DNA of 64,000 nucleotides, from positions 496,001 through 560,000 of the forward strand of contig NZ_FNFX01000002.1 in NCBI RefSeq assembly GCF_900100975.1. The letters are read 5' to 3'. Origin of the DNA: Methylophilus rhizosphaerae (GTDB lineage: Bacteria > Pseudomonadota > Gammaproteobacteria > Burkholderiales > Methylophilaceae). The position numbers were made by a program, and so were the translations under genes. This document shows positions 1 to 64,000 of this stretch, in pieces. The first letter of the stretch is position 1. Every line of letters starts with the position of its first letter. Below the pieces are notes generated by a model. It searched no databases. It was not told the DNA's origin and was given only the letters and a program-made list of their open reading frames with translations.

Positions 1-266
1 GATATCCCGGCATTCTGGCGCAGGGGCAGCAGCAAGCCCTTCAGGCCGTTATGGTCTATCTCCTGCATCAGTTGCAGCAAGCCCTTCAGGCCGTTATGGT
101 CTATCTCCTGCATCAGTTGCAACAAGCGCCCCAGTTCCCCCCTGGGAAACCCTTCCCGTGCAAACCAGTTGAGGTAATGCCCGGGCAGGTCGGCAATCAC
201 CCGGTCTTTATATTTGCCATAGGGCATTTTGAGTGTCACCAGTTGTATTAAATCGTTTTTATCCAT
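1..266 (-). CDS. DUF3820 family protein, 3' end outside window
   Basis: The minus strand reads from an ATG at 266 for 88 codons to the window edge without a stop, so the C-terminus is missing. The N-terminal part has the hallmarks of the short DUF3820 family (MPYGKYKDRVIADLPGHYL, then a WFAREGFPRGELG-type segment). Family members are usually about 70 residues and their function is not established; the Pfam description calls them putative quorum-sensing-regulated virulence factors. This copy is longer than usual because a 15-residue helix (LLQLMQEIDHNGLKG) is present twice in tandem, encoded by a perfect 45-bp duplication. The ribosome-binding site is weak. It is divergent from the diguanylate cyclase gene. 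I am sure of the family and unsure of the function. Confidence 0.8.
   Translation of the reverse strand, partial: MDKNDLIQLVTLKMPYGKYKDRVIADLPGHYLNWFAREGFPRGELGRLLQLMQEIDHNGLKGLLQLMQEIDHNGLKGLLLPLRQNAGI
30..119. repeat. Perfect 45-bp tandem duplication inside the DUF3820 gene
   Basis: Positions 30-74 and 75-119 are identical. The unit length is a multiple of three, so the reading frame is kept and 15 residues are duplicated. Complete identity implies a recent duplication or active slippage. Adjacent sequence from 120 looks like the start of a diverged further copy (Arg-Leu-Leu-Gln instead of Gly-Leu-Leu-Gln). Confidence 0.95.
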
Positions 267-433
267 AAGCACATTTTCAGCCATTCACAAGAAATACGCG
301 CGAAAAATATTTTTAATCATTATTCTCATTCACTCTAAATAAGCCAGGGAAACGTCCGTTAATGGCATTAAATCAATAAGCAATCTCCATAAAAAAAATA
401 ATCTGCGCTGGTATTTAACCTCGCGAAAGAGAC

Positions 434-1468
434 ATGATGCAATACGAAATCAGTAAAGAAAAGAGTGCAGAGTTCCTGCGGCAGGCGATCCGCCATATGT
501 CGATGCAGGATGCTGCGTTTCATCCGGTCAGCTATGCGGTCTGGTATGAATACTCCTCCGGCGAGCACGCGCACCTGATTGATGAAGTCAACACCCTGAT
601 CGAGAAAGAAAAAAAACTCAACGAAAAAAGCACTGCCCAGTTATTCAACAAACATATTGCGCACCTGGATGCCGATAGTACCAAAAGTATTGTTGAGCGT
701 TTTAATGAGATGGTGACGGAGATGACCTCTTCCACCGAAAAGGCAGGACAAGATACCAGTCACTTCAGGCAGTCACTGGAAGGCTGGGCCGGGGAAATCG
801 GCCAACTGGCCCCTCACATTGTGCAGCGTATGGATACGCTGTTATCAGACACGCACCACATGCAACAATCCATGCATACCTTGCAAGACAAGCTGGAATC
901 CAGCTTGCAGGAAGTCGTGCAATTGAAAAATGAAATTGTCAAAGCCAAGCAGGAGGCCATGTCAGACGGACTGACCGGCCTGCTGAACCGCAGGGGCTTT
1001 GACCTGGCGCTTCAGCAGAGCCTGGAGTCTGCCTCTGTGCATGAACATACCTGCCTGATTATCGGTGACATTGATTTTTTCAAACGCGTGAACGACAGCT
1101 ATGGCCATTTGTTTGGCGATAAAGTCATCCAGACAGTAGCTAAAATCATGAAAACCGTGGCGGGTGATCTTTATACCGCAGTACGCTACGGTGGTGAAGA
1201 GTTTGTGCTGTTATTGCCACATACCTCCCTGGAAACTGCCCGGGAAGTCGCTGAAACCATACGCCAGCATATCGCCAACATCAGTATTAAAAACAATATC
1301 ACCCATAGGCTGATTTCAAATATCACGCTCTCGCTGGGCGTTACCGCGTACCAGCCCGGGGAAACGACAGACAGCTTCCTGAACCGTGCTGACCAGGCAC
1401 TTTACCTGTCAAAAGCCAAGGGACGCAACCGGGTCACCACCCTGTCAGAGGAACTGGCAGCGGCTTAG
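434..1468 (+). CDS. GGDEF-domain diguanylate cyclase
   Basis: This 344-residue protein probably makes cyclic di-GMP from two GTP. The C-terminal half (about residues 175-335) is a GGDEF domain: it opens with DGLTGLLNRRGF near 178, has the metal-binding GDIDFFKRVND segment near 211, and carries the active-site signature as GGEEF at 253-257, a catalytically competent form. The allosteric I-site (Arg-x-x-Asp nine residues before the signature) is absent, since Gly and Tyr occupy those places, so product inhibition through that site is not expected. The N-terminal ~170 residues are helical, with a probable coiled coil at 130-175 and no transmembrane segment, so the protein should be cytoplasmic. 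No sensory family was recognised there. ATG at 434 or 437 can serve as start. It converges with psiE. Confidence 0.88.
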   Translation: MMQYEISKEKSAEFLRQAIRHMSMQDAAFHPVSYAVWYEYSSGEHAHLIDEVNTLIEKEKKLNEKSTAQLFNKHIAHLDADSTKSIVERFNEMVTEMTSSTEKAGQDTSHFRQSLEGWAGEIGQLAPHIVQRMDTLLSDTHHMQQSMHTLQDKLESSLQEVVQLKNEIVKAKQEAMSDGLTGLLNRRGFDLALQQSLESASVHEHTCLIIGDIDFFKRVNDSYGHLFGDKVIQTVAKIMKTVAGDLYTAVRYGGEEFVLLLPHTSLETAREVAETIRQHIANISIKNNITHRLISNITLSLGVTAYQPGETTDSFLNRADQALYLSKAKGRNRVTTLSEELAAA

Positions 1469-1486
1469 GCAGGCACAGCCATAAAC

Positions 1487-1915
1487 CTACAGCAGATCGC
1501 GTTTTTGCTCGGGAATATCCGCGTAAGGATAACGGGAATGTCCGAACCGCATCACCAGTACGGAAACAGCCAGTATCAGGATGGCAACGGAGATCGCCAG
1601 CATGTGTGTTTCTGACATCTCCTTCATATCCAGCAGCAGGTAACGTGCCAGTGCCACCATGGCGATATAAATCGGGTAGCGCATGGGCAATTTGCCAGAG
1701 CCGAAGTAGCTGTTAATCATGGAGAAGACTTCCAGGTACAAGAATAATTGCAGCAAATCGCCCAGACCCACCATGCCGGCATGCCACATGCGGGTTAATT
1801 CATGTGCCAGCGAGAAAAACGTGGCGATGGTGACCAGCGCCAGGCCCAGGCGCTCTATCCACATCAAGGCGTGGTGGGCAAATTGATCGGTTTTATGTTC
1901 ATACGGTGGCTTCAT
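1487..1915 (-). CDS. psiE: Phosphate-starvation-inducible PsiE family membrane protein
   Basis: A 142-residue integral membrane protein of the PsiE family (E. coli PsiE is of similar length). Four hydrophobic segments are visible: LGLALVTIATFFSLAHEL, the LGDLLQLFLYLEVFSMI region, a segment ending in YIAMVALARYLLLDM, and LAISVAILILAVSVLVM. In enterobacteria psiE is induced by phosphate starvation, and its molecular role is unknown. The reading frame is open further upstream, but the ATG at 1915 is chosen because it follows a strong GGGGGG-A-A-C ribosome-binding site and gives the family length. It overlaps the end of murU by 17 bp, so it is probably the last gene of the amgK-murU-psiE operon. 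Confidence 0.85.
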   Translation of the reverse strand: MKPPYEHKTDQFAHHALMWIERLGLALVTIATFFSLAHELTRMWHAGMVGLGDLLQLFLYLEVFSMINSYFGSGKLPMRYPIYIAMVALARYLLLDMKEMSETHMLAISVAILILAVSVLVMRFGHSRYPYADIPEQKRDLL

Positions 1916-2597
1916 CGTTCCCCCCTGATGATGATTGATTGCGCAGCCATTCATCGAGCTGCTGCAACCGCGCTGGCGTACCGATATCATGCCACATGCC
2001 GGCATGATGCTGCCCCGTAACCAGGGACTGCTGCATGGCAGCCCTCAGTAAAGGGGCCAGTTTGGCGGCTTCCCCGCGCCGGACACTGCGGAATAAATCG
2101 GGGTGGTAAACGCCCACACCGGAAAAAGTAAGGGTATACTGCCCTGCCTGCCGAACCAGTCCATCACACAAGGCAAAATCCCCATCCGGATGTTGCGGCG
2201 GATTATCTACCATGACCAGATGCGCCAGCTTGCCGGCGGGTAAATCAAGTGCTACATAGTCGATATCGGTAAACACATCCCCGTTGATCACCAGAAATGC
2301 CTGCTCACCCAGCAAAGGCAAAGCATTGGCAATGCCACCGGCGGTTTCCAGTGCGGCTTGCTCAGGACTGTACTGAATGCGCACGCCCCATTGGCTGCCA
2401 TTTCCGAGTGCCTGTTCAATTTGCTGCCCCAGGTACGCATGATTAACTACCAATTCTGTAATTCCTGCACTGGCCAGCCGCTCGATATGCCATACGATCA
2501 GCGGCTTGCCACCCACTTCCAGCAACGGTTTTGGCGTATGGTCGGTCAATGGGCGCATGCGTTCGCCACGCCCGGCTGCCAATATCATGGCCCGCAT
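1899..2597 (-). CDS. murU: N-acetylmuramate-1-phosphate uridylyltransferase
   Basis: MurU joins MurNAc-1-phosphate to UTP to give UDP-MurNAc in the cell-wall recycling shortcut that bypasses fosfomycin-sensitive MurA. The 232-residue protein is a sugar-phosphate nucleotidyltransferase. It opens with the nucleotide-binding signature LAAGRGERMRPLTDHTPKPL (residues 6-25), followed by a lysine-containing GGKPLIVWHI segment and the metal-binding INGDVFTDIDY motif. An in-frame extension upstream lies inside amgK and is ignored. The ATG at 2597 begins two bases after the amgK stop and matches the family N-terminus. Pairing with amgK is the normal arrangement in Pseudomonas and many Betaproteobacteria and strongly supports the call. 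Confidence 0.93.
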   Translation of the reverse strand: MRAMILAAGRGERMRPLTDHTPKPLLEVGGKPLIVWHIERLASAGITELVVNHAYLGQQIEQALGNGSQWGVRIQYSPEQAALETAGGIANALPLLGEQAFLVINGDVFTDIDYVALDLPAGKLAHLVMVDNPPQHPDGDFALCDGLVRQAGQYTLTFSGVGVYHPDLFRSVRRGEAAKLAPLLRAAMQQSLVTGQHHAGMWHDIGTPARLQQLDEWLRNQSSSGGNDEATV

Positions 2598-2599
2598 GA

Positions 2600-3571
2600 T
2601 TAATCTGCCTTTTCCAGCATTTGCAGTAATCTCAGGAACGGGCGTAACTCCACATAACGCTCGCATGCAGACTGCAAGTATTGCATGACCAGTGGCATAT
2701 CCTTGAGATAGCCATTCTTGCCATCGCGATGGTATAAACGGGCAAAAATACCCAGCACCTTGATGTGGCGCTGCACGCCCATCCATTCGAAATCCTTGTA
2801 GAATTCGCCAAAATCGGTATTCACCGGCAAGCCCGCCTTTCTGGCAGCCTGCCAGTAGCGTACCACCCAGTCCATCAGATTTTCTTCGTTCCAGCGGATA
2901 TAGGCATCTTTAAACAGCGAAACCAGGTCATAGGTAATGGCGCCAATCACCGCATCCTGGAAATCCAGCACACCGGGGTTATTGTCTGCAGTCACCATCA
3001 AGTTACGTGAATGATAGTCCCTGTGCACGGTGACTTGTGGTTGCTGCAGAATATTATCAATCAGCACGGCAAAGGTTTTATCCAGCACCGCCTGTTGTTC
3101 AGGCGTCAAGGTTTTACCCAGGTGCCTGGACACGTACCATTCCGGGAACAGCTGCAACTCGCGCCTCAATAATGCCGCATCATAAGGCGGTAACGCTTGT
3201 GTATCGGTGGCCAGCTGCATCTTGATCAGCGCCTGGCAAGCATCCCCATACAAGGCTTTGGCATTTTCCACAGTCAACTTGGACAGGTAGGTATCATTAC
3301 CCAGGTCACTTAGCAGCAGAAATCCCTGTGCCAGGTCCTGCGCGATGATTTGGGGCACATTCAGGCCGGCAGCCAGTAATATTTCCGCAATCTTCACGAA
3401 AGGCCGGCAATCTTCCTGTGGGGGTGGTGCATCCATCGCGATCAGGGTCGTTTGCGGCAGATGGACGCGGAAATAGCGCCTGAAACTGGCATCGGCAGAC
3501 GCCGTGGTCAGTGTGAATGGTTGGCCTACGACTTGCGTCAGCCATTGTTGCAATTGTTGTGTTCTATCCAC
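2600..3571 (-). CDS. amgK: Anomeric MurNAc/GlcNAc kinase
   Basis: AmgK phosphorylates MurNAc (and GlcNAc) at the anomeric carbon, feeding MurU. The 323-residue protein has an aminoglycoside-phosphotransferase fold. It shows the catalytic loop HRDYHSRN at 183-190 and the metal-binding DFQD at 203-206 (equivalent to the kinase DFG), and an N-terminal lobe with SFRRYFRV near 29. The GVQRHIKVLGIFARL segment near the C-terminus is typical of the family. It heads the amgK-murU-psiE operon and is divergent from lptD with a 247-bp shared control region. Confidence 0.93.
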   Translation of the reverse strand: MDRTQQLQQWLTQVVGQPFTLTTASADASFRRYFRVHLPQTTLIAMDAPPPQEDCRPFVKIAEILLAAGLNVPQIIAQDLAQGFLLLSDLGNDTYLSKLTVENAKALYGDACQALIKMQLATDTQALPPYDAALLRRELQLFPEWYVSRHLGKTLTPEQQAVLDKTFAVLIDNILQQPQVTVHRDYHSRNLMVTADNNPGVLDFQDAVIGAITYDLVSLFKDAYIRWNEENLMDWVVRYWQAARKAGLPVNTDFGEFYKDFEWMGVQRHIKVLGIFARLYHRDGKNGYLKDMPLVMQYLQSACERYVELRPFLRLLQMLEKAD

Positions 3572-3818
3572 AAATGTTCCCGGATAATAAATAAGCGAAT
3601 CAGGCTTGCGTGCAAGCTGTTAAAATGCGGTTCACATTCTAAGTGAAAAATGACTTTTTAAGCATTTTCATGAATAATATAGCGCAATTGAAACGGAGCA
3701 TCCGGCCGCGTGGCACGAAATGCATGCATATAACAACTCTGCCCAGGCGCAGGCGTACTGAAACCATCATTTTTTGACTAATTTGCAAGTTCACTCATCC
3801 ACTTTCCAGGAACGCGGC
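3572..3818. promoter_or_regulatory. Divergent control region between amgK and lptD
   Basis: No gene is visible. The region must contain promoters for amgK (leftward) and the lptD-surA-pdxA-rsmA operon (rightward). A TGTTAAAAT string near 3618-3626 resembles an extended -10 element on the plus strand, and an AT-rich stretch lies at 3640-3690. I could not pair a -10 with a convincing -35, so promoter positions stay open. Confidence 0.35.
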
Positions 3819-6158
3819 ATGCGCCTTATCTGGGCGCTGGTCACCACCGGCGCCCTTGCTGCGGCCCCTGCACGCGCAGCGGATGAAACGCCTGAATTGC
3901 CGGTCATGATGGCTGAAAAAGCAACCCTGCCGGGCGCCATCGAAATTGAAGGCGACACCATGCAGCTGCGCATGGACCGCCAGTTACGCGCAATGGGCAA
4001 CGCGGTCATGCGCAAGGATGGCCAGCAGGTCACCGGTGATGATATCCGTTATGACGTGCAGAATGACGAATTGCAGGTGGAAGGCAATGCGGTGATTTCC
4101 ACCGGGCAAGCCACCATACGTGGCCCCATGTTGCGTATGCGCATGAGCGAGAACATTGGCGAAATGCGTGATGTGACCATTGAATTCAAAAGCGCACCCC
4201 CTCCCCCGAGCAACCAGGATAGCAGCGGTTTGCTGAGTGATGAGGCCATCCTGGTCAGTGACCCGAAAAGATACCTTGAAGACAATCAGCTTTATAGCAG
4301 CAAACCCAAAGCGCCTGTGCTCGATAATATTCGCGTGTCAGCCAAACAGGTACTTTTTGAAGGGCAAAACGTCAAACGCCTGAAAAGCGCCAGCTATACC
4401 TCATGTGCCGCTGATGTCGATGACTGGTATATCAAAACCGGCAGCATGGAGCTGAATGATTACACACGGACAGCGGAAGCGACCAATGCCTACGTGGAAT
4501 TTAAAGGTGTGCCTATCCTGTATACACCATGGATGAGTTTTTCTTACAATAACCAGCGCAAGAGCGGCTTGCTGGCACCGTTATGGGGCTCCACTTCCCG
4601 TAGCGGCTTCGAGCTGCTGGTGCCGTATTATATTAATATCCGTCCAGATATGGATGCCACGGTCGCAACACGTTTCCTGAGTAAACGCGGGACGCAATTA
4701 CAAGGCGAGTTCCGCTATCTGGATGAGCATTATTCAGGCACTGCTAACTTGGAATATCTGGATAATGACAGCATGACCGACCAGACACGGTTTTATGCCA
4801 AATTTGCCCACCGGCAACAGTTCAGCGAGTACTGGTCCGGCGGCTATAACCTGGAAAAAGTTTCGGATGATAAATATTTCTCCGAACTGGCTACCAGGAT
4901 CCAGGTGACCTCCCGGGTTAACCTGCAACAAACGGCTTTTGTCAATTACCAGGACGAGCATTTAGGATTCAACGGGACAGTATCACGCTATCAAACCCTG
5001 GATGATGTGTCGTATGTCTACCAGCGCCTGCCACAACTTACCCTCTCCTATAAGAACGAGTGGAACGGCTTTACAACGCAGACCGGCGCCCAATACGTTT
5101 ATTTTGACCCAATGAAAGAAATGGGCACCGTCCCGGGTGGTAGCCGTTTGAGTTTTTACCCCTCCGTGTCTTATCCGATGAAAAATTCCTTCGGTTATAT
5201 CACCCCCAAGGTCGGTATCCAGACCACCCAGTACAGCCTGAACAACAATGTACCACTGGGTTATTCTGAGGAATACAACCAGATCAATCGGACCTTGCCT
5301 ATCGTCAGCCTGGATTCCGGCCTGTATTTTGACCGTGAAACCAGTTTGTTCGATACAAACTATACCCACACCCTGGAACCACGGGCGTACTATGTTTATA
5401 TCCCATACCGGGACCAGAGCAAGATTCCGGTGTTTGATACCTCGCTCAATACCTTGAACCAGGACTCGATTTTTTACGAAAACCAATTCAGTGGTGTTGA
5501 CCGTGTCAACAACGCCAACCAGGTAACACTGGCACTTACCAGCCGCCTGATTGATACAGATACGGGTATTGAGCGCCTCAGCGCTACCATCGGCGAGCGC
5601 TTTTACTTTGATGATCCGCAAGTATATTTGCCTGGGACGACGCCCAGCGACCGCAAGTCTTCCGATATTCTGGCCGCCTTTACCGCACGGCTATCCAGCC
5701 GCCTGAACCTGGATACTTTCTGGGAGTACGATCCGGACAGGGGCAATATGCAGCGTAATAACTATTTGTTACGTTATAATCCGGAACCAGGAAAATCCTT
5801 CAGTTTCGGTTACCGCTATACGGCGAATGTGCTTGAACAGATCGATACCACGGCGCAATGGCCTCTTGGCTCCAGATGGTATGCCATTGGCCGCCTGAAT
5901 TACTCTATTCGCGACAACGATGCCGTACAAATGCTGGCCGGGCTGGAATACGATGCAGGTTGCTGGCAAGGCAGGGCCGTCATGCAACGCGTACAAACAG
6001 CCACTGCCAATGCGAACTATGCCATGTTTTTCCAACTCGAACTCGGTGGACTGACCTCCATCGGGGCCAATCCATTAAACGTCATCAAGCGCAATATCCC
6101 TACTTACATGCGCACGTATGACATTCCCGGAATTTACAGAGACCAGAACGCGCAATGA
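3819..6158 (+). CDS. lptD: LPS-assembly outer-membrane protein LptD
   Basis: LptD is the outer-membrane barrel that, with LptE, inserts lipopolysaccharide into the outer leaflet. The 779-residue product has a short Sec signal peptide (MRLIWALVTTGALAAAPARA), an N-terminal LptA-like beta-jellyroll (about residues 35-140: IEGDTMQLRMDRQLRAMGNA and following repeats) and a large C-terminal beta-barrel. Only two cysteines remain in the mature protein, at about 196 (SCAADVDDWYIKT) and 715 (DAGCWQGRAV), so a single inter-domain disulfide is possible instead of the two seen in E. coli. A TTG at 3774 would add 15 residues. ATG 3819 is preferred because it follows CAGGAAC at a good spacing and begins the signal peptide. 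The stop overlaps the surA start (ATGA). Confidence 0.95.
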   Translation: MRLIWALVTTGALAAAPARAADETPELPVMMAEKATLPGAIEIEGDTMQLRMDRQLRAMGNAVMRKDGQQVTGDDIRYDVQNDELQVEGNAVISTGQATIRGPMLRMRMSENIGEMRDVTIEFKSAPPPPSNQDSSGLLSDEAILVSDPKRYLEDNQLYSSKPKAPVLDNIRVSAKQVLFEGQNVKRLKSASYTSCAADVDDWYIKTGSMELNDYTRTAEATNAYVEFKGVPILYTPWMSFSYNNQRKSGLLAPLWGSTSRSGFELLVPYYINIRPDMDATVATRFLSKRGTQLQGEFRYLDEHYSGTANLEYLDNDSMTDQTRFYAKFAHRQQFSEYWSGGYNLEKVSDDKYFSELATRIQVTSRVNLQQTAFVNYQDEHLGFNGTVSRYQTLDDVSYVYQRLPQLTLSYKNEWNGFTTQTGAQYVYFDPMKEMGTVPGGSRLSFYPSVSYPMKNSFGYITPKVGIQTTQYSLNNNVPLGYSEEYNQINRTLPIVSLDSGLYFDRETSLFDTNYTHTLEPRAYYVYIPYRDQSKIPVFDTSLNTLNQDSIFYENQFSGVDRVNNANQVTLALTSRLIDTDTGIERLSATIGERFYFDDPQVYLPGTTPSDRKSSDILAAFTARLSSRLNLDTFWEYDPDRGNMQRNNYLLRYNPEPGKSFSFGYRYTANVLEQIDTTAQWPLGSRWYAIGRLNYSIRDNDAVQMLAGLEYDAGCWQGRAVMQRVQTATANANYAMFFQLELGGLTSIGANPLNVIKRNIPTYMRTYDIPGIYRDQNAQ

Positions 6159-7474
6159 TGAACCGCTTATCCTCATTCTTTTACTCACTTTTCTATGCCG
6201 CCCTTGTCATGAGCGCTGCTTGTGGGGCCAACGCTGCAGAAAAATCCTCCATCGAAAAAATGGACAGGATTATTGCCGTGGTGGACCAGTCAGTCATCAC
6301 CGAGCGGGAACTGCTGGATCGGATAGAGACAGTCAAAGCACAAATGTCGAAAAAAGGTGTGGAATTACCGCCAGAAGATGTATTGCAGAAGCAAATCCTG
6401 GAGCGCCTGATTGTGGACAACCTGCAACTACAGCTGGCAGCCCAGACCGGCATTAAAGTGGATGATGCACAACTGGATAAAACCATAGACCGGATTGCAG
6501 AGCAGAATCACTTAACCTTACCTGCCTTCAAAAAAGCCCTTGAAGAAGATGGCACGCCTTTCTATAAATTCCGCGAAGATATCCGCAATGACATTATCCT
6601 CAATCGCCTGAGGGAACGTGATGTCGATAATAAGATCAATATTTCCGAAGCGGAAATTGACAACTACCTGACCTCACAGGAAAGCCAGGGCGATCTGGAC
6701 GAATTCAATATTTCCCAGATCCTGATCCGCCTGCCGGAAGAAAGCGCCCCGGAAGATATCCAGAAAGCCCGCACACGTACCGAACAAGTCATCAAAGCCT
6801 TGTCAGAAGGCATGAGTTTTGAGAAGGCTTCTGCCAACTTTTCTGATGCGCCCAATGCACTTGAAGGCGGCGGACTCGGCTGGCGCAGCGGTCAGCAAAT
6901 GCCCACCGAATTTGTAGAACTTATCAAAACGCTGGATGTAGGCGGTGTATCGCGCCCGATCCGTAGTGGCAGCGGCATTCATATCTTCAAATTGAACGAA
7001 CGCCGTTCCGGTAGCAGTAGCCTGATCGTCGAGCAGACCCATGTACGGCACATCCTGCTGAAGCCCACCGAAGTGCTGTCCGACAAGGAAGCCCAGCAGA
7101 AAATTGAATCCATCAAGGATCGCATAGACCACGGCACGCCTTTCCAGGATATGGCTCGCCAGTACTCCGATGATGGCAGTGCCTCCAATGGCGGTGACCT
7201 GGGCTGGATCAACCCCGGCGACACGGTGCCCATCTTTGAAAAAACCATGGGCGAACTGGCCATAGATGAAGTCAGCGCACCGATCCGCAGCCAGTTCGGC
7301 TGGCACATTATCCAGGTGCTGGAACGTCGCAAGCAGGATATGTCCAAGGAATCCAAACGCCTCAAGGCCCGCCAGGAAATCCGTGCCCGCAAGGCAGAAG
7401 AAGCGTACAACGACTGGATACAGGAGCTGCGTGACAAAGCCTTTGTCGAATTGCGCCTGGAAGACAAATTCTAA
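6155..7474 (+). CDS. surA: Periplasmic chaperone / peptidyl-prolyl isomerase SurA
   Basis: SurA escorts unfolded outer-membrane proteins, LptD among them, across the periplasm. The 439-residue protein has a signal peptide with likely cleavage after Ala-28 (GANA/AEKS), a SurA N-terminal chaperone domain (about 35-160, MDRIIAVVDQSVITEREL onward) and two parvulin domains. The first is near 180-280 (EFNISQILIRLPEES), the second near 290-390 (THVRHILLKPTEVLSDKEA, ending FGWHIIQVLERR). Its start overlaps the lptD stop, so translation is probably coupled, and lptD-surA-pdxA-rsmA is the classical order. Confidence 0.96.
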   Translation: MMNRLSSFFYSLFYAALVMSAACGANAAEKSSIEKMDRIIAVVDQSVITERELLDRIETVKAQMSKKGVELPPEDVLQKQILERLIVDNLQLQLAAQTGIKVDDAQLDKTIDRIAEQNHLTLPAFKKALEEDGTPFYKFREDIRNDIILNRLRERDVDNKINISEAEIDNYLTSQESQGDLDEFNISQILIRLPEESAPEDIQKARTRTEQVIKALSEGMSFEKASANFSDAPNALEGGGLGWRSGQQMPTEFVELIKTLDVGGVSRPIRSGSGIHIFKLNERRSGSSSLIVEQTHVRHILLKPTEVLSDKEAQQKIESIKDRIDHGTPFQDMARQYSDDGSASNGGDLGWINPGDTVPIFEKTMGELAIDEVSAPIRSQFGWHIIQVLERRKQDMSKESKRLKARQEIRARKAEEAYNDWIQELRDKAFVELRLEDKF

Positions 7475-7477
7475 GGG

Positions 7478-8479
7478 ATGGCCCGCTTACCCCGCATTGC
7501 CATTACCTCAGGAGAGCCAGCTGGCATAGGCCTGGATATCTGTATCAAACTGGCATACACCGCCCTGCCCGCATCGCTGGTAGTACTGGCTGACCCGGCT
7601 GCATTGCAAACCCGGGCAGCGCAACTCAACCTGCCGTTGACTTTGCGCACTGATGATGCCAGTTCCGTCGTATCAAAAGCCCACCCAGGCGATGGCAGTC
7701 TATGTGTGCTTCCTGTACCCGCCCATGCACCTGTCAACGCGGGCAAGCTTGATCCTGCTAACAGCCGTTATGTGCTCGCCATGCTGGACCGTGCGCGTGA
7801 AGGTTGCGTCAGTGGCGAATTTGACGCCATGGTAACGGCACCGGTACACAAAGGCATCATCAATGATGCCGGCATTGCCTTTACCGGGCACACCGAATAC
7901 CTGGCCGACACTACCCGTACAGCACAAGTCGTCATGATGCTGGTTGGTGATGGCATGCGTGTCGCGCTGGCCACCACCCATTTGCCACTCACACAAGTCA
8001 GCGCAGCCATTACCCGGCAATCACTGGCAACGACGATCCGTATTCTGCATCACGACCTGGTACACAAATTCGGTATTGCCAACCCGGTCATCTACGTAGC
8101 AGGCCTTAATCCGCATGCCGGTGAAAACGGCTACCTGGGTGACGAAGAGATAAATACCATCAATCCCGTGCTGGATGAGTTACGTGCAGAAGGCATGCGT
8201 TTGATAGGCGCGTTGCCTGCCGACACCATGTTCTCGCAAAAAAACCTGGCAAAAGCCGATGCCTTTCTTGCCATGTATCATGACCAGGGGTTAACTGTCC
8301 TTAAACACGCCAGCTTCGGCGAAGGGGTGAATGTCACTTTAGGCTTGCCCATCATCCGCACCTCAGTGGATCACGGGACTGCACTGGATATTGCCGGTAC
8401 AGGCCAGGCTGATGCCGGCAGTATGCTGAGTGCCATCACATTAGCCATTGATATGGCCAACAAACGAATAACGTCGTAA
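7478..8479 (+). CDS. pdxA: 4-hydroxythreonine-4-phosphate dehydrogenase
   Basis: PdxA oxidises 4-phosphohydroxy-L-threonine in the DXP-dependent route to pyridoxal phosphate. The 333-residue protein begins with the family signature (RIAITSGEPAGIGLD) and shows the metal-binding histidine regions ATTHLPLTQVSA, GLNPHAGENGYLG and MYHDQGLTVLKH, plus the C-terminal SVDHGTALDIAGTG. It starts three bases after the surA stop and ends four bases before rsmA, so the genes form one operon. Confidence 0.96.
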   Translation: MARLPRIAITSGEPAGIGLDICIKLAYTALPASLVVLADPAALQTRAAQLNLPLTLRTDDASSVVSKAHPGDGSLCVLPVPAHAPVNAGKLDPANSRYVLAMLDRAREGCVSGEFDAMVTAPVHKGIINDAGIAFTGHTEYLADTTRTAQVVMMLVGDGMRVALATTHLPLTQVSAAITRQSLATTIRILHHDLVHKFGIANPVIYVAGLNPHAGENGYLGDEEINTINPVLDELRAEGMRLIGALPADTMFSQKNLAKADAFLAMYHDQGLTVLKHASFGEGVNVTLGLPIIRTSVDHGTALDIAGTGQADAGSMLSAITLAIDMANKRITS

Positions 8480-8483
8480 CGAT

Positions 8484-9269
8484 ATGAAACACCAAGCAAA
8501 AAAACGGTTTGGACAGAATTTCCTGACCGACCAGGGCATCATCAATAGCCTGATTACAGCCATTCATCCACAAGCTGATGATTTCATGGTGGAAATCGGC
8601 CCAGGCCTGGGCGCCATGACACAGCCCTTGATCACACAGCTGAATCACCTGCATGTGGTCGAAATTGACCGTGACATTATCCAGTGGATGCAGGACTTTT
8701 ACCCGGCAGGAAAACTTACCATTCACAATTCCGATGTCCTGAAGTTTGATTTCACCGGGATAGGTGAACGCATCAGGGTGGTCGGCAATCTGCCCTATAA
8801 CATTTCCAGCCCAATTCTATTCAAGCTGCTGGAAAACACGGCGCAAATCGTTGACATGCACTTTATGCTGCAAAAGGAAGTGGTCGAACGCATGGTGGCG
8901 ACACCGTCCAGCCCGGAATATGGTCGCTTATCCGTCATGCTGCAATACCGTTTGCAAATGGAATACCTGGTGACCGTACCGCCGGAAGCGTTTGACCCGG
9001 CACCCAAAGTGGAATCTGCCTTTGTGCGTTGCGTACCTTACGCCACCCTGCCATATCCAGCCATCGACGAAGCATTGTTCGCCAAAGTCGTCACCGCTGC
9101 ATTTGGCCAGCGCCGCAAAACCTTGCGCAATACGCTCAAAGGGTTACTCGATGATGCAGGATTTTCTGCATTAAATATCGATTCGCAATTGCGCGCAGAG
9201 AATCTGGCGGTGGCTGAATTTGTTGCCATCAGCAACTACCTCGCCACCGCTCAACCCCGCCAAAACTGA
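8484..9269 (+). CDS. rsmA: 16S rRNA dimethyladenosine transferase
   Basis: RsmA (KsgA) dimethylates the two adjacent adenosines near the 3' end of 16S rRNA (A1518/A1519 in E. coli numbering) late in 30S assembly. The 261-residue protein has KKRFGQNFL at the N-terminus, the SAM-binding VEIGPGLGAMT motif, the acidic VVEIDRD motif and the catalytic NLPYNISSP motif. It ends the lptD operon. The next gene, adk, has its own promoter. Confidence 0.96.
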   Translation: MKHQAKKRFGQNFLTDQGIINSLITAIHPQADDFMVEIGPGLGAMTQPLITQLNHLHVVEIDRDIIQWMQDFYPAGKLTIHNSDVLKFDFTGIGERIRVVGNLPYNISSPILFKLLENTAQIVDMHFMLQKEVVERMVATPSSPEYGRLSVMLQYRLQMEYLVTVPPEAFDPAPKVESAFVRCVPYATLPYPAIDEALFAKVVTAAFGQRRKTLRNTLKGLLDDAGFSALNIDSQLRAENLAVAEFVAISNYLATAQPRQN

Positions 9270-9290
9270 CAGCAGAGACCAGGCATCACC

Positions 9291-9989
<699 letters not shown>

Positions 9990-10022
9990 CCGCTGCACCA
10001 TTTCCAGGAAAAGTTTCAGCGC

Positions 10023-10049
10023 AAGCCACACCAGCGGTGTGGCTTTTTT
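10023..10049 (+). terminator. Rho-independent terminator after adk
   Basis: An AAGCCACACC stem, a short loop and GGTGTGGCTT, followed by a run of T, form a textbook intrinsic terminator 34 bases after the adk stop. Confidence 0.92.
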
Positions 10050-10133
10050 ATTTAATCCCGCCCATTCATCCGCCTGCGCTTTTAACCTGCTTCAAGGTAT
10101 AATCTTTATTTTATTTCTCGCATAAATTCAAAC

Positions 10134-12749
10134 ATGCAACAGCAGTATCCATTCAAAGAAGTCGAACAACAGGCACAACAATTCTGGGCGGCCAAACAAA
10201 GTTTCCAGGCCAATCCGGAAAGCCCAAAACCCAAATACTACTGCTTGTCCATGTTTCCGTATCCCAGCGGGAAATTGCATATGGGGCACGTGCGCAATTA
10301 CACCATTGGTGACGTGTTAAGCCGCTACCACCATATGAAAGGTTTTAATGTCCTGCAACCTATGGGTTGGGATGCATTCGGCCTGCCCGCCGAGAATGCT
10401 GCCATCCAGAACAAAGTGCCTCCTGCGCAATGGACCTATGACAATATTGCCTATATGCGCAAGCAATTGCAGTCGCTGGGCTTTGCCATTGACTGGCAGC
10501 GTGAACTGGCCACGTGCCAGCCCGACTATTACAAATGGAACCAGTGGCTGTTCCTGCGCATGCTGGAAAAAGGAATCGCCTATAAAAAAACCCAGGTGGT
10601 CAACTGGGATCCGGTCGACCAGACCGTGCTGGCCAATGAGCAGGTAATCGATGGCCGTGGCTGGCGCACCGGCGCAGTTGTCGAGAAGCGTGAAATTCCT
10701 GGTTATTACCTGAATATCACCGGCTATGCCCAGCAACTGCTGGACGACCTGGACAAACTGCCAGGCTGGCCCGAGCGCGTGAAAACCATGCAGGCCAACT
10801 GGATAGGCAAAAGCGTGGGCGTGCGTTTCGCTTTTACTCATACTATCCAAAACGGCGAAGGCCAACTGATTGACGATGGCAAGCTGTGGGTATTCACCAC
10901 ACGTGCTGACACCATCATGGGTGTCACGTTCTGTGCCGTGGCCGCCGAACATCCGCTGGCCACCCATGCTGCGCAAAGCAATCCTGCCCTGCAAGCCTTT
11001 ATCGACAAATGCAAGCAAGGTTCTGTCATGGAAGCCGATATGGCCACCATGGAAAAAGAAGGCATGGATACTGGCCTCACGGTTGCGCACCCGGTTACCG
11101 GCGAACAAATCCCGGTCTGGATTGGCAACTATGTACTGATGACCTATGGCGAAGGCGCGGTGATGGCCGTGCCTGCCCATGACGAGCGCGACTTTGGCTT
11201 TGCCAAGAAATACCAACTGCCGATCAAACAGGTCATCAGCGTGGTTGATCAAACGTTTGACCTGGACGGCTGGCAAGAATGGTATGGCGACAAAACCAAA
11301 GGTGTATGCATCCACTCCGGCAAATACAATGATCTTGGCTACACCCAAGCCGTAGATGCTGTCGCAGCCGACCTGGCAGAAAAGAGCCTGGGCGGCAAGC
11401 AGACCAACTGGCGCCTGCGCGACTGGGGTATTTCCCGTCAGCGCTACTGGGGCTGCCCTATCCCGATTATTCACTGCGAGAGTTGCGGCAGCGTGCCGGT
11501 GCCTGATGACCAGTTACCGGTCAAGTTACCGGAAGACTGTGTACCGGATGGCGCAGGCAATCCACTGAATAAGCGCCTGGACTTTCTGAATTGCACGTGC
11601 CCAAGTTGCGGCAAACCGGCCAAGCGCGAAACCGACACCATGGATACCTTTGTCGATTCCAGCTGGTACTACGCACGTTATGCATCCGGTTTCAGCGATG
11701 ATGCGATGGTCGATACCCAAACCAATCACTGGATGCCGGTAGACCAATATATTGGCGGCATTGAACATGCCATCCTGCACCTGCTTTACTCGCGCTTCTG
11801 GAGCAAGGTCATGCGCGACCTCGGCCTGGTGAACTACGACGAACCGTTTGCCAACCTGCTGACCCAAGGCATGGTGTTGAACCATATATTCTCGCGCCGC
11901 ACGGCCAAAGGTGGTATTGAATACTTTGCCCCGGAAGAAGTTGAACTGGTTCAGGACGACAACGGCAAGATCACGGGCGCCAAACTGGCCAGCAATGGCT
12001 CAGCGATTGATTACCAGGGCATAGGCACCATGTCCAAATCCAAGCGCAATGGCGTCGATCCGCAATCACTGATAGAGCAATACGGCGCCGATACGGCACG
12101 TTTCTTCATGATGTTTGCCGCCCCGCCGGAACAAACCCTGGAGTGGTCAGATAGCGGTGTGGAGGGTTCGCACCGCTTCCTCAAACGCGTATGGAATTAT
12201 GGTGTCAGCCTGTCAGAGAACAGCCCGGTTGAAATGCCAAATAAATTGACTGGCGAACTGGCCAACCACAGGCGTGAAATTCATACCGTACTGAAACAGG
12301 CCAACAATGACCTGACCAGGTTGCAATTCAATACCGTGGCTTCAGCCTGCATGAAAATACTGAACACACTGGAAAAACTGCAGAAAGAAGCGGAGAAAGA
12401 CTGGCAGGCCGTCGCCTTTGAAGGCTACAGTATTCTGTTGCGCATCCTGTCGCCGATTGCACCGCATATTGCCCATAGCATGTGGCAGAACCTGAAACTG
12501 GGCGCAGATATCCTGTCTGCCAAATGGCCGGAACCTGCCAACTCGGCACTGGTGCAGGATGAAGTAGAATACGTGGTACAGGTGAATGGCAAACTGCGTG
12601 GCAGTATCAGCATTCCCAAAAGTATGGCCAAAGAGCAAATAGAGGCGACAGCCGTCAACCAGGACTTTGTGCAGAAATTCCTCAACGAAGGCAGCGTCAA
12701 AAAAATCATTGTAGTCCCGAACAAACTGATTAATATTGTGGTTGCCTAA
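10134..12749 (+). CDS. leuS: Leucyl-tRNA synthetase
   Basis: Charges tRNA-Leu. The 871-residue class I synthetase has the HIGH signature as [14 protein letters not shown] near 45, a large editing (CP1) domain (about 220-420, containing [12 protein letters not shown]), a CxxC pair around 455 and 490 suggestive of a zinc ribbon, and the KMSKS signature as [10 protein letters not shown] near 635. The C-terminal [12 protein letters not shown] domain is complete. A TATAAT-like -10 lies at about 10098. The downstream lptE and holA are close and probably co-transcribed. Confidence 0.97.
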
Positions 12750-12764
12750 CGCAAGGAGCACATA

Positions 12765-13280
12765 TTGTTGCAGAGACTCAACACTGGCTGGATGAAAAAT
12801 CTGGGTTACCTGCTCAGCGTGCTGACGTTGTCAGTCATGCTGTATGGTTGTGGCTTTCACCTGCGCCAACCTGCGCCGATTGTCTTTAAAACAGTTCACA
12901 TTACGGGCAATACCGTGATCAACAAACCATTGAGTAAAATGTTGACAGAGCAAGGCATCAAGATTGTGACCAGCGCAGAGGATGCCGAACTGCAACTGGA
13001 TCTGATGAAAGAGGAAAACGAACAGCGCATCCTGTCCCTGAGCGGAACCGGTGTGGTGCGGGAATATGAGGTGTTCTACCGCGTGCAATACCGTACCAGA
13101 GCTGCCGGCGAGGCAACCTGGACCTTACCGCTGGTCATGGAAAGCCGTCGCGACTATACCTATAATGACGCCAACCTGCTTGCTAAACAGGGAGAGCAAC
13201 AGTCATTAATAGAAACCATGCACACAGAAGTCATGAATGGCATCCTGCGCCGTGTGTCCGCACTCAAAAAAGCCCAGTAA
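12765..13280 (+). CDS. lptE: LPS-assembly lipoprotein LptE
   Basis: LptE is the outer-membrane lipoprotein that plugs the LptD barrel. The 171-residue product has a hydrophobic signal ending in a lipobox (VMLYGC, lipidation at the Cys near 29) followed by GFHLRQ, the usual start of mature LptE. A TTG start at 12765 is preferred: AAGGAGC lies 7 bases upstream, whereas the internal ATG (codon 10) has no ribosome-binding site. It sits between leuS and holA, the conserved context of this gene, which supports the call although sequence conservation in the family is low. Confidence 0.9.
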   Translation: MLQRLNTGWMKNLGYLLSVLTLSVMLYGCGFHLRQPAPIVFKTVHITGNTVINKPLSKMLTEQGIKIVTSAEDAELQLDLMKEENEQRILSLSGTGVVREYEVFYRVQYRTRAAGEATWTLPLVMESRRDYTYNDANLLAKQGEQQSLIETMHTEVMNGILRRVSALKKAQ

Positions 13281-13282
13281 CC

Positions 13283-14326
13283 ATGCGTATTCAGGCGGCG
13301 CAACTGGCACAGCACCTGCCACCCGGGCAACACCTGTTTGTACTGGCGGGGGATGAACCACTTTCCATCACGGAAGCCATAGACCAGATACGGGCAGCTG
13401 CGCGCCAGCATGGCGCGCAGGAGCGTGCCAGCTTTACCGTAGAACGCTATTTCAACTGGGGACAAATCAGCCAGTTCCTGCAAAGTTTCTCCCTGTTTGC
13501 CGAGCAACGCATCCTTGAAATCAGTCTCCCGACCGGCAAACCGGGGGTGGAAGGCGCCAAAGCCTTGCAGCAACTGGCCGAGCTGCCGGCCGCCGATACA
13601 ACTATTATCATTTCCCTGCCCGCACCCGACCGTGACATGACTAACAGCGCATGGTTTGAAGCCTTGTCACAGCACGGTGTATTACTGATCCTCAACCAGG
13701 TGCCACTGCCGCAATTGCCGGCATGGATAGGCCAGCGGCTGGGCTTGCAGCAACAGACGGCAGACGAAGCCGCGCGCCGGTTTATTGCCGAGCAGGTGGA
13801 AGGCAATCTACTGGCTGCCCATCAGGAAATCCAGAAACTGGGCTTGCTATATCCTCCTGGCCCGTTGTCTGAAGAAGCCATCCGCCAATGTGTGTTGAAC
13901 GTCGCACGCTTCGATGTTTCACAACTGGGTGCCGCCATGCTGCAAGGCGACCCCACCCGCACCCTGCGCATCATCGAAGGCTTGCGCGAGGAAGGCGAAA
14001 CCGCAGTGGCCGTCATGAATCCGCTGGTGTGGTTATTCCGCCCACTGTTACAGGTCCGTCTGGCCATGCAAAACGGCCAGCCCATACAAAGTGCGCTGAC
14101 GCAAGCCAGGCTATTTGGTGACCGCCAGCAACTGGTAAAACGTGCCGTGGAATTTTTACCGCAAAAACATATCGAAGCAGCACTGCAGAAACTGTCAGAC
14201 ATAGACCGCATGGCCAAGGGTGTAGGCGATGGTGATGCCTGGCTGGAACTGTCACGGCTGTGCACGGGCATTGCCCGTATGGCCGCCAGTAAATCTGCCA
14301 GAACAGCGGGTGCAAGGGCGCGTTAA
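13283..14326 (+). CDS. holA: DNA polymerase III subunit delta
   Basis: HolA opens the sliding clamp as part of the clamp-loader complex. The 347-residue protein shows the family pattern: HLFVLAGDEPLSITEAID at the N-terminus, then FSLFAEQRILEISLPTGKPG, a GNLLAAHQEIQKLGLLYPPG middle segment and a helical C-terminal collar domain. It starts two bases after lptE ends. Confidence 0.93.
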   Translation: MRIQAAQLAQHLPPGQHLFVLAGDEPLSITEAIDQIRAAARQHGAQERASFTVERYFNWGQISQFLQSFSLFAEQRILEISLPTGKPGVEGAKALQQLAELPAADTTIIISLPAPDRDMTNSAWFEALSQHGVLLILNQVPLPQLPAWIGQRLGLQQQTADEAARRFIAEQVEGNLLAAHQEIQKLGLLYPPGPLSEEAIRQCVLNVARFDVSQLGAAMLQGDPTRTLRIIEGLREEGETAVAVMNPLVWLFRPLLQVRLAMQNGQPIQSALTQARLFGDRQQLVKRAVEFLPQKHIEAALQKLSDIDRMAKGVGDGDAWLELSRLCTGIARMAASKSARTAGARAR

Positions 14327-14365
14327 GATTTGGGCTGAATCGGGTTTAGGATAGAATAAGAAGCT

Positions 14366-15622
14366 ATGGATATTCAACACTACATGAAACAACTGGGCGA
14401 GCAGGCACGTGCCGCTTCCCGTTTGATGGCAAAAGCCGATACCAATACCAAGAACCAGGCCTTGCGCAATATTGCCGTCCTGATCCGCCAGCATGAAAAA
14501 GCCCTGCTCGCCGCCAACCGGCAAGACCTGGATGCGGCCAAAGCCAGCGGCATGGAAGCCGCCATGCTGGACCGCCTGACGCTGAGCGAAAAATCTGTTG
14601 CCACTATGGCGGAAGGCCTGGAGCAGATCGCCAGCCTGCCAGACCCTATCGGCGAAATGAGCAACTTCAAATACCGTCCTTCCGGCATCCAGATCGGCCA
14701 GATGCGTGTACCACTGGGCGTAATCGGCATTATTTACGAAGCCCGTCCTAATGTGACGGTGGATGCGGCCGGCTTATGCATCAAATCCGGTAACGCCTGC
14801 ATTCTGCGTGGTGGCTCCGAGGCCATCCACTGCAACCAGGCGTTGGCAAAACTCGTGCACCAGGGTTTGCAACAGGCAGGCCTGCCACAGGCGGCGGTGC
14901 TGGTAGTTGAGACTACAGACCGTGCCGCGGTAGGTGAACTCATCACCATGAAACAGTATGTCGATGTCATTGTGCCACGCGGCGGCAAAGGCCTGATCGA
15001 GCGCATCAGCAACGACGCACGTATTCCAGTGATCAAGCACCTGGACGGCAACTGCCATGTCTATGTCGATGATGACGCCGACCTGGTCAAAGCTTTGCGT
15101 ATTCTCGAAAATGCCAAAACTCAGCGCCTGGGTACCTGTAATACGGCAGAATCCTTGCTGGTCGCGCGCAGCATTGCCAAAATAGCCCTGCCTAAACTGG
15201 TCGAGATGCTGATCAGCAAAGGCGTGGAAATCCGCGGCTGCGAAGAAACACGCGCGATCGTGCCACAAGCCAAAGCCGCCACTGAAGAAGACTACTATAC
15301 CGAATACCTGGATGCGATCATCTCTTGCAAGGTGGTCAGTGGCGTGGATGAAGCGATTGAACATATCAACAAGTATTCCAGCCAGCACACTGAAGCGATT
15401 GTGACTGAAAACTACACCAAGGCACGCCAGTTCCTGCGCGAAGTAGATTCCAGCAGCGTCATGGTCAACGCTTCTACCCGCTTTGCCGATGGCTTTGAAT
15501 ACGGCTTTGGTGCAGAGATCGGTATTTCTACCGACAAACTGCATGCACGTGGCCCGGTAGGCCTGGATGGGCTGACATCATTGAAATATATCGTCTTGGG
15601 CGATGGCCACGTTAGAGCCTAA
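14366..15622 (+). CDS. proA: Gamma-glutamyl phosphate reductase
   Basis: Reduces gamma-glutamyl phosphate to glutamate semialdehyde in proline synthesis, using NADPH. The 418-residue aldehyde-dehydrogenase-fold protein shows [18 protein letters not shown], the cofactor-region [12 protein letters not shown], the catalytic Cys in [11 protein letters not shown] and the C-terminal [10 protein letters not shown]-like segment ([19 protein letters not shown]). A TTGGGC / TAGAAT pair with 16-base spacing lies directly before the ATG. If it is used, the leader would be only a few bases. Otherwise proA is read from the leuS-holA operon. Confidence 0.96.
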
Positions 15623-15705
15623 CGCCTGCACCAGGTGCTTCACAGCGTTGCGCGTTTTTTAGCTTCGGCATCCCCGGAAGATTAACGTGCACTGAAACCT
15701 GGTTT

Positions 15706-15742
15706 TCGGAATCCTCATGTACTGACATATACACTGAGGTTT
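15706..15742. repeat. Degenerate copy of the dispersed repeat seen near nrdA
   Basis: This core (TCGGAATCCTCATGTACT followed by an imperfect reverse partner and GAGGTTT) resembles the reverse complement of 29083-29118. It lies in the 205-bp proA-nadD gap, which otherwise shows no gene. Similarity is judged by eye, and outside the core the two copies diverge. Confidence 0.5.
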
Positions 15743-15827
15743 ATGCGTGCCGTGCACTCGGTGCTGGCTCTCGGGAAATGCAACTTCTTAACTGACGCGA
15801 TGCGCCGAAAGAATCACTAAGACGACG

Positions 15828-16478
15828 ATGGAAATCATAGGCATATTCGGCGGCACCTTTAATCCCATCCACAATGGCCATCTGGTGCTGGCGCAAACCG
15901 TGCTGGATACCATGCACTGCGCCCAGATCCGCTTTATTCCCGCAGCCCTGCCACCCCACAAAACCACGCCGGCCGTCACGGCAACGCATCGTGCCAATAT
16001 GGTACAACTCGCCATCCGTGGCCATCAGCAATTCGTGCTGGATACCTGCGAGCTGGATCGCCCGGGCCCATCTTATACAATAGAAACGCTGCGCCTGTTA
16101 CGGCACCAATTGCCGGATCAGTCACTCTGTTTAATCATGGGCCAGGACAGTTACCAGCAACTGCCCACCTGGTATCGCTGGCTGGAGTTACCGGATTATT
16201 GCCATCTGCTGGTGGTACACCGCGCAGACCGTGAACCAGGATTGTCTTTGCACGCACAACATAGGGCCAAACTGGTGGATATCACCGACGCACCACATGC
16301 ATTTGCCACTCAAGCGCATGGTTTAATCAGCTACCTGCCAGTGGCCCCCCCGGCGATTTCGTCTACGCATATCCGTGAGCAACTGCAGCAGGACAGTCAC
16401 GATGCAGGGGCCGACATCCCGCAACAGGTATTGCAATACATCCGGCAGAATCACCTGTACCAAACCCAGGCTGGTTAG
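15828..16478 (+). CDS. nadD: Nicotinate-nucleotide adenylyltransferase
   Basis: Adds AMP to nicotinate mononucleotide in NAD synthesis. The 216-residue protein has the nucleotidyltransferase signature GIFGGTFNPIHNGHL at its start and the C-terminal ISSTHIREQL motif. In many proteobacteria nadD is followed by rsfS and rlmH. Here a convergent hemerythrin gene follows at 73 bases, so that linkage is broken. It is separated from proA by 205 bp that include a repeat-like element. Confidence 0.94.
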   Translation: MEIIGIFGGTFNPIHNGHLVLAQTVLDTMHCAQIRFIPAALPPHKTTPAVTATHRANMVQLAIRGHQQFVLDTCELDRPGPSYTIETLRLLRHQLPDQSLCLIMGQDSYQQLPTWYRWLELPDYCHLLVVHRADREPGLSLHAQHRAKLVDITDAPHAFATQAHGLISYLPVAPPAISSTHIREQLQQDSHDAGADIPQQVLQYIRQNHLYQTQAG

Positions 16479-16550
16479 ACTATTCAGCCCCGGCCAAAGA
16501 CAAAGGCCCAGGGGACACCAAGCCCGTGAGCCTTGCCACACACTTACCCC

Positions 16551-17120
16551 CTAATGACTGGATGGCATCCCCATCAAGCTTCTCAATTGCCGTGGGTTAA
16601 TCTCGCCATTTTTATCACAGAGCTGGCCCATTAACGCCTGTTTGCGCGCGCTGAACTCAACTGCCAGTTCACGCAGGTCCAGTGTCCTGGCTTCCCTGAC
16701 TTCAGGAAACATCTCCGTTTCCTCTTCCTGGATATGGTGATTGATATACTCACCCAGCACAGTGACCTTGGCGTCATACATGGGATCCTGTGGGTCCATA
16801 CTCTGGATCTGCGCAATCAATGTCTTGGCACTCTCATGTTCAACCACCGCCTCATTCAGCATATCTTCATCATGCGTGGCCTCACGTGCGCCAGGATAAA
16901 AAATCTCCTCTTCCGCCAGGGTGTGCGAGAGCAACTCGGCACAGATTTTATTGGCAATCTGTACCTTGCCCTGGATATCTTCTTTTTTAGCCAGCTTGCC
17001 AAACTGGGTAAACATTTTCTTCACTGCAGCATGATCATTCTTTAGCAGTACGATGACATCGTGTTTGACCACCGGTGCTGCCGTATGCCTGCTTGATTGC
17101 AAATTGGATGCTGTTCGCAT
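16551..17120 (-). CDS. Hemerythrin HHE-domain protein
   Basis: A 189-residue helical protein with the di-iron hemerythrin pattern: LLKNDHAAVKKMF (first His), LLSHTLAEEEIFYP, VVEHESAKTLI and YINHHIQEEETEMFP, giving the expected His and Glu ligands of a four-helix bundle. No signal peptide or membrane segment is seen, so it is cytoplasmic. Relatives bind oxygen or iron, or act in oxidative or nitrosative stress, and the substrate here cannot be told. It appears to be a single-gene unit, with an unremarkable 188-bp upstream gap. Confidence 0.88.
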   Translation of the reverse strand: MRTASNLQSSRHTAAPVVKHDVIVLLKNDHAAVKKMFTQFGKLAKKEDIQGKVQIANKICAELLSHTLAEEEIFYPGAREATHDEDMLNEAVVEHESAKTLIAQIQSMDPQDPMYDAKVTVLGEYINHHIQEEETEMFPEVREARTLDLRELAVEFSARKQALMGQLCDKNGEINPRQLRSLMGMPSSH

Positions 17121-17308
17121 GGGTTTCTCCTCATTCCATTACTCTGAACATTCAGCAATTTCAAAAACAAATTGCCTTGCCTGAATCAGGTTCCATCATG
17201 CGGATTTACGTCTGACGGCACCATGCCTGCCGGTCTGAATTTACTGTAGGAAAAATCGCACTCCCATACAACGCGAGAGAGACTTGAATATAAGTGATGA
17301 CTTGTCAG

Positions 17309-17755
17309 CTATCGGAGCCGCACCAAAAACTGGTCCAGCTGTTTGGCAAACGCGTGACGGTCTGAGGATTGCAGGGCGCTGGGGCCTTGCGTTTCCACCC
17401 CGCTGGCACGCAGTGACTCCATAAAGTCACGCATCGCCAGTCGTTCGCGGATATTCTCTACCGAGTAAAATTCCCCGCGTGGATTCAGGGCGTGGCCACC
17501 CTTTTCGATCACTTGTGCCGCCAGCGGAATATCGGCAGTAATCACCAGATCACCCGCTGCCAGCGCAGCGACAATGACGTTATCTGCCACATCAAACCCT
17601 TTGGCCACTTGCATCGCCTTCAAATAAGGCGATGGCGGCACATATAGCAATTTATTGGCGACAAACGTGGCAAGGATATGAGTGCGCTCTGCAGCCCGGA
17701 ACAGGATTTCCTTAATCACGACCGGACACGCATCGGCATCCACCCAGATCTGCAT
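17309..17755 (-). CDS. yaiI: YaiI/YqxD (UPF0178) family protein
   Basis: A 148-residue protein of the UPF0178 family, recognisable from the N-terminal [13 protein letters not shown] motif, the central [10 protein letters not shown](A) and the [12 protein letters not shown] segment. The acidic cluster resembles the metal site of PIN-like nucleases, but no biochemical role is established. The start overlaps the stop of the upstream helicase gene by one base (TAATG), so the two are coupled. Confidence 0.92.
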
Positions 17756-19329
17756 TAGTGCGCTTTCGGCGTTGGCCTGGCGGTAAATAATGCGCCTTGC
17801 GGTTTGCTGGCACCGGCTTTGTGAGAAGGCCTGCTCGCTGGCTGCTGATTACTGCCACGCGCATGATTGTCACTATGCCGGGGCGACTGGCCAGGGCGAC
17901 CCGCCGCCTGATTGCCATTGCGCTGATGCTGCTGGTTCTGCCCTGGCTGGCTGGGATGACTACCCGAATGATTCTGGTTGGGCTGGCCTTGTGCAGCACG
18001 TTGAGCTTGTTGCGGCTGGCGGGCCTGTGGTTGGTGTGATTTTGCCTGAGCCGTGTTCGCTTGTGCCCGGTTTTGCGCTGGCTTGGCCGGCTGTTTCTGG
18101 CGCGCCTGCGCCTGGCCGTGCCCATTCTGCCCACGTGGTGGCCTATCTGGCTCTTCGCTGTTTTTTTCCGGTGCCACAAATCCTTCTACCGGCAGTTTGG
18201 GGATCTCACGTTTAATCAGCTTCTCAATGTCTTTCAACAACTTGAGTTCTTCCCTATCCACCAGCGAAATCGCCGCACCGCTGGCACCGGCACGGCCAGT
18301 ACGGCCTATGCGGTGCACATAATCTTCGGGCACGTTAGGTAATTCAAAATTCACCACTTGCGGCAACTGGTCGATATCCAGCCCGCGTGCGGCGATATCC
18401 GTCGCCACCAGCACCGGAATAGTGCCAGCTTTAAATTGTGCCAAGGCCGCTGTACGTGCATTCTGGCTCTTGTTGCCATGAATCGCCATCGCCGGAATGC
18501 CGTCTTTCACCAGCTTTTCCGCCAGGCGGTTGGCGCCATGTTTGGTGCGCGTGAAAATCAGTACCTGCTTCCAGTCGTTCTGCCTGATCAGGTAACTGAT
18601 CATGTCGCGTTTATGCGCCTGCGGCACCATATGCACACTTTGTTCGATCAGCGCATTCGACGTATTGCGACGTGCAACTTCCACCAGGTCAGGGGTGTTA
18701 AGCAGGTTATCCGCCAATCGCTTAATCTCATCAGAGAACGTCGCCGAAAACAGCAGGTTCTGGCGTTTTTTAGGCAGCAAGGCCAATACTTTTTTGATGT
18801 CATGGATAAAGCCCATATCCAGCATACGGTCGGCTTCATCCAGCACCAGGATTTCAATAGCAGATAAATCCAGTGCTTTCTGGTTGGATAAATCCAGCAA
18901 ACGGCCAGGTGTTGCCACCAAGATATCCACTGGTTTTTTCAGTCGGGTGATTTGCGGATTAATGTTCACGCCACCAAATACCACCATGCTTTTCAATGGC
19001 AGGTATTTGCCGTAAGTGGTGACTGACTCACTAATCTGCGCCGCCAGTTCGCGCGTGGGCGAAAGAATCAGGCAGCGCGGTTTGCCGGCAGGCGTATTTA
19101 AAGGGTTTTCAGATAATCGGTGCAGAATCGGCAAAGTGAAGCCAGCGGTTTTACCAGTACCGGTTTGCGCACCCGCCATTAAATCGCCACCGCGTAATAC
19201 GTAGGGAATTGCCTGCGCCTGGATAGGCGTCGGTGAAGTGTAGCCGGCATCGGCAATCGCGCGCTGCACAGGCGCGCATAAATTCAAATCAGCAAACGTG
19301 ATGTTTGCGGGGGTATTTTCTTGTGACAA
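17755..19329 (-). CDS. rhlE: RhlE-like DEAD-box RNA helicase
   Basis: ATP-dependent RNA helicase, 524 residues. The core (1-375) has all motifs: the Q motif near TPIQAQAIP, Walker [21 protein letters not shown] (VLDEADRML), SAT, and [10 protein letters not shown]. After about residue 385 comes a ~130-residue low-complexity tail rich in Gln, Asn, Ala, Pro, His and Arg, likely disordered and RNA-binding. Such basic tails are common in RhlE/CsdA-type helicases acting in ribosome assembly or cold adaptation. The gene has a 237-bp upstream gap facing the YcaO gene and is coupled to yaiI. Confidence 0.9.
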
Positions 19330-19566
19330 GGTTATTCAACTTATAGAAAGTGCATGGCTCATGAAAAATATAGCCATACAGCAAATTAACAGGCGTTGGT
19401 CTGTTGCACGTGGCAACACCAATCTGGACAAACGGGAATACTACTTTTATGTGTGTGACAAAGCCGCTACGTTGATTGGTCGTACGCAGGGTGCTGGCAT
19501 TATACGCGCTAATTGCCAAACACCTAATCTATTGAATAGATTTAGGATTTTTCAAACTAAAATAGT

Positions 19567-21765
19567 TTACGATGCCAGTGTTCCAGCCCGCGCCGCATGC
19601 AGCTTTCGGTAGCTGTCGATCAGGCGGTGATGCCTGTCCAGGCCTTCCAGTTTCATACTGGTGGGTGTCAGGCCATGGAAGCGTATGCTGCCCTCTACTG
19701 AACCGATCACGGCGTCCATGCGCGCATTGCCAAACATCTTGCGGAAGTTGACCTCGTAATCGGCCAGCTCCAGTGCATCATCCAGCAGCACTTCCAGCAC
19801 CACATTCAAGGCCTGGTAAAACAAGCCGCGCTCCAGCGTGTTGTCGTTGTATTGCAGGAAAGCACCTACCAGGTCGTGCGCTTCTTCAAACTGTTGCAAT
19901 GCCAGATGAATCAGCAGTTTCAGCTCCATCACGGTCAGTTGCCCCCAGTCGGTGTTCTCGTCAAACTCAATACCGATCAGGGTAGCGATATCACCGTAGT
20001 CATCCAGCTCGTTGTTCTCAAGACGTTCCAATAATGCTTCCAGGCTGGTATCGTCCAGCGTATGCAGGTTCAAGATATCTTTGCGGAACAGCAATGCCTT
20101 GTTGGTGTTATCCCATACCAGGTCTTCTACTGGATACACTTCAGAATATCCCGGCACCAGGATGCGGCACGCGGTTGCGCCCAATTGGTCATACACCGCC
20201 ACATAGGCTTCTTTGCCCATTTCAGCCAGCATGCCAAACATGGTTGCCGCTTCTTCGGCATTTGCATGCTCACCTTCACCGGAGAAATCCCACTCCACAA
20301 ATTCATAATCCGCTTTGGCGCTGAAAAACCGCCACGATACGATGCCGCTGGAATCAATAAAGTGTTCAACAAAGTTATTCGGCTCGGTTACCGCTTCACT
20401 GGCGAAAGTTGGTTGCGGCAAATCATTGAGGCCTTCAAAACTGCGGCCTTGCAACAGTTCGGTCAGGCTGCGCTCCAGCGCGACTTCCAGTGTCGGGTGT
20501 GCGCCAAACGAGGCAAACACACCGCCGGTACGCGGGTTCATCAGCGTGACACACATCACCGGGTATTGGCCGCCCAGTGAGGCATCTTTCACCAGCACAG
20601 GGAAACCCTGTTCCTCCAGCCCTTTGATACCGGCCACCACACCAGGATATTTTGCCAGTACGGCCTGCGGCACATCTGGCAAGGCGATTTCACCTTCGAT
20701 AATTTCTCGTTTGACTGCACGCTCAAAAATCTCAGACAAGCATTGCACCTGCGCTTCCACCAGCGTATTGCCGGCACTCATGCCATTGCTGACAAACAGG
20801 TTTTCCACCAGGTTAGTGGGGAAGTAGACAGTTTCGCCATCCGACTGCCGCACAAACGGCAGCGAACAGATACCGCGCTCTACATTGCCGGAATTGGTAT
20901 CAATGAGGTGGTAACCACGCAACTCGCCATCCGGGTTGTAAATCTCCAGCGTGTATTCATCCAGAATCTCTTTCGGTAACGCATCCTTGCGACCAGGCTT
21001 GAACCAGCGTTCGTTCGGGTAATGCACAAATTCGGCATTGGCAATCTCTTCACCCCAGTACGAACCGGCATAAAAATGGTTGTTACTCAGCCGCTCAATA
21101 TACTCGCCCAGTGCCGAGGCCAACGCGCTTTCCTTGGTAGCCCCTTTTCCGTTAGTGAAGCACATCGGCGAATGCGCATCGCGGATATGCAGCGACCACA
21201 CATGAGGCACAATATTGCGCCACGAAGCGATCTCGATCTTGATGCCCAGCCCCGCCAGTACGCTGGTCATATTGGCGATGGTTTGCTCCAGCGGTAAGTC
21301 TTTGCCAGTGATATAAGTCTGTGATTCAGCTGTCGTATCTACAGTTAGCAAAGCCTGCGCATCGGCATCCAGGTTTGTCACTTCTTCAATGATGAAATCC
21401 GGCCCCGCCTGCACCACTTTTTTCACGGTACAGCGGTCAATCGAACGCAAAATGCCAATACGGTCTTTGTCAGAAATATCGGTTGGTAACTCAATCTGAA
21501 TCTTGAAAATCTGCTTGTAGCGGTTTTCCGGGTCAACAATATTGTTGTGAGACAGACGGATATTGTCAGTCGGGATATTGCGCGTGCTGCAATACAGCTT
21601 CACAAAATAAGCCGCACACAAGGCCGATGAAGCCAGGAAATAATCGAACGGCCCAGGCGCCGAGCCATCGCCTTTATAGCGGATAGGCTGGTCGGCAATC
21701 ACCGTGAAGTCATCAAACTTGGCTTCAAGGCGGAGCTTATCGAGAAAATTGACTTTCACTTCCAT
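19567..21765 (-). CDS. OsmC-YcaO fusion protein
   Basis: A 732-residue two-domain protein. Residues about 1-135 are an OsmC-like domain (GDGSAPGPFDYFLASSALCAAY, with the resolving-type Cys). The remainder is a full YcaO protein close to E. coli YcaO: FTNGKGATKESALASALGEY, VSNGMSAGNT, GGQYPVMCVTLMNP and GAHPTLEVALERSLTELLQG. E. coli YcaO assists RimO in beta-methylthiolation of ribosomal protein S12 and binds ATP. The fused OsmC part suggests thiol or peroxide chemistry coupled to sulfur handling. This fusion is known in proteobacteria. The frame is open eight codons upstream, but ATG 21765 begins the OsmC domain. There is no good ribosome-binding site at either start. Confidence 0.9.
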   Translation of the reverse strand: MEVKVNFLDKLRLEAKFDDFTVIADQPIRYKGDGSAPGPFDYFLASSALCAAYFVKLYCSTRNIPTDNIRLSHNNIVDPENRYKQIFKIQIELPTDISDKDRIGILRSIDRCTVKKVVQAGPDFIIEEVTNLDADAQALLTVDTTAESQTYITGKDLPLEQTIANMTSVLAGLGIKIEIASWRNIVPHVWSLHIRDAHSPMCFTNGKGATKESALASALGEYIERLSNNHFYAGSYWGEEIANAEFVHYPNERWFKPGRKDALPKEILDEYTLEIYNPDGELRGYHLIDTNSGNVERGICSLPFVRQSDGETVYFPTNLVENLFVSNGMSAGNTLVEAQVQCLSEIFERAVKREIIEGEIALPDVPQAVLAKYPGVVAGIKGLEEQGFPVLVKDASLGGQYPVMCVTLMNPRTGGVFASFGAHPTLEVALERSLTELLQGRSFEGLNDLPQPTFASEAVTEPNNFVEHFIDSSGIVSWRFFSAKADYEFVEWDFSGEGEHANAEEAATMFGMLAEMGKEAYVAVYDQLGATACRILVPGYSEVYPVEDLVWDNTNKALLFRKDILNLHTLDDTSLEALLERLENNELDDYGDIATLIGIEFDENTDWGQLTVMELKLLIHLALQQFEEAHDLVGAFLQYNDNTLERGLFYQALNVVLEVLLDDALELADYEVNFRKMFGNARMDAVIGSVEGSIRFHGLTPTSMKLEGLDRHHRLIDSYRKLHAARAGTLAS

Positions 21766-21856
21766 GGGGAAAATTCCAGAATGCGGCAAAAACGCTGAGG
21801 GCGTTATTATCCCTCAACACAGGCATGCCGCCTAAACATAAATGGCAAGTGGCTGA

Positions 21857-22762
21857 TTAAATGTGCTTTTTAAATAACCCAGACTGAAAACTCCACGCCA
21901 CAAAGCGGCTTTGCTTCTGGCCTTGTGCCATCTCCACTGTTTTCACCGTCCTCGCCTGCACTTTCTTTAACTCGCGATACACCAACGGTAAATTAGTCGC
22001 TTTGGAAACCAATGTGGTAAACCACACGCACTGTTTGGCAAACTGCCTACTCTCGCTAATCATGGTGGTTAAAAACGCCGCCTCACCACCCTCACAGAAT
22101 AATTCATTAGACTGCCCGCCAAAATTCAGCGCTTGCGGCGGCCGCTTACCCAATCCCCGCCATTTGCGCTGTGTACCCGCCTGCGCTTCAGCGGCGGATG
22201 CATGAAAAGGCGGGTTACATAACGTGACGGTGAATTGCTCGCCCGGCAAAATCACGCCTTTAAAGATAGACTCTGGGTTAGCCTGCTGACGCAAACTAAT
22301 CTGCTGCTGCAAACCATTCGTCTCAATAATCTGCTGCGCATTACGCAAAGCCTTTGCATCAATATCCACGCCCACACATTGCCATCCATAAGCGTGCGAA
22401 GCAATCAGCGGATAAACCAGATTCGCACCAGTACCAATATCCAGCATACGCACTAGTTGATTAGTGCCACTTTCTGCCAATAAATCTGCCAAGTAATGCA
22501 CATAATCCGCCCGCCCAGGGATAGGCGGACATAAGTAATTCTTTGGAATATCCCACACCGCCACGCCGTAATACTGCTTGAGCAAAGCCTGATTCAAAGC
22601 CTTCACTGCCTGCGGGTTGGCAAAATCTATCGAGTCATCGCCATAAGCATTTGTTCGGACGTATTGAGATAGTGTTGGGTATGCTTGCACCAGCACAGAG
22701 AAATCATAGCCGGTGCGATGCAGATTACTTGGATGTAGGGTTGATGATGACTCAGACTTCAT
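21857..22762 (-). CDS. rlmF: 23S rRNA (adenine-N6) methyltransferase RlmF
   Basis: Methylates A1618 (E. coli numbering) of 23S rRNA. The 301-residue protein shows the family N-terminus (NLHRTGYDF), the SAM-binding LDIGTGANLVYPLI and the N6-methylase NPPF motif as CNPPFHASAAEA, followed by the KRPPQALNFGG segment. It marks the left border of the AT-rich Hxs island, whose last gene ends 113 bp upstream on the same strand. Confidence 0.93.
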   Translation of the reverse strand: MKSESSSTLHPSNLHRTGYDFSVLVQAYPTLSQYVRTNAYGDDSIDFANPQAVKALNQALLKQYYGVAVWDIPKNYLCPPIPGRADYVHYLADLLAESGTNQLVRMLDIGTGANLVYPLIASHAYGWQCVGVDIDAKALRNAQQIIETNGLQQQISLRQQANPESIFKGVILPGEQFTVTLCNPPFHASAAEAQAGTQRKWRGLGKRPPQALNFGGQSNELFCEGGEAAFLTTMISESRQFAKQCVWFTTLVSKATNLPLVYRELKKVQARTVKTVEMAQGQKQSRFVAWSFQSGLFKKHI

Positions 22763-22875
22763 GAAGGTAAAAACAAATGTGACCTAAATGGCAATCAATC
22801 ACTTACTGATAAACACCATTAAAAGTCTGGATTAACTGAGAGTAATTAAGACAACGAATTATACGCAACCATTTC

Positions 22876-23442
22876 TTAATTAGCCTCAACATCACAAGCA
22901 AACCCCCAACGCCCTTCTTTGATATTTACATATGGTCCAGTTACAGTTGCAAGAAAATACACAGCACTTTTTGGCTCATATTTAACAGTAAAACTAAAGT
23001 CGGTAGCATTCTCTTCATTCACACCATACGTTCCAACTAAACTAGTGGAGTCTGCTCCAACAAATTCCTTCCTTACAAGGAGCTTTTTATTTTTATCACT
23101 GACTGGCGAGAAGTAATTTTGTGCGCTCGTTAGAGACGCATCATCAATAGACCATGACTCAATTACAACTTTATTCACTACAAATGGAAGAGTACCTATG
23201 TTTTTTATCGTTACGCCTAAGCTTGCTAAACATATATCTTTCGCCGGTAATCTACTCCAATTAAGAAAACCCGTTGACGCGGTTCTGATTTCCAAAGGTT
23301 TTTCTATTTTTAAATATTTGGAATAGGCCCAAGCACCCGCAATAAGTATTGCAAGTATTTCAACGATATATTTAACAACTTCCAGAAAGTTTTTAGTTTT
23401 TGAAAATAACGACTTATGAGACTGCCTACGAAAGCGCCTCAT
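22876..23442 (-). CDS. Unrecognised membrane-anchored protein in the Hxs operon
   Basis: I do not recognise this 188-residue protein. The first 20 residues are strongly basic, one transmembrane helix follows at about 24-44 (VEILAILIAGAWAYSKYL), and the rest (about 50-188) looks like a compact beta-rich domain that the positive-inside rule places in the periplasm. It has two cysteines in that domain (about 71 and 184) and an IKNIGTLPFVVNKVVIESW stretch reminiscent of an immunoglobulin-like strand pattern. Its ATG overlaps the hxsC stop (ATGA), so it is translated with the Hxs operon, and it shares the island's AT-rich codon use. It is a candidate accessory component (for example a partner or anchor for mature HxsA) by context only. 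Confidence 0.7.
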   Translation of the reverse strand: MRRFRRQSHKSLFSKTKNFLEVVKYIVEILAILIAGAWAYSKYLKIEKPLEIRTASTGFLNWSRLPAKDICLASLGVTIKNIGTLPFVVNKVVIESWSIDDASLTSAQNYFSPVSDKNKKLLVRKEFVGADSTSLVGTYGVNEENATDFSFTVKYEPKSAVYFLATVTGPYVNIKEGRWGFACDVEAN

Positions 23443-24596
23443 AAAGGTCTTATGTGATCGCTGTAGCGATGCAACAAACTAGACGAAAAGAATCCACCAC
23501 ACTCGCTTGCTCTTTTACATCCCTCACACTCAGGCGCAAATTCATTCTTCCAGTCGGAAATGGATTTTCTATAAAAAGGCAGAATATCTTGATTAATAGT
23601 ACAAAGTTGATGATTATAAACAGACGTTGTTAACCCATAGCTAACCAGAATATTTACAGCATCACTCAGGATATCCTTGTACTCAAAAGGATCTATCCAT
23701 AAGCTATCAAGGTTTGCACGAGTAAAACCCATCATTTCTAATCCCATCAGCGCAACATGATCAACAAACAATAAATTGCGCCCAATAAACTCACATAGCT
23801 CTAACAAACCTTCTATTGATTGCTTGTGAATAACCACTCTGATTTCAACTTTTTGATTCAATCTTTTAAGATTTAAAACACCAGCCAACGTCTCGTCTAA
23901 TGCACCGGAACTTTGAACTATATAATCATGTGTTGAAGGGTATGATGAATAAATTGGGATACCTACCATCATGTCAAAGTGATTGATGTCGGCATATCTT
24001 TTAGCAAAATCTATGTTTTTGAAAGATCGGCCATTAGAAAGAATATGAATGCCAGTTTGTGGTAGATGGCTTTTAGTAAACTCTAATAACTCTAAAAACT
24101 TCTCTCCAAATAGCGTGGGCTCCCCTCCAGAAAAACCGATTTCTTTGGTGTTTTTGGGTATTAACTTGATGAGATCGAAAGCTTCACTTAATAAGTAGGA
24201 ATCATCGTGATTTTTAGGAGGTTGTGAACACATTAAACAATAATGATTACATTGCTCTGTAATCATTATCGTATTGTTAGTCGCCCTTTTACGGTATAGA
24301 ACTCGTATGTGTTCTTTATTTGGTGTGATACGAACAATATCTTCATCGTTTAAATAACTAAACTCATCTGGCAAAACAGTGAAATTTTCGCCCTGAGAGA
24401 ACTCAATATCATCAGCTAGAGACTCAAACGTAATGTAATGCGAAAATCCCTTTGGTGCATTCTTGGTCCTGGTAATGAATGCTTTATCGCTTCTTAAAAC
24501 TAGGGGTAAGTTTGGATTTGAGCTTAGCGCAAATAATTTTGCTTTTTCAGAAGTAAGTTGATGAACCTGGATTACCTTCCCCCCGAGTTTGATCAT
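23439..24596 (-). CDS. hxsC: His-Xaa-Ser system radical SAM maturase HxsC
   Basis: A 385-residue radical SAM enzyme. The 4Fe-4S/SAM motif CxxxCxxC is at 116-123 (EQCNHYCLMCSQPP) and is followed by the SAM-binding GFSGGEPTLF segment. The C-terminus has a further cysteine cluster (C357, C360, C366 in CEGCKRASECGGFF), suggesting an auxiliary cluster. The FVDHVALMGLEMMGF stretch and the pairing with HxsB, HxsD and a His-Xaa-Ser protein fit the HxsC family. It should act in the cytoplasm on the HxsA precursor. The chemistry is not established. The start overlaps the hxsB stop (ATGA), and the stop overlaps the next gene the same way. Confidence 0.88.
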   Translation of the reverse strand: MIKLGGKVIQVHQLTSEKAKLFALSSNPNLPLVLRSDKAFITRTKNAPKGFSHYITFESLADDIEFSQGENFTVLPDEFSYLNDEDIVRITPNKEHIRVLYRKRATNNTIMITEQCNHYCLMCSQPPKNHDDSYLLSEAFDLIKLIPKNTKEIGFSGGEPTLFGEKFLELLEFTKSHLPQTGIHILSNGRSFKNIDFAKRYADINHFDMMVGIPIYSSYPSTHDYIVQSSGALDETLAGVLNLKRLNQKVEIRVVIHKQSIEGLLELCEFIGRNLLFVDHVALMGLEMMGFTRANLDSLWIDPFEYKDILSDAVNILVSYGLTTSVYNHQLCTINQDILPFYRKSISDWKNEFAPECEGCKRASECGGFFSSSLLHRYSDHIRPL

Positions 24597-26050
24597 CTGT
24601 TAGCCCATCCAAGGAATAGTTTTTTTGTATCAGAATCATTTTCCATGAGGGTAATTAAGTGTTTAAAAATACTCATGTTCTTTTTGCAAAACTCTGACTC
24701 AGGCTTCCGCCCCAAAAAATCCTTATGTATTGCATGGTGATAAACTGGCTCGGAACCACAGTATGGCTCAAATGCACATTCAGAACACATTGGAGCACTC
24801 AGCGTAAAAGACTCTTCAATTGCATCAAGTAATTTGTCTGAGAGAATTATATCTTCGTAGGAGTCAGACAAAATATTACCTAATTCAAAAGTCTTATCCC
24901 CCATTTCAGCAAGCATTCTGCTTTCATCAGAAGCGTAAACTTTTCCGTCATAATTAAAAACAATTGCTGCAATTCCAATACCAGCAGGGTTCATTAAATC
25001 AACATATCCAGACTCTTGGGCAGTAAGAATTTTCTTCAAAATTAAACTGGAATAATACTCTGAGAACTCAACTCCATTTCGATTCAGTTCAATGATGTAA
25101 TCAAGGCCAGCTTTATAAAACTGTAACCATCGCTCGGTGTTGTAAGCCATAAATTTTTTTGTTTTTATCGCAAAACCGTACGGTGACAGTGGCCTTAAAA
25201 AAATACCCTTAAATCCTAGCTTTAAGTATTCGTCGATAATGTCTCTAACTTTATCTAGGCTCGACTCTGTTGTTGTCATCAAAGCGGAAACTTGATCATA
25301 GCCAAGCCGGTTTCTAGCTCGCTCTAATCCGGCAATGAATCTTTGGTAGCTATCTTTGTTTGGTCTTGGTCTATTTGAATTATGTAGAACCTCAGGACCA
25401 TCTAGTGAAGTTGAAAGCTGAATTTTATGTAACTTGCAAAAGTCTAGAATTTCATCAGTTATTAACGAAAGGGTTGTGGCAATTACAAAAGCAAGATCTC
25501 TATTTACAATCTGATTTCTAATCTCAGCAGATTCAACAATATATTTGATAAGTTCAAAATTCAGTAATGGCTCGCCGCCTTGAAATTCAATCTTTATCGC
25601 TGGAGATGGAGACTTGAATACAAAATCAAGAGATTTGTCAGCCATTTCCTTAGTCATATCAAATGAAGATTTATCTTCTGACTGCCTGGAAACTTGGCAA
25701 TATGGACAACTATGATCGCAGCGAAGTGTAACAACAAAGATATGTAGATTAGTAAATTGAGAAAGCCTGGATAATTTTGTTCTCAGTTTCAAAGCCAACA
25801 ATTCAACTGGTGACTTTTCTTTAGGTAATCTGATGAAGTGCTTTGACCTTAATTGAGAATATAAGCGGTTCGTAACATTTAGCTTCCGATGAACCAATCC
25901 ATCTAAATCATCCCGATCAATGAGCAGATATTCGCCAACAAGATTAGTGATGATATAACTTTCGTCATCGAATCTATCAAACTTAAAGGGTAACAACTCA
26001 TAAGATGAGTCTTCTGCAGAATAGCTTTCAAGCCCTTTAAACTTACTCAA
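24593..26050 (-). CDS. hxsB: His-Xaa-Ser system radical SAM maturase HxsB
   Basis: A 485-residue radical SAM peptide maturase. The N-terminal region (YELLPFKFDRF, then YIITNLVGEYLLI) matches the recognition region expected of HxsB proteins. The CxxxCxxC motif is C111, C115, C118 (LRCDHSCPYCQVS). QGGEPLLNFELI and TSLDGP are typical of anSME/SPASM-type maturases, and the C-terminal cysteines (C422, C425, C431, C455) indicate auxiliary 4Fe-4S binding. The start is an unusual TTG that overlaps the end of hxsD by 8 bp. No better ATG or GTG preserves the conserved N-terminus, so translation is probably coupled. Confidence 0.9.
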   Translation of the reverse strand: MSKFKGLESYSAEDSSYELLPFKFDRFDDESYIITNLVGEYLLIDRDDLDGLVHRKLNVTNRLYSQLRSKHFIRLPKEKSPVELLALKLRTKLSRLSQFTNLHIFVVTLRCDHSCPYCQVSRQSEDKSSFDMTKEMADKSLDFVFKSPSPAIKIEFQGGEPLLNFELIKYIVESAEIRNQIVNRDLAFVIATTLSLITDEILDFCKLHKIQLSTSLDGPEVLHNSNRPRPNKDSYQRFIAGLERARNRLGYDQVSALMTTTESSLDKVRDIIDEYLKLGFKGIFLRPLSPYGFAIKTKKFMAYNTERWLQFYKAGLDYIIELNRNGVEFSEYYSSLILKKILTAQESGYVDLMNPAGIGIAAIVFNYDGKVYASDESRMLAEMGDKTFELGNILSDSYEDIILSDKLLDAIEESFTLSAPMCSECAFEPYCGSEPVYHHAIHKDFLGRKPESEFCKKNMSIFKHLITLMENDSDTKKLFLGWANR

Positions 26051-26345
26051 TTTCTTGCAAATCCGTATTCAAGAAAGTGGCACTCAGTATTAAATTTCTT
26101 ACAGTCTCAGTTTCTTTGGAAATCAATTGGCGTAAGTGCTGATCAAGAATTTCCTTCTTAAAATCTGCCTCTATTTTTTTGAGGTGTAGTTCTGAGTGAT
26201 CCCCATCAAAGGTGATACGGCAAAGTATCGATTTATCATTTAACTCAAAATCAACCGAAAGTTTATTGATAAATCGATATGCCGCTTTCTGTATTGTTTC
26301 AACAGAATAAACACGCTCATCAAATGTGAGCGTCGTGGTGTTCAT
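26043..26345 (-). CDS. hxsD: His-Xaa-Ser system protein HxsD
   Basis: About 100 residues, soluble, no signal peptide. The C-terminal half (FKKEILDQHLRQLISKETETVRNLIL, read as two motifs) has the pattern of the HxsD family, whose members always accompany the HxsB/HxsC pair and may act as a precursor-recognition or scaffold subunit. That role is inferred. A GTG lying directly against the hxsA stop (26351) would add two residues. ATG 26345 is taken as start, and neither has a strong ribosome-binding site, which suggests coupling to hxsA. Its end overlaps the hxsB TTG. Confidence 0.85.
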   Translation of the reverse strand: MNTTTLTFDERVYSVETIQKAAYRFINKLSVDFELNDKSILCRITFDGDHSELHLKKIEADFKKEILDQHLRQLISKETETVRNLILSATFLNTDLQEIE

Positions 26346-26351
26346 ACTCAC

Positions 26352-26633
26352 TTAATAACCTGATGAGTGTGAACGATGTGAGGAGTGTGAGCTATGTGAG
26401 GAATGTGAGTAGTGATCAGCATAAAAAACACCGTCACTATTAGGTTTTAAAATGAACTTCAGTGCAGTTTTGTCACTAAAGTCGAATTTATTTACTTGCC
26501 CACTTTCAACTTCGAGCAAGTTAGACTTGGACTGATCATCTATTGAAACACTCTCAATAGATTTAGCATTTGATTGATTTGTTGTTAATGCGCTTGCTAA
26601 CACCGCTAAAGGTAAAAGATATTTTCTTTTCAT
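26352..26633 (-). CDS. hxsA: His-Xaa-Ser repeat protein HxsA (probable modified substrate)
   Basis: A 93-residue precursor-like protein. Residues 1-23 look like a Sec signal peptide (MKRKYLLPLAVLASALTTNQ, cleavage near Ala-23). A ~45-residue linker (DKTALKFILKPNSDGVFYA at its end) follows, and the C-terminus is six consecutive His-Xaa-Ser units (residues 74-91) ending in Gly-Tyr. His-Xaa-Ser proteins are the presumed substrates of HxsB and HxsC. The histidines could be cross-linked or modified, or could bind metal after modification. It is the first gene of the operon, preceded by a long AT-rich region. The Xaa residues (Tyr, Ser, Ser, Ser, Arg, Ser) are dominated by Ser. Confidence 0.9.
   Translation of the reverse strand: MKRKYLLPLAVLASALTTNQSNAKSIESVSIDDQSKSNLLEVESGQVNKFDFSDKTALKFILKPNSDGVFYADHYSHSSHSSHSSHRSHSSGY
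26361..26414 (-). repeat. Six 9-bp units encoding His-Xaa-Ser
   Basis: The coding strand reads CAY-NNN-TCA six times. The third codon is TCA in every unit, the His codon varies between CAC and CAT, and the middle codon varies freely (TAC, TCC, AGC, TCC, CGT, TCA). The constancy of His and final Ser with a variable middle position suggests selection on the motif and not only recent slippage. Confidence 0.9.
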
Positions 26634-27038
26634 GATTTAGCTCCCCTATTAATATTGGTATTTTTCAAGAAAATTATCATGGAATTTATATAGGCGTCCA
26701 TAAACCATCATTTCAAATAAGGTTAAAACAATGTAAAAAATCGTATGCCAAAAAACTTAGCTTGTTTCTTTAAAAGTTGTTTCTAATAAATCAATAAGTT
26801 AGAAATAACTCAGCATCATTTATTTCTATCAAATAAAAATAAATGTTTAGGCATAAATACAAATGCTAGTTAGCTGAGAAATCGAAGTTAATTTATGCAA
26901 AACCCCTATTAAAGTATTGAATTAGATAGCAAAACAGCACCTTCTTTGTATATACATGCACAAAAATCTCTGTTATGGTAGCAATTATTAGAAAAATTAC
27001 GGTGTTTTACACCGATAGAGATTTAGGGTGGCGTGCCA
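26634..27038. other. AT-rich intergenic region upstream of hxsA and the 69-residue gene
   Basis: About 400 bp without a credible gene, clearly richer in A and T than the flanking chromosome. It must contain the hxsA promoter (leftward) and the promoter of the small rightward gene at 27039. I see many TATAAT-like and TTTATTT-like strings but no single convincing promoter, no tRNA, and no insertion-sequence ends or obvious direct repeats that would explain the island. Confidence 0.5.
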
Positions 27039-27248
27039 ATGATAGATATTTCGGGAAAGTATTTATACACCATTCGCAGCGCAAATGGTGTGCTGGTTGA
27101 GAACTTGCAGATCTACGGGAAATCCCGCGCGGAAGCTGATCAGAAAATCCGACAAATGTATTGGCGCTGTGAGATCTTGAGTTGTATACCGGTGGCGGAT
27201 TTAAGTGTGCGGGCACCGCATCTGAAAATGCAGTGGGTGCGGCCTTAA
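27039..27248 (+). CDS. Small conserved-looking protein of unknown function
   Basis: A 69-residue soluble protein, not recognised. It starts MIDISGKYLYTIRSANG and contains GKSRAEADQKIRQMYWRCEI, suggesting a short beta strand pair followed by a helix, with two cysteines. The ATG at 27039 is chosen over a GTG six bases earlier because AGGGTGG lies about eight bases upstream of the ATG. A rho-independent terminator follows. A good ribosome-binding site, a terminator and base composition like the core genome support a real gene. Confidence 0.65.
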   Translation: MIDISGKYLYTIRSANGVLVENLQIYGKSRAEADQKIRQMYWRCEILSCIPVADLSVRAPHLKMQWVRP

Positions 27249-27294
27249 CAAGGTAGGATAGGCTGGCGTTAAGAACCAGCTGGCAGTGTAAACT

Positions 27295-27327
27295 CAAAAA
27301 GCGCTTGGATTCCAGGCGCTTTTTTTA
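27295..27327 (+). terminator. Rho-independent terminator after the 69-residue gene
   Basis: AAAAAGCGC-TTGG, a three-base loop and CCAG-GCGCTTTTTTT form a long stem with flanking A and T tracts, so it can work in both directions between the small rightward gene and the leftward ferredoxin gene that ends at 27331. Confidence 0.9.
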
Positions 27328-27330
27328 TGG

Positions 27331-27738
27331 TTAAAACAATGAGAGGTTGTTTGCCAGCACCGTGGATTTGATTCTTTTCTTGCGTGGTGCTTTTTTCTTT
27401 TTGCCTGGCTCTGGCGGCAAGATATCGAACAGCGATTGCTGCGCCTGGAACATATCGTCTTGCGCACTGGTATCAAGCAGCTCTGGCCTTAACTCACATT
27501 CAATACGGATATCTGATGTTGGTATGCAGCAGCATGGCAATATTTCATCGGCGGCGATGAAGGCGAGTGGTTGCTCAAGATATTGCACCTCGCCCGCCAG
27601 CATGCGCACGCGGCAGGCACCGCAAAAGCCGCTCCTGCATTGATACTCTATCTCATGCCCGGTGCGCTCGAGGCCTTCGAGCAGTGTTTCCTGCGGGATA
27701 AGATTAAAGCGTAGGTGCTGGCTTTGTACAGTATTCAC
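27331..27738 (-). CDS. 2Fe-2S ferredoxin of the class I ribonucleotide reductase locus
   Basis: A 135-residue protein whose first ~85 residues are a plant-type ferredoxin with CRSGFCGACRVRM (Cys-x4-Cys-x2-Cys) and a fourth ligand in ILPCCC. It is related to E. coli YfaE, which restores the di-iron tyrosyl radical cofactor of NrdB. Unlike YfaE (about 84 residues) it has a ~50-residue C-terminal extension ending in a Lys/Arg cluster (GKKKKAPRKKRIKS). The start is GTG at 27738. It is the third gene after nrdA-nrdB, separated from nrdB by a short repeat remnant. Confidence 0.87.
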   Translation of the reverse strand: MNTVQSQHLRFNLIPQETLLEGLERTGHEIEYQCRSGFCGACRVRMLAGEVQYLEQPLAFIAADEILPCCCIPTSDIRIECELRPELLDTSAQDDMFQAQQSLFDILPPEPGKKKKAPRKKRIKSTVLANNLSLF

Positions 27739-27777
27739 TTTAAAAATGGCAATTCAAAACAAAGAAGCGATGAATAA

Positions 27778-27825
27778 GTAAGCGAGCAGGATAGAGTGTA
27801 ATTTGCCCGCATAGCCACTGATTAC
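27778..27825. repeat. Internally deleted copy of the dispersed repeat
   Basis: The left part (GTAAGCGAGCAGGATAGAGTG) parallels 29043-29063 and the right part (AATTTGCCCGCATAGCCACT) parallels 29135-29154, each with a few differences. About 70 bp of the longer copy, including its palindromic core, are missing. It touches the nrdB stop codon. Confidence 0.6.
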
Positions 27826-28955
27826 AACTCAAAGTCATTCAAATCATCTGCCGAAACTTCCGAATCAATCTGACCAATCAGGTAGGAGCTTAATTCCACC
27901 TCTTGCGGCGCGACTTGTACGGTGTCTGACGCCAGCCAGGTGTTGATCCATGGAATCGGGTTGTTTTTGGCGTTGGGGAATGCCGGTGGCAAACCGACCG
28001 AGGCCATGCGGCTGTTGGTGATGTATTCCACATACTGGCTGAGAATATCTTTGTTGAGACCAATCATGGAGCCATCTTTGAACAGGTATTCTGCCCATTG
28101 TTTTTCCTGCTCGGCAGCAGTTTTAAACATCTCGAAACACTCATTCTGCAACTCGGCGGCAATCTCGGCGAATTCTGCATCATCCTGACCGGAGCGCATA
28201 ATATTCAAAATGTGCTGGGTGCCTGTAAGGTGCAAGGCTTCGTCACGCGCAATCAGGCGGATGATCTTGGCGTTGCCTTCCATCACCTTGCGCTCGGCAA
28301 AGGCAAATGAACAGGCAAAGCTGACATAGAAGCGGATTGCTTCAAGGATATTCACATTCATTAGGCAGCGATACAGCAGCTTTTTCAGTTCGCGGCGGTT
28401 GACCACTTTGGCCTCGCCATTGATGACATGATTGCCTTCGCCCAACTGCGAATACAGCATGGTCTGCTGGATCAGTTCATCGTAATAATGGGCAATATCC
28501 GTGGCACGTGCGGTGATGTTGTCATTGCGCACGATGTCGTCAAAAATGATGGAAGGATCATTGACGATATTGCGGATGATATGGGTGTACGAACGCGAGT
28601 GGATGGTCTCGGAAAACGCCCAGGTCTCAATCCAGGTTTCCAGTTCAGGCAATGACACCAACGGCAGCAACGCTACGTTAGGGCTACGGCCCTGGATGGA
28701 GTCGAGCAAGGTCTGGTATTTGAGGTTGCTGATGAAAATATGCTTTTCATGCTCGGGCAGGCCCTGGTAGTCAGCACGGTCCTGCGACACATCCACTTCT
28801 TCCGGACGCCAGAAGAATGAGAGTTGCTTCTCGATCAGCTTCTCGAATACCGGGTATTTCTGCTGGTCATACCGCGCCACGTTAACGGGCTGACCGAAGA
28901 ACATCGGTTCTTTCATCTGGTCGTTGTCGATTTTGGTGAAGATACTGTAGGCCAT
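27822..28955 (-). CDS. nrdB: Class Ia ribonucleotide reductase small subunit
   Basis: The 377-residue di-iron/tyrosyl-radical subunit of aerobic ribonucleotide reductase. It shows the metal and radical region [18 protein letters not shown], the iron-ligand helix [21 protein letters not shown], the [13 protein letters not shown] helix and a C-terminal tail ([10 protein letters not shown]) that binds NrdA. It lies 214 bp after nrdA with a repeat in between, and the ferredoxin gene follows. Confidence 0.96.
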
Positions 28956-29040
28956 GACTGGTAGTGTTCCTGATGTTTAAGTGTTCATTCTCAAACTGTT
29001 TTTAAAATGTACTCATTACCCCTCTGCAATAAGCGTTGGA

Positions 29041-29160
29041 CGGTGAGCGAGCGGGATAAAGTGCAAGTCGCCAGGAGCACAGAAACCGCAATGTACAAGT
29101 AGTACATGAGGATTTCGAGCACCGCGCAACGCCACAATTTACCCACGCAGCCACTGAGTC
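29041..29160. repeat. Dispersed repeat element in the nrdA-nrdB gap
   Basis: An element of about 120 bp directly after the nrdA stop. Its core at 29083-29118 contains the inverted repeat ATGTAC-AAGTA-GTACAT within an AAACCGCA...GAGGATTTCGA frame. Parts recur at 27778-27825 and, in reverse, near 15706-15742. No open frame or transposase is present, so it looks like a non-coding dispersed repeat of this lineage. Confidence 0.6.
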
Positions 29161-29169
29161 AGCGCTTAT

Positions 29170-31449
29170 TTAAATTTTGCAGGCTCCGCTGGCGCATCCA
29201 TCGTCCTCGGCTTCCATCCCACCTTCCGTCGCACCATCGCGGGTGTTATGGTAGTACAGCGTTTTAATGCCCAGCTTGTAGACTTGCAGCAGGTCTTTCA
29301 GCAACTGCTTCATCGGCACGCGGCCACCTTCAAAGCGAGTCGGGTCGTAGTTGGTGTTGGCAGAAATCGACTGGTCGACAAACTTCTGCATAATGCCTAC
29401 CAGCTTCAGGTAGCCATCGTTGTTCGGCATTTTCCATAGCAACTGGTACTGGTCACGCAGGCGGTCAATCTCCGGCACCACCTGGCGCAAGATACCGTCT
29501 TTGGATTGCTTCACAGAGACCAGGCCGCGCGGTGGTTCAATACCATTGGTCGCATTGGCAATCTGGCTGGAAGTCTCGGAGGGCATCAGCGCGGTCAGGG
29601 TTGAGTTACGCAGGCCATCTTTCTGGATTTCTTTGCGCAGGCTTTCCCAGTCCAGGTGCAGCGGTTCATTGGTCACGCTGTCCAGGTCTTTTTTGTAGGT
29701 ATCAATGGGCAAGATACCTTTGGCGTAGGTGGTTTCATTAAAAGCACCGCATGGACCAAATTCGCGTGACAACTGTACGGAGGCTTTAAGCAGGTAATAC
29801 TGGATCGCCTCGAATGTGCGGTGGGTCAGGCCCAATGCCGCGTCGCTGGTGTAGTTGGTGCCATTTTTGGCCAGGTAATAAGCGTAGTTGATGACACCCA
29901 CACCCAAGGAGCGGCGCTTGTTGGTCGCGTTCAGTGCAGCCCTGACCGGGTAATCCTGGTATTCAAGCAAGGCATCCAGTGCACGCACCACCAGGTCCGC
30001 CAGGCCTTCCAGTTCATCCAGTGATTCCAGCGCGCCTAGGTTGAAAGCAGACAACGTACACAACGCAATTTCGCCTTCGGTGTCATTGATGTCATTCAAT
30101 GGCCTGGTCGGCAGCGCGATTTCCATACACAGGTTGGACTGGCGTACCGGCGCAACAGCCGGGTCAAACGGGCTGTGCGTATTGCAGTGGTCTACGTTCT
30201 GGATATAGATACGGCCTGTACCGGCACGCTCCTGCATCATGAGCGAGAACAGGTCCACCGCGGGCAAGGTACGTTTGCGGAGGCTGTCATCGGCTTCGTA
30301 TTGCGAATACAGGCGCTCGAACTCGTCCTGGTCGGCAAAGAAGGCATCGTACAAACCAGGCACATCATGCGGCGAGAACAGGGTGATGTTCTGGCCCTTG
30401 ATCAGGCGCTGGTACATCAGGCGGTTGATCTGCACGCCGTAATCCAGGTGGCGCACACGGTTTTCTTCCACACCGCGGTTGTTTTTGAGTACCAGCAGGG
30501 ATTCAACTTCCAGGTGCCAGATCGGGTAGAACAAGGTCGCGGCACCACCACGCACGCCGCCCTGCGAACAGGACTTCACGGCTGACTGGAACAGTTTGTA
30601 GAATGGCAGGCAACCGGTATGCTGTGCTTCGCCACCACGGATTTCACTGCCCAGCGCGCGGATACGGCCAGCGTTGACGCCGATACCGGCACGTTGAGAA
30701 ACATATTTCACAATGGCGCTGGAAGTCGCGTTGATACTGTCCAGGCTATCGTCACACTCAATCAGCACACAGGAACTGAACTGGCGTGTTGGCGTACGCA
30801 CACCGGACATGATAGGCGTAGGCAGTGAGATCTTGAAGGTAGAGACGGCGTCATAAAAGCGCTTGATCAGGTCGAGACGCGCCTGGCCTTCGTAGTTGGC
30901 AAACAAGCTCATGGCCACCAGGATATACAGGAACTGCGGGCTCTCGTAGATTCTCTTGGTAACCCGGTTTTGCACCAGGTACTTGCCCTCCAACTGCTTG
31001 ACTGCGGCATAAGAGAAGTTCATATCGCGCCAGTGGTCGATATAGCTATTCAGCGCATCGAACTCTTCGCGGCTGTAATCGCGCAGCAGGTGCGGGTCAT
31101 ACTTGCCAAGCCCGGTCAGGCTGGTCACATGGTCAAACAAATGCGGTGGTTCAAACTGGCCATAAGCAATCTTGCGCAGGTGAAAAATGGACAGGCGTGC
31201 CGCCAGGTACTGGTAATCCGGCGTTTCTTCAGAAATCAGGTCAGCCGCGGACTTGATGATGGTTTCGTGGATATCATCAGTGCGGATGCCATCATAAAAC
31301 TGGATATGAGAGCGCAACTCCACCTGTGACACCGACACATTATTCAGGCCCTGGGCGGCCCAATCAATCACGCGGTGAATCTTGTCGAGATTAATGGGTT
31401 CCTTGCGGCCATCGCGTTTCGTGGCCTGCATGGATTCGTATTGTGACAT
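29170..31449 (-). CDS. nrdA: Class Ia ribonucleotide reductase large subunit
   Basis: The 759-residue catalytic subunit reduces ribonucleoside diphosphates to deoxy forms. The N-terminal ATP-cone (KRDGRKEPINLDKIHRV) gives dATP feedback control. SSCVLIECDDSLDS and the NLCMEIALPT active-site loop are present, and the C-terminal redox pair is CASGACKI. An upstream in-frame extension overlaps regulatory RNA. ATG 31449 (GGGAGCC just before it) matches the E. coli NrdA start and length. Expression is probably under a cobalamin riboswitch and NrdR sites. Confidence 0.96.
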   Translation of the reverse strand: MSQYESMQATKRDGRKEPINLDKIHRVIDWAAQGLNNVSVSQVELRSHIQFYDGIRTDDIHETIIKSAADLISEETPDYQYLAARLSIFHLRKIAYGQFEPPHLFDHVTSLTGLGKYDPHLLRDYSREEFDALNSYIDHWRDMNFSYAAVKQLEGKYLVQNRVTKRIYESPQFLYILVAMSLFANYEGQARLDLIKRFYDAVSTFKISLPTPIMSGVRTPTRQFSSCVLIECDDSLDSINATSSAIVKYVSQRAGIGVNAGRIRALGSEIRGGEAQHTGCLPFYKLFQSAVKSCSQGGVRGGAATLFYPIWHLEVESLLVLKNNRGVEENRVRHLDYGVQINRLMYQRLIKGQNITLFSPHDVPGLYDAFFADQDEFERLYSQYEADDSLRKRTLPAVDLFSLMMQERAGTGRIYIQNVDHCNTHSPFDPAVAPVRQSNLCMEIALPTRPLNDINDTEGEIALCTLSAFNLGALESLDELEGLADLVVRALDALLEYQDYPVRAALNATNKRRSLGVGVINYAYYLAKNGTNYTSDAALGLTHRTFEAIQYYLLKASVQLSREFGPCGAFNETTYAKGILPIDTYKKDLDSVTNEPLHLDWESLRKEIQKDGLRNSTLTALMPSETSSQIANATNGIEPPRGLVSVKQSKDGILRQVVPEIDRLRDQYQLLWKMPNNDGYLKLVGIMQKFVDQSISANTNYDPTRFEGGRVPMKQLLKDLLQVYKLGIKTLYYHNTRDGATEGGMEAEDDGCASGACKI

Positions 31450-31640
31450 GGTTGGCTCCCAAATTCTGGAAGCGAAGGTTACGGCACTTTGATACAGCAC
31501 ATTCACATGGTGATGCACTAAATATGCATCATGGATATGAACAGGCACACGCACAAAGGTCAGAACTACAATCAGTCTGAAGATAACTTCAGTCTCAACT
31601 GTATCTGCCGAGGACACCCCGCCTCAAACGTTAACAAGAA
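31450..31640 (-). promoter_or_regulatory. nrdA leader between riboswitch aptamer and start codon
   Basis: About 190 bases of untranslated leader. It contains a perfect CTGAAG-TTAT-CTTCAG hairpin (around 31585) that could belong to the riboswitch expression platform. No clear U-tract terminator follows, so control may be translational, or through a terminator I cannot identify by eye. Confidence 0.4.
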
Positions 31641-31806
31641 AAATCACGGTCGGTCTCCTGGCTCTCAGGTCATCATTATTTGCTTGTACCTTCCCGAATC
31701 TCTTCAGTGGCTTGAATAGCAGCAAACAACTCGCTGATTACAGTTGCGGGGGCAGCTCTGGCTTGATGATGCCTGTACGCGGTCTCACGCACCAGATTCC
31801 CTTTTA
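31641..31806 (-). ncRNA. Cobalamin (B12) riboswitch upstream of nrdA
   Basis: Read on the minus strand the aptamer elements appear in order: GGGAATCTGGTG, then the B12 box GCTGCCCCCGCAACTGTAA, then CCACTGAAGAGATTCGGGAAGG, and finally GAGCCAGGAGACCGACC. These are the conserved blocks of the cobalamin riboswitch, correctly spaced. It sits in the leader of nrdA, a B12-independent reductase. Binding adenosylcobalamin should lower nrdAB expression, as known for nrdAB in Streptomyces, where a B12-dependent class II enzyme takes over. Confidence 0.93.
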
Positions 31807-31847
31807 AATGCAGCAGATGAATGTCCACTGCATACCGTATGGACAGG

Positions 31848-31876
31848 ACTATAAATCAATATATAGGCACTTTCAA
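31848..31876 (-). promoter_or_regulatory. Promoter of the nrdA riboswitch leader
   Basis: On the minus strand TTGAAA (31876-31871) and TATAGT (31853-31848) are separated by exactly 17 bases, a good sigma-70 promoter. Transcription would start near 31841, just before a GTCCA...TGGAC hairpin and the riboswitch aptamer. Confidence 0.65.
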
Positions 31877-31898
31877 CAAGCAAAAACACAATATATTG
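31857..31898. promoter_or_regulatory. Two NrdR-box-like operators
   Basis: CAATATATAG (31857-31866) and ACACAATATATTGAT (centred on 31889-31898) resemble the NrdR consensus ACACwATATaTwG. Their equivalent positions are 32 bp apart, about three helical turns, the usual spacing of paired NrdR boxes. One lies between the -35 and -10 elements and the other just upstream of the -35, ideal for repression. NrdR represses nrd operons when dATP is high. Confidence 0.65.
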
Positions 31899-32037
31899 AT
31901 TTATTTTGATTGACAGACAACAACTGATTGTTTTTATTGAGGAATATTTTTCGAGAAAATCACTGCATTTGAATATTGATGAAATGGCATATAAGCGTAT
32001 CTTTTAAGGAACCCGCTGACTATTGGACTCATCGAAC

Positions 32038-33321
32038 TTAACCGTGACTGATTGACTCGGTTGACTCGGTTGACTCTATAGAATCTTGATCATGAGATTT
32101 TCGTCGCAATTGAACAAAACGGCGTACTTGCCGTTTTTTCCACCACAGCACGATCCCGGTGATGCTGAGTATTGCCACGACAACTCCTAAAATAACAATA
32201 ATCACTCGATACGCTAGGCCAAAAACCGCCCCGGTATGCAGCACTCTTAGCCATTTGCTGATAATGTCACCTGACAGGCCATGTCCAGGATAATCCTCCC
32301 GCAAGATGTTGCCAGTCATACCATCAATCCAGATATTGGTAGCTGCACCATGGTCACTTTGATCAAGCGTAGTGCGAGTGCGATATAGGTAAGCTCCCAT
32401 CGCAGGGCGATACCAGAAACTATCTTCTGCCTGTATGGAGAAACCATGACGCACCGAGGCAACGTGTAATGCATGCTTTGCTTGCCGATATGCCACTTGC
32501 CACGTCAATCTCGGTTGTTCAATCGGGTTGGTCAGTGGATGCAATCGTGGTGCGCTTCTTAGACGTTCATCAAATGTCAGAATGGGAGACATCACCGGCT
32601 TATATACTTGCTCACCAAGGTTCAACATGACACTTGACCAAGCAAATAGCAACAAAACAATCCAACACCACAACCCCAAACTGCGATGTATATCGAAGTT
32701 TAAGCGATGAATGGAAGCTGTAAATTTGATTAGCCAAGCAATACGCCATTGCCATAACCACGGCCGCCGCACAGGGAGCGTCAATGCTAGCCCGACAAAA
32801 CAGTCTACTGTCCAGATCAAGGCGACGGTACCCATCAATACCTGCCCATACGGATGTGGTAATGCAAATGCCATATGCAGCCGTAATATAAAAGGTACTA
32901 TATTTTCGCGATGAAACTGACCTTTGCTGACCAGCACTCCCCACTCACGCGCACCAAGAAGTGCGCCTGTGTACGGGTTCAAGAAAACCTGATTGACGCC
33001 TAGAAGGCTCGGCTGATCTTTCTTAAAATCATACCTTGGACTCAGATAAAACATTTGCGACTTTCCTGCACTAGGGAAACTCACATGCTGTACCTGAGCT
33101 TGAGGATAAAGGCTTTCCACTTTATCTCTAAGCAAGAATGGATCAATGAAAGGCTGAGTGGCATCCCCTGCTGGCGGCAAAGCAACAAACCATGCAGGAT
33201 TAAGCAATGCCTCCACTTCTTCGTGAAATGCTAATATGGATCCTGTAAGACCTGCCACCGCAAGAAAAACTGCGGTACCCAGCCCAGCCCATCGGTGAAT
33301 GAGCACCAGCCGACGACGCAT
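32038..33321 (-). CDS. PepSY-associated inner-membrane protein (iron uptake)
   Basis: A 427-residue PepSY-TM protein with four transmembrane segments (start RWAGLGTAVFLAVAGLTGSILAFHEE; the LMGTVALIWTVDCFVGLALTL region; LGLWCWIVLLLFAWSSVML; and VIIVILGVVVAILSITGIVLWW) and periplasmic PepSY loops. Histidines near the helices fit heme or electron transfer. Relatives such as FpvG and FoxB of Pseudomonas reduce siderophore-bound iron, so that role is inferred. It starts 9 bp after the receptor gene at 33331 and so shares its operon. The C-terminus has a Ser-Thr-Glu repeat encoded by a 9-bp tandem repeat. Confidence 0.85.
   Translation of the reverse strand: MRRRLVLIHRWAGLGTAVFLAVAGLTGSILAFHEEVEALLNPAWFVALPPAGDATQPFIDPFLLRDKVESLYPQAQVQHVSFPSAGKSQMFYLSPRYDFKKDQPSLLGVNQVFLNPYTGALLGAREWGVLVSKGQFHRENIVPFILRLHMAFALPHPYGQVLMGTVALIWTVDCFVGLALTLPVRRPWLWQWRIAWLIKFTASIHRLNFDIHRSLGLWCWIVLLLFAWSSVMLNLGEQVYKPVMSPILTFDERLRSAPRLHPLTNPIEQPRLTWQVAYRQAKHALHVASVRHGFSIQAEDSFWYRPAMGAYLYRTRTTLDQSDHGAATNIWIDGMTGNILREDYPGHGLSGDIISKWLRVLHTGAVFGLAYRVIIVILGVVVAILSITGIVLWWKKRQVRRFVQLRRKSHDQDSIESTESTESISHG
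32052..32076. repeat. 9-bp tandem repeat at the 3' end of a PepSY gene
   Basis: TTGACTCGG occurs twice in a row followed by a partial third copy, giving a repeated Ser-Thr-Glu at the protein's C-terminus. It is in frame and probably a slippage-prone, functionally neutral tail. Confidence 0.75.
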
Positions 33322-33330
33322 TGACTGTCT

Positions 33331-35781
33331 TTACCAGCGGTAAGATGCTGACACGTTGATGGTACGACCAGCCGCATAATTGCAGCCAGTGACGCCTGTC
33401 AGGCACACAGAGGGAATATATTCCCGGTCTGCTAGATTAAAGGCGTTCATGGTATAGCGCCATGACCCTAGGTCATAACTGACTCGAGCATCAAACAAAG
33501 TGTAATCTGGTACGGCCAGAATACTGTTGGCTGCATTGCCAGGCTTTTCTGCCACATACCGCACCCCACCGCCAACCAGTAAACCGGATAATCCCCAGCC
33601 ATCCAGTTTGTAATCCAGCCAAGCCGATGCTGCATGGTAGGGAATGCCGGATAAACGACTATCGACTTCTGCGGCAATATTGCTTTTCGTGATACGCGCA
33701 TCGGTATAGTTATAGGCAGCGATCAGGTTAAAATTCTCGCCAATCCTGGTTTTGGCTTCCAGTTCCAGGCCATGTGAGCGTGCCTCGCCAGTCTGGATCG
33801 AAAAGGTACTGTCTGTAGGGTCAGGTGTGAGGACATTTTTCCTGGTCAGCTCGTAAACAGCAGCCGTCAGCATAATATTGCTCTCAGGAGGCTGGTAGCG
33901 CACACCGATCTCATACTGCTTACCTTCAGTCGGCTTGAAACGTGCATCTTGACGATCCCGCCCACTGGTAGGTTCGAACGATTCGCTGTAACTAAAATAC
34001 GGAGCCAAACCATTTTCTGCCAGGTATACCAGCCCGGCACGCGCAGTAAACGCGCGCTCTTTTTCATTGGTATTATCTGCCGGCGAATGCAGGCTCAGTG
34101 ATTCCAGGCGTACCTCATCCTGCCGCCCTCCTAACAGCACTACCCATTTGTCAGCAATTTTCATCTGATCCTGCAGATAAAAACCTGTGCGATCCTGATT
34201 GGTACGAAATTGCCTCCAGGGTAAGGTATTAAATGCCGCCCCATAAACCGGGTTATAGACATCAATGGTGGCCAGGTTGCCTCGCTCGCGGTCACTGGCA
34301 TGTTTAGACTTGGTGTAATCCACCCCACCCAGTAGCGTGTGTTGCACAAACCCCGTTTGTAGTTTGTATTCCAGATTGGTATCTGTCGTGAAGATAGAGG
34401 TATCGTCTTCAAAAAGACGCGCCTGTCGATTCAAACGACGCTGGGCAGTATCTGCCCACCCTCCCATCAGGAAATACTCGAAATTCAGCTCAGAGTGATA
34501 AGAGCGTACGCCATGACGCACCCTTAACTGGTCAGAGAAGGCATGCTCAAACAAGTAGCCAATTGTTGTAGTAGTGTTGTCGTAGGTGTCATGATCCGGC
34601 TCACCCAGATAACGACCACGCGAAATCTTGCCATTGGGATTAGCTTGCAAAGTACCCGCTACCGGCAAGGTGCCCGGGTCACTGTTCCGCATACGCTGAT
34701 AGCTGGCAAGCAATGTCAATGAAGTGTGATCTGTGGGACGCCAAGTCAATGCCGGGGCAATATAAATCCTGTCATCCTGGCTGTGATCGATATAAGTATC
34801 GCTTTTGCGTACCAATGAAGTCAGGCGATATAACAATGTCTCGTCATCATTCAGGCTACCGGTGAAATCAGCAGACAATTGCTTACGGTCAAAACTGCCG
34901 ACCTCTGCATTGACCTCCCGCATAGGCGTCGCCTGGGGCCGCTTGGACACCGTATTAATAATGCCACCCGGGGCCGCCGCACCATACAGCACAGAAGAGG
35001 GGCCCTTCAGGACTTCTATCCGCTCAAGACCATAAGGCTCCTGCTTGCCGTTATAGATGTTGCTCATAAACCGCATACCATCACGATAATAGCTCCCAAA
35101 TTCGGAGTCTGCCTGAAATCCCCGCAAGTAAAAAGAATCAGCAATAGCTGGATTCATAGCGACAGTACCTGATGCCAATCCAGAGGTATATCCCAGCGCG
35201 TCTTGCAGTGATTGAGCATTTAAATTTCGCATCTGATCTGCAGTAACCACCGAAATCGACTGCGGTGTCTCAATGATAGGTGTATCTGTTTTAGTCGCAG
35301 TTGCACTGCGTTTGGCAACATAGCCTTTAACCGGCCCAGTGGCTATCTCTGCACCTTGATCGCTATTGCCTACCACTTGAACTTCTTTCATGGTTTGCAT
35401 ATCAGCCTGCCCTTTAGTAACCGGAAGACTTTTCTGTAAGGAGAACACCCCTTTACTGGTCTCAATTGCCTGCAAACCAGTCTCTGTTAGTAAAGTCTCA
35501 AAGCCTTGCTGTATTGTGTAATTTCCACTTAACGAGCTACTTGTCTTGCCATCAACCAAGGCAGGCGGTAATGTAATACTAATGCCAGACAGCCTGGCAA
35601 ATTCGCTTAAAGCCTGCTCCAAAGGCCCCGATTTAATTTGGTAACTAGTTGTAGCAGGCTTGGCATAATCTTCAGCCAATGCTGTCGGCATGAGTACCAT
35701 TGACGTACTGCCAAGTGCCATTAATAGAAATGCGGCCTGTATTGCTTTGCGTAGATGATAACGATGAGTGTGTTGCTGCAT
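33331..35781 (-). CDS. TonB-dependent siderophore receptor with STN signalling domain
   Basis: An 816-residue outer-membrane transducer. In order: signal peptide (to about residue 36), an STN domain (about 45-115, TSYQIKSGPLEQALSEFARL), a linker with GPVKGYVAKRSATATKTDTP, the plug (IETPQSISVVTADQM; ERIEVLKGPSSVLYG; GGIINTVSKRP) and a beta-barrel ending in aromatic ASYRW. The plug and linker resemble hydroxamate receptors of the FoxA/FhuE/FpvA type; the ligand is unproven. The STN domain should signal to the FecR/FecI pair just upstream (35893-37373). A strong AGGGAAACTC ribosome-binding site precedes the ATG. The PepSY gene follows. Confidence 0.92.
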   Translation of the reverse strand: MQQHTHRYHLRKAIQAAFLLMALGSTSMVLMPTALAEDYAKPATTSYQIKSGPLEQALSEFARLSGISITLPPALVDGKTSSSLSGNYTIQQGFETLLTETGLQAIETSKGVFSLQKSLPVTKGQADMQTMKEVQVVGNSDQGAEIATGPVKGYVAKRSATATKTDTPIIETPQSISVVTADQMRNLNAQSLQDALGYTSGLASGTVAMNPAIADSFYLRGFQADSEFGSYYRDGMRFMSNIYNGKQEPYGLERIEVLKGPSSVLYGAAAPGGIINTVSKRPQATPMREVNAEVGSFDRKQLSADFTGSLNDDETLLYRLTSLVRKSDTYIDHSQDDRIYIAPALTWRPTDHTSLTLLASYQRMRNSDPGTLPVAGTLQANPNGKISRGRYLGEPDHDTYDNTTTTIGYLFEHAFSDQLRVRHGVRSYHSELNFEYFLMGGWADTAQRRLNRQARLFEDDTSIFTTDTNLEYKLQTGFVQHTLLGGVDYTKSKHASDRERGNLATIDVYNPVYGAAFNTLPWRQFRTNQDRTGFYLQDQMKIADKWVVLLGGRQDEVRLESLSLHSPADNTNEKERAFTARAGLVYLAENGLAPYFSYSESFEPTSGRDRQDARFKPTEGKQYEIGVRYQPPESNIMLTAAVYELTRKNVLTPDPTDSTFSIQTGEARSHGLELEAKTRIGENFNLIAAYNYTDARITKSNIAAEVDSRLSGIPYHAASAWLDYKLDGWGLSGLLVGGGVRYVAEKPGNAANSILAVPDYTLFDARVSYDLGSWRYTMNAFNLADREYIPSVCLTGVTGCNYAAGRTINVSASYRW

Positions 35782-35892
35782 GAGTTTCCCTTTTTATAAG
35801 CCTGTGAGCATGAGATATGCATCTCCCTACTCACTTCACACGCCAACTTTCTAAAAGGGACAAAAAAGAATGATTTTTTTATAAAAGCCAGG

Positions 35893-36840
35893 TTAAGCCT
35901 CAAGCGCATCCAGCGTGATCCAGTAGCGCGTGAGGTAGCTCACTTTTACCGGCAGGATAGTTGGCAAACTGGCAAATACCTCATCAGTATTTTTCAACTG
36001 GAAAGCCCCAGATATTTTTAAATCTGCCACGCCAGGCGCGCAGCGTACAATTCCGTTGCGATATCTTGCCATCTCGGTGGCAAACTCGGCCAGGCGCATT
36101 TCGCGCACATGTAAAATACCACGCGTCCAGCTATCCATATGAGAATCAGCAACGACCGGTGTCGCTATTGCCTGCTGGTCAAAATATGTCTGCCAGCCCG
36201 CGTTGATCACACGCCGCTGACCGCGGCTGTTGATGACTTCAACCGCACCGTCAAGTACGACAAGATGAACATCGTCCGCACGCTGCCGGACAGTGAAGCG
36301 GGTGCCTAATGGACGTAATTCACCGTAGCGGGTTGCAATCACCAACGGTCTTTTCAACGGATCATGATGACCGGTCTGGACCATGATTTCGCCCGCTTCC
36401 AGCACAATCAGGCGTTGCATCTGATCAAATCTGGTATTCAGCCCAGTCGAGGTATTCAGGTGCATTTCGGTCCCATCCGCCAGTTGGACCCTCTGCTGCT
36501 CGCCGGTATGCGTACGGTATTCTGCACGCAACATCCGCGCTGGCTCACTTTGCCAGGTTTGCCATCCTGCAGTGCCCGTCGTCAGTAATATTGCCAGTGC
36601 CTTGATTGCACGGCGGCGTCCGGTTTGATGGCTGTTTTGCAATGTCGAATATGCCAGGTTGCCTGGCAAGCGACTCATTTTCTGGCTGACTTCAACGGCT
36701 CGCTGCCAGGCTATTTCATGTGTCGCATCCGCTTCCCGCCAGGCGCGACAGGCTGCGTGATCCGCATGCGTTGTGTCTGATTCCTGCAAGCGGAAAAACC
36801 ACTCGGCTGCCTGCAGGGCTGTTTTATCGCTCACACTCAT
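35893..36840 (-). CDS. FecR-type anti-sigma regulator
   Basis: A 315-residue inner-membrane regulator. It has an N-terminal cytoplasmic DUF4880 domain (AAEWFFRLQESDTTH...WQRAVE), one transmembrane segment near 83-98 (ALAILLTTGTAGWQTW), a periplasmic FecR domain (RVQLADGTEMHLNTSTG; LRPLGTRFTV) and a C-terminal secretin-like part that contacts the receptor's STN domain (ISGAFQLKNTDEVF). The frame opens earlier, but ATG 36840 overlaps the sigma gene stop as ATGA, and that is taken as start. It pairs with FecI at 36837-37373 and the receptor at 33331. Confidence 0.9.
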   Translation of the reverse strand: MSVSDKTALQAAEWFFRLQESDTTHADHAACRAWREADATHEIAWQRAVEVSQKMSRLPGNLAYSTLQNSHQTGRRRAIKALAILLTTGTAGWQTWQSEPARMLRAEYRTHTGEQQRVQLADGTEMHLNTSTGLNTRFDQMQRLIVLEAGEIMVQTGHHDPLKRPLVIATRYGELRPLGTRFTVRQRADDVHLVVLDGAVEVINSRGQRRVINAGWQTYFDQQAIATPVVADSHMDSWTRGILHVREMRLAEFATEMARYRNGIVRCAPGVADLKISGAFQLKNTDEVFASLPTILPVKVSYLTRYWITLDALEA

Positions 36841-37373
36841 GACATCAACATAATGCATTGCGCCATGGCTTGCACCATATAGCGCTTGACGCTACGCTCG
36901 CTGACGTTGAGTTGAGCGGCAATGTCGGCGTAGGTCATGCCCTCGAACTGCGCCAGCAAAAAGGCAGAACGCACTTTGGCTGGCAAACCATCCAGCATGT
37001 GATCTATTTGTTGCAAGGTTTCCAGAATAATCAGCTTCTGTTCAGTAGATGGAATGGCTGATGCAGGCATCAGTGCCAGTGAATCCAGATAGGCCTGCTC
37101 CAGTGCACGGCGCCGATAAAGATTAGCGACTAACCGTTTGGCGACGATGGTCAGGTAAGCGCGTGGTTCCTGTAACTGCCAGTCTGGCGTTTTCTCAGCC
37201 ACATGCTCTGGCGCATTGAGAATCCGCATAAAGGTATCCTGGGCGATATCGGCCGCATCGGCGGTATGGCCAAGTCTGCGCTGCAACCAGTTTTGCAGCC
37301 AATGATGGTGATGTATATAAAGGCGTTCAATAGCCTGCTGGACGACAAATTCGTTTGCTGACATTTTTGCCAT
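36837..37373 (-). CDS. FecI-type ECF sigma factor
   Basis: A 178-residue iron-starvation sigma factor. Region 2 is near residues 12-80 (ERLYIHHHHWLQNWLQRRLG; DIAQDTFMRILNAPE) and region 4 near 120-170 (LPAKVRSAFLLAQFEGMTYADIAAQLNVSERSVKRYM). It should transcribe the receptor-PepSY operon at 32038-35781 after a signal through FecR. A Fur-box-like site lies five bases upstream of the start codon, so the sigma gene itself should be iron-repressed. An internal ATG (codon 4) is an alternative start. Confidence 0.92.
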   Translation of the reverse strand: MAKMSANEFVVQQAIERLYIHHHHWLQNWLQRRLGHTADAADIAQDTFMRILNAPEHVAEKTPDWQLQEPRAYLTIVAKRLVANLYRRRALEQAYLDSLALMPASAIPSTEQKLIILETLQQIDHMLDGLPAKVRSAFLLAQFEGMTYADIAAQLNVSERSVKRYMVQAMAQCIMLMS

Positions 37374-37377
37374 ACTT

Positions 37378-37396
37378 GCAAATGATAATTGTTCTC
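37378..37396. promoter_or_regulatory. Fur-box-like site before the 36837 sigma gene
   Basis: GCAAATGATAATTGTTCTC matches 14 of 19 positions of the classical Fur box GATAATGATAATCATTATC. It abuts the sigma factor start, and that location plus similar sites at two other sigma genes in this window supports it. Confidence 0.65.
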
Positions 37397-37555
37397 ATTT
37401 TATCATGCACCAGCCATTTTTATATCTACACTGTTGAATAAAAAGAGGTATCCCACAGCAAGCTAATCAATCCGCGTTAAGAGTTAAGGTCCGGTGCTGC
37501 GTAATTCAGGGAAACGACAAGAACTAACGCGAACACCAGACTCCCACATGCGGTA

Positions 37556-39883
37556 CTACCAGGTATAACTTAGTGTCCCGATCACTGTGCGCGGTTGGGC
37601 AACATAGCAATATCCTTGGGTGCAAATGCTATACCGGTTATCAGCCAGGTTATTGGCATTCAAGGCAAATCGCCAGTGCGGGTCAAGCTGGTAATGCGCC
37701 GCCATATCAAACAGGGTGACTTTGCTATTGGTATAAGTATTGGCGTCATCGCCATAACTGCCACCGATATGACGCACACCTGCCCCCAGCCCCAGGCCTT
37801 GCAACATTCCTGAAGGCAGGGTGTAATCGGCCCACAATGACAGGTTATTTTTAGGCTGGCCTGATTGCAAATTGTCGTAGTTCTCATCCTGCCGTCCGGT
37901 AAATTTCGGCATCAGGAAAGTATAGGCTGCGGTCAGGTTCACACCAGAATCCAGGCTGGTTTTAGCCTCGACTTCAAAACCGCGCGAGCGCACTTCACCC
38001 GCCTGCATCTGGCTGGCTGGCCCGGTGTTTAACACCACATTTTGCTGGGTAATCTGGAACACGGATGCGGTTAGCATCAGGTTTAGATCCTCTGGCTGAT
38101 ATTTAATACCAGCCTCAATCTGCCGGCCTGTGCTGGGTTTAAAGAAACCACCGGTAGCATTCCGGCCTAGCAGCGGGACAAAAGAGGTGGCATAGCTGAC
38201 ATAAGGTGTCAGGCCATTTGCCAGTTGATAACCCAGCCCTACCCGGCCACTGAATTTCTTGAAGCTGCGATCATCACTTTCGGCTGTTGTTTCCTGTGAA
38301 GTATCGGCCCAGTCATGGCGCCCGCCTACAGTCAATATCCATTGCTGCCATTTGATCTGGTCCTGCGCATATACGCCAACCTGGTTCATGCGGTATTGGT
38401 AGGGGTCATCCAGTACTGGCGCGCTGATAGGCTGCGCGCCGTAATTAAGTGTGGCCAAATCCAGGTCGGGGGCCGCGCCGAACCCCATCTTGCCGTTATT
38501 GATCGACCGGGTCCAGTCCAGCCCGAATAACACGGTATGGCTCAAATCACCCGTGTTGCCCTGCCATTGGGCCTGGTTATCAATCGCGTAAGTATGCAGG
38601 CGCTCCACCAGTTGACCGGTACTACGATTGGCGACATTATTGACTGTATCTATCGCATCAATTTGTGTATAGCGAGCATTCATATCCACTCGCCCGGTAC
38701 GCACATTCTGGCGCAATGTCCAGTGTTCGTTCAGTAAATGCTCAAACAGATAGCCAATCTGGTATTGCTCCTGGGTGAAATTCTGGAATGCCGGATCACC
38801 GCTCAGCAAATGCTTATCCACATGTCCATCAGCATCATTAAAGTAGGAAGAGTTACCAACAGTGGTATCTTTCTGATAATGCGTCAGGATCGTTAATGTG
38901 GTTTTATCATTCGGCTGCCAGGTCAATGCCGGTGCAATATACGTTCTGTCATCATGCGCACCTTTGATCGGGCTGTCACTGTCCCGGTACAGGCCAGTCA
39001 GTCGATAAGCAAGCGTATTGTCATTATCCAGTGCGCCGGTGGTATCAAAGCGCACCTGCTGGCGATCATAGTTACCGATCTGCACATCTGCCTGATGCTT
39101 CGCTTCAAACTGTGGGCGCTTGCTCACAATATTCACCAGGCCACTGGGTTCGGATTGCCCATACAGCACTGAACTTGGCCCTTTCAGGATATCAATACGC
39201 TCTGCCGAATAAGGTTCCTCCTTGTAGAGTGAAAAATTACTGCTGAGCTGGCGCAGGCCGTCCCTGTACATGCCGGTGTAGGTCATATCAAAGCCGCGGA
39301 TACTGAACGAATCAAAACGCGGATCAAAACCAAATGCACCCACACGCACGCCTGGGGTATAGGCAACCGCATCAGTCAATGTTTGCACATTACGTGCATT
39401 CATTTCATCCCGTGTCACTACCGAAATCGATTGCGGAACTTCCACGACTGGCGTATCGGTTTTGCTGCCACTGGCACTACGCTTGGCAACATAACCTTTT
39501 ACCGGGCCATAAGCCGTTTCGGCCATACGATTGGTAGAAATACTGACTTCCGGCAATGCTTGCGGCTCAGCTTTGCCTTCCGGTTTAGATGGCACGGGCA
39601 CCACGGTATAACCACCATCAGTGGTTTCTTTCACGGCTAACCCGCTACCTGCCAATAACTTCTCCAGTGCCTGGCGTGTCGTGTAATCACCCTGCAATGG
39701 GGTTGAGACTTTTTGACTGGTAACGCTAGTAGAGAAAATAATACGTTCGCCAGATTGATGCGCCAAGGCATTCAATGCTTTATCTAATGGTTGGGCCGGA
39801 ATATTGAGTTCAACCGCTTGCGCAGCGGAAACGAAGTTAGCCAGCAGCAAGGCTATTAAAGTGGGCTTACAAGAGAGAGGCAT
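37556..39883 (-). CDS. TonB-dependent siderophore receptor with STN domain
   Basis: A 775-residue transducer-type receptor. Signal peptide (to about 23), STN domain (about 25-95, VELNIPAQPLDKALNALAHQ), the GPVKGYVAKRSASGSKTDTP linker shared with two other receptors here, plug (VEVPQSISVVTRDEM; ERIDILKGPSSVLYG; VNIVSKRPQF) and a barrel ending in LSYTW. It resembles hydroxamate siderophore receptors; the ligand is unknown. No sigma/anti-sigma pair is adjacent on its upstream side. The nearest are 36837-37373 downstream and 42640-44143 further upstream, so it may be driven by one of those. Confidence 0.91.
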   Translation of the reverse strand: MPLSCKPTLIALLLANFVSAAQAVELNIPAQPLDKALNALAHQSGERIIFSTSVTSQKVSTPLQGDYTTRQALEKLLAGSGLAVKETTDGGYTVVPVPSKPEGKAEPQALPEVSISTNRMAETAYGPVKGYVAKRSASGSKTDTPVVEVPQSISVVTRDEMNARNVQTLTDAVAYTPGVRVGAFGFDPRFDSFSIRGFDMTYTGMYRDGLRQLSSNFSLYKEEPYSAERIDILKGPSSVLYGQSEPSGLVNIVSKRPQFEAKHQADVQIGNYDRQQVRFDTTGALDNDNTLAYRLTGLYRDSDSPIKGAHDDRTYIAPALTWQPNDKTTLTILTHYQKDTTVGNSSYFNDADGHVDKHLLSGDPAFQNFTQEQYQIGYLFEHLLNEHWTLRQNVRTGRVDMNARYTQIDAIDTVNNVANRSTGQLVERLHTYAIDNQAQWQGNTGDLSHTVLFGLDWTRSINNGKMGFGAAPDLDLATLNYGAQPISAPVLDDPYQYRMNQVGVYAQDQIKWQQWILTVGGRHDWADTSQETTAESDDRSFKKFSGRVGLGYQLANGLTPYVSYATSFVPLLGRNATGGFFKPSTGRQIEAGIKYQPEDLNLMLTASVFQITQQNVVLNTGPASQMQAGEVRSRGFEVEAKTSLDSGVNLTAAYTFLMPKFTGRQDENYDNLQSGQPKNNLSLWADYTLPSGMLQGLGLGAGVRHIGGSYGDDANTYTNSKVTLFDMAAHYQLDPHWRFALNANNLADNRYSICTQGYCYVAQPRTVIGTLSYTW

Positions 39884-40064
39884 GATACTTTCCAGTCAGA
39901 GAATTATTTGCTTACACTGGTATGTCGTTTGGGCCGAAAAAATTGTTGAGGTCCCTGTAATAATTTTTTATGTATTGGTTAACACACCCTCCATACTGAC
40001 CCTTTCGTTTTACTGCCACGTCATTTTGCTTGAATGCATGCAATACATCCACGCGAGCGCTAAC

Positions 40065-40098
40065 AAAAAGCCCGTCAATATATTTGACGGGCTTTTTT
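40065..40098 (-). terminator. Rho-independent terminator between two receptor genes
   Basis: AAAAAGCCCGTCAA, a TATA loop and TTTGACGGGCTTTTTTT form a 13-bp stem with A and T tracts. It ends the leftward receptor gene at 40135-42564, so the receptor at 37556 must have its own promoter in 39884-40064. Confidence 0.92.
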
Positions 40099-40134
40099 TG
40101 ACTAACGTCATTAACTACTTAAGACAGCTTAAAA

Positions 40135-42564
40135 TTACCAGGTATAAGTCGCGGTAGCGATGGCAGAGCGACGGGAGCCGATCCAGCAGTCGCCACGCGT
40201 AATACATGTGGAAACATATTCTTTGTCTGCCAGGTTGCTGGCATTCAGCGCATAACGCCAGTTACCGGCATCCAGGCTGATCATCGCATCAAACAGTGTC
40301 ACATCCGGCGTCTTGATAATATGGGTAGAGTTCCAGGATTCACCGACATAACGCACACCTAAACCAGCCTTGAATCCGTTAACATCGCCAATCGAAAAAC
40401 GTTTTGTCAGCCAGGCTGAGGCAAGATGCTTGGGAATAGCTTCTACCTGCTGCCCTTTTTCAGCAGGATTATCTGTCACGCCATATTTTGCCTGCGTGAA
40501 GCTGTAAGAGCCGAGGACCTCCCACCGATCACCGAACTTGGTCGCACCTTCTACTTCCAGGCCACGCGATATGATTTTGCCTTTCTGCGTATAGCGGTCA
40601 CCCATGACATAAATCGGCCGGTTCTGGTCTTCGAGGTCATACGCCGCAATGGTGAAACGCGTCGGTGAATTTTCTGGCATATACTTAAGGCCAACTTCCC
40701 ATTGCTTGCCTTCCTGCGGTTTCAGGTAACCGCCACTGACCGACAAATTCGTCAACGGCAGGAACGATTCCGCATAACTGACATACGGTGCCCAACCATT
40801 ATCAAACACATAGTTCAGGCCATAGCGCTGGGTGGTTTTATAGCTTTCCTGCGGCACCGTCCCTTCGCTTTTGTTTTCGGCCTTGTCACGACGCAAGCCG
40901 GCGGTTAACACCCAGTGCCGGTCAAACTTGACCTGGTCCTGCACATACAAACCGGTTTGTATCATGCGTGCCTCGGCCAATGGCGTCAATGGCGCGACAG
41001 AATCAATATTGCCGTAAACAGGGTTGTAAATATCAATCATGTTAGCCGTACCATCATCATATCCAGCCATCCCGGTTTTACGGAAGTGCGCATAATCCAG
41101 CCCGACCAGCACGGTGTGAAAGGTATTGCCAAGATCAAATTGTGCCCTGGCATTGGTATCCACATTCATCGTGTATGACTGGGTTTTGGAAACGTCATAG
41201 TAGCGCGGCAAGGTGCGCTGGTCTGCGGTGGGGAATGGGTTCACAGATGGATCAAATGTAAACGAATTCAAATACAGGGAGCTGTAATTGTTGCGGCTCT
41301 TGGTCCAGCGCATGTTCTGGTGCACCGACCAGGTATCATTAAACTGATGGTCAAGGATCCAGCCCAGATGGGTAGACTCGCTGGTGTACTGGTCAAAGCC
41401 TGGTTCGCCCAGGTAATTGTGGTAGGGAATCTTGCCGTTCGGATTCGGTTTGAGCACGCCATACACGGGTAAGAACTGTGGCGTAGGCAAGGTATCATCC
41501 AGCTGGTAGCGTGCTATCAACGTCAGGCTGGTTTTGTCACTGGGCTTCCAGGTCAAAGATGGCGCAAACAATGTACGCTTCTGGAAAGCATGATCCACCT
41601 GGGTATCTGTATCCTTGCCTACCATGACCAACCGGTAAAATAGCGTATCACTATCCGCCACCGGGCCGGTAAAATCCGCCTGAATCTGTTTGAAATCGTA
41701 ATTGCCCAGTGACACCCCGATTTCACGGCGCGCTTCCGTTAATGGCCGTTTACTGACCAGGTTCAGGATACCGCCGACACCGCCTTGCCCATATAAAGTG
41801 GATGCAGGTCCGCGTAACACCTCAACCCGTTCCATCATGTAAGGGTCAGGCCGGATAGTTTCTGAATAATAGGTATTGATCTGGCGTAAACCGTCCAGAT
41901 ATTGCACTGCATCCATACCACGAATGGCATATCCATCAGAGCGGGAATCCATGCCATATTGATCGGCAGCGACGCCGGCACTGTATCGCAAAGCCTCCTG
42001 AATCGACATGGCCCTCTGGTCTGTTATCTGATCGGCAGTGATAACGGAAATGGATTGTGGTGTCTCCACAATCGGCGTATCGGTTTTGGTTGCGGTTGCC
42101 GTACGTTTGGCGACATATCCGCTCACCGGCCCATAAGCGTGTTCTTTTTCCATTTTGGCGTTGACGCTCACTTCAGGCAAAACATCGTCACCCCTGGCTG
42201 CAGGAGATTTGGCAGAGACCGCTCTTAACTGATAGCCTTTTCCCATTTGTACAACCTCTAACCCGCTGCCGAGAAGTAATTGGTCCAGGACCTGGTGAAG
42301 GGTCATCTGTCCTTTCAGTGCAGGGGCTTTTTTACCATTGGTCAGTGCGGCATCCGCCGTCAGGTTCACCCCGGTTTTCAGGGCGATTTGTGTCAATGCG
42401 GTCGATAACGGGCCAGCAGCAATATCAAAGCTATAGCTGGCCTCGGCCGTTTGCGCATAAGCGGTAGGCACGCCCAGGCTGGCATTCGTCATGAGTGCTG
42501 CTGCAACGGCAACGCGTACCGTCGTGGCGAACATTCGACTGGAAAACAAAGAAGGTTCTTGCAT
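40135..42564 (-). CDS. TonB-dependent siderophore receptor with STN domain
   Basis: An 809-residue transducer-type receptor. Signal peptide ending near TAYAQ (about 38), STN domain (YSFDIAAGPLSTALTQIALK, about 43-115), the linker GPVSGYVAKRTATATKTDTP, plug (VETPQSISVITADQI; ERVEVLRGPASTLYG) and a barrel ending in TATYTW. It is likely for a hydroxamate-type siderophore by resemblance to FhuE/FoxA relatives. GGAGCC precedes the ATG. It is directly downstream of the FecI/FecR pair at 42640-44143, its probable regulators, and followed by a strong terminator. Confidence 0.92.
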   Translation of the reverse strand: MQEPSLFSSRMFATTVRVAVAAALMTNASLGVPTAYAQTAEASYSFDIAAGPLSTALTQIALKTGVNLTADAALTNGKKAPALKGQMTLHQVLDQLLLGSGLEVVQMGKGYQLRAVSAKSPAARGDDVLPEVSVNAKMEKEHAYGPVSGYVAKRTATATKTDTPIVETPQSISVITADQITDQRAMSIQEALRYSAGVAADQYGMDSRSDGYAIRGMDAVQYLDGLRQINTYYSETIRPDPYMMERVEVLRGPASTLYGQGGVGGILNLVSKRPLTEARREIGVSLGNYDFKQIQADFTGPVADSDTLFYRLVMVGKDTDTQVDHAFQKRTLFAPSLTWKPSDKTSLTLIARYQLDDTLPTPQFLPVYGVLKPNPNGKIPYHNYLGEPGFDQYTSESTHLGWILDHQFNDTWSVHQNMRWTKSRNNYSSLYLNSFTFDPSVNPFPTADQRTLPRYYDVSKTQSYTMNVDTNARAQFDLGNTFHTVLVGLDYAHFRKTGMAGYDDGTANMIDIYNPVYGNIDSVAPLTPLAEARMIQTGLYVQDQVKFDRHWVLTAGLRRDKAENKSEGTVPQESYKTTQRYGLNYVFDNGWAPYVSYAESFLPLTNLSVSGGYLKPQEGKQWEVGLKYMPENSPTRFTIAAYDLEDQNRPIYVMGDRYTQKGKIISRGLEVEGATKFGDRWEVLGSYSFTQAKYGVTDNPAEKGQQVEAIPKHLASAWLTKRFSIGDVNGFKAGLGVRYVGESWNSTHIIKTPDVTLFDAMISLDAGNWRYALNASNLADKEYVSTCITRGDCWIGSRRSAIATATYTW

Positions 42565-42639
42565 AACATCAGGCTCCAGATTAGATCTTTCAGATACTTA
42601 CACCTGATATGCCGGACTACTTGCAAAAAAGGGAACTGT

Positions 42640-43620
42640 TTATTGAGAGATAATTGTCAATTGTGTTGGTGAAGCTTGCTGGATACGCACCGGCAATGCA
42701 TGTTCCAGCGCGGCCAGTATCACCGGAACATCACTCACCGGATTGGCAATGGAATACACACCAACCAGGCGCAGATGCGCAACTGCCGGGCTGACTTGTA
42801 TCGAGACCGCAGTATAGCGACCCAGCTCATGAATAAAGTCTTGCAGCGCAATATTGTCAGCCACAATCTTGCCTGCTGACCAGGCCTCACGGGCCAGATC
42901 AGCCACGCCATCGGCAATCACTTTACATTTAGTAAAGCGTACTTGCTGGCCGGCATCGACTCGCATAGCGGCTGACTTCTCCGGCAATACGCTGACCGCA
43001 CCGTCAAATACCGCAACATGCCCGGATTTCCGATCACTGCGCACCGTAAAGCGTGTTCCCAATGCAGTGATTCGTGCCACAGACGTATCAACGACCAGCG
43101 GCCTGGCCTGAATGTCGTGGGCAGATTCGACATGAATCTCTCCCTGGTGCAGCACAATGCGCCGGAAATCCTGACCATAATCAACATCTACCGCGCTTGC
43201 CGTATTTAGCATCAATACCGTGCCGTCTGTTAACTTGAACTGCTGACGCTCGCCCACACCCGTGCGATAAGCTGCATGCGCAATGGCATACTCATACCGC
43301 CAGGCTTGCCACGGAAGCCCGCGCAATAGCCAGCTGGCGGCAATGGCCGTCCCGCCTATACCGAGCAATCGCAATGCACGGCGACGGCCTGCATTATGTA
43401 TTTGCCCTAATGTCTCGCGCGCCAGATTTGCCGGTACCGTTCCGGCCAGCGTCTGGAATGGCTGGCTTAAAGTCTCGACACGTTGCCAAACGAGCGCATG
43501 CGCAGGGTCTTCTGCCAGCCAGGTCTGCCATGACTGGTAATCTGCTTTGCTCATATTATCGTCTTGCAATATGGCAAACCATTCAGCCGCCTGATTAAAG
43601 ATTCGCTGTTCAGGTGTCAT
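42640..43620 (-). CDS. FecR-type anti-sigma regulator
   Basis: A 326-residue regulator with an N-terminal DUF4880 domain (QAAEWFAILQDDNMSKADYQSW), one membrane segment (around ALRLLGIGGTAIAASWLLRG), a FecR domain (QFKLTDGTVLMLNTASAVDV; ITALGTRFTV) and a C-terminal STN-contact domain (RLVGVYSIANPVSDVP). The open frame begins earlier, inside the sigma gene. ATG 43620 begins the conserved domain four bases after the sigma stop. It lies upstream of the receptor at 40135. Confidence 0.9.
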   Translation of the reverse strand: MTPEQRIFNQAAEWFAILQDDNMSKADYQSWQTWLAEDPAHALVWQRVETLSQPFQTLAGTVPANLARETLGQIHNAGRRRALRLLGIGGTAIAASWLLRGLPWQAWRYEYAIAHAAYRTGVGERQQFKLTDGTVLMLNTASAVDVDYGQDFRRIVLHQGEIHVESAHDIQARPLVVDTSVARITALGTRFTVRSDRKSGHVAVFDGAVSVLPEKSAAMRVDAGQQVRFTKCKVIADGVADLAREAWSAGKIVADNIALQDFIHELGRYTAVSIQVSPAVAHLRLVGVYSIANPVSDVPVILAALEHALPVRIQQASPTQLTIISQ

Positions 43621-43624
43621 GTTT

Positions 43625-44143
43625 TTACGGCAAATATTCACTATCTGCTGACAAGCAGACCAGCATGGCCTGGGCCATGTATTTTTTAACCATGCGCTCA
43701 CCTACCCCCAGCTTTTCTGCAATCTGGGCATAGGTAAGCCCATCCAGTTGAGAAAGCAAAAAAGCTTCACGCACTTTGGGTTTCAATTGATTCAGTAGCA
43801 TATCGACCTGGTAAAGGGCTTCCAGCACCAGCATATGTTCTTCAGCAGAAGGCACCAAGGACTGAGGCATGAACGCCAGGGTTTCCAGCCATGCACGTTC
43901 CACTTCCTGCTTGCGCCAATGATCTATCAGCAAGCCTCTTGCAATAGTGGTCAAATACGCTTTGGGCTCACGATAATCAGGCAGGGATTTCCTGCCAACG
44001 ATGCGCAGAAAAGTATCTTGTGTCAGATCAGTGGCCAAATGCGGACAATTCAGCTTGCGACTTAACCAACCTAACAACCAGCCATAGTGGTTACTATAAA
44101 GTACAGCAATACTTTGCTGACTCATTGGTTCTTGAATGGACAT
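43625..44143 (-). CDS. FecI-type ECF sigma factor
   Basis: A 172-residue ECF sigma factor: region 2 (NHYGWLLGWLSRKLN; DLTQDTFLRIVG) and region 4 (LKPKVREAFLLSQLDGLTYAQIAEKLGVGERMVKKYM). Of several possible starts, ATG 44143 has a GGATATC-type site, and an upstream TTG abuts the Fur box and is unlikely. It should activate the receptor gene at 40135 through FecR at 42640. The promoter is probably iron-repressed by Fur. Confidence 0.9.
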   Translation of the reverse strand: MSIQEPMSQQSIAVLYSNHYGWLLGWLSRKLNCPHLATDLTQDTFLRIVGRKSLPDYREPKAYLTTIARGLLIDHWRKQEVERAWLETLAFMPQSLVPSAEEHMLVLEALYQVDMLLNQLKPKVREAFLLSQLDGLTYAQIAEKLGVGERMVKKYMAQAMLVCLSADSEYLP

Positions 44144-44153
44144 GATATCCAAA

Positions 44154-44172
44154 TATAATGATAACCATTCTC
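44154..44172. promoter_or_regulatory. Fur-box-like site before the 43625 sigma gene
   Basis: TATAATGATAACCATTCTC matches 16 of 19 positions of the classical Fur box, 10 bases upstream of the chosen start codon. Confidence 0.75.
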
Positions 44173-44235
44173 ATTATATATATCATGCCGGGTGAGCACA
44201 AGAAACAGGCGGCGTTTCAAAAGCGACTGCCACAC

Positions 44236-44257
44236 CCGGTGATCATGTGATCACCGG
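44236..44257. other. Perfect 9-bp inverted repeat after a receptor gene
   Basis: CCGGTGATC-ATGT-GATCACCGG lies just beyond the stop of the receptor gene at 44272. It can form a stable stem-loop, but no T-run follows on the minus strand, so it is a possible mRNA 3'-end stabiliser or an unusual terminator. Confidence 0.7.
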
Positions 44258-44271
44258 CTATTAATGGCTGG

Positions 44272-46644
44272 TTAAATCTCCAGCTTGAGCGCAACGCCGA
44301 ACAAACGAGGCGCACCCACATCCAGCACATCACCAGTGCTATTGTTAGTGACATACTCGCGATCAAACAGATTACGTACAAACGCATTGACCGTCGTGCG
44401 TGGATTCAAACGATATGAAGCATTGGCATTCACCAGCACCACACTATCGTTGCGTCGCGTTTCTGTCAGCAGGTAGACAGAAGGACTGCTACTTTGATAA
44501 ACGGTATCCACATTGAATAACCACTGGTTACCCAAATGATAATTCAAACCCAGATTGACTTTTGTTCTCGGGGCCATGGTAAATTGCTTGCCACGCATAT
44601 TGAGTCCGTCACTGTTGATAAAATCCAGGTATTCAGTATGGTTGTAAGCAGCACCAGCGATCGCCTGCCACTCACTGTTAATGGCATATTCAGCAGATAC
44701 TTCCAGGCCGCGCATGCGACTTCTGGCAGCATTTGACACATACAGGCTATCCGTTACTGCATCGTATTGGCGAACCTGCTGGTCTTTCCAGTCGGTGTAG
44801 TACAGGTTAGCAAACGTTTTAAGGCCATACTCAGGCCAGCTACCGCGATATGAGAACTCATAAGTCGTCGTGAATTCCGCATCATAAGGCCGGTGATCTG
44901 AAGGAACACGCATATTGACGCCACCGCCACGATATCCGCGCTGCACAACAAATCCACCACGCTGCGTTGGTGACCAGATATAGTTGATGCCAGCCTTAGG
45001 CAACAATGCACCAAAGCTTTTTTGTTCATCTGCTTGCGTCACCGGGGAAAATGCCAATATATCTAACGGGTAGTCTACCTTGGCTATATTTTTCTCATGG
45101 TCGTAGCGTAAGCCGGCAATCGCTTGCCAATGCTCATCCATATCCCAGTTGATTTCACCAAAAATGGCATTGTTGCGTATCTGGCTTCTGCCGATAGACT
45201 GCAACACATCCCCTAATCCCACAATACGTAAACTATCGTTAAACTTAACCCTGGAATAGCCATAATAAATACCGGCATGTGCTTTGATCGCTTCCCCCTG
45301 GTAGGTTGCCCTGAACTCCTGGCTAAACAGCCTGGTTTGATGATGTCGATCCGCTTCCTGGCTTGCATTGGTGCGCTGGTCAAAATCAAGCAGGCTTTGA
45401 TAGTTGGCATCTGTCCCTGAAGTAATGCTGGTAAGCACCCACGGCTGGCTGACTTGATAAGTCAGCTTCAAGGTTGCTTCATTCTGCTGAATGCTATCTT
45501 TGGCATCCGTATTCTGGATCAACCGGTAGTACTGTGGCTGGTTGTTAATTTGCGTCACGCCATTGCTGCCAGAGCTGTAATCAGTATGTGATAACGTCAG
45601 CAAGGCCTCTGTTTTTTCACCAGCCAATAACAGTAATTTGCCACGGGCATTGATAGACCGGCGGGGATCTGCGTTGTTATCAAGGAAGCTATTTTTGATA
45701 TAACCGTCTTCATTCTGCACATTTAATGCAAACCGGCCAGCCAGTACATCCGGCACCAACACCGCATTTGCAGCTAATGCCCCTCCTTGTTGGTAATAGT
45801 TGCCAAGATTACCCTGTAATGTCATGGCGTTTTTAAACTCGGGATCATTGGTCTGCATAATGACCGCACCGGCCAATGCATTACGGCCCTGTACGGTGGA
45901 TTGTGCACCGCGGTAGACTTCAACCTGCTTCATATCCCAAGTTGAAAGCGGACTCAGCGTCACCATGCTACTGGTTTGCAAAGCACCATCAACAAAGACT
46001 GAAACAGCATTATTGAGTGACAACGGCCCCTGGTCATCAAAACCGGTGACAGGCACACCGCGGATACCCCAGGTCTCATTGCGAGACTGTGTATACACAC
46101 CTGGCGTACGCGCCAGAATTTCAGTGAGCGATTGATCTGCATGCGTACGGATATCCTGATCGGTTGCCACAGCTACGCTGGAGAAGGTCTCACTCAATTT
46201 ACGTTCGATCTTTTCCCCTTTTACCGTCACATCACTCAAGGTATCAATCACCTCTTGTACCGCAGGTGTTGCGCGGCTACCGACCTTGGCAATTTTTTTC
46301 AGTGAATATTGCTGCCCGCCTTTATCTTCCAGCGCAAATTCGCTGCCTTTAAGCAAAGTATCAAAACCTTCATTGACGGTGTAATAACCTTGCAGGCCTT
46401 CACTTTTGGCATTGGCAACCAGGGCAGGATCAAAAGACAAGCGCGTGCCGGTCAGTGCAGCAAACTCAGCCAACACATGACCAAGCGGGCCGGGTGCCAG
46501 CTGATAGCGCTGCTTTTCTGAAGTAACCCTGGCGCCCTCAGCCAGTGCCAGCGAAGGGCTGGCCGCCAGCATCAGGCTGCAGCCAAAGAGTGCAGCACGC
46601 AAAGCATGTTGCAAAGGCGTGAATTGAAATTGTAAAGATGACAT
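44272..46644 (-). CDS. TonB-dependent receptor with STN domain, distinct subfamily
   Basis: A 790-residue transducer-type outer-membrane receptor. The signal peptide ends near SLALA (about 35), and an STN domain follows (QRYQLAPGPLGHVLAEFAAL, about 45-115). It lacks the GYVAKR-type linker of the three other receptors to its left. The plug reads ARTPGVYTQSRNETWGIRG and KQVEVYRGAQSTVQGRNA, closer to catecholate or pesticin/ferric-enterobactin-like receptors. The barrel ends LFGVALKLEI. ATG 46644 is taken because it starts a clean signal peptide; a GTG and ATGs lie up to 63 bases earlier. It ends a series of two FecI/FecR pairs. Confidence 0.88.
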   Translation of the reverse strand: MSSLQFQFTPLQHALRAALFGCSLMLAASPSLALAEGARVTSEKQRYQLAPGPLGHVLAEFAALTGTRLSFDPALVANAKSEGLQGYYTVNEGFDTLLKGSEFALEDKGGQQYSLKKIAKVGSRATPAVQEVIDTLSDVTVKGEKIERKLSETFSSVAVATDQDIRTHADQSLTEILARTPGVYTQSRNETWGIRGVPVTGFDDQGPLSLNNAVSVFVDGALQTSSMVTLSPLSTWDMKQVEVYRGAQSTVQGRNALAGAVIMQTNDPEFKNAMTLQGNLGNYYQQGGALAANAVLVPDVLAGRFALNVQNEDGYIKNSFLDNNADPRRSINARGKLLLLAGEKTEALLTLSHTDYSSGSNGVTQINNQPQYYRLIQNTDAKDSIQQNEATLKLTYQVSQPWVLTSITSGTDANYQSLLDFDQRTNASQEADRHHQTRLFSQEFRATYQGEAIKAHAGIYYGYSRVKFNDSLRIVGLGDVLQSIGRSQIRNNAIFGEINWDMDEHWQAIAGLRYDHEKNIAKVDYPLDILAFSPVTQADEQKSFGALLPKAGINYIWSPTQRGGFVVQRGYRGGGVNMRVPSDHRPYDAEFTTTYEFSYRGSWPEYGLKTFANLYYTDWKDQQVRQYDAVTDSLYVSNAARSRMRGLEVSAEYAINSEWQAIAGAAYNHTEYLDFINSDGLNMRGKQFTMAPRTKVNLGLNYHLGNQWLFNVDTVYQSSSPSVYLLTETRRNDSVVLVNANASYRLNPRTTVNAFVRNLFDREYVTNNSTGDVLDVGAPRLFGVALKLEI

Positions 46645-46747
46645 TGTCCTGCTTGCTCCCTGAAGGTAATGATGAAATGGCCGTGTAGTGGCCTTCATCA
46701 TGTACACCGGGCGAGGACTAAAAAAGTATCAGGGAAAACAACATTTT

Positions 46748-47716
46748 TTACCCTGCTGCATTGGCAGGCTCAATCATTATCCAGTAAGGACTGGGGGCAA
46801 TGACCCGTACTGGCAAGGTTTTTTGCAGCAAATCGAGTGCGGCATCGGTATCTTTTAAGGGAAACGCGCCAGAAACAGTCATTCGCTTGAGATCAGGGTG
46901 GCAACGGATCACACCATGCCGGTAGCGCGCCAGTTCCTTGAGCAGATCATTCAAAGGCATATCCTGCGCAAGTAACATGCCCTGCTGCCAGTAACCCGCA
47001 CTTTGATCAGCAGCACTCACCTGTTCTATCGCATTGCTACTGAATGCGCGCTGATGCCCCGCTTGTACCACCGTACCCTGACCATTGGCCAATTCAATAC
47101 GCACAGCACCCTCCTCCACCGCCAAAGTGGTGCGCGCTGAACTTAATTTGACATTAAAACGTGTCCCTAACGGCACCAGCTGGCCATGTGGCGTCACAAC
47201 GACCAAGGTGCGGTTATCCTGGTGGCCGGTTTCCAGCCAGACTTCCCCATGGTGCAATAGGATCTGGCGTTGTTCGTGGTATTGGATATCCACGGCTGAA
47301 TCGGTATTCAATACCAGACGCGTACCATCATTCAACTGCAGATGTTTTTGTTCGCCAACGGCAGTCTGGTATTCGGCACGCCAACGCTGTAACGGCAATG
47401 CACGGTAAGCCAGCCAAGCGCCTGGCAATACTATCCCTAGCGTTCCCAGCTTTTTGAGCGCATTCCGGCGTGATGCATGATCTATGCGTGCGAGTACCTG
47501 TTTGGCCAAGTCCTTGCGCTGTACCTGTCCAAACGTTTGCTGTATTTGTGCCAGTCGTGACCAGGCTTCGGCATGCTGAGGGTGGCTTGCTTGCCATTGC
47601 GCAAAAGCCTCGAGCGTACTTGAAGTCGGTGCCTCAGATTGCAACCTTAACAACCAATCCACGGCTTGTGCCAACACCTGCTGATCCAGCTTTTGGCCCG
47701 AATTCTGCAGCATCAT
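46748..47716 (-). CDS. FecR-type anti-sigma regulator
   Basis: A 322-residue protein with DUF4880 (LAQAVDWLLRLQSEAP...WSRLAQ), a membrane segment (LGTLGIVLPGAWLAYRAL), a FecR domain (HLQLNDGTRLVLNTDSAVDI; LVPLGTRFNV) and a C-terminal contact domain (MTVSGAFPLKDTDAALD). ATG 47716 overlaps the upstream sigma stop as ATGA, and a GTG 12 bases earlier is the alternative. It presumably couples the receptor at 44272 to the sigma factor at 47713. Confidence 0.9.
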   Translation of the reverse strand: MMLQNSGQKLDQQVLAQAVDWLLRLQSEAPTSSTLEAFAQWQASHPQHAEAWSRLAQIQQTFGQVQRKDLAKQVLARIDHASRRNALKKLGTLGIVLPGAWLAYRALPLQRWRAEYQTAVGEQKHLQLNDGTRLVLNTDSAVDIQYHEQRQILLHHGEVWLETGHQDNRTLVVVTPHGQLVPLGTRFNVKLSSARTTLAVEEGAVRIELANGQGTVVQAGHQRAFSSNAIEQVSAADQSAGYWQQGMLLAQDMPLNDLLKELARYRHGVIRCHPDLKRMTVSGAFPLKDTDAALDLLQKTLPVRVIAPSPYWIMIEPANAAG

Positions 47717-48213
47717 AGGCTCAAGCACTCGAGATATGCCTTGCGCATATGTCGCTTAACGGTAATCAGTGAAATACCGAGCTGCTCCGCAATTTGCTGG
47801 TAGGTCAGTCCTTCCAGTTGTGCCAGCAAGAAAATCGCTCTGGTCTGTGCCGGCATATTTTGCAGCAAGCGATCAATTTGCCGTAATGCCTCAAGAATCA
47901 GATGTTGCTCTTCAGCCGATGGCCACGCGTCTGCTGGCAAAAGTACCAGCGTTTCCTGATAGGCGCGCTCCACTTGCTGATGCCGCCAGTGATCAATCAC
48001 CAGCCCTTTGGCTATATGTACCAGCAAAGCCCTGGGCTCTGATCCCAGCTGTGCCAGTTTGTCTTTGTGCATCACGCGCACAAAGGTATCGTGCGCGATA
48101 TCTGCCGCATCCCAGGTGTTGCCGGTTTTTTTACGCAACCAGCCTTGCAGCCAGTCATGATGCTGGCGATAGACCTCGTGCAACTGTTGCCAGCGCACAT
48201 TCAGCAAAGCCAT
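47713..48213 (-). CDS. FecI-type ECF sigma factor
   Basis: A 166-residue ECF sigma factor with region 2 (RQHHDWLQGWLRKKTGNT; DIAHDTFVRVMH) and region 4 (MPAQTRAIFLLAQLEGLTYQQIAEQLGISLITVKRHM). A GTG at 48243 would add ten residues. ATG 48213 fits the family length, and neither has a strong ribosome-binding site. Unlike the other three sigma genes here it has no Fur-box-like site, and its start lies within about 45 bp of the previous FecR gene, so it is probably transcribed with it. Confidence 0.88.
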   Translation of the reverse strand: MALLNVRWQQLHEVYRQHHDWLQGWLRKKTGNTWDAADIAHDTFVRVMHKDKLAQLGSEPRALLVHIAKGLVIDHWRHQQVERAYQETLVLLPADAWPSAEEQHLILEALRQIDRLLQNMPAQTRAIFLLAQLEGLTYQQIAEQLGISLITVKRHMRKAYLECLSL

Positions 48214-48256
48214 GGCACACGCTTTCGAAAACGGATGCAGCACAGACAGCGCATGA

Positions 48257-49111
48257 TCACCGGGACCTGATCACAACCGACTGGTCTTCATGACGGTCTA
48301 CCCGCACCGGCAAAATCTCGGGCAACACATCAATCAGCGCATCAATACCGTTGATGTCATATTCGCCTGACAGCTGATATTGCGCGATGCGTTTGTCGGC
48401 GATCCTGATCGGCCCGGCATGATAGCGCTGCAGTTCGGCCACTACTTCGGTCAGCGGTTTTGCGTCAAACATCAACCGGCCATGTTGCCAGGCGATCGCC
48501 GAATTGGTTGAGGTGCAGCGATAATCGGTAATTGCACCGGCCTGGGTGTTGACCGACATATCTCTGGTCAACAGGCGCGCTTCTTGGGTAGTGCGCACTT
48601 CCACGCTACCCTCAACGACAGTGATGATGGCCCCTTGCGGGCTATGCCGGACATTAAATACCGTACCGATATCCCTGATTTCGGCCTGGTTTGCATATAC
48701 CGTGAATGGCCGCCATTCATGTTTGACCTTGAACAAGGCCTCACCCTGCTGCAGGTGCAATTGCCTGGAGCGCAGATGCTGTTCGGCCACCAAAACAGTA
48801 TTGGTATTCAGAATGACTTCGCTGCCATCTTTCAGTTGAACGGTCGCCTGTTGTCCAATCGCGGTATGTAACCGGTCGGTGGAAATAACCGGGTCCAGCC
48901 AGCCAATCGCCAGCAACAGGCAACTGGCGACAGTTACCGCCGCTTTCTTGAACTGGCGTCGTTGCTGTGTTTGTTGCTTGGCTTCACGCAGGATGTCTTC
49001 CTTGGCTGGGAAATGCGCGCGCAAGGCGTCGGCATACGGCGACAAATGGTCTTCCGGCTTTGCAGACATCGGGAGGGGAATATCTTGATGAATCACAGGT
49101 GTATATCCCAT
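48257..49111 (-). CDS. FecR-like protein lacking the DUF4880 domain
   Basis: A 284-residue relative of FecR. It has a short cytoplasmic N-terminus, a membrane segment near 58-71 (AAVTVASCLLLAIGWL), a FecR domain (ATVQLKDGSEVILNTNTVLV; IRDIGTVFNVRHS) and a C-terminal contact domain (YQLSGEYDINGIDALIDVLP). The N-terminal DUF4880 module, which normally holds the sigma factor in FecR proteins, is replaced by a different ~55-residue segment (ADALRAHFPAKEDILREAKQ). Starts at 49111, at a GTG that overlaps the sigma stop, or at 49069 are all possible. It is paired with the sigma gene at 49093. Confidence 0.83.
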   Translation of the reverse strand: MGYTPVIHQDIPLPMSAKPEDHLSPYADALRAHFPAKEDILREAKQQTQQRRQFKKAAVTVASCLLLAIGWLDPVISTDRLHTAIGQQATVQLKDGSEVILNTNTVLVAEQHLRSRQLHLQQGEALFKVKHEWRPFTVYANQAEIRDIGTVFNVRHSPQGAIITVVEGSVEVRTTQEARLLTRDMSVNTQAGAITDYRCTSTNSAIAWQHGRLMFDAKPLTEVVAELQRYHAGPIRIADKRIAQYQLSGEYDINGIDALIDVLPEILPVRVDRHEDQSVVIRSR

Positions 49112-49605
49112 GAGCGCTGAATCGTTGCCATTGCCCTGGCAAAATGCTGTGTCACCATATTGCGTGAAATCGCCAATTCATCTGCAATTTCCTGCTGCGT
49201 CATCTGGTGCAGGCGATGCAGTAAAAATACCTGGCGTTGCCGGGGCGGCAATTGCTCAATCACGCTGATCAGCGCCACCAGTTTTTGCTTGAAATGCAGG
49301 ATATGTGCACCATCATGCGTACTAAAAGTTGCAGCGGTTGCCTGCATTTCACCAAGATGACGTTGCAGGACCTGCTGGCTGCGGCACCTGTCTATGGCAC
49401 GGTGTTTAAGCAAGCGGTGCAAAAATGCCAGCGGCGTATGCACCGCCTGCTGCGGCGGACGCTCTATCAGTTCCAAGCATACATCGTGCACTACATCCTG
49501 CGCAAAATGCCGGTCACCAAAATGGTGGCGCACATAATTGACCAGATGGTCATAGTGATACACCAGAGTCACCACAAGTGAGGAGTTTTCGGAGCTGAAT
49601 AACAC
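49093..49605 (-). CDS. FecI-type ECF sigma factor, divergent subtype
   Basis: A 170-residue ECF sigma factor with region 2 (VYHYDHLVNYVRHHFGDRHF; DVVHDVCLELIERP) and region 4 (LPPRQRQVFLLHRLHQMTQQEIADELAISRNMVTQHFARA). It is less like the other three sigma factors than they are like each other, and its partner FecR is also atypical. A strong Fur-box-like site lies 60 bp upstream. It heads a run of sigma, anti-sigma, sigma, anti-sigma and receptor genes. Confidence 0.9.
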   Translation of the reverse strand: MLFSSENSSLVVTLVYHYDHLVNYVRHHFGDRHFAQDVVHDVCLELIERPPQQAVHTPLAFLHRLLKHRAIDRCRSQQVLQRHLGEMQATAATFSTHDGAHILHFKQKLVALISVIEQLPPRQRQVFLLHRLHQMTQQEIADELAISRNMVTQHFARAMATIQRSWDIHL

Positions 49606-49664
49606 GGTTGGCAGCGCAAGTTAAAACAGATGATGCGGTATCCTAACTGGCCTGGCCTATTTTT

Positions 49665-49683
49665 GCAAATGAAAATCATTATC
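49665..49683. promoter_or_regulatory. Fur-box-like site before the 49093 sigma gene
   Basis: GCAAATGAAAATCATTATC matches 16 of 19 positions of the classical Fur box, 60 bases upstream of the sigma factor start. It would place the five-gene run 44272-49605 under iron repression. Confidence 0.75.
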
Positions 49684-49793
49684 AACTATAGCTTTAACCC
49701 CGATATTAACGATTTTTACCTGATTAAAATTCCGTAAGCACTGGCAGCCTCGTCTCCCCTGCCTGGTCGCAGAAGGAGGGCTTGCGTTTACTC

Positions 49794-50459
49794 CTAGCGC
49801 TTCTGGTCTGCAGCTTCTTGCCCGTAGTACATCACGCCCAGGCGTATTGGCGCCCTGCCATTCTGCTCGCGATGCTGATTGGTATCGCGCAGTGAATAAG
49901 CGCAACCGCAATACTCCTGCTGGTAAAACTGTTCGCGTTTGCTGATTTCAATCATGCGGGCAGAACCGCCAGCTTTGCGCCAGTTGTAATCCCAATACAG
50001 CAGATCAGGATATTTTTCTGCCGCACGCTGGCCGCAGTCGTTGATTTGCTGCATGTTTTTCCAGCGTGAAATGCCCAGCGAACTGGTGATCACAGGAAAA
50101 TCATGCTCATGGGCATACAAGGCAGTACGTTCAAAACGCATGTCAAAACACATGCTGCAACGGATACCGCGCTCCGGTTCGTTTTCCATGCCTTTGGCCC
50201 TGGCAAACCAGTGATCCTTGTCGTAATCGGCATCCACAAACGGGATACCGAATTTCTCGGCGAAACGGATATTTTCGTTTTTCCGTAACTCATATTCCTT
50301 GCGCGGATGAATATTCGGGTTATAGAAAAAAATGGTGAAATCAATACCCGATGCCTGCATGGCTTCCATCACTTCGCCCGAGCACGGCGCGCAACAGGAG
50401 TGCAATAAAACCTTGTGTTGCCCCTTTGGCAGTGCAAGGGGTTGTCGGTCAGTGGTCAT
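49794..50459 (-). CDS. queH: Epoxyqueuosine reductase QueH
   Basis: QueH reduces epoxyqueuosine to queuosine in tRNA and is an alternative to the B12-dependent QueG. The 221-residue protein has the cysteine motifs [13 protein letters not shown] (about 19-31), CSMCFDMRF, and [10 protein letters not shown], plus [17 protein letters not shown], all typical of QueH. It is 33 bp after the DUF6513 gene on the same strand and probably the last gene of glyA-DUF6513-queH. Confidence 0.92.
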
Positions 50460-50492
50460 CTCTCAATCCATTTATTGATATGAATGCGTGTT

Positions 50493-51878
50493 TTATTTCT
50501 TCAGGGTAGTACCGGCCGGTTTAAAGTCGTGCAAATCCACCCTGGTTTCTGCCGAGGCCACTGCACACTCCCAGTTCAGGCGCTGGTCTTGTGCATACCG
50601 CTTGCCTAATTGCCAGGCAATTTCAGCCCGTGCCAGTTCCACGCCAAGATAGAATGCATGGCCGCCATCTGTTTCCACATGGAGGTAGGGATAAAGTTCA
50701 AACGGATCCTGCGCGCTCTGCATCCCCTCCCGGTTAAACACATGAATGCCTTCCTGGCTGATCTGGATACGGAAACTCGGGTCTTTAATCTCAGCAGCGA
50801 TAGCCGCAATTTCCTGTACGGTATAGGGGAAAGGGTCGATATCATGTACGGTCATCAGATCGGGTGAAATATGCTTGGGCAAGCCGTTATGCTGCTTGGC
50901 GGCAAACATGATGCGGCGTGCGCGGTCGGCTTCTTTAATCGCCCGGCAGGCGTGTTTGCTGACTTCGGTGGCGAGGATATGGTTGATATTGAGTTCAGAG
51001 CAGATCCCCAGCAGCAGTGCATTAATGCCCGAGGTATCCGCATGGGTCAGTTCGGTCAGGTTACCGACACCCATCATCATTTCCAGGTCCGGGTGGCGAC
51101 GGCTGAATTCATGATAACGCGCAATCGATTCGCTGAAACCGAAATGGATAGGATCCAGAATCGGGTCGACGACAAAGGGCTTGTTTTTCTCGCGCAGGAT
51201 ACGGACTGATTCCTCCACCGAGTCCAGATTGCCATGTTCATCAGGAATAATAATGGGCGTGGAAGCCACCTCATCGGCAATCCACAGGCTTTTGCTGTTC
51301 AGGCTCAGTAAATAATCCGCCCCGGCTTTTCCTCCGTTTACCAAGTCATCCGCTTCCAGTGAATCCAGGCTGACAGTAAACCCAGCCTGCTTTAACGCCA
51401 TGATGGCGTCTGCCAGATGAGGAAAAGGTACACTCGGCTGGCAGCCGATATCAATGACATCGGCACCATTGCGGCGGTAATACTCGGCGCGTTGCAGGAT
51501 CGCCTCCACACTGAGGAAAGGCGCTTCTACAATTTCAGCGAATATCCGGGTCTGGTACCCGCCCAGGTCATAGGCCTTGATCTTTCCACCCAGGTATAAA
51601 GGTAAATCCTTCACTTCTTCCGGCCCTCTTTCTACTGGCACGCCAATTTTTCCAGACAGTGCCACCAAGTCACCGGGACAGCGCCCGGGAATAATAATGC
51701 GCGTGGCGCCATGCGTATTTTTCAGGCGCCTGGCGATCATATCGGCATTCATGAGTGCCGCCACCTTGATGCCCAACTCCAGCACCGTATAGGTAAATTC
51801 CGGCTCCATTTCCGCCAGGATCTGCCGGAGCTGTTTTTCGGCCAACTTTCCGGTCAGAAACAGGATATGTTCCGTCAT
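50493..51878 (-). CDS. Dihydropteroate-synthase-like protein (DUF6513), C1 metabolism
   Basis: A 461-residue protein. Residues ~1-130 form a family-specific N-terminal domain (HILFLTGKLAEKQLRQIL; RIIIPGRCPGD). About 130-350 is a TIM-barrel like dihydropteroate synthase (GADVIDIGCQPSVPFPH; VSLDSLEADDL). The C-terminus (YPYLHVETDGGHAFYLGVEL) is like that of archaeal homologues. Such genes occur with tetrahydromethanopterin biosynthesis in methanogens and methylotrophs, so a role in making that C1 carrier is inferred. It follows glyA by 49 bp and is not linked to folP. It is the main hint that this is a methylotroph. Confidence 0.82.
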   Translation of the reverse strand: MTEHILFLTGKLAEKQLRQILAEMEPEFTYTVLELGIKVAALMNADMIARRLKNTHGATRIIIPGRCPGDLVALSGKIGVPVERGPEEVKDLPLYLGGKIKAYDLGGYQTRIFAEIVEAPFLSVEAILQRAEYYRRNGADVIDIGCQPSVPFPHLADAIMALKQAGFTVSLDSLEADDLVNGGKAGADYLLSLNSKSLWIADEVASTPIIIPDEHGNLDSVEESVRILREKNKPFVVDPILDPIHFGFSESIARYHEFSRRHPDLEMMMGVGNLTELTHADTSGINALLLGICSELNINHILATEVSKHACRAIKEADRARRIMFAAKQHNGLPKHISPDLMTVHDIDPFPYTVQEIAAIAAEIKDPSFRIQISQEGIHVFNREGMQSAQDPFELYPYLHVETDGGHAFYLGVELARAEIAWQLGKRYAQDQRLNWECAVASAETRVDLHDFKPAGTTLKK

Positions 51879-51927
51879 GGCGACAATATGGCCAACCGGG
51901 TATCAGGCAATGACACCCGGCCTTTGT

Positions 51928-53175
51928 CTAGCGGTAAACCGGGAAGCGTTGCACCAGCGCGGCCACCTGCGCCCGCACACTGGCAATATTGGCTGCGTCA
52001 TCAGGGTTTTCGAGTACATCCGCAATCAGGTTGCCGACTTTTCGAGCCTCTTCTTCCCGGAAGCCCCTGGTTGTCATCGCCGGGGAGCCCAGGCGGATAC
52101 CAGAAGTCACAAATGGTTTTTCCGGGTCATTGGGAATGGCATTTTTGTTGACCGTGATATGCGCTTCACCAAGGGCTTTTTCTGCTTCTTTACCCGTGAT
52201 GTGCTTGCTACGCAAATCTACCAGCATCAAATGACTTTCAGTCCGGCCAGAGACGATACGCAAGCCGCGCGCCATCAGGGTTTCAGCCAGCACCGCTGCA
52301 TTCCTGATAACCTGTTGCTGGTAGGTTGTGAATTCAGGCGCCAGCGCTTCCTTGAATGCCACCGCCTTACCGGCAATCACATGCATCAACGGCCCGCCTT
52401 GCAAACCGGGGAATACGGCTGAATTAACCGCTTTCTCATGGGCGGCTTTCATCAGGATGACGCCGCCACGCGGCCCGCGCAAACTCTTGTGCGTGGTAGT
52501 GGTCACAAAATCCGCATGCGGCACCGGATTAGGGTAAACCCCAGCGGCGATCAACCCGGCGTAATGCGCCATATCCACCATAAAATAGGCGCCAATCGCT
52601 TTTGCCACTTTGGCGATGCGTTCAAAATCAATCCGCAAGGCAAAGGCGGATGCGCCGGCAATGATCAGTTTGGGTTTATGTTCTGATGCCAGTCGCTCAA
52701 TGGCCTCGTAATCAATATCTTCCTGTGCGTTCAGGCCATAGCTCACTACATTGAACCATTTGCCGCTCATATTCAGCGCCATGCCATGCGTCAAATGACC
52801 ACCTTCAGCCAGGTTCATGCCCATGATGGTGTCACCCGGTTTCAGTACCGAGAAAAACACCGCCTGGTTGGCTTGTGACCCTGAATTAGGTTGCACATTG
52901 GCAGCTTCGGCACCGAATAATTGTTTGACGCGGTCAATTGCAATCTGCTCCACCACATCTACATATTCACAGCCGCCGTAATAACGCTTGCCAGGATAGC
53001 CTTCGGCATATTTGTTCGTGAGTTGCGAGCCCTGTACTGCCATCACGGCAGGAGAAGTATAGTTTTCAGAAGCGATCAATTCGATATGATCTTCCTGGCG
53101 CTGGTTTTCCTGCGTAATCGCGGCATGAATTTCCGGGTCAATCCGGGCTACCTGGTAACGGGAACGTTCAAACAT
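51928..53175 (-). CDS. glyA: Serine hydroxymethyltransferase
   Basis: PLP enzyme interconverting serine and glycine with methylene-tetrahydrofolate, 415 residues. Visible marks are [34 protein letters not shown] and the PLP-lysine motif [22 protein letters not shown] precedes the ATG. A stem-loop lies in the leader. It probably heads a glyA-DUF6513-queH operon; in a serine-cycle or RuMP methylotroph it links C1 units and amino acids. Confidence 0.96.
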
Positions 53176-53198
53176 TTAATCACCTTTCAAATAGGTTA

Positions 53199-53221
53199 AA
53201 CCGCCACACAAACCGGCGGTT
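53199..53221 (-). other. Stem-loop in the glyA leader
   Basis: AACCGCC, a short loop and GGCGGTT form a GC-rich stem just upstream of glyA and downstream of the metE terminator. On the minus strand it is followed by only three Ts. It may be a second metE terminator or a glyA leader structure. It does not match glycine, SAM or SAH riboswitch patterns known to me. Confidence 0.55.
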
Positions 53222-53246
53222 CGAATGCAGTCAGTCTGGTGATGGG

Positions 53247-53280
53247 AAAAGGCAGGCTGCCATCATGGCTCTGCCTTTTT
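53247..53280 (-). terminator. Rho-independent terminator after metE
   Basis: AAAAGGCAG and CTGCCTTTTT enclose a GCTGCCATCATGGCT region that can extend the stem. With T tracts on both ends it terminates metE on the minus strand. Confidence 0.88.
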
Positions 53281-53290
53281 ATCCATCTGA

Positions 53291-55594
53291 TCAAGCGTTG
53301 GCACGCAATACCTTGGCCGCGGCCACCATATTGCCCAACGCTGGCAACACTTCTGCCCACTGGCGTGTTTTGAGGCCGCAATCCGGGTTTACCCACAACC
53401 GTTCCGCCGGGATACGCTCGGCCGCTTTTTGCATGAGCTGCACGATATGTTCCTGGGTCGGGATGTTGGGCGAGTGGATGTCATACACGCCGGGGCCGAT
53501 CTCGTTCGGATAGTTGAAATTGTCGAACGCATCCAGCAATTCCATATCAGAACGTGAAGTCTCGATGGTAATCACGTCGGCATCCATATCGGCAATCGCA
53601 CTGATGATGTCATTAAACTCGGAATAGCACATATGGGTATGAATCTGCGTTTCATCCGCCACGCCATTGGCGGTGATGCGGAACGATTCCACCGCCCAGC
53701 GCAGGTACTCATTCCACTGTGACTTGCGTAGCGGCAGGCCTTCACGCAGTGCCGCTTCATCAATCTGGATCACGTTGATCCCGGCTTTTTCCAGGTCCAG
53801 CACTTCTTGGCGAATCGCCAGTGCCAGCTGGTAGCAAGACACCGAACGTGGCTGGTCATCGCGCACAAACGACCAGTTCAGGATTGTCACCGGGCCGGTC
53901 AGCATGCCTTTCATCGGCTTGCTGGTCAGCGATTGTGCATATTTGATCCAGTCTACGGTCATGGCTTTGGGGCGGCTGATATCACCGAATAAAATAGGTG
54001 GTTTCACACAGCGCGAACCGTAAGACTGTACCCAGCCAAACTGGCTGAACGCATAGCCATTCAATTGCTCGCCAAAGTATTCCACCATGTCGTTACGCTC
54101 GGCTTCACCGTGCACCAGCACATCCAGTTCCAGCTTTTCCTGCTCACGCACGCTGCGCTCGATCTCAGCTTTCATCGCGACCTGGTAACCGGCCTGGTCC
54201 AGCTCACCGGCCTTGAACTGGCTGCGGGCATGGCGGATTTCAGCGGTTTGCGGAAATGAGCCTATGGTCGTGGTCGGATATTTAGGCAACTTGAGCAAGG
54301 CGGCCTGCTTGACAGCACGCTGTGTATAGCCATTCTGGCGCTGGCCCAGGGCTGGTGTCAGTTTTTCCAGGGCCGCTTTCACGGCAGGATTGTGCACGCG
54401 TTGCGAGTGGCGGCGCGTTTCAACCGCAGTATGATTGCTTGCCAGCGCATCTTTGACTGCGGCACGGCCTTGATTCAGGGCCACGGCCAGAATGCGTAAT
54501 TCCTCCAGTTTCTGTTTGGCGTAAGCGAGCCAGGACTTAATCTCGCTGTCCAGTTTTCCGGCCAGTTTCTGCTCGCTATCCAGGTCAACCGGCACGTGCA
54601 ACAAGGAGCAGGATGGCGCAATCCACAGGCGGTCACCCAGGCGTTCCGCAATCGGCTCCAGCCAGTCCAGCGTTGCGTTCAAATCCGTTTTCCAGATATT
54701 GCGGCCATTAATCACACCGATGGAAAGCACTTTATGGGCAGGCAGCATGCCTATCAGTGGCAACACCTCATGGCGGCCATTGATCGCATCCACATGCAAA
54801 CCGGCCACTGGCAGGTTCGCCGCCAGGTACTGGTTATCCGCCAGCTGGCCAAAATAAGTGGCCACCAGCAATTTGACGCGGCTACTCTTCAACTGGTGAT
54901 AGGCCAGGTTAAACGCATGCTGCCAGTCGGCATCCAGTTCAGTCACCAGGAGAGGCTCATCAATCTGCACCCATTCCACGCCCTGGGTCGCCAGGGTTTC
55001 CAGCAACTCGGTATACACTTGCAGTAACTGCGGCAGCAAGGCCAAGCGGTTGGAATCATCTTTGGCCTTGCCAATCGCCAGGTAAGTCACTGGCCCGACA
55101 ATCACCGGCTTGGCTTTCACGTTCTGCGCTTTGGCTTCTGCCAGTTGCTCCAGCAAACGTGACGCATCCAGCTTGAACTGTGTTTCAGCGGTGAATTCCG
55201 GCACGATATAGTGATAGTTAGTATCAAACCACTTGGTCATCTCCCCCGCTGCCACACCACCACAGCAATGGGCATGCTCTTCGGCAGACTCGGCAGAACG
55301 GCCGCGTGCGACGCGGAAGTAGTTATCCAGTTGGTCACCGTGAAAACCTTGCACACGTGCCGGCAGGTTGCCCAGGGTAAAACTCATATCCAGCACCTGG
55401 TCATAAAAAGCGAAGTCGCCGACTGGTACCAAATCCAGCCTGGATTGCAATGACCAGTTGCCCTGACGCAATTCCTTGCCGACCTGCTTCAAGGCTGGCA
55501 ATGAAGACTGCCCTTTCCAGTAAGCTTCCAGAGCAAATTTCAATTCGCGTTTTGCGCCTATGCGCGGAAATCCCAGGTTGTGTGTGGTGACCAT
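53291..55594 (-). CDS. metE: Cobalamin-independent methionine synthase
   Basis: Transfers the methyl group of methyl-tetrahydropteroyl-triglutamate to homocysteine. The 767-residue double-barrel protein starts [20 protein letters not shown] and has the zinc-site motifs [12 protein letters not shown] and NPDCGLKTR in the C-terminal barrel. It is divergent from metR, its usual activator. It needs no B12, and no cobalamin riboswitch is seen before it, unlike nrdA. Confidence 0.96.
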
Positions 55595-55647
55595 GCTTGC
55601 CTCATCGGTAATCGTTTAAGAATCCGCATTCTAGGAAAGGCAACTCA

Positions 55648-55670
55648 TGAAGTAAAATGGTATTATTTCA
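55648..55670. promoter_or_regulatory. Candidate MetR operator between metE and metR
   Basis: TGAA at 55648 and TTCA at 55667 bound an imperfect 23-bp dyad in the 107-bp divergent gap. The classical MetR half-site spacing (TGAA-N5-TTCA) is not met exactly, so the call rests mainly on position. Confidence 0.4.
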
Positions 55671-55701
55671 ACAATCAATTAATTTTATTCATACATAAAA
55701 C

Positions 55702-56613
55702 ATGATTGAACGCATGCATTTGGCGATTATTCGCGAGGTCGAACAACAGGGCTCATTAACGGCGGCTGCCGAAAAGCTATTTCTGACGCAATCGGCACTC
55801 AGCCATTCGATTAAAAAACTGGAGCAACAATTAGGCACCGATATCTGGCTGCGTGAGGGCAGGAGCTTGCGCCTGACCCAGGCCGGGCAATACCTGCTGG
55901 CAGTCGCCAACCGGCTGTTACCGCAGTTATCGCTGGCTGAAGAACGCTTGCGCCAGTTTGCCCAGGGGGAGCGTGGCACCTTGCGGATTGGGATGGAGTG
56001 CCACCCCTGCTACCAATGGTTACTGAAAGTCGTCTCGCCCTACCTGGCGGATTGGCCGGATGTGGATGTGGACGTCAAACAGAAATTCCAGTTTGGCGGC
56101 ATAGGCGCATTGTTCGGCTATGAGATTGACATGCTGGTCACGCCTGATCCGCTCTATAAACCTGGCCTGGTATTCCAGCCGGTATTCGATTACGAACAGG
56201 TATTGGTGGTAAACAGCCGGCATGCACTGGCACACGCTGAATACATCGCCCCGGCGCAACTCGGTAACGAAACGCTGATTACCTACCCGGTCGATATAGA
56301 CCGGCTGGATATTTACAACCAGTTCCTGCAACCGGCAGGCATCAGCCCGCACATCCACAAACCGATAGAGACCACCGATATCATGCTGCAGATGGTGGCC
56401 AGCGGCCGCGGCGTGGCCGCCTTACCGCGCTGGCTGGTATCGGAGTATCAAAACCGCTTTGATGTGGTGCCGGTCAAGCTTGGCGAACAAGGCATTGCCA
56501 AGCAGATTTACCTGGGAATCCGTGAAACGGATAGGGAGACGGATTATATCAAGGCGTTTATCGCATTGGCAAAGACCAAGTCCTACCCCTATACTCCATC
56601 CGTCATTGAGTGA
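55702..56613 (+). CDS. metR: LysR-type regulator MetR
   Basis: A 303-residue LysR-family regulator: an N-terminal winged helix-turn-helix (LAIIREVEQQGSLTAAAEKL; TQSALSHSIKKLEQQLG) and a C-terminal effector domain (about 90-295). Divergent placement next to metE and overall likeness identify it as MetR, which activates metE with homocysteine as co-inducer. It should repress its own transcription from the shared region. Confidence 0.92.
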   Translation: MIERMHLAIIREVEQQGSLTAAAEKLFLTQSALSHSIKKLEQQLGTDIWLREGRSLRLTQAGQYLLAVANRLLPQLSLAEERLRQFAQGERGTLRIGMECHPCYQWLLKVVSPYLADWPDVDVDVKQKFQFGGIGALFGYEIDMLVTPDPLYKPGLVFQPVFDYEQVLVVNSRHALAHAEYIAPAQLGNETLITYPVDIDRLDIYNQFLQPAGISPHIHKPIETTDIMLQMVASGRGVAALPRWLVSEYQNRFDVVPVKLGEQGIAKQIYLGIRETDRETDYIKAFIALAKTKSYPYTPSVIE

Positions 56614-56637
56614 TTTAACTTATCCCCAGGCCTAGGT

Positions 56638-56973
56638 TCAAATACCCCTGATATCTGTCCAGTCGAGCTCAATCACCTGGCCCGGTCCCGCATCAATCAG
56701 AATATAGAACTTGCCATCAGGCCGCTGGAAACGGATACGGGATTTGTCATCCAGCTTGCCGGAGAATAAGGTTTTTTCATCGTAGCTGATGACCTCCACC
56801 AGCGCATCCAGCAGTGGATGACCATCTGATTCTCCCCCTTCACAAATAATCTGTTTGGCTTCGGCCCAGCATTTGCCAATCGGGATATGAACTTCGTGGG
56901 CCAGCAATGGCTGGCTGGCCAGCAGCATTGGCAAGAGGAAAAGCCGATAATGCCTGAGAATAAGAGATCGCAT
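56638..56973 (-). CDS. Small exported Ig-like protein of an iron-release operon
   Basis: A 111-residue exported protein: a signal peptide (ending near PLLAHEV, about 28) and a small beta-sandwich-like domain (LLDALVEVISYDEKTLFSGK; FYILIDAGPGQVIELDW) reminiscent of carboxypeptidase-regulatory-like or nickel/cobalt-transport-associated periplasmic domains. ATG 56973 starts one base after the upstream stop. An open frame further upstream lies in the previous gene. As the last gene of the PepSY/DUF3649/DUF3325 operon it is a candidate periplasmic partner, similar in placement to the small periplasmic proteins of the Pseudomonas fpvGHJK operon. I infer the role from context. Confidence 0.7.
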   Translation of the reverse strand: MRSLILRHYRLFLLPMLLASQPLLAHEVHIPIGKCWAEAKQIICEGGESDGHPLLDALVEVISYDEKTLFSGKLDDKSRIRFQRPDGKFYILIDAGPGQVIELDWTDIRGI

Positions 56974-56974
56974 A

Positions 56975-57778
56975 TTATGGCTGCTCCTGGATGAAACGCG
57001 CCGTGGCTGGCGACAGGCGCTGAATATCAAACGCCTGCTGGTACACCTCGCCTGACTTGCTTTCGACTGTCAGCCATATCTGGTCTGCCAGCCTGGCAGC
57101 CGGCGGAATATAGATAGCCACTTCCCGCGTCCATCTTGCCCCCTGGAAGGCCAATCCTGCTGCGCGCAATGAACGTGGCTTGCGGATTTTGAGGTAGGCG
57201 GCACGAATCTCGCTGTCACAAGCTTCGCAGAACCGCAGGTGGAATTGCTTGATCGGCGTATGGCCCGCGACAAACTCAGGACCATCCTGGTTTTCTTCGG
57301 CGAGGACAAAGGTCCAGGGGCCGATCTGGCCATGTATGGCATCCTCTCGCAGCACTGCCTGCTCTGACATTTTCCAGGCATTGAAACCCACCCAGATGGG
57401 CAGCGCAATCAATGACAATACCAGCAGACCGCGCACAGGTTTGGCAAGCCTCATATCAGGAAATGGCGATACAGGTTTCTCTTTGCGCGCAGCATGTTTA
57501 GGCTGCAGCGGCCACCACGGCATGATAAACACCAGCAACGTCCCGGCAGCAGTGAGCGAACCCAGCAGCAGTACCGGGCCAATATTCCAGTGCCAGCCTG
57601 CGACGCCTACACCCAAGGCTACGATCAGGAAGCCCCATCCCAGCCAGTAAATATACCGGCGCCGGGTGGCCCCCAGCATGCGCCCGGTCAATGCCCGGCT
57701 GTATTTTTCCATACTGATCGCCAGCGCGGCAAAGCCGGCCAGGGCGCACAAAAGCACCAGCATATAATAGGTCGTCAT
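56975..57778 (-). CDS. DUF3325 membrane protein fused to a periplasmic domain
   Basis: A 267-residue protein. Residues 1-92 are a DUF3325 module with three transmembrane helices (MLVLLCALAGFAALAISM; IYWLGWGFLIVALGVGVAGW; GPVLLLGSLTAAGTLLVFIM). A basic linker leads to a fourth helix (VRGLLVLSLIALPIWVGF, about 115-132) and a ~130-residue periplasmic domain with two cysteines in FCEACDSEIRAAYLKIRKP. DUF3325 proteins are usually about 100 residues, so this is an apparent fusion. Start and stop are tightly packed with neighbours (ATGA overlap upstream). It probably works with the PepSY protein in handling siderophore iron, a role inferred from the operon. Confidence 0.75.
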   Translation of the reverse strand: MTTYYMLVLLCALAGFAALAISMEKYSRALTGRMLGATRRRYIYWLGWGFLIVALGVGVAGWHWNIGPVLLLGSLTAAGTLLVFIMPWWPLQPKHAARKEKPVSPFPDMRLAKPVRGLLVLSLIALPIWVGFNAWKMSEQAVLREDAIHGQIGPWTFVLAEENQDGPEFVAGHTPIKQFHLRFCEACDSEIRAAYLKIRKPRSLRAAGLAFQGARWTREVAIYIPPAARLADQIWLTVESKSGEVYQQAFDIQRLSPATARFIQEQP

Positions 57779-58065
57779 ACTTTACCTCCGGCGATCAACC
57801 ACCAGCAGATCAACCCCAGTGGCAGCGCCGTCACCAGTAAGCCTACCCAGGCACGAGTGGCCGTGCGTGTAGAAAATACCCAGATCACGACGACTGCGTA
57901 GATGATAAAACTCAGCATGGTAGAAGCTTGCGTGGCCTCTGAGCGGGATACCGGCAGCAGCAAGGCCAGCAATACTGAAATGGCAGCCGTCAGGGCATAG
58001 CCGCCAATCACCGCGGCCAGGATGCGGGAAGCGACCATCAGCCGATAGCGTGTCATCCTGCTCAT
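57775..58065 (-). CDS. DUF3649 membrane protein
   Basis: A 96-residue protein with three membrane helices (ASRILAAVIGGYALTAAISV; TMLSFIIYAVVVIWVF; AWVGLLVTALPLGLICWW), matching the DUF3649 family commonly found beside TonB-receptor and PepSY genes. An upstream in-frame extension lies inside the PepSY gene. ATG 58065 overlaps its stop (ATGA), and its own stop overlaps the next start the same way. Function unknown; an accessory of siderophore-iron reduction is inferred. Confidence 0.85.
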   Translation of the reverse strand: MSRMTRYRLMVASRILAAVIGGYALTAAISVLLALLLPVSRSEATQASTMLSFIIYAVVVIWVFSTRTATRAWVGLLVTALPLGLICWWLIAGGKV

Positions 58066-59663
58066 GCCTGTGCCTCCTGTTTCAACCAGCGCTTGTGAAG
58101 CTTGTACGCAATATAGGCAAAAGCAGCCGCAAACCCCAGCATGGTGAGGTCGAAACCTGCCAGTACCCAGTCGCCATGTGTCAGCGAAACGCCTAAATGT
58201 TTGTCTGTCGTGAAGAAGTTGAGTACGGGAATCAGCCCGAATGCTGCCACGGCAATGAGCAGGCTCTCCAGCCAGGCCCGTTTGAGTGGCCGCAGGCCGG
58301 CGTAGATAAACATCCAGCCCCAGGCAGCAAACAGGCAATGAATTTCCCAGTCTGCCCGATCTGCCATCTCTACCGGCAGCAGCCGGTTAGCCCAGAAATA
58401 CACGGCAACTGCCACTGGCAGGCCGACAATAGTACCAACATTGAGCCCTTCGACCAGGCGGTGGCCAAATCCGGGCATACCGCCATGTTTGCCGACATAT
58501 TGGTGACGGCGCTTGACTGTCCACAACACCAGCCCGGTGCCTATCATTGCGCAGCCCAGCACACCGGACAGAAAATATAACCAGCGCAGCCCCCAGCCGG
58601 CAAAATTCCCCTCATGTAAAGCCAGTACCACATTGCGTGTGAGCATGGTGGGATTGGTCTCATTATCGAATGCCACCGGCGCACCGGTCATCGCATCAAA
58701 ACGCAACCTGGGCGGAAAACCACGGTTAAGCGTGGAGGAATATCCAGCCATGACATCCACATATGGACCTTCATCCACCGGATGGCGCAGTATGACTGTG
58801 GCTACCGGCATCTCCGGCCCCCAGGCAGCCTGGGTAGTAGCGATCATCTTGTCCACGGCGGCCTGCGGGCGTTTCACTGGCGCAAACACCTTGTCAACCG
58901 GGTCGCGCTTGAACAGCTCATCGTACAACTGGCGCAACTGCTTTTCCGACGACCCGTACATGACATCTTTTACCGTAGGCATGTACTGGAAGGTATAGAA
59001 CACCAGCCCGCTGTAAGTAATCATGATAAAAAATGGCAGCGCCATGACGCTGATCACATTGTGCGCATCCAGCCAGCTGCGTTGGCCTTTGCCAGGACGA
59101 AACGTGAAAAAGTCCTTGAAGATTTTTTTGTGCGTGATGATGCCACTGATGATTGCCAGGAACATGAACATGGTGCATACGCCAACGATACGAAATGCGA
59201 TCTCGTAATCTATGTAATGCAACGCATAATGCATCTCGTAAAGCTCCCAGCCACCGCCGGTCTCCCTGCCTTCTACCGGTTGCTCGTGCGCACCGGTCAC
59301 AGGGTCAAAATTCTCGCTACCATTACGTCCGCGCTCCTGGCCTGGCCTCGGCATTTCCTCCCAGCCGATCGCAGCCTCCTCATCCATACGCCCGGTCACG
59401 CTACGGTGGGGCAAGGTAATTCTCCACATTTTGGCATGGGGTGCTACTTGCTGCAGGCGGTCAAACGCCAGGTCGAGCACCTGGGCAGCAGGCGCTTCCA
59501 CCACCGGTTTGGCTAAAGGCAACTCAGGTTGCATCCAGCGGGTAATTTCGGCATTCATGTAACCGGTCGAGCCGGTGACAAATATAAAAAACAACACCCA
59601 GCCGACCAGCAACCCTACCCAGGTATGTAGCCAGGCCATGCTCTGGCGGAAACCATCTTTCAC
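58062..59663 (-). CDS. PepSY-associated inner-membrane protein (FpvG-like)
   Basis: A 533-residue PepSY-TM protein with about seven membrane helices: HTWVGLLVGWVLFFIFVTGS at the start, then IVGVCTMFMFLAIISGIITH, VISVMALPFFIMITYSGLVF, a FLSGVLGCAMIGTGLVLW segment and a C-terminal cluster. Conserved histidines (LHTWVG; LHYIDYEI; LALHEGNF) are well placed for heme or electron transfer. In Pseudomonas the PepSY protein FpvG reduces ferripyoverdine iron in the periplasm, and the same order PepSY then small membrane proteins then a periplasmic protein is seen here. A stem-loop precedes it. Confidence 0.86.
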   Translation of the reverse strand: MKDGFRQSMAWLHTWVGLLVGWVLFFIFVTGSTGYMNAEITRWMQPELPLAKPVVEAPAAQVLDLAFDRLQQVAPHAKMWRITLPHRSVTGRMDEEAAIGWEEMPRPGQERGRNGSENFDPVTGAHEQPVEGRETGGGWELYEMHYALHYIDYEIAFRIVGVCTMFMFLAIISGIITHKKIFKDFFTFRPGKGQRSWLDAHNVISVMALPFFIMITYSGLVFYTFQYMPTVKDVMYGSSEKQLRQLYDELFKRDPVDKVFAPVKRPQAAVDKMIATTQAAWGPEMPVATVILRHPVDEGPYVDVMAGYSSTLNRGFPPRLRFDAMTGAPVAFDNETNPTMLTRNVVLALHEGNFAGWGLRWLYFLSGVLGCAMIGTGLVLWTVKRRHQYVGKHGGMPGFGHRLVEGLNVGTIVGLPVAVAVYFWANRLLPVEMADRADWEIHCLFAAWGWMFIYAGLRPLKRAWLESLLIAVAAFGLIPVLNFFTTDKHLGVSLTHGDWVLAGFDLTMLGFAAAFAYIAYKLHKRWLKQEAQA

Positions 59664-59690
59664 AACAAATCCTTGCTCGTTTCAATCAAA

Positions 59691-59715
59691 AGGCGGATAG
59701 CAACACTATCCGCCT
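59691..59715 (-). other. Perfect 10-bp stem-loop before the PepSY gene at 58062
   Basis: AGGCGGATAG-CAACA-CTATCCGCCT. On the minus strand TTTTGATT follows, so it could be a weak terminator or an RNA element in the 5' leader of the PepSY operon. Confidence 0.65.
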
Positions 59716-59940
59716 GGAATTTCACTGACGCCTGTCACTCATGGTTTGTGACGCGTGGTTAATTTAATCCTCTTATAAGTAATGACACGCGAGAATGAAA
59801 AAAGGACACCCGTAAACACAAAAAAATTTGAATTTGCCCTGTTTTCCTTATTTGTCTGGATTTTGTCTATCAACAAAATCCCCTCCCAAGTTTTAACATT
59901 CACTCGCCGACCGGCACCCCAACTGCGCTCGCCATAACAA

Positions 59941-59967
59941 AAAAGACGCATTATTCACGCGTCTTTT
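59941..59967 (-). terminator. Rho-independent terminator after the small membrane-protein gene
   Basis: AAAAGACGC and GCGTCTTTT form a 9-bp stem with a nine-base loop. On the minus strand six or more Ts follow, a strong terminator for the operon 59999-63808. Confidence 0.88.
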
Positions 59968-59998
59968 CGTTGCCGGGGCACCTATAATCAGGCTGCCA

Positions 59999-60178
59999 TC
60001 ATCTTCTGCTCTTGTCTTGCAACCAGTAATACCCGATCACAATCAGCGGGATTGAGATTGCAACCCATGATAGCCAATGCCAAATGCCAGTCCCTAGCAG
60101 GGCAGACAATAAACCAAAGGCCGTTAACACAGCCAGCACCGCCGGCCACAGCCAGATTTCACTAAATCGCTTGTTCAC
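59999..60178 (-). CDS. 59-residue two-helix membrane protein
   Basis: A short gene with a GTG start, preceded by an excellent AAGGGG ribosome-binding site seven bases upstream that begins right after the stop of the PepSY gene. The product has two membrane helices (about 10-30, VLAVLTAFGLLSALLGTGIW, and 32-52, WLSWVAISIPLIVIGYYW) and basic ends (NKRF at the start, KSRR at the end). It resembles small accessory proteins that follow PepSY genes in siderophore operons, though the family was not identified. A terminator follows. Confidence 0.8.
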   Translation of the reverse strand: MNKRFSEIWLWPAVLAVLTAFGLLSALLGTGIWHWLSWVAISIPLIVIGYYWLQDKSRR

Positions 60179-60190
60179 TTTTTACCCCTT

Positions 60191-61330
60191 TTAACCAGCA
60201 GCAGCCTGTGCATGTTTTTGCTCTAGCTCTGCAATACGTTGTTCCGTATGCTGGCGGCGCTTGATCCAGAGATACAATCCACTACCGAGCACAACAATCG
60301 TGACCAGATCCAATAATGTCCAAAGTACTTTCAACGGCAAGCCGCCATAATCACCAAAGTGCAAGGGCTGCGACAGCAGTAGCGTTTTCACATACCATGG
60401 CATTTCCCGTGTATCGGTCAGCTGTGCAGTCTGTGCATCAACCAAGGCCGGGCGCAGCAGGCGTGAAGTCACCGGCGTATTGCCTTTCATAAACACGGTG
60501 TAATGATGCGGACTGGAGAACATGCTGCCTGGAAAAGCCACAAAGCTGACATGCATATCCGGAACGGCTTTTTTGGCAGCTTCAATCGAGGCTTGCAGGG
60601 AGCCCAGTTTGGCAGGTGGCGGCAGGCCTTTATAGGGCGCAATCATTTCGGCCATCTGGTCGCTTTGCCACACCATAATCACAATCTGGCTCAAGGTGTT
60701 GATGGTGCCAGTAATGCCCACAACCAATGCCCAGACCAGGGTTGCTACTCCCAGCAGGTTATGGATATCCAACCATTTCAGCCGGGCCTGTTTTTCACGA
60801 CGGATCGCCCCGAAATCCAGCCGCCGCATAAACGGGTGATACAGCACAATGCCCGAAATAATAGCCACGGTAAACAGCAGGCCCATCAAGCCAAGGAATA
60901 GCATGCCGGGCAGGCCGGCAAACATATCGACATGCAGCTTCAACATGACATACATAAAACCGCGGTCTGGTGGTGGCGCATCCAGTACTTTGGCCGTACG
61001 CGTATCGATCAGCACGATATTGGAATCATCAGGCGGTGCATCCACGGTTTTAGCCATGGAAACCAGCGTCACGTCCGGGTGCTCATCCTGCTCCCAAAAC
61101 ATAAAGCGGATCACATCCTGCGGCCGTTGCCTCTTTGCAGCTTCAGCCACCGCATCCAGACTGGCATTCGGTGTCCCTTCCGGCATAGGCGGGGCTTCCA
61201 CCACACCGGTCAGGTGCTCGATTTCTTCATGGAAAATAAGTGGTAGCCCTGTGATGCACAGCATCAGTAAGAATGCTGTGCAAATCAGGCTGGTCCATTT
61301 GTGTACAAGATACCAACTGCGAATAGTCAT
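60191..61330 (-). CDS. PepSY-associated inner-membrane protein
   Basis: A 379-residue PepSY-TM protein. Membrane helices: VHKWTSLICTAFLLMLCITG, MLFLGLMGLLFTVAIISGIV, LLGVATLVWALVVGITGTIN and LLDLVTIVVLGSGLYLWI, with periplasmic PepSY loops between them and conserved histidines (LVHKW; LKLHVDMF; LDIHNLLG). It is 40 bp after the receptor gene at 61370 and presumably reduces or helps release iron from the siderophore that receptor imports. Confidence 0.87.
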   Translation of the reverse strand: MTIRSWYLVHKWTSLICTAFLLMLCITGLPLIFHEEIEHLTGVVEAPPMPEGTPNASLDAVAEAAKRQRPQDVIRFMFWEQDEHPDVTLVSMAKTVDAPPDDSNIVLIDTRTAKVLDAPPPDRGFMYVMLKLHVDMFAGLPGMLFLGLMGLLFTVAIISGIVLYHPFMRRLDFGAIRREKQARLKWLDIHNLLGVATLVWALVVGITGTINTLSQIVIMVWQSDQMAEMIAPYKGLPPPAKLGSLQASIEAAKKAVPDMHVSFVAFPGSMFSSPHHYTVFMKGNTPVTSRLLRPALVDAQTAQLTDTREMPWYVKTLLLSQPLHFGDYGGLPLKVLWTLLDLVTIVVLGSGLYLWIKRRQHTEQRIAELEQKHAQAAAG

Positions 61331-61369
61331 ACTGCCTGCAATTCCTGATGATTGTCTATGATTGCCTGT

Positions 61370-63808
61370 TTAGAAATCAGCCGTGGCTGACAACAGCAAG
61401 GTGCGCGGCATACCAAGGTAGATATAGCCTTCATTCGAGGTATTCCAGTAGTCGCGGTTAAACAGGTTCTCGATATTAGCACGTAGCGTCACCGGGGTCG
61501 CATTCAACACCGTTTTGTAACGCGCCCCAATGTCAAAGCGGGTGATACTTGGAATAGACAGGTTATTGGCCTGATCGACATATTGCTTGCTGGTATAAAT
61601 TACCCTGGAAGTTAATGTCAGGCCGGGAACAGGCACCGGATCCCATTCGCCACCCAGGCTGATTTGCCAGTCGGGTACACCTACTGCCGTATTGCCATTT
61701 AAAGCACGACTCGCATTTTTAACCAACTCACCTTGCGTGTAAGCACCACCACCCAGTATACGGATGCCGTCAGCGACTTCACCAAACACGTTAAACTCTA
61801 CGCCACGATTACGTTGCTCGCCACTGACACTATACGTACCACCACTGGTTATCGCACTGGGCTTTTCAATCTCAAAGACACTCACACTGGTGGCAAGCTT
61901 GCCCCAATCGACTTTGATCCCCGCTTCTCTTTGCTTGGTTTTATAAGGCGAGAATATCTGTCCCGCATTGCTTGCGCCGACAGGTGCTTGCTGCCCCTGA
62001 CTTAAACCTTCTATATAGTTGGCATACAAAGACACATTTTCTTGCGGCTTGAACACCACGCCCCCGACCGGGGTAAGTGCACTTTTATCATACGGGGAAT
62101 TGGTAGAAAAAAGATAAGCTTGCTGTTCTACTCTTTGCTGCCTCGCTCCTAACGTGACCTGTACTTTCTCATCTAAAAATGACAAGGTATCTGCCAATGC
62201 AAAGCTGGTTAATGTCATTGCAGTATACTTGGTCTTGTTATCCGCAAAACCTGAGGTGCTTGGTATGCCTATATACACGGGAGAAAAAATATTACTGTTA
62301 ACAAGCACCCCAGGTAATAAAGCGACCATTGAAAGATCTGTATTCTGGATAACCTTGGTTGCGCCAACACTCACCTGATGCCCAATCGGGCCAGTATCAA
62401 ACTTGATTCGGCTCCCGGCTTCAAACGACTCTGACTTCACTTCAAAAAGCTGCCAAATAGGAGTGGAGTTATAATTACCGCTGGTACTCTTCAGGATCGG
62501 GTTACCTGCCACAGCATCCATCAGACTGGTACGGCGACCAACCCCGGCGTAGACCATCATGGCATCGGTGACATCATATTCGCCACGCAACACCATGGAG
62601 CGGTCTTTCATTTGTGAATGACCATAGCCAGGGTAATTGAGCTGGTTATCAGGTGCCCCCGGCATTTTGGTTAGACCAGTATCCGCTTGAAATTGACGGA
62701 CCACTTTATTAATTGTCTCTTGCTGGTTAATAAAATCAGCCGTTACTCGTAAGCGCTCACCGCGATAATCCAGCGCCAGGCTGCCCATAAATTCTTCCAG
62801 CTTCTGCTGGTCAATCGCGGTATCACCTTTGCGGTACATGCCATTGAGGCGGACACCAAACTCGTTGTTTTCACCAAACCGGCGACCCAAATCTGCCGTG
62901 CCGCCATAGACGGAATCACGCATATATGAAACACCAAAGCGGCTTAATGCCTCGTCACCGGCACGCTTGGGCACAATATTAATGCTACCGCCAACATTAC
63001 CACTCGGCGGCATGCCATTCAGCAATGCGCTAGGCCCCTTGAGCACTTCCACACGCTCGGCCATTTCTACCGGTACGCGGTAATACGGCGCCAGGCCATA
63101 CATGCCATTCAGGGCAATATCCTGGCTGGCGACGGTAAAACCGCGGATGGAAAAGTCTTCATTGATATTGGTGCGGGCACTGGTTTGCCTGACTGACGGA
63201 TCATTTTGCAAGACATCAACAATACTGCGGGCCTGCTGATTGGCAATGGTCTCCGCCGTATAGTTGGTCACATTGAACGGCACATCGAGAAAGTCACGCT
63301 GTCCCAGCATACCGGCACGGCCAGCACGGGCCACCTGGGCACCTGCATATATCGAGTGATCCTCTGCCACTCTGGCACTGGATACCGCGACTTCCGGCAA
63401 TGTATCTACCGCGCCTGCTGTGGCGGGAAGTGGCTGCAAGGCTTTCTGTAATTTGTAGCTACCGTTGTCCTGCACCACCGCCTGCAAACCACTACCGGTC
63501 AAAATGGCATTCAAACCCGGCAGGACATCATACTGCCCACGTAATCCACGGCTTTGCTTGCCCTGGGTCAGGCTGGCATCAATTACCAGCAAAATGCCCG
63601 TCTGCCGCGCATACGCATTGAGTACCTGGTCCATAGAGCCGGCGGCAATATTGAATGCCGGTAAAGCAGCATGGCTTTCCTGCACAGCTTCTGCATAGGC
63701 ACGTGGCATGTAGGCCATGGAGATCATCCCGGAAAGCAATAACAGGCCGGCGAGTTGATTGATACGGAATGCCGGCAAGATTGCCTGGGCATGAACAGGG
63801 TGTGACAT
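61370..63808 (-). CDS. TonB-dependent siderophore receptor with STN domain
   Basis: An 812-residue transducer-type receptor. Signal peptide to about 39 (ending PRAYAEA), STN domain (LPAFNIAAGSMDQVLNAYAR, about 48-118), plug (FDVPFNV-like LDVPFNVTNYTAETI; DPSVRQTSARTNINEDFSIRG; ERVEVLKGPSALLNG; SINIVPKRAGDEA) and a barrel ending in LLSATADF. The plug (NMPPSGNVGGS-like GMPPSGNVGGSINIVPKRA) fits catecholate/mixed siderophore receptors. GAGGAAATAA precedes the ATG. A FecR gene ends 98 bp upstream and is its probable signalling partner. Confidence 0.91.
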   Translation of the reverse strand: MSHPVHAQAILPAFRINQLAGLLLLSGMISMAYMPRAYAEAVQESHAALPAFNIAAGSMDQVLNAYARQTGILLVIDASLTQGKQSRGLRGQYDVLPGLNAILTGSGLQAVVQDNGSYKLQKALQPLPATAGAVDTLPEVAVSSARVAEDHSIYAGAQVARAGRAGMLGQRDFLDVPFNVTNYTAETIANQQARSIVDVLQNDPSVRQTSARTNINEDFSIRGFTVASQDIALNGMYGLAPYYRVPVEMAERVEVLKGPSALLNGMPPSGNVGGSINIVPKRAGDEALSRFGVSYMRDSVYGGTADLGRRFGENNEFGVRLNGMYRKGDTAIDQQKLEEFMGSLALDYRGERLRVTADFINQQETINKVVRQFQADTGLTKMPGAPDNQLNYPGYGHSQMKDRSMVLRGEYDVTDAMMVYAGVGRRTSLMDAVAGNPILKSTSGNYNSTPIWQLFEVKSESFEAGSRIKFDTGPIGHQVSVGATKVIQNTDLSMVALLPGVLVNSNIFSPVYIGIPSTSGFADNKTKYTAMTLTSFALADTLSFLDEKVQVTLGARQQRVEQQAYLFSTNSPYDKSALTPVGGVVFKPQENVSLYANYIEGLSQGQQAPVGASNAGQIFSPYKTKQREAGIKVDWGKLATSVSVFEIEKPSAITSGGTYSVSGEQRNRGVEFNVFGEVADGIRILGGGAYTQGELVKNASRALNGNTAVGVPDWQISLGGEWDPVPVPGLTLTSRVIYTSKQYVDQANNLSIPSITRFDIGARYKTVLNATPVTLRANIENLFNRDYWNTSNEGYIYLGMPRTLLLSATADF

Positions 63809-63906
63809 GTTTATTTCCTCATTGAAAAAGTAGTTTTCACTCCTCTCCCGAATGAAAAAGTAAAAGTGCTACGCTTAATGTCTTTTTTTACTTAACCTCA
63901 CATTTA

Positions 63907-64000
63907 TTAAGCAGCATGTACAGTGACCCAGTATTTTGAAAAGTAATCAATACGCAAAGGCAGCGCCTGCAACAAAGACTGCAGCACCCTATCGGTATCC
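63907..64000 (-). CDS. C-terminal fragment of a FecR-type regulator, cut by window edge
   Basis: The minus strand from the window end reads 30 codons to a stop, giving DTDRVLQSLLQALPLRIDYF and ending YWVTVHAA. This closely parallels the C-termini of the complete FecR proteins in this window (NTDEVFASLPTILPVKVSYL... ; DTDAALDLLQKTLPVRVIAP), so it is the end of another FecR gene that extends beyond 64000. It sits directly upstream of the receptor at 61370, the usual order. Confidence 0.85.
   Translation of the reverse strand, partial: DTDRVLQSLLQALPLRIDYFSKYWVTVHAA

Follow-up and report, generated by a model that had tools for sequence, protein, structure and literature searches.

What does a His-Xaa-Ser cassette make, and what would the product be for? 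The window, a 64,000-nucleotide stretch of DNA from a Methylophilus-like host, carries such a cassette, all of it on the minus strand. The description of the system is said to come from a 2011 survey. A literature search, including one by system name, found no characterised product, in agreement with the first-pass annotation of this DNA, which had called chemistry and role unclear; the available parts of PMC9062424 and PMC8446631 mention the system in passing. Our main reading, to which we give a probability of roughly 0.85, is that the cassette produces a modified and exported RiPP.

Gene content and layout of the cassette

The locus had been annotated as a complete hxsA-hxsD-hxsB-hxsC operon. 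On model scores, its four proteins are members of the His-Xaa-Ser system, each above a curated NCBIfam cut-off, and both enzymes were placed in His-Xaa-Ser families rather than in unrelated ones. The features are as follows.

26634..27032, no strand: stretch upstream of hxsA2, 28% GC (composition; alignment with two relatives)
26352..26633, minus: hxsA2, precursor, 93 aa (NF038296, 88.2 bits against a cut-off of 48; translation)
26361..26414, minus: hxsA2 core, six tandem His-x-Ser triplets (translation, shuffle test, relatives)
26043..26351, minus: hxsD, 102 aa, GTG start (TIGR03976, 61.1 bits against 50)
24593..26050, minus: hxsB, radical SAM enzyme, 485 aa, TTG start (TIGR03978, 646.6 bits against 370)
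25697..25720, minus: hxsB CxxxCxxC, C111, C115, C118 (invariant in 43/43)
24926..24928, minus: hxsB Asp375 (invariant in 43/43; aligned with anSME Asp-277)
24686..24787, minus: hxsB Aux II cysteines C422, C425, C431, C455 (invariant in 43/43)
23439..24596, minus: hxsC, second radical SAM maturase, 385 aa (TIGR03977, 389.7 bits against 267.9)
24228..24251, minus: hxsC CxxxCxxC, C116, C120, C123 (invariant in 45/45)
23499..23603, minus: hxsC auxiliary cysteines C332, C357, C360, C366 (invariant in 45/45)
22876..23442, minus: fifth gene, 188 aa (4-bp ATGA overlap with hxsC)

The precursor scored 30.6 bits on the HxsA model TIGR03979 (cut-off 121.65) and is thus not HxsA proper; by its model match it is a member of the short HxsA2 subfamily (NF038296). 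The coordinates confirm that the annotated genes overlap or abut, with a 0-bp gap between hxsA2 and hxsD and overlaps of 8 bp for hxsD/hxsB and 4 bp for hxsB/hxsC. Judged from the ATGA overlap, the operon probably extends into the fifth gene, which the first-pass annotation had missed. The promoter of the cassette presumably lies within the 28% GC stretch at 26634..27032. A search of the genome for second copies returned one match each above cut-off for TIGR03978 and TIGR03976, and two further weak TIGR03978 matches far below it.

The fifth protein has a Lys/Arg-rich start followed by one hydrophobic segment, by eye a likely membrane segment, and its remainder would lie outside the cytoplasm. 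It had no NCBIfam, Pfam or PADLOC match and, at 0.001, no match on plasmids. The gene was found in three of 150 family genomes, all three of them hxs carriers, and appears to be lineage-specific. As a general hxs partner it was rejected, on the plasmid result and on its absence from the family's other two carriers (G417 and G467). Elsewhere, hxsC is followed by genes for DUF3251 (L057), SNase with Excalibur (L049) or CoiA_N (L103) proteins, or by a gene without Pfam match (L048, L104); several of these products look exported by eye.

Cysteine sets and folds of HxsB, HxsC and HxsD

Conservation was counted over 46 operons: HxsB in 43, leaving out two proteins under 440 aa (L068, L099) and one contig without HxsB (L073), and HxsC in 45, leaving out L073. 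L070 and L071 had been removed as duplicates of L004 and L005, and near-duplicates were kept (L052/L054/L055, L061/L062, L051/L102 and window/L004/L069).

Both enzymes carry the annotated CxxxCxxC motif, at residues 111-118 of HxsB and 116-123 of HxsC. The extra C-terminal cysteine clusters ascribed to them are present in both, but amount to one auxiliary four-cysteine set per enzyme. In HxsB, the CxxxCxxC motif, Asp375 and the Aux II cysteines were invariant in all 43 homologues. Asp375 aligns with Asp-277 of anSME, the proposed base of that enzyme. The available part of PMC5682303 holds no mention of Asp-277. C422, C425, C431 and C455 align with C317, C320, C326 and C348, named as Aux II ligands of anSME in the accessible part of PMC5491770, and the SPASM Aux II pattern CxxCx5C...C was found in 43/43. 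Cysteines at the four positions aligned with the Aux I ligands occurred in 0/43 homologues, with at most two other cysteines per homologue in aligned columns 330-485; two of the Aux I positions fall in or beside a low-confidence loop of the HxsB model (349-358). The Pfam SPASM model PF13186 gave 16 bits, under its cut-off of 21.5. Outside the cluster sets HxsB has no conserved cysteine (C205 is present in 22/43). The single auxiliary set of HxsC was invariant in 45/45, and no further column outside its cluster sets held cysteine in at least 30% of rows. A Pfam search found no cobalamin domain in either enzyme.

In structure, the HxsB model came closest to anSME (Z 32.9, 355 residues aligned). 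Alignments with 5wgg (Z 31.9), which we take to be CteB, and with TigE (8vpo; Z 25.2) start at residues 20 and 13, respectively, and so extend into the N-terminal domain of HxsB, at 16-17% identity. CteB and TigE differ from the hxs system in their precursors, that of the window being Cys-free. Residues 22-69 are predicted to fold in the order E-E-E-H-H, from which we infer an RRE-like domain. On sequence and model, HxsB combines a putative RRE-like N-terminal domain with a radical SAM domain and a C-terminal domain that is SPASM-like but has no Aux I ligands.

Outside its own family, HxsB scored best, among the matches listed, on the thioether enzyme PapB (127.6 of 340); SCIFF and CcpM also rank among its best outside models. 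It reached 75 bits on the anSME model TIGR03942 (cut-off 349.45) and remained below the cut-offs of cyclophane enzymes among the 25 of 63 families listed (YhhB 72/445, GrrM/OscB 52.5/310, AmcB 50.3/425, FxsB 40.5/370).

HxsD, with 61.1 bits against a cut-off of 50, is the small partner that had been annotated. Its model is ferredoxin-like, with the predicted order E-H-E-E-H-H. Foldseek gave no match to solved structures at 0.001, and the best sequence match to a solved structure had an E value of 0.059. VIA-align reached Z 8.8 for this common fold arrangement, and none of the matches listed carried a PqqD or RRE description, which does not count against such a fold.

The His-Xaa-Ser core and its putative modification

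Translation bears out the tail of six His-Xaa-Ser units: HxsA2 ends in HYS-HSS-HSS-HSS-HRS-HSS-GY, followed by the stop codon. When its own residues were shuffled 200,000 times, the longest tandem HxS run was three, reached in 27 shuffles. The N-terminus carries what by eye is a Sec-type signal, MKRKYLLPLAVLASALTTNQSNA. The window precursor has no C-terminal peptidoglycan-binding domain, the chain stopping two residues past the core, and precursors come in two layouts, short HxsA2 and long HxsA. HxsA-type precursors with five to eight tandem HxS units were present in 44/46 operons, and the triplet is therefore the conserved element; in L048 no HxS precursor was found. Xaa varies over ten residues among the relatives.

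The strict signal-peptide motif [KRGS][FY]LxP occurred in 12/21 short precursors and in 0/46 control signal-like N-termini, and a looser form in 36/62 against 5/25 controls; the motif was picked after inspection of the sequences, and the rows counted share ancestry. The A2 set excludes three over-long starts (L104, L107, L110) and the motif count also L004, L069 and L102. This enrichment in short precursors over controls speaks for the modified, exported RiPP.

The window precursor is Cys-free, and 21/24 short precursors have no cysteine beyond residue 20, so His, Ser and Xaa remain as targets. Thioether cross-links, as made in the nearest outside families of HxsB, are accordingly most improbable: the PapB, SCIFF and CcpM scores and the close structural match to 5wgg, an entry titled for thioether bond formation, speak for them, but cysteine follows residue 20 in only three of the 24 short precursors (L063, L104, L108), at the core end or behind, and for the window precursor this chemistry is ruled out, save for the case that HxsB and HxsC have another protein as substrate.

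From these features we infer how the precursor would be recognised, how HxsB and HxsC may divide the labour, which bond would form, and how the product might be exported and serve the cell. HxsA2 would be modified in the cytoplasm and exported afterwards, its Sec signal peptide doubling as recognition leader. The RRE-like domain of HxsB would hold the precursor, with HxsD as docking partner, and the six triplets would be the substrate of the radical chemistry of HxsB and HxsC. An oxidative change within the HxS units is somewhat favoured. Its form we propose tentatively, by analogy, as a C-C cross-link between His(i) and Ser(i+2): the 5'-deoxyadenosyl radical would abstract a hydrogen from Ser C-beta, which would become bonded to the imidazole carbon of the His at position i, at a loss of two hydrogens per unit, and the second electron would exit via the single auxiliary cluster. 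The modified tail would then leave by Sec; short HxsA2 would be free in the periplasm, while long HxsA would stay held through its C-terminal domain.

Three-residue cyclophane bonds of the types C2(His)-Cb(Ala), C2(His)-Cb(Arg) and C4(Phe)-Cb(Ser) are reported in the available part of PMC11002830. The triceptide systems (with enzymes such as HaaB, YhhB and MscB) share the i/i+2 spacing with the hxs units, and His and Ser are each known partners there. The cross-link is consistent with this spacing, with anSME, which targets Ser or Cys C-beta, and 5wgg as best structural matches, and with the invariant Asp375. Against it stand the HxsB scores, which fall short for every cyclophane family within the 25 of 63 listed, the service of two enzymes to one kind of unit, the lack of an HxS precursor in L048, and the lack of Aux I, which according to the accessible part of PMC5491770 is kept at least partly by the characterised SPASM peptide enzymes compared there. 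The hxs cassette further differs from triceptide systems by its second radical SAM enzyme and by a Sec-type signal peptide as leader.

An anSME-like HxsB might instead oxidise core Ser to formylglycine or a further product, with HxsC acting at a second site and no enzyme-made cross-link. We consider this unlikely, although HxsB resembles anSME in fold, in its Aux II ligands, in the invariant Asp at the 277 position and in Ser as a presumed target, and Ser is present in every unit. The accessible text of PMC5491770 gives anSME two auxiliary clusters with eight cysteines, against one set of four in HxsB, which in addition lies far below the anSME cut-off, has an added N-terminal domain and presumably acts on a repeat peptide. 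Nor does serine oxidation account for the invariance of His, which equals that of Ser. A His-Ser cross-link and formylglycine made from Ser would each cost a unit two hydrogens, and a mass shift alone would therefore not decide the chemistry.

Some other modification is equally doubtful, be it epimerisation or methylation, a bond of the C-O or C-N type, or an alteration at Xaa. All are within reach of radical SAM peptide enzymes, and the two enzymes may differ in action. Peptide epimerases require a donor cysteine outside the clusters, which argues against epimerisation given the cysteine counts of HxsB and HxsC; structures of EpeE C223A are among those solved. The variability of Xaa speaks against it as target, and the missing cobalamin domain counts against this group of modifications.

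Insertion site, distribution and possible role

The cassette is foreign-looking in composition, with 36.5% GC against 50.8% for the window. It lies between rlmF and a 71-aa gene/ferredoxin/nrdB. At this site four relatives carry different cargo, namely AbiU (2.8e-148), a NACHT N-terminal domain protein (NNH3, 4.7e-30), what by eye is a toxin-antitoxin-like pair, and a 771-aa protein without assigned identity. HxsC relatives were found on 428 plasmid records, 329 of them from Klebsiella, and the system in 15/398 sampled genomes of the phylum.

The row of fixed imidazoles that the cross-link would create suggests metal binding, and a role in metal handling is possible, if rather less than probable. 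Bufferins likewise have a Sec signal peptide in place of a classical leader and are exported, as described in the accessible part of PMC12452194, but they are copper-chelating, Cys-based and MNIO-made, whereas the hxs product would be His/Ser-based and made by radical SAM enzymes.

A rival to the metal role, compatible with any of the chemistries, is defence or competition, in which the modified exported peptide and the variable partner encoded after hxsC would work at the envelope to keep out phages or plasmids. We regard it as improbable. It draws on the other cargo at the rlmF-nrdB site, AbiU and NACHT-type genes included, on the plasmid records and on strong PADLOC matches within 4 kb of at least four of 20 genomic hxs loci (L056, L059, L064, L074). 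The scan covered 122/124 ORFs of these loci, two at hxsD positions being left out, with 117 same-contig proteins as controls; since 25 of the 215 families matched were listed and 16/122 neighbours were scanned singly, 4/20 is a lower bound. Neighbours matched these 215 PADLOC families and controls 12, a single ATPase or reverse transcriptase matching dozens of models. An enrichment of defence islands around hxs loci is at most suggestive; 4 versus 0 of 20 loci would fall short of significance at 0.05. Controls match PADLOC too (mad3 in 3/117, best 2.5e-41); one such match, scanned singly (7.4e-29), was an ABC transporter. Moreover, the five cassette proteins include no known defence protein, the matches of HxsB and HxsC being weak ones to viperin only (best 1.2e-10), as expected for radical SAM enzymes, and variable sites gather cargo of every kind. 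The fullest version, a mobile envelope-defence cassette, is more improbable still: a SPASM-type enzyme that has lost Aux I would, together with HxsC, fuse the six adjacent His-x-Ser triplets so that their imidazoles form a rigid row. Once exported, this product would act with a variable partner encoded after hxsC, itself a membrane or exported protein, and stop phages or plasmids from entering at the level of the periplasm or the cell wall.

The family is already known, and the window shares its four components in one operon, with a precursor that fits the HxsA2 model. It differs by the fifth gene and by the short precursor without C-terminal domain. New details are the lack of Aux I cysteines and the invariant Asp in HxsB, the single auxiliary set of HxsC, the five to eight tandem HxS units across operons, and the low GC and variable site of the cassette. 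The system is present on many plasmids and in 15/398 sampled genomes of the phylum; the literature searched describes no product. An HxsB with the Aux II set alone would probe what SPASM enzymes use Aux I for, and the six near-identical triplets of a precursor free of Cys would offer a clean readout. At its variable insertion site the five-gene block could be removed or moved, so that a metal or a defence role would be testable.

Operon layout and family membership

The cassette comprises five minus-strand genes that succeed each other without gaps between positions 26633 and 22876.

Genes of the cassette
26352-26633, minus strand, hxsA2 (precursor of the short type)
26043-26351, minus strand, hxsD
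24593-26050, minus strand, hxsB
23439-24596, minus strand, hxsC
22876-23442, minus strand, fifth gene (188 aa)

hxsA2 abuts hxsD, hxsD and hxsB overlap by 8 bp, and the hxsB/hxsC and hxsC/fifth gene junctions overlap by 4 bp each. Curated NCBIfam cut-offs were exceeded by HxsA2 (NF038296), HxsD (TIGR03976), HxsB (TIGR03978) and HxsC (TIGR03977). The precursor stayed below the cut-off of TIGR03979, the model of long HxsA, and the fifth protein gave no NCBIfam, Pfam or PADLOC family match. The operon is genuine, its name is correct and the family is already known. The first-pass annotation had described a complete hxsA-hxsD-hxsB-hxsC operon; four models bear out the operon and the family, the precursor is to be renamed hxsA2 and one further gene has to be added. 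Within the accessible literature, searches on the system's name yielded two papers that mention it. In the excerpt of PMC9062424, the precursors are said to be putatively dependent on HxsB and HxsC, and a passage of PMC8446631 lists hxsA-D among genes of Pseudomonas aeruginosa isolates.

Distribution and insertion site

The GC content of the cassette is 36.5% vs 50.8% for the window, and 1.7% of same-sized windows are equally AT-rich, those overlapping the cassette counted in. The nearest named relative found was Methylophilus sp. 13 (96% for HxsB). HxsC exceeded the cut-off in 5/150 genomes of the family, 5/399 of the order, 15/398 of the phylum and 5/240 of another class, counts that take in the window's own genome or the centre genome. 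Of the 150 family genomes searched, the fifth gene occurred in three, all of them hxs carriers belonging to one genus; it was not found in the two remaining carriers of the family.

The position of hxs relative to a group formed by a 71-aa gene, a ferredoxin gene and nrdB is on the same side in all three carriers with the fifth gene. It adjoins this group in the window; in L069 and L070, other genes spanning 1.6 and 4.0 kb, respectively, intervene. Four hxs-free relatives with both flanks (L166-L169) carried other, mostly AT-rich cargo between rlmF and the 71-aa gene/ferredoxin/nrdB group.

Cargo at the site in hxs-free relatives
L166, 6451-7841
L167, 1792-5081
L168, 1666-4702
L169, 4584-8611

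The cargo included a toxin-antitoxin-like pair (judged by eye), a NACHT N-terminal domain protein with pentapeptide repeats, AbiU/AIPR and a 771-aa protein without matches in Pfam and PADLOC. For the six other stretches, L170-L175, no second flank turned up close to rlmF; L172 is the stretch of an hxs carrier and L175 spans only 3 kb.

Further features of the window are a 740-aa reading frame, with relatives next to rlmF in many of the Methylophilus stretches inspected, and a run of FecI/FecR/TonB-dependent receptor genes (33331-46707 and 61370-63808, minus strand).

Other features of the window
19567-21789, minus strand, 740-aa ORF, putative OsmC-like domain fused to a putative YcaO domain (by eye)
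33331-35781, 37556-39883, 40135-42564, 44272-46707 and 61370-63808, minus strand, TonB-dependent receptors (Pfam)
35893-36858 and 42640-43701, minus strand, FecR (Pfam)
36837-37373, minus strand, sigma factor (Pfam)
43625-44152 and 46748-48243, ORFs of similar size to the FecI/FecR/receptor genes

Relatives of HxsC at 1e-20 were present in 428 plasmid records, 329 of them from Klebsiella and 343 predicted to be conjugative; at 1e-10, two phage records were obtained. Viral contigs, partly shared, contained 18 HxsC and 19 HxsB loci. With PADLOC, 122 neighbours of 20 genomic hxs loci matched 215 families, a figure swollen by redundancy among the ATPase and reverse-transcriptase models, vs 12 families for 117 controls taken from the same contigs. 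A strong defence-model match lay within 4 kb of at least 4 of the 20 loci.

Defence-model matches near hxs loci (PADLOC)
L056, PDC-S65, 5.9e-215
L059, AriA, 1.3e-62
L064, RT_II-A, 2.3e-130
L074, GajA, 2.7e-235

Among the controls, mad3 was matched by three members (best 2.5e-41), and the one examined singly was an ABC transporter. We regard defence genes near hxs loci as a lead, not a result. Several plasmid operons carry nuclease-type genes directly after hxsC.

Nuclease-type genes after hxsC
L049, 8200-8916, SNase with Excalibur
L103, 8180-9034, CoiA_N
L047, 8570-9106, opposite strand, thermonuclease (annotation)
L046, 8925-9884, opposite strand, HNH protein (annotation)

Auxiliary cysteines and structure models of the maturases

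The HxsB model (pLDDT 86) matched the anaerobic sulfatase maturase anSME best (4k38: Z 32.9, rmsd 3.1, 355 aligned residues); 5wgg followed with Z 31.9 and rmsd 4.2 over 409 aligned residues, starting at residue 20. The N-terminal strands and helices of the model are compatible with an RRE. The HxsD model is ferredoxin-like (pLDDT 83, 10 sequences), and its best Z of 8.8 reflects no more than a common arrangement. In a sequence search, the HxsC profile reached the radical SAM core alone of solved enzymes (best 3.1e-7).

All 43 HxsB sequences share seven invariant cysteine columns, namely the radical SAM motif plus C422, C425, C431 and C455. The Aux I ligands of anSME (255, 261, 276 and 330) lie opposite Tyr349, Gly359, Ser374 and Pro435, and cysteine was found at none of these four positions in any of the 43 sequences. 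Model confidence is low for loop 349-358, but realigning this region could not restore Aux I because aligned columns 330-485 hold at most two other cysteines. Asp375, beside Ser374, is invariant and aligned with anSME Asp-277, which we take to be the proposed catalytic base. In the profile alignment, C422, C425, C431 and C455 corresponded to anSME Cys-317, 320, 326 and 348, which the excerpt of PMC5491770 names as Aux II ligands. According to the same excerpt, the SPASM enzymes compared retain three of the four Aux I cysteines, and loss of Aux I with retention of Aux II was judged very unlikely for them. By this rule, as far as the excerpt states it, HxsB is an exception.

For HxsB, two [4Fe-4S] clusters instead of three are predicted. 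HxsC likewise contains seven invariant cysteines (45/45) and a single auxiliary set. Further columns with at least 30% cysteine were limited to C205 of HxsB (22/43), with none in HxsC, which argues against an epimerase using a donor cysteine. The hxsB frames of two operons are short (L068, 6207-7298, 363 aa; L099, 5996-6898, 300 aa) and are put down to broken genes or assembly errors.

Precursors and candidate chemistry

A reading frame with at least three tandem His-Xaa-Ser (HxS) triplets was present on the operon strand in 44 of the 46 operons that remained once two duplicates had been dropped, with runs of 5 to 8 units; none was found in L048, and L073 is cut by a contig end. Xaa in the 259 triplets is Ser (120), Arg (68), Tyr (25), Ala (24) or another residue (22). 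Twenty-four short precursors end within 15 residues of the core and precede hxsB. The 20 long ones have tails of 112-155 residues; 18 end downstream of the hxsC start, and two, on Bacteroidota plasmids, precede hxsD. When two tails were searched against Pfam, that of L052 matched PG_binding_1 (1.5e-5) and that of L007 gave no match; L050, L106 and L107 bear a peptidoglycan-binding annotation. Short precursors of L063, L104, L108 and L112 carry cysteine where the HxS core ends or beyond it (e.g. ...HCSGYSYC), and this subgroup may acquire an added disulphide or thioether.

The N-termini resemble Sec signals; that of the window precursor contains KYLLP. The strict motif [KRGS][FY]LxP occurred in 12/21 short precursors vs 0/46 signal-like control N-termini and a looser motif in 36/62 precursors vs 5/25 controls, both motifs having been picked after viewing the sequences and the rows being mutually related. 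These counts suggest that the signal peptide may also act as leader, a role for which the excerpt of PMC12452194 mentions preliminary results with bufferins.

His and Ser two residues on are spaced as in three-residue cyclophanes, for which the excerpt of PMC11002830 reports C2(His)-Cb(Ala), C2(His)-Cb(Arg) and C4(Phe)-Cb(Ser) bonds. Because of this spacing, we tentatively favour, at roughly one chance in three, a cross-link joining His to Ser within each HxS triplet. However, HxsB falls outside the cyclophane families by the NCBIfam models listed. Oxidation of Ser, for instance to formylglycine, ranks second; like the cross-link it would remove 2 H per unit, so that mass alone cannot discriminate between the two. 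The density of imidazoles and the analogy with bufferins and noursin, a copper-binding RiPP dependent on its His cross-link (excerpt of PMC10206099), would point to a possible metal role. The new points on this known family are HxsB enzymes without Aux I ligands, a signal peptide that may serve as leader, an additional fifth gene and a variable insertion site.
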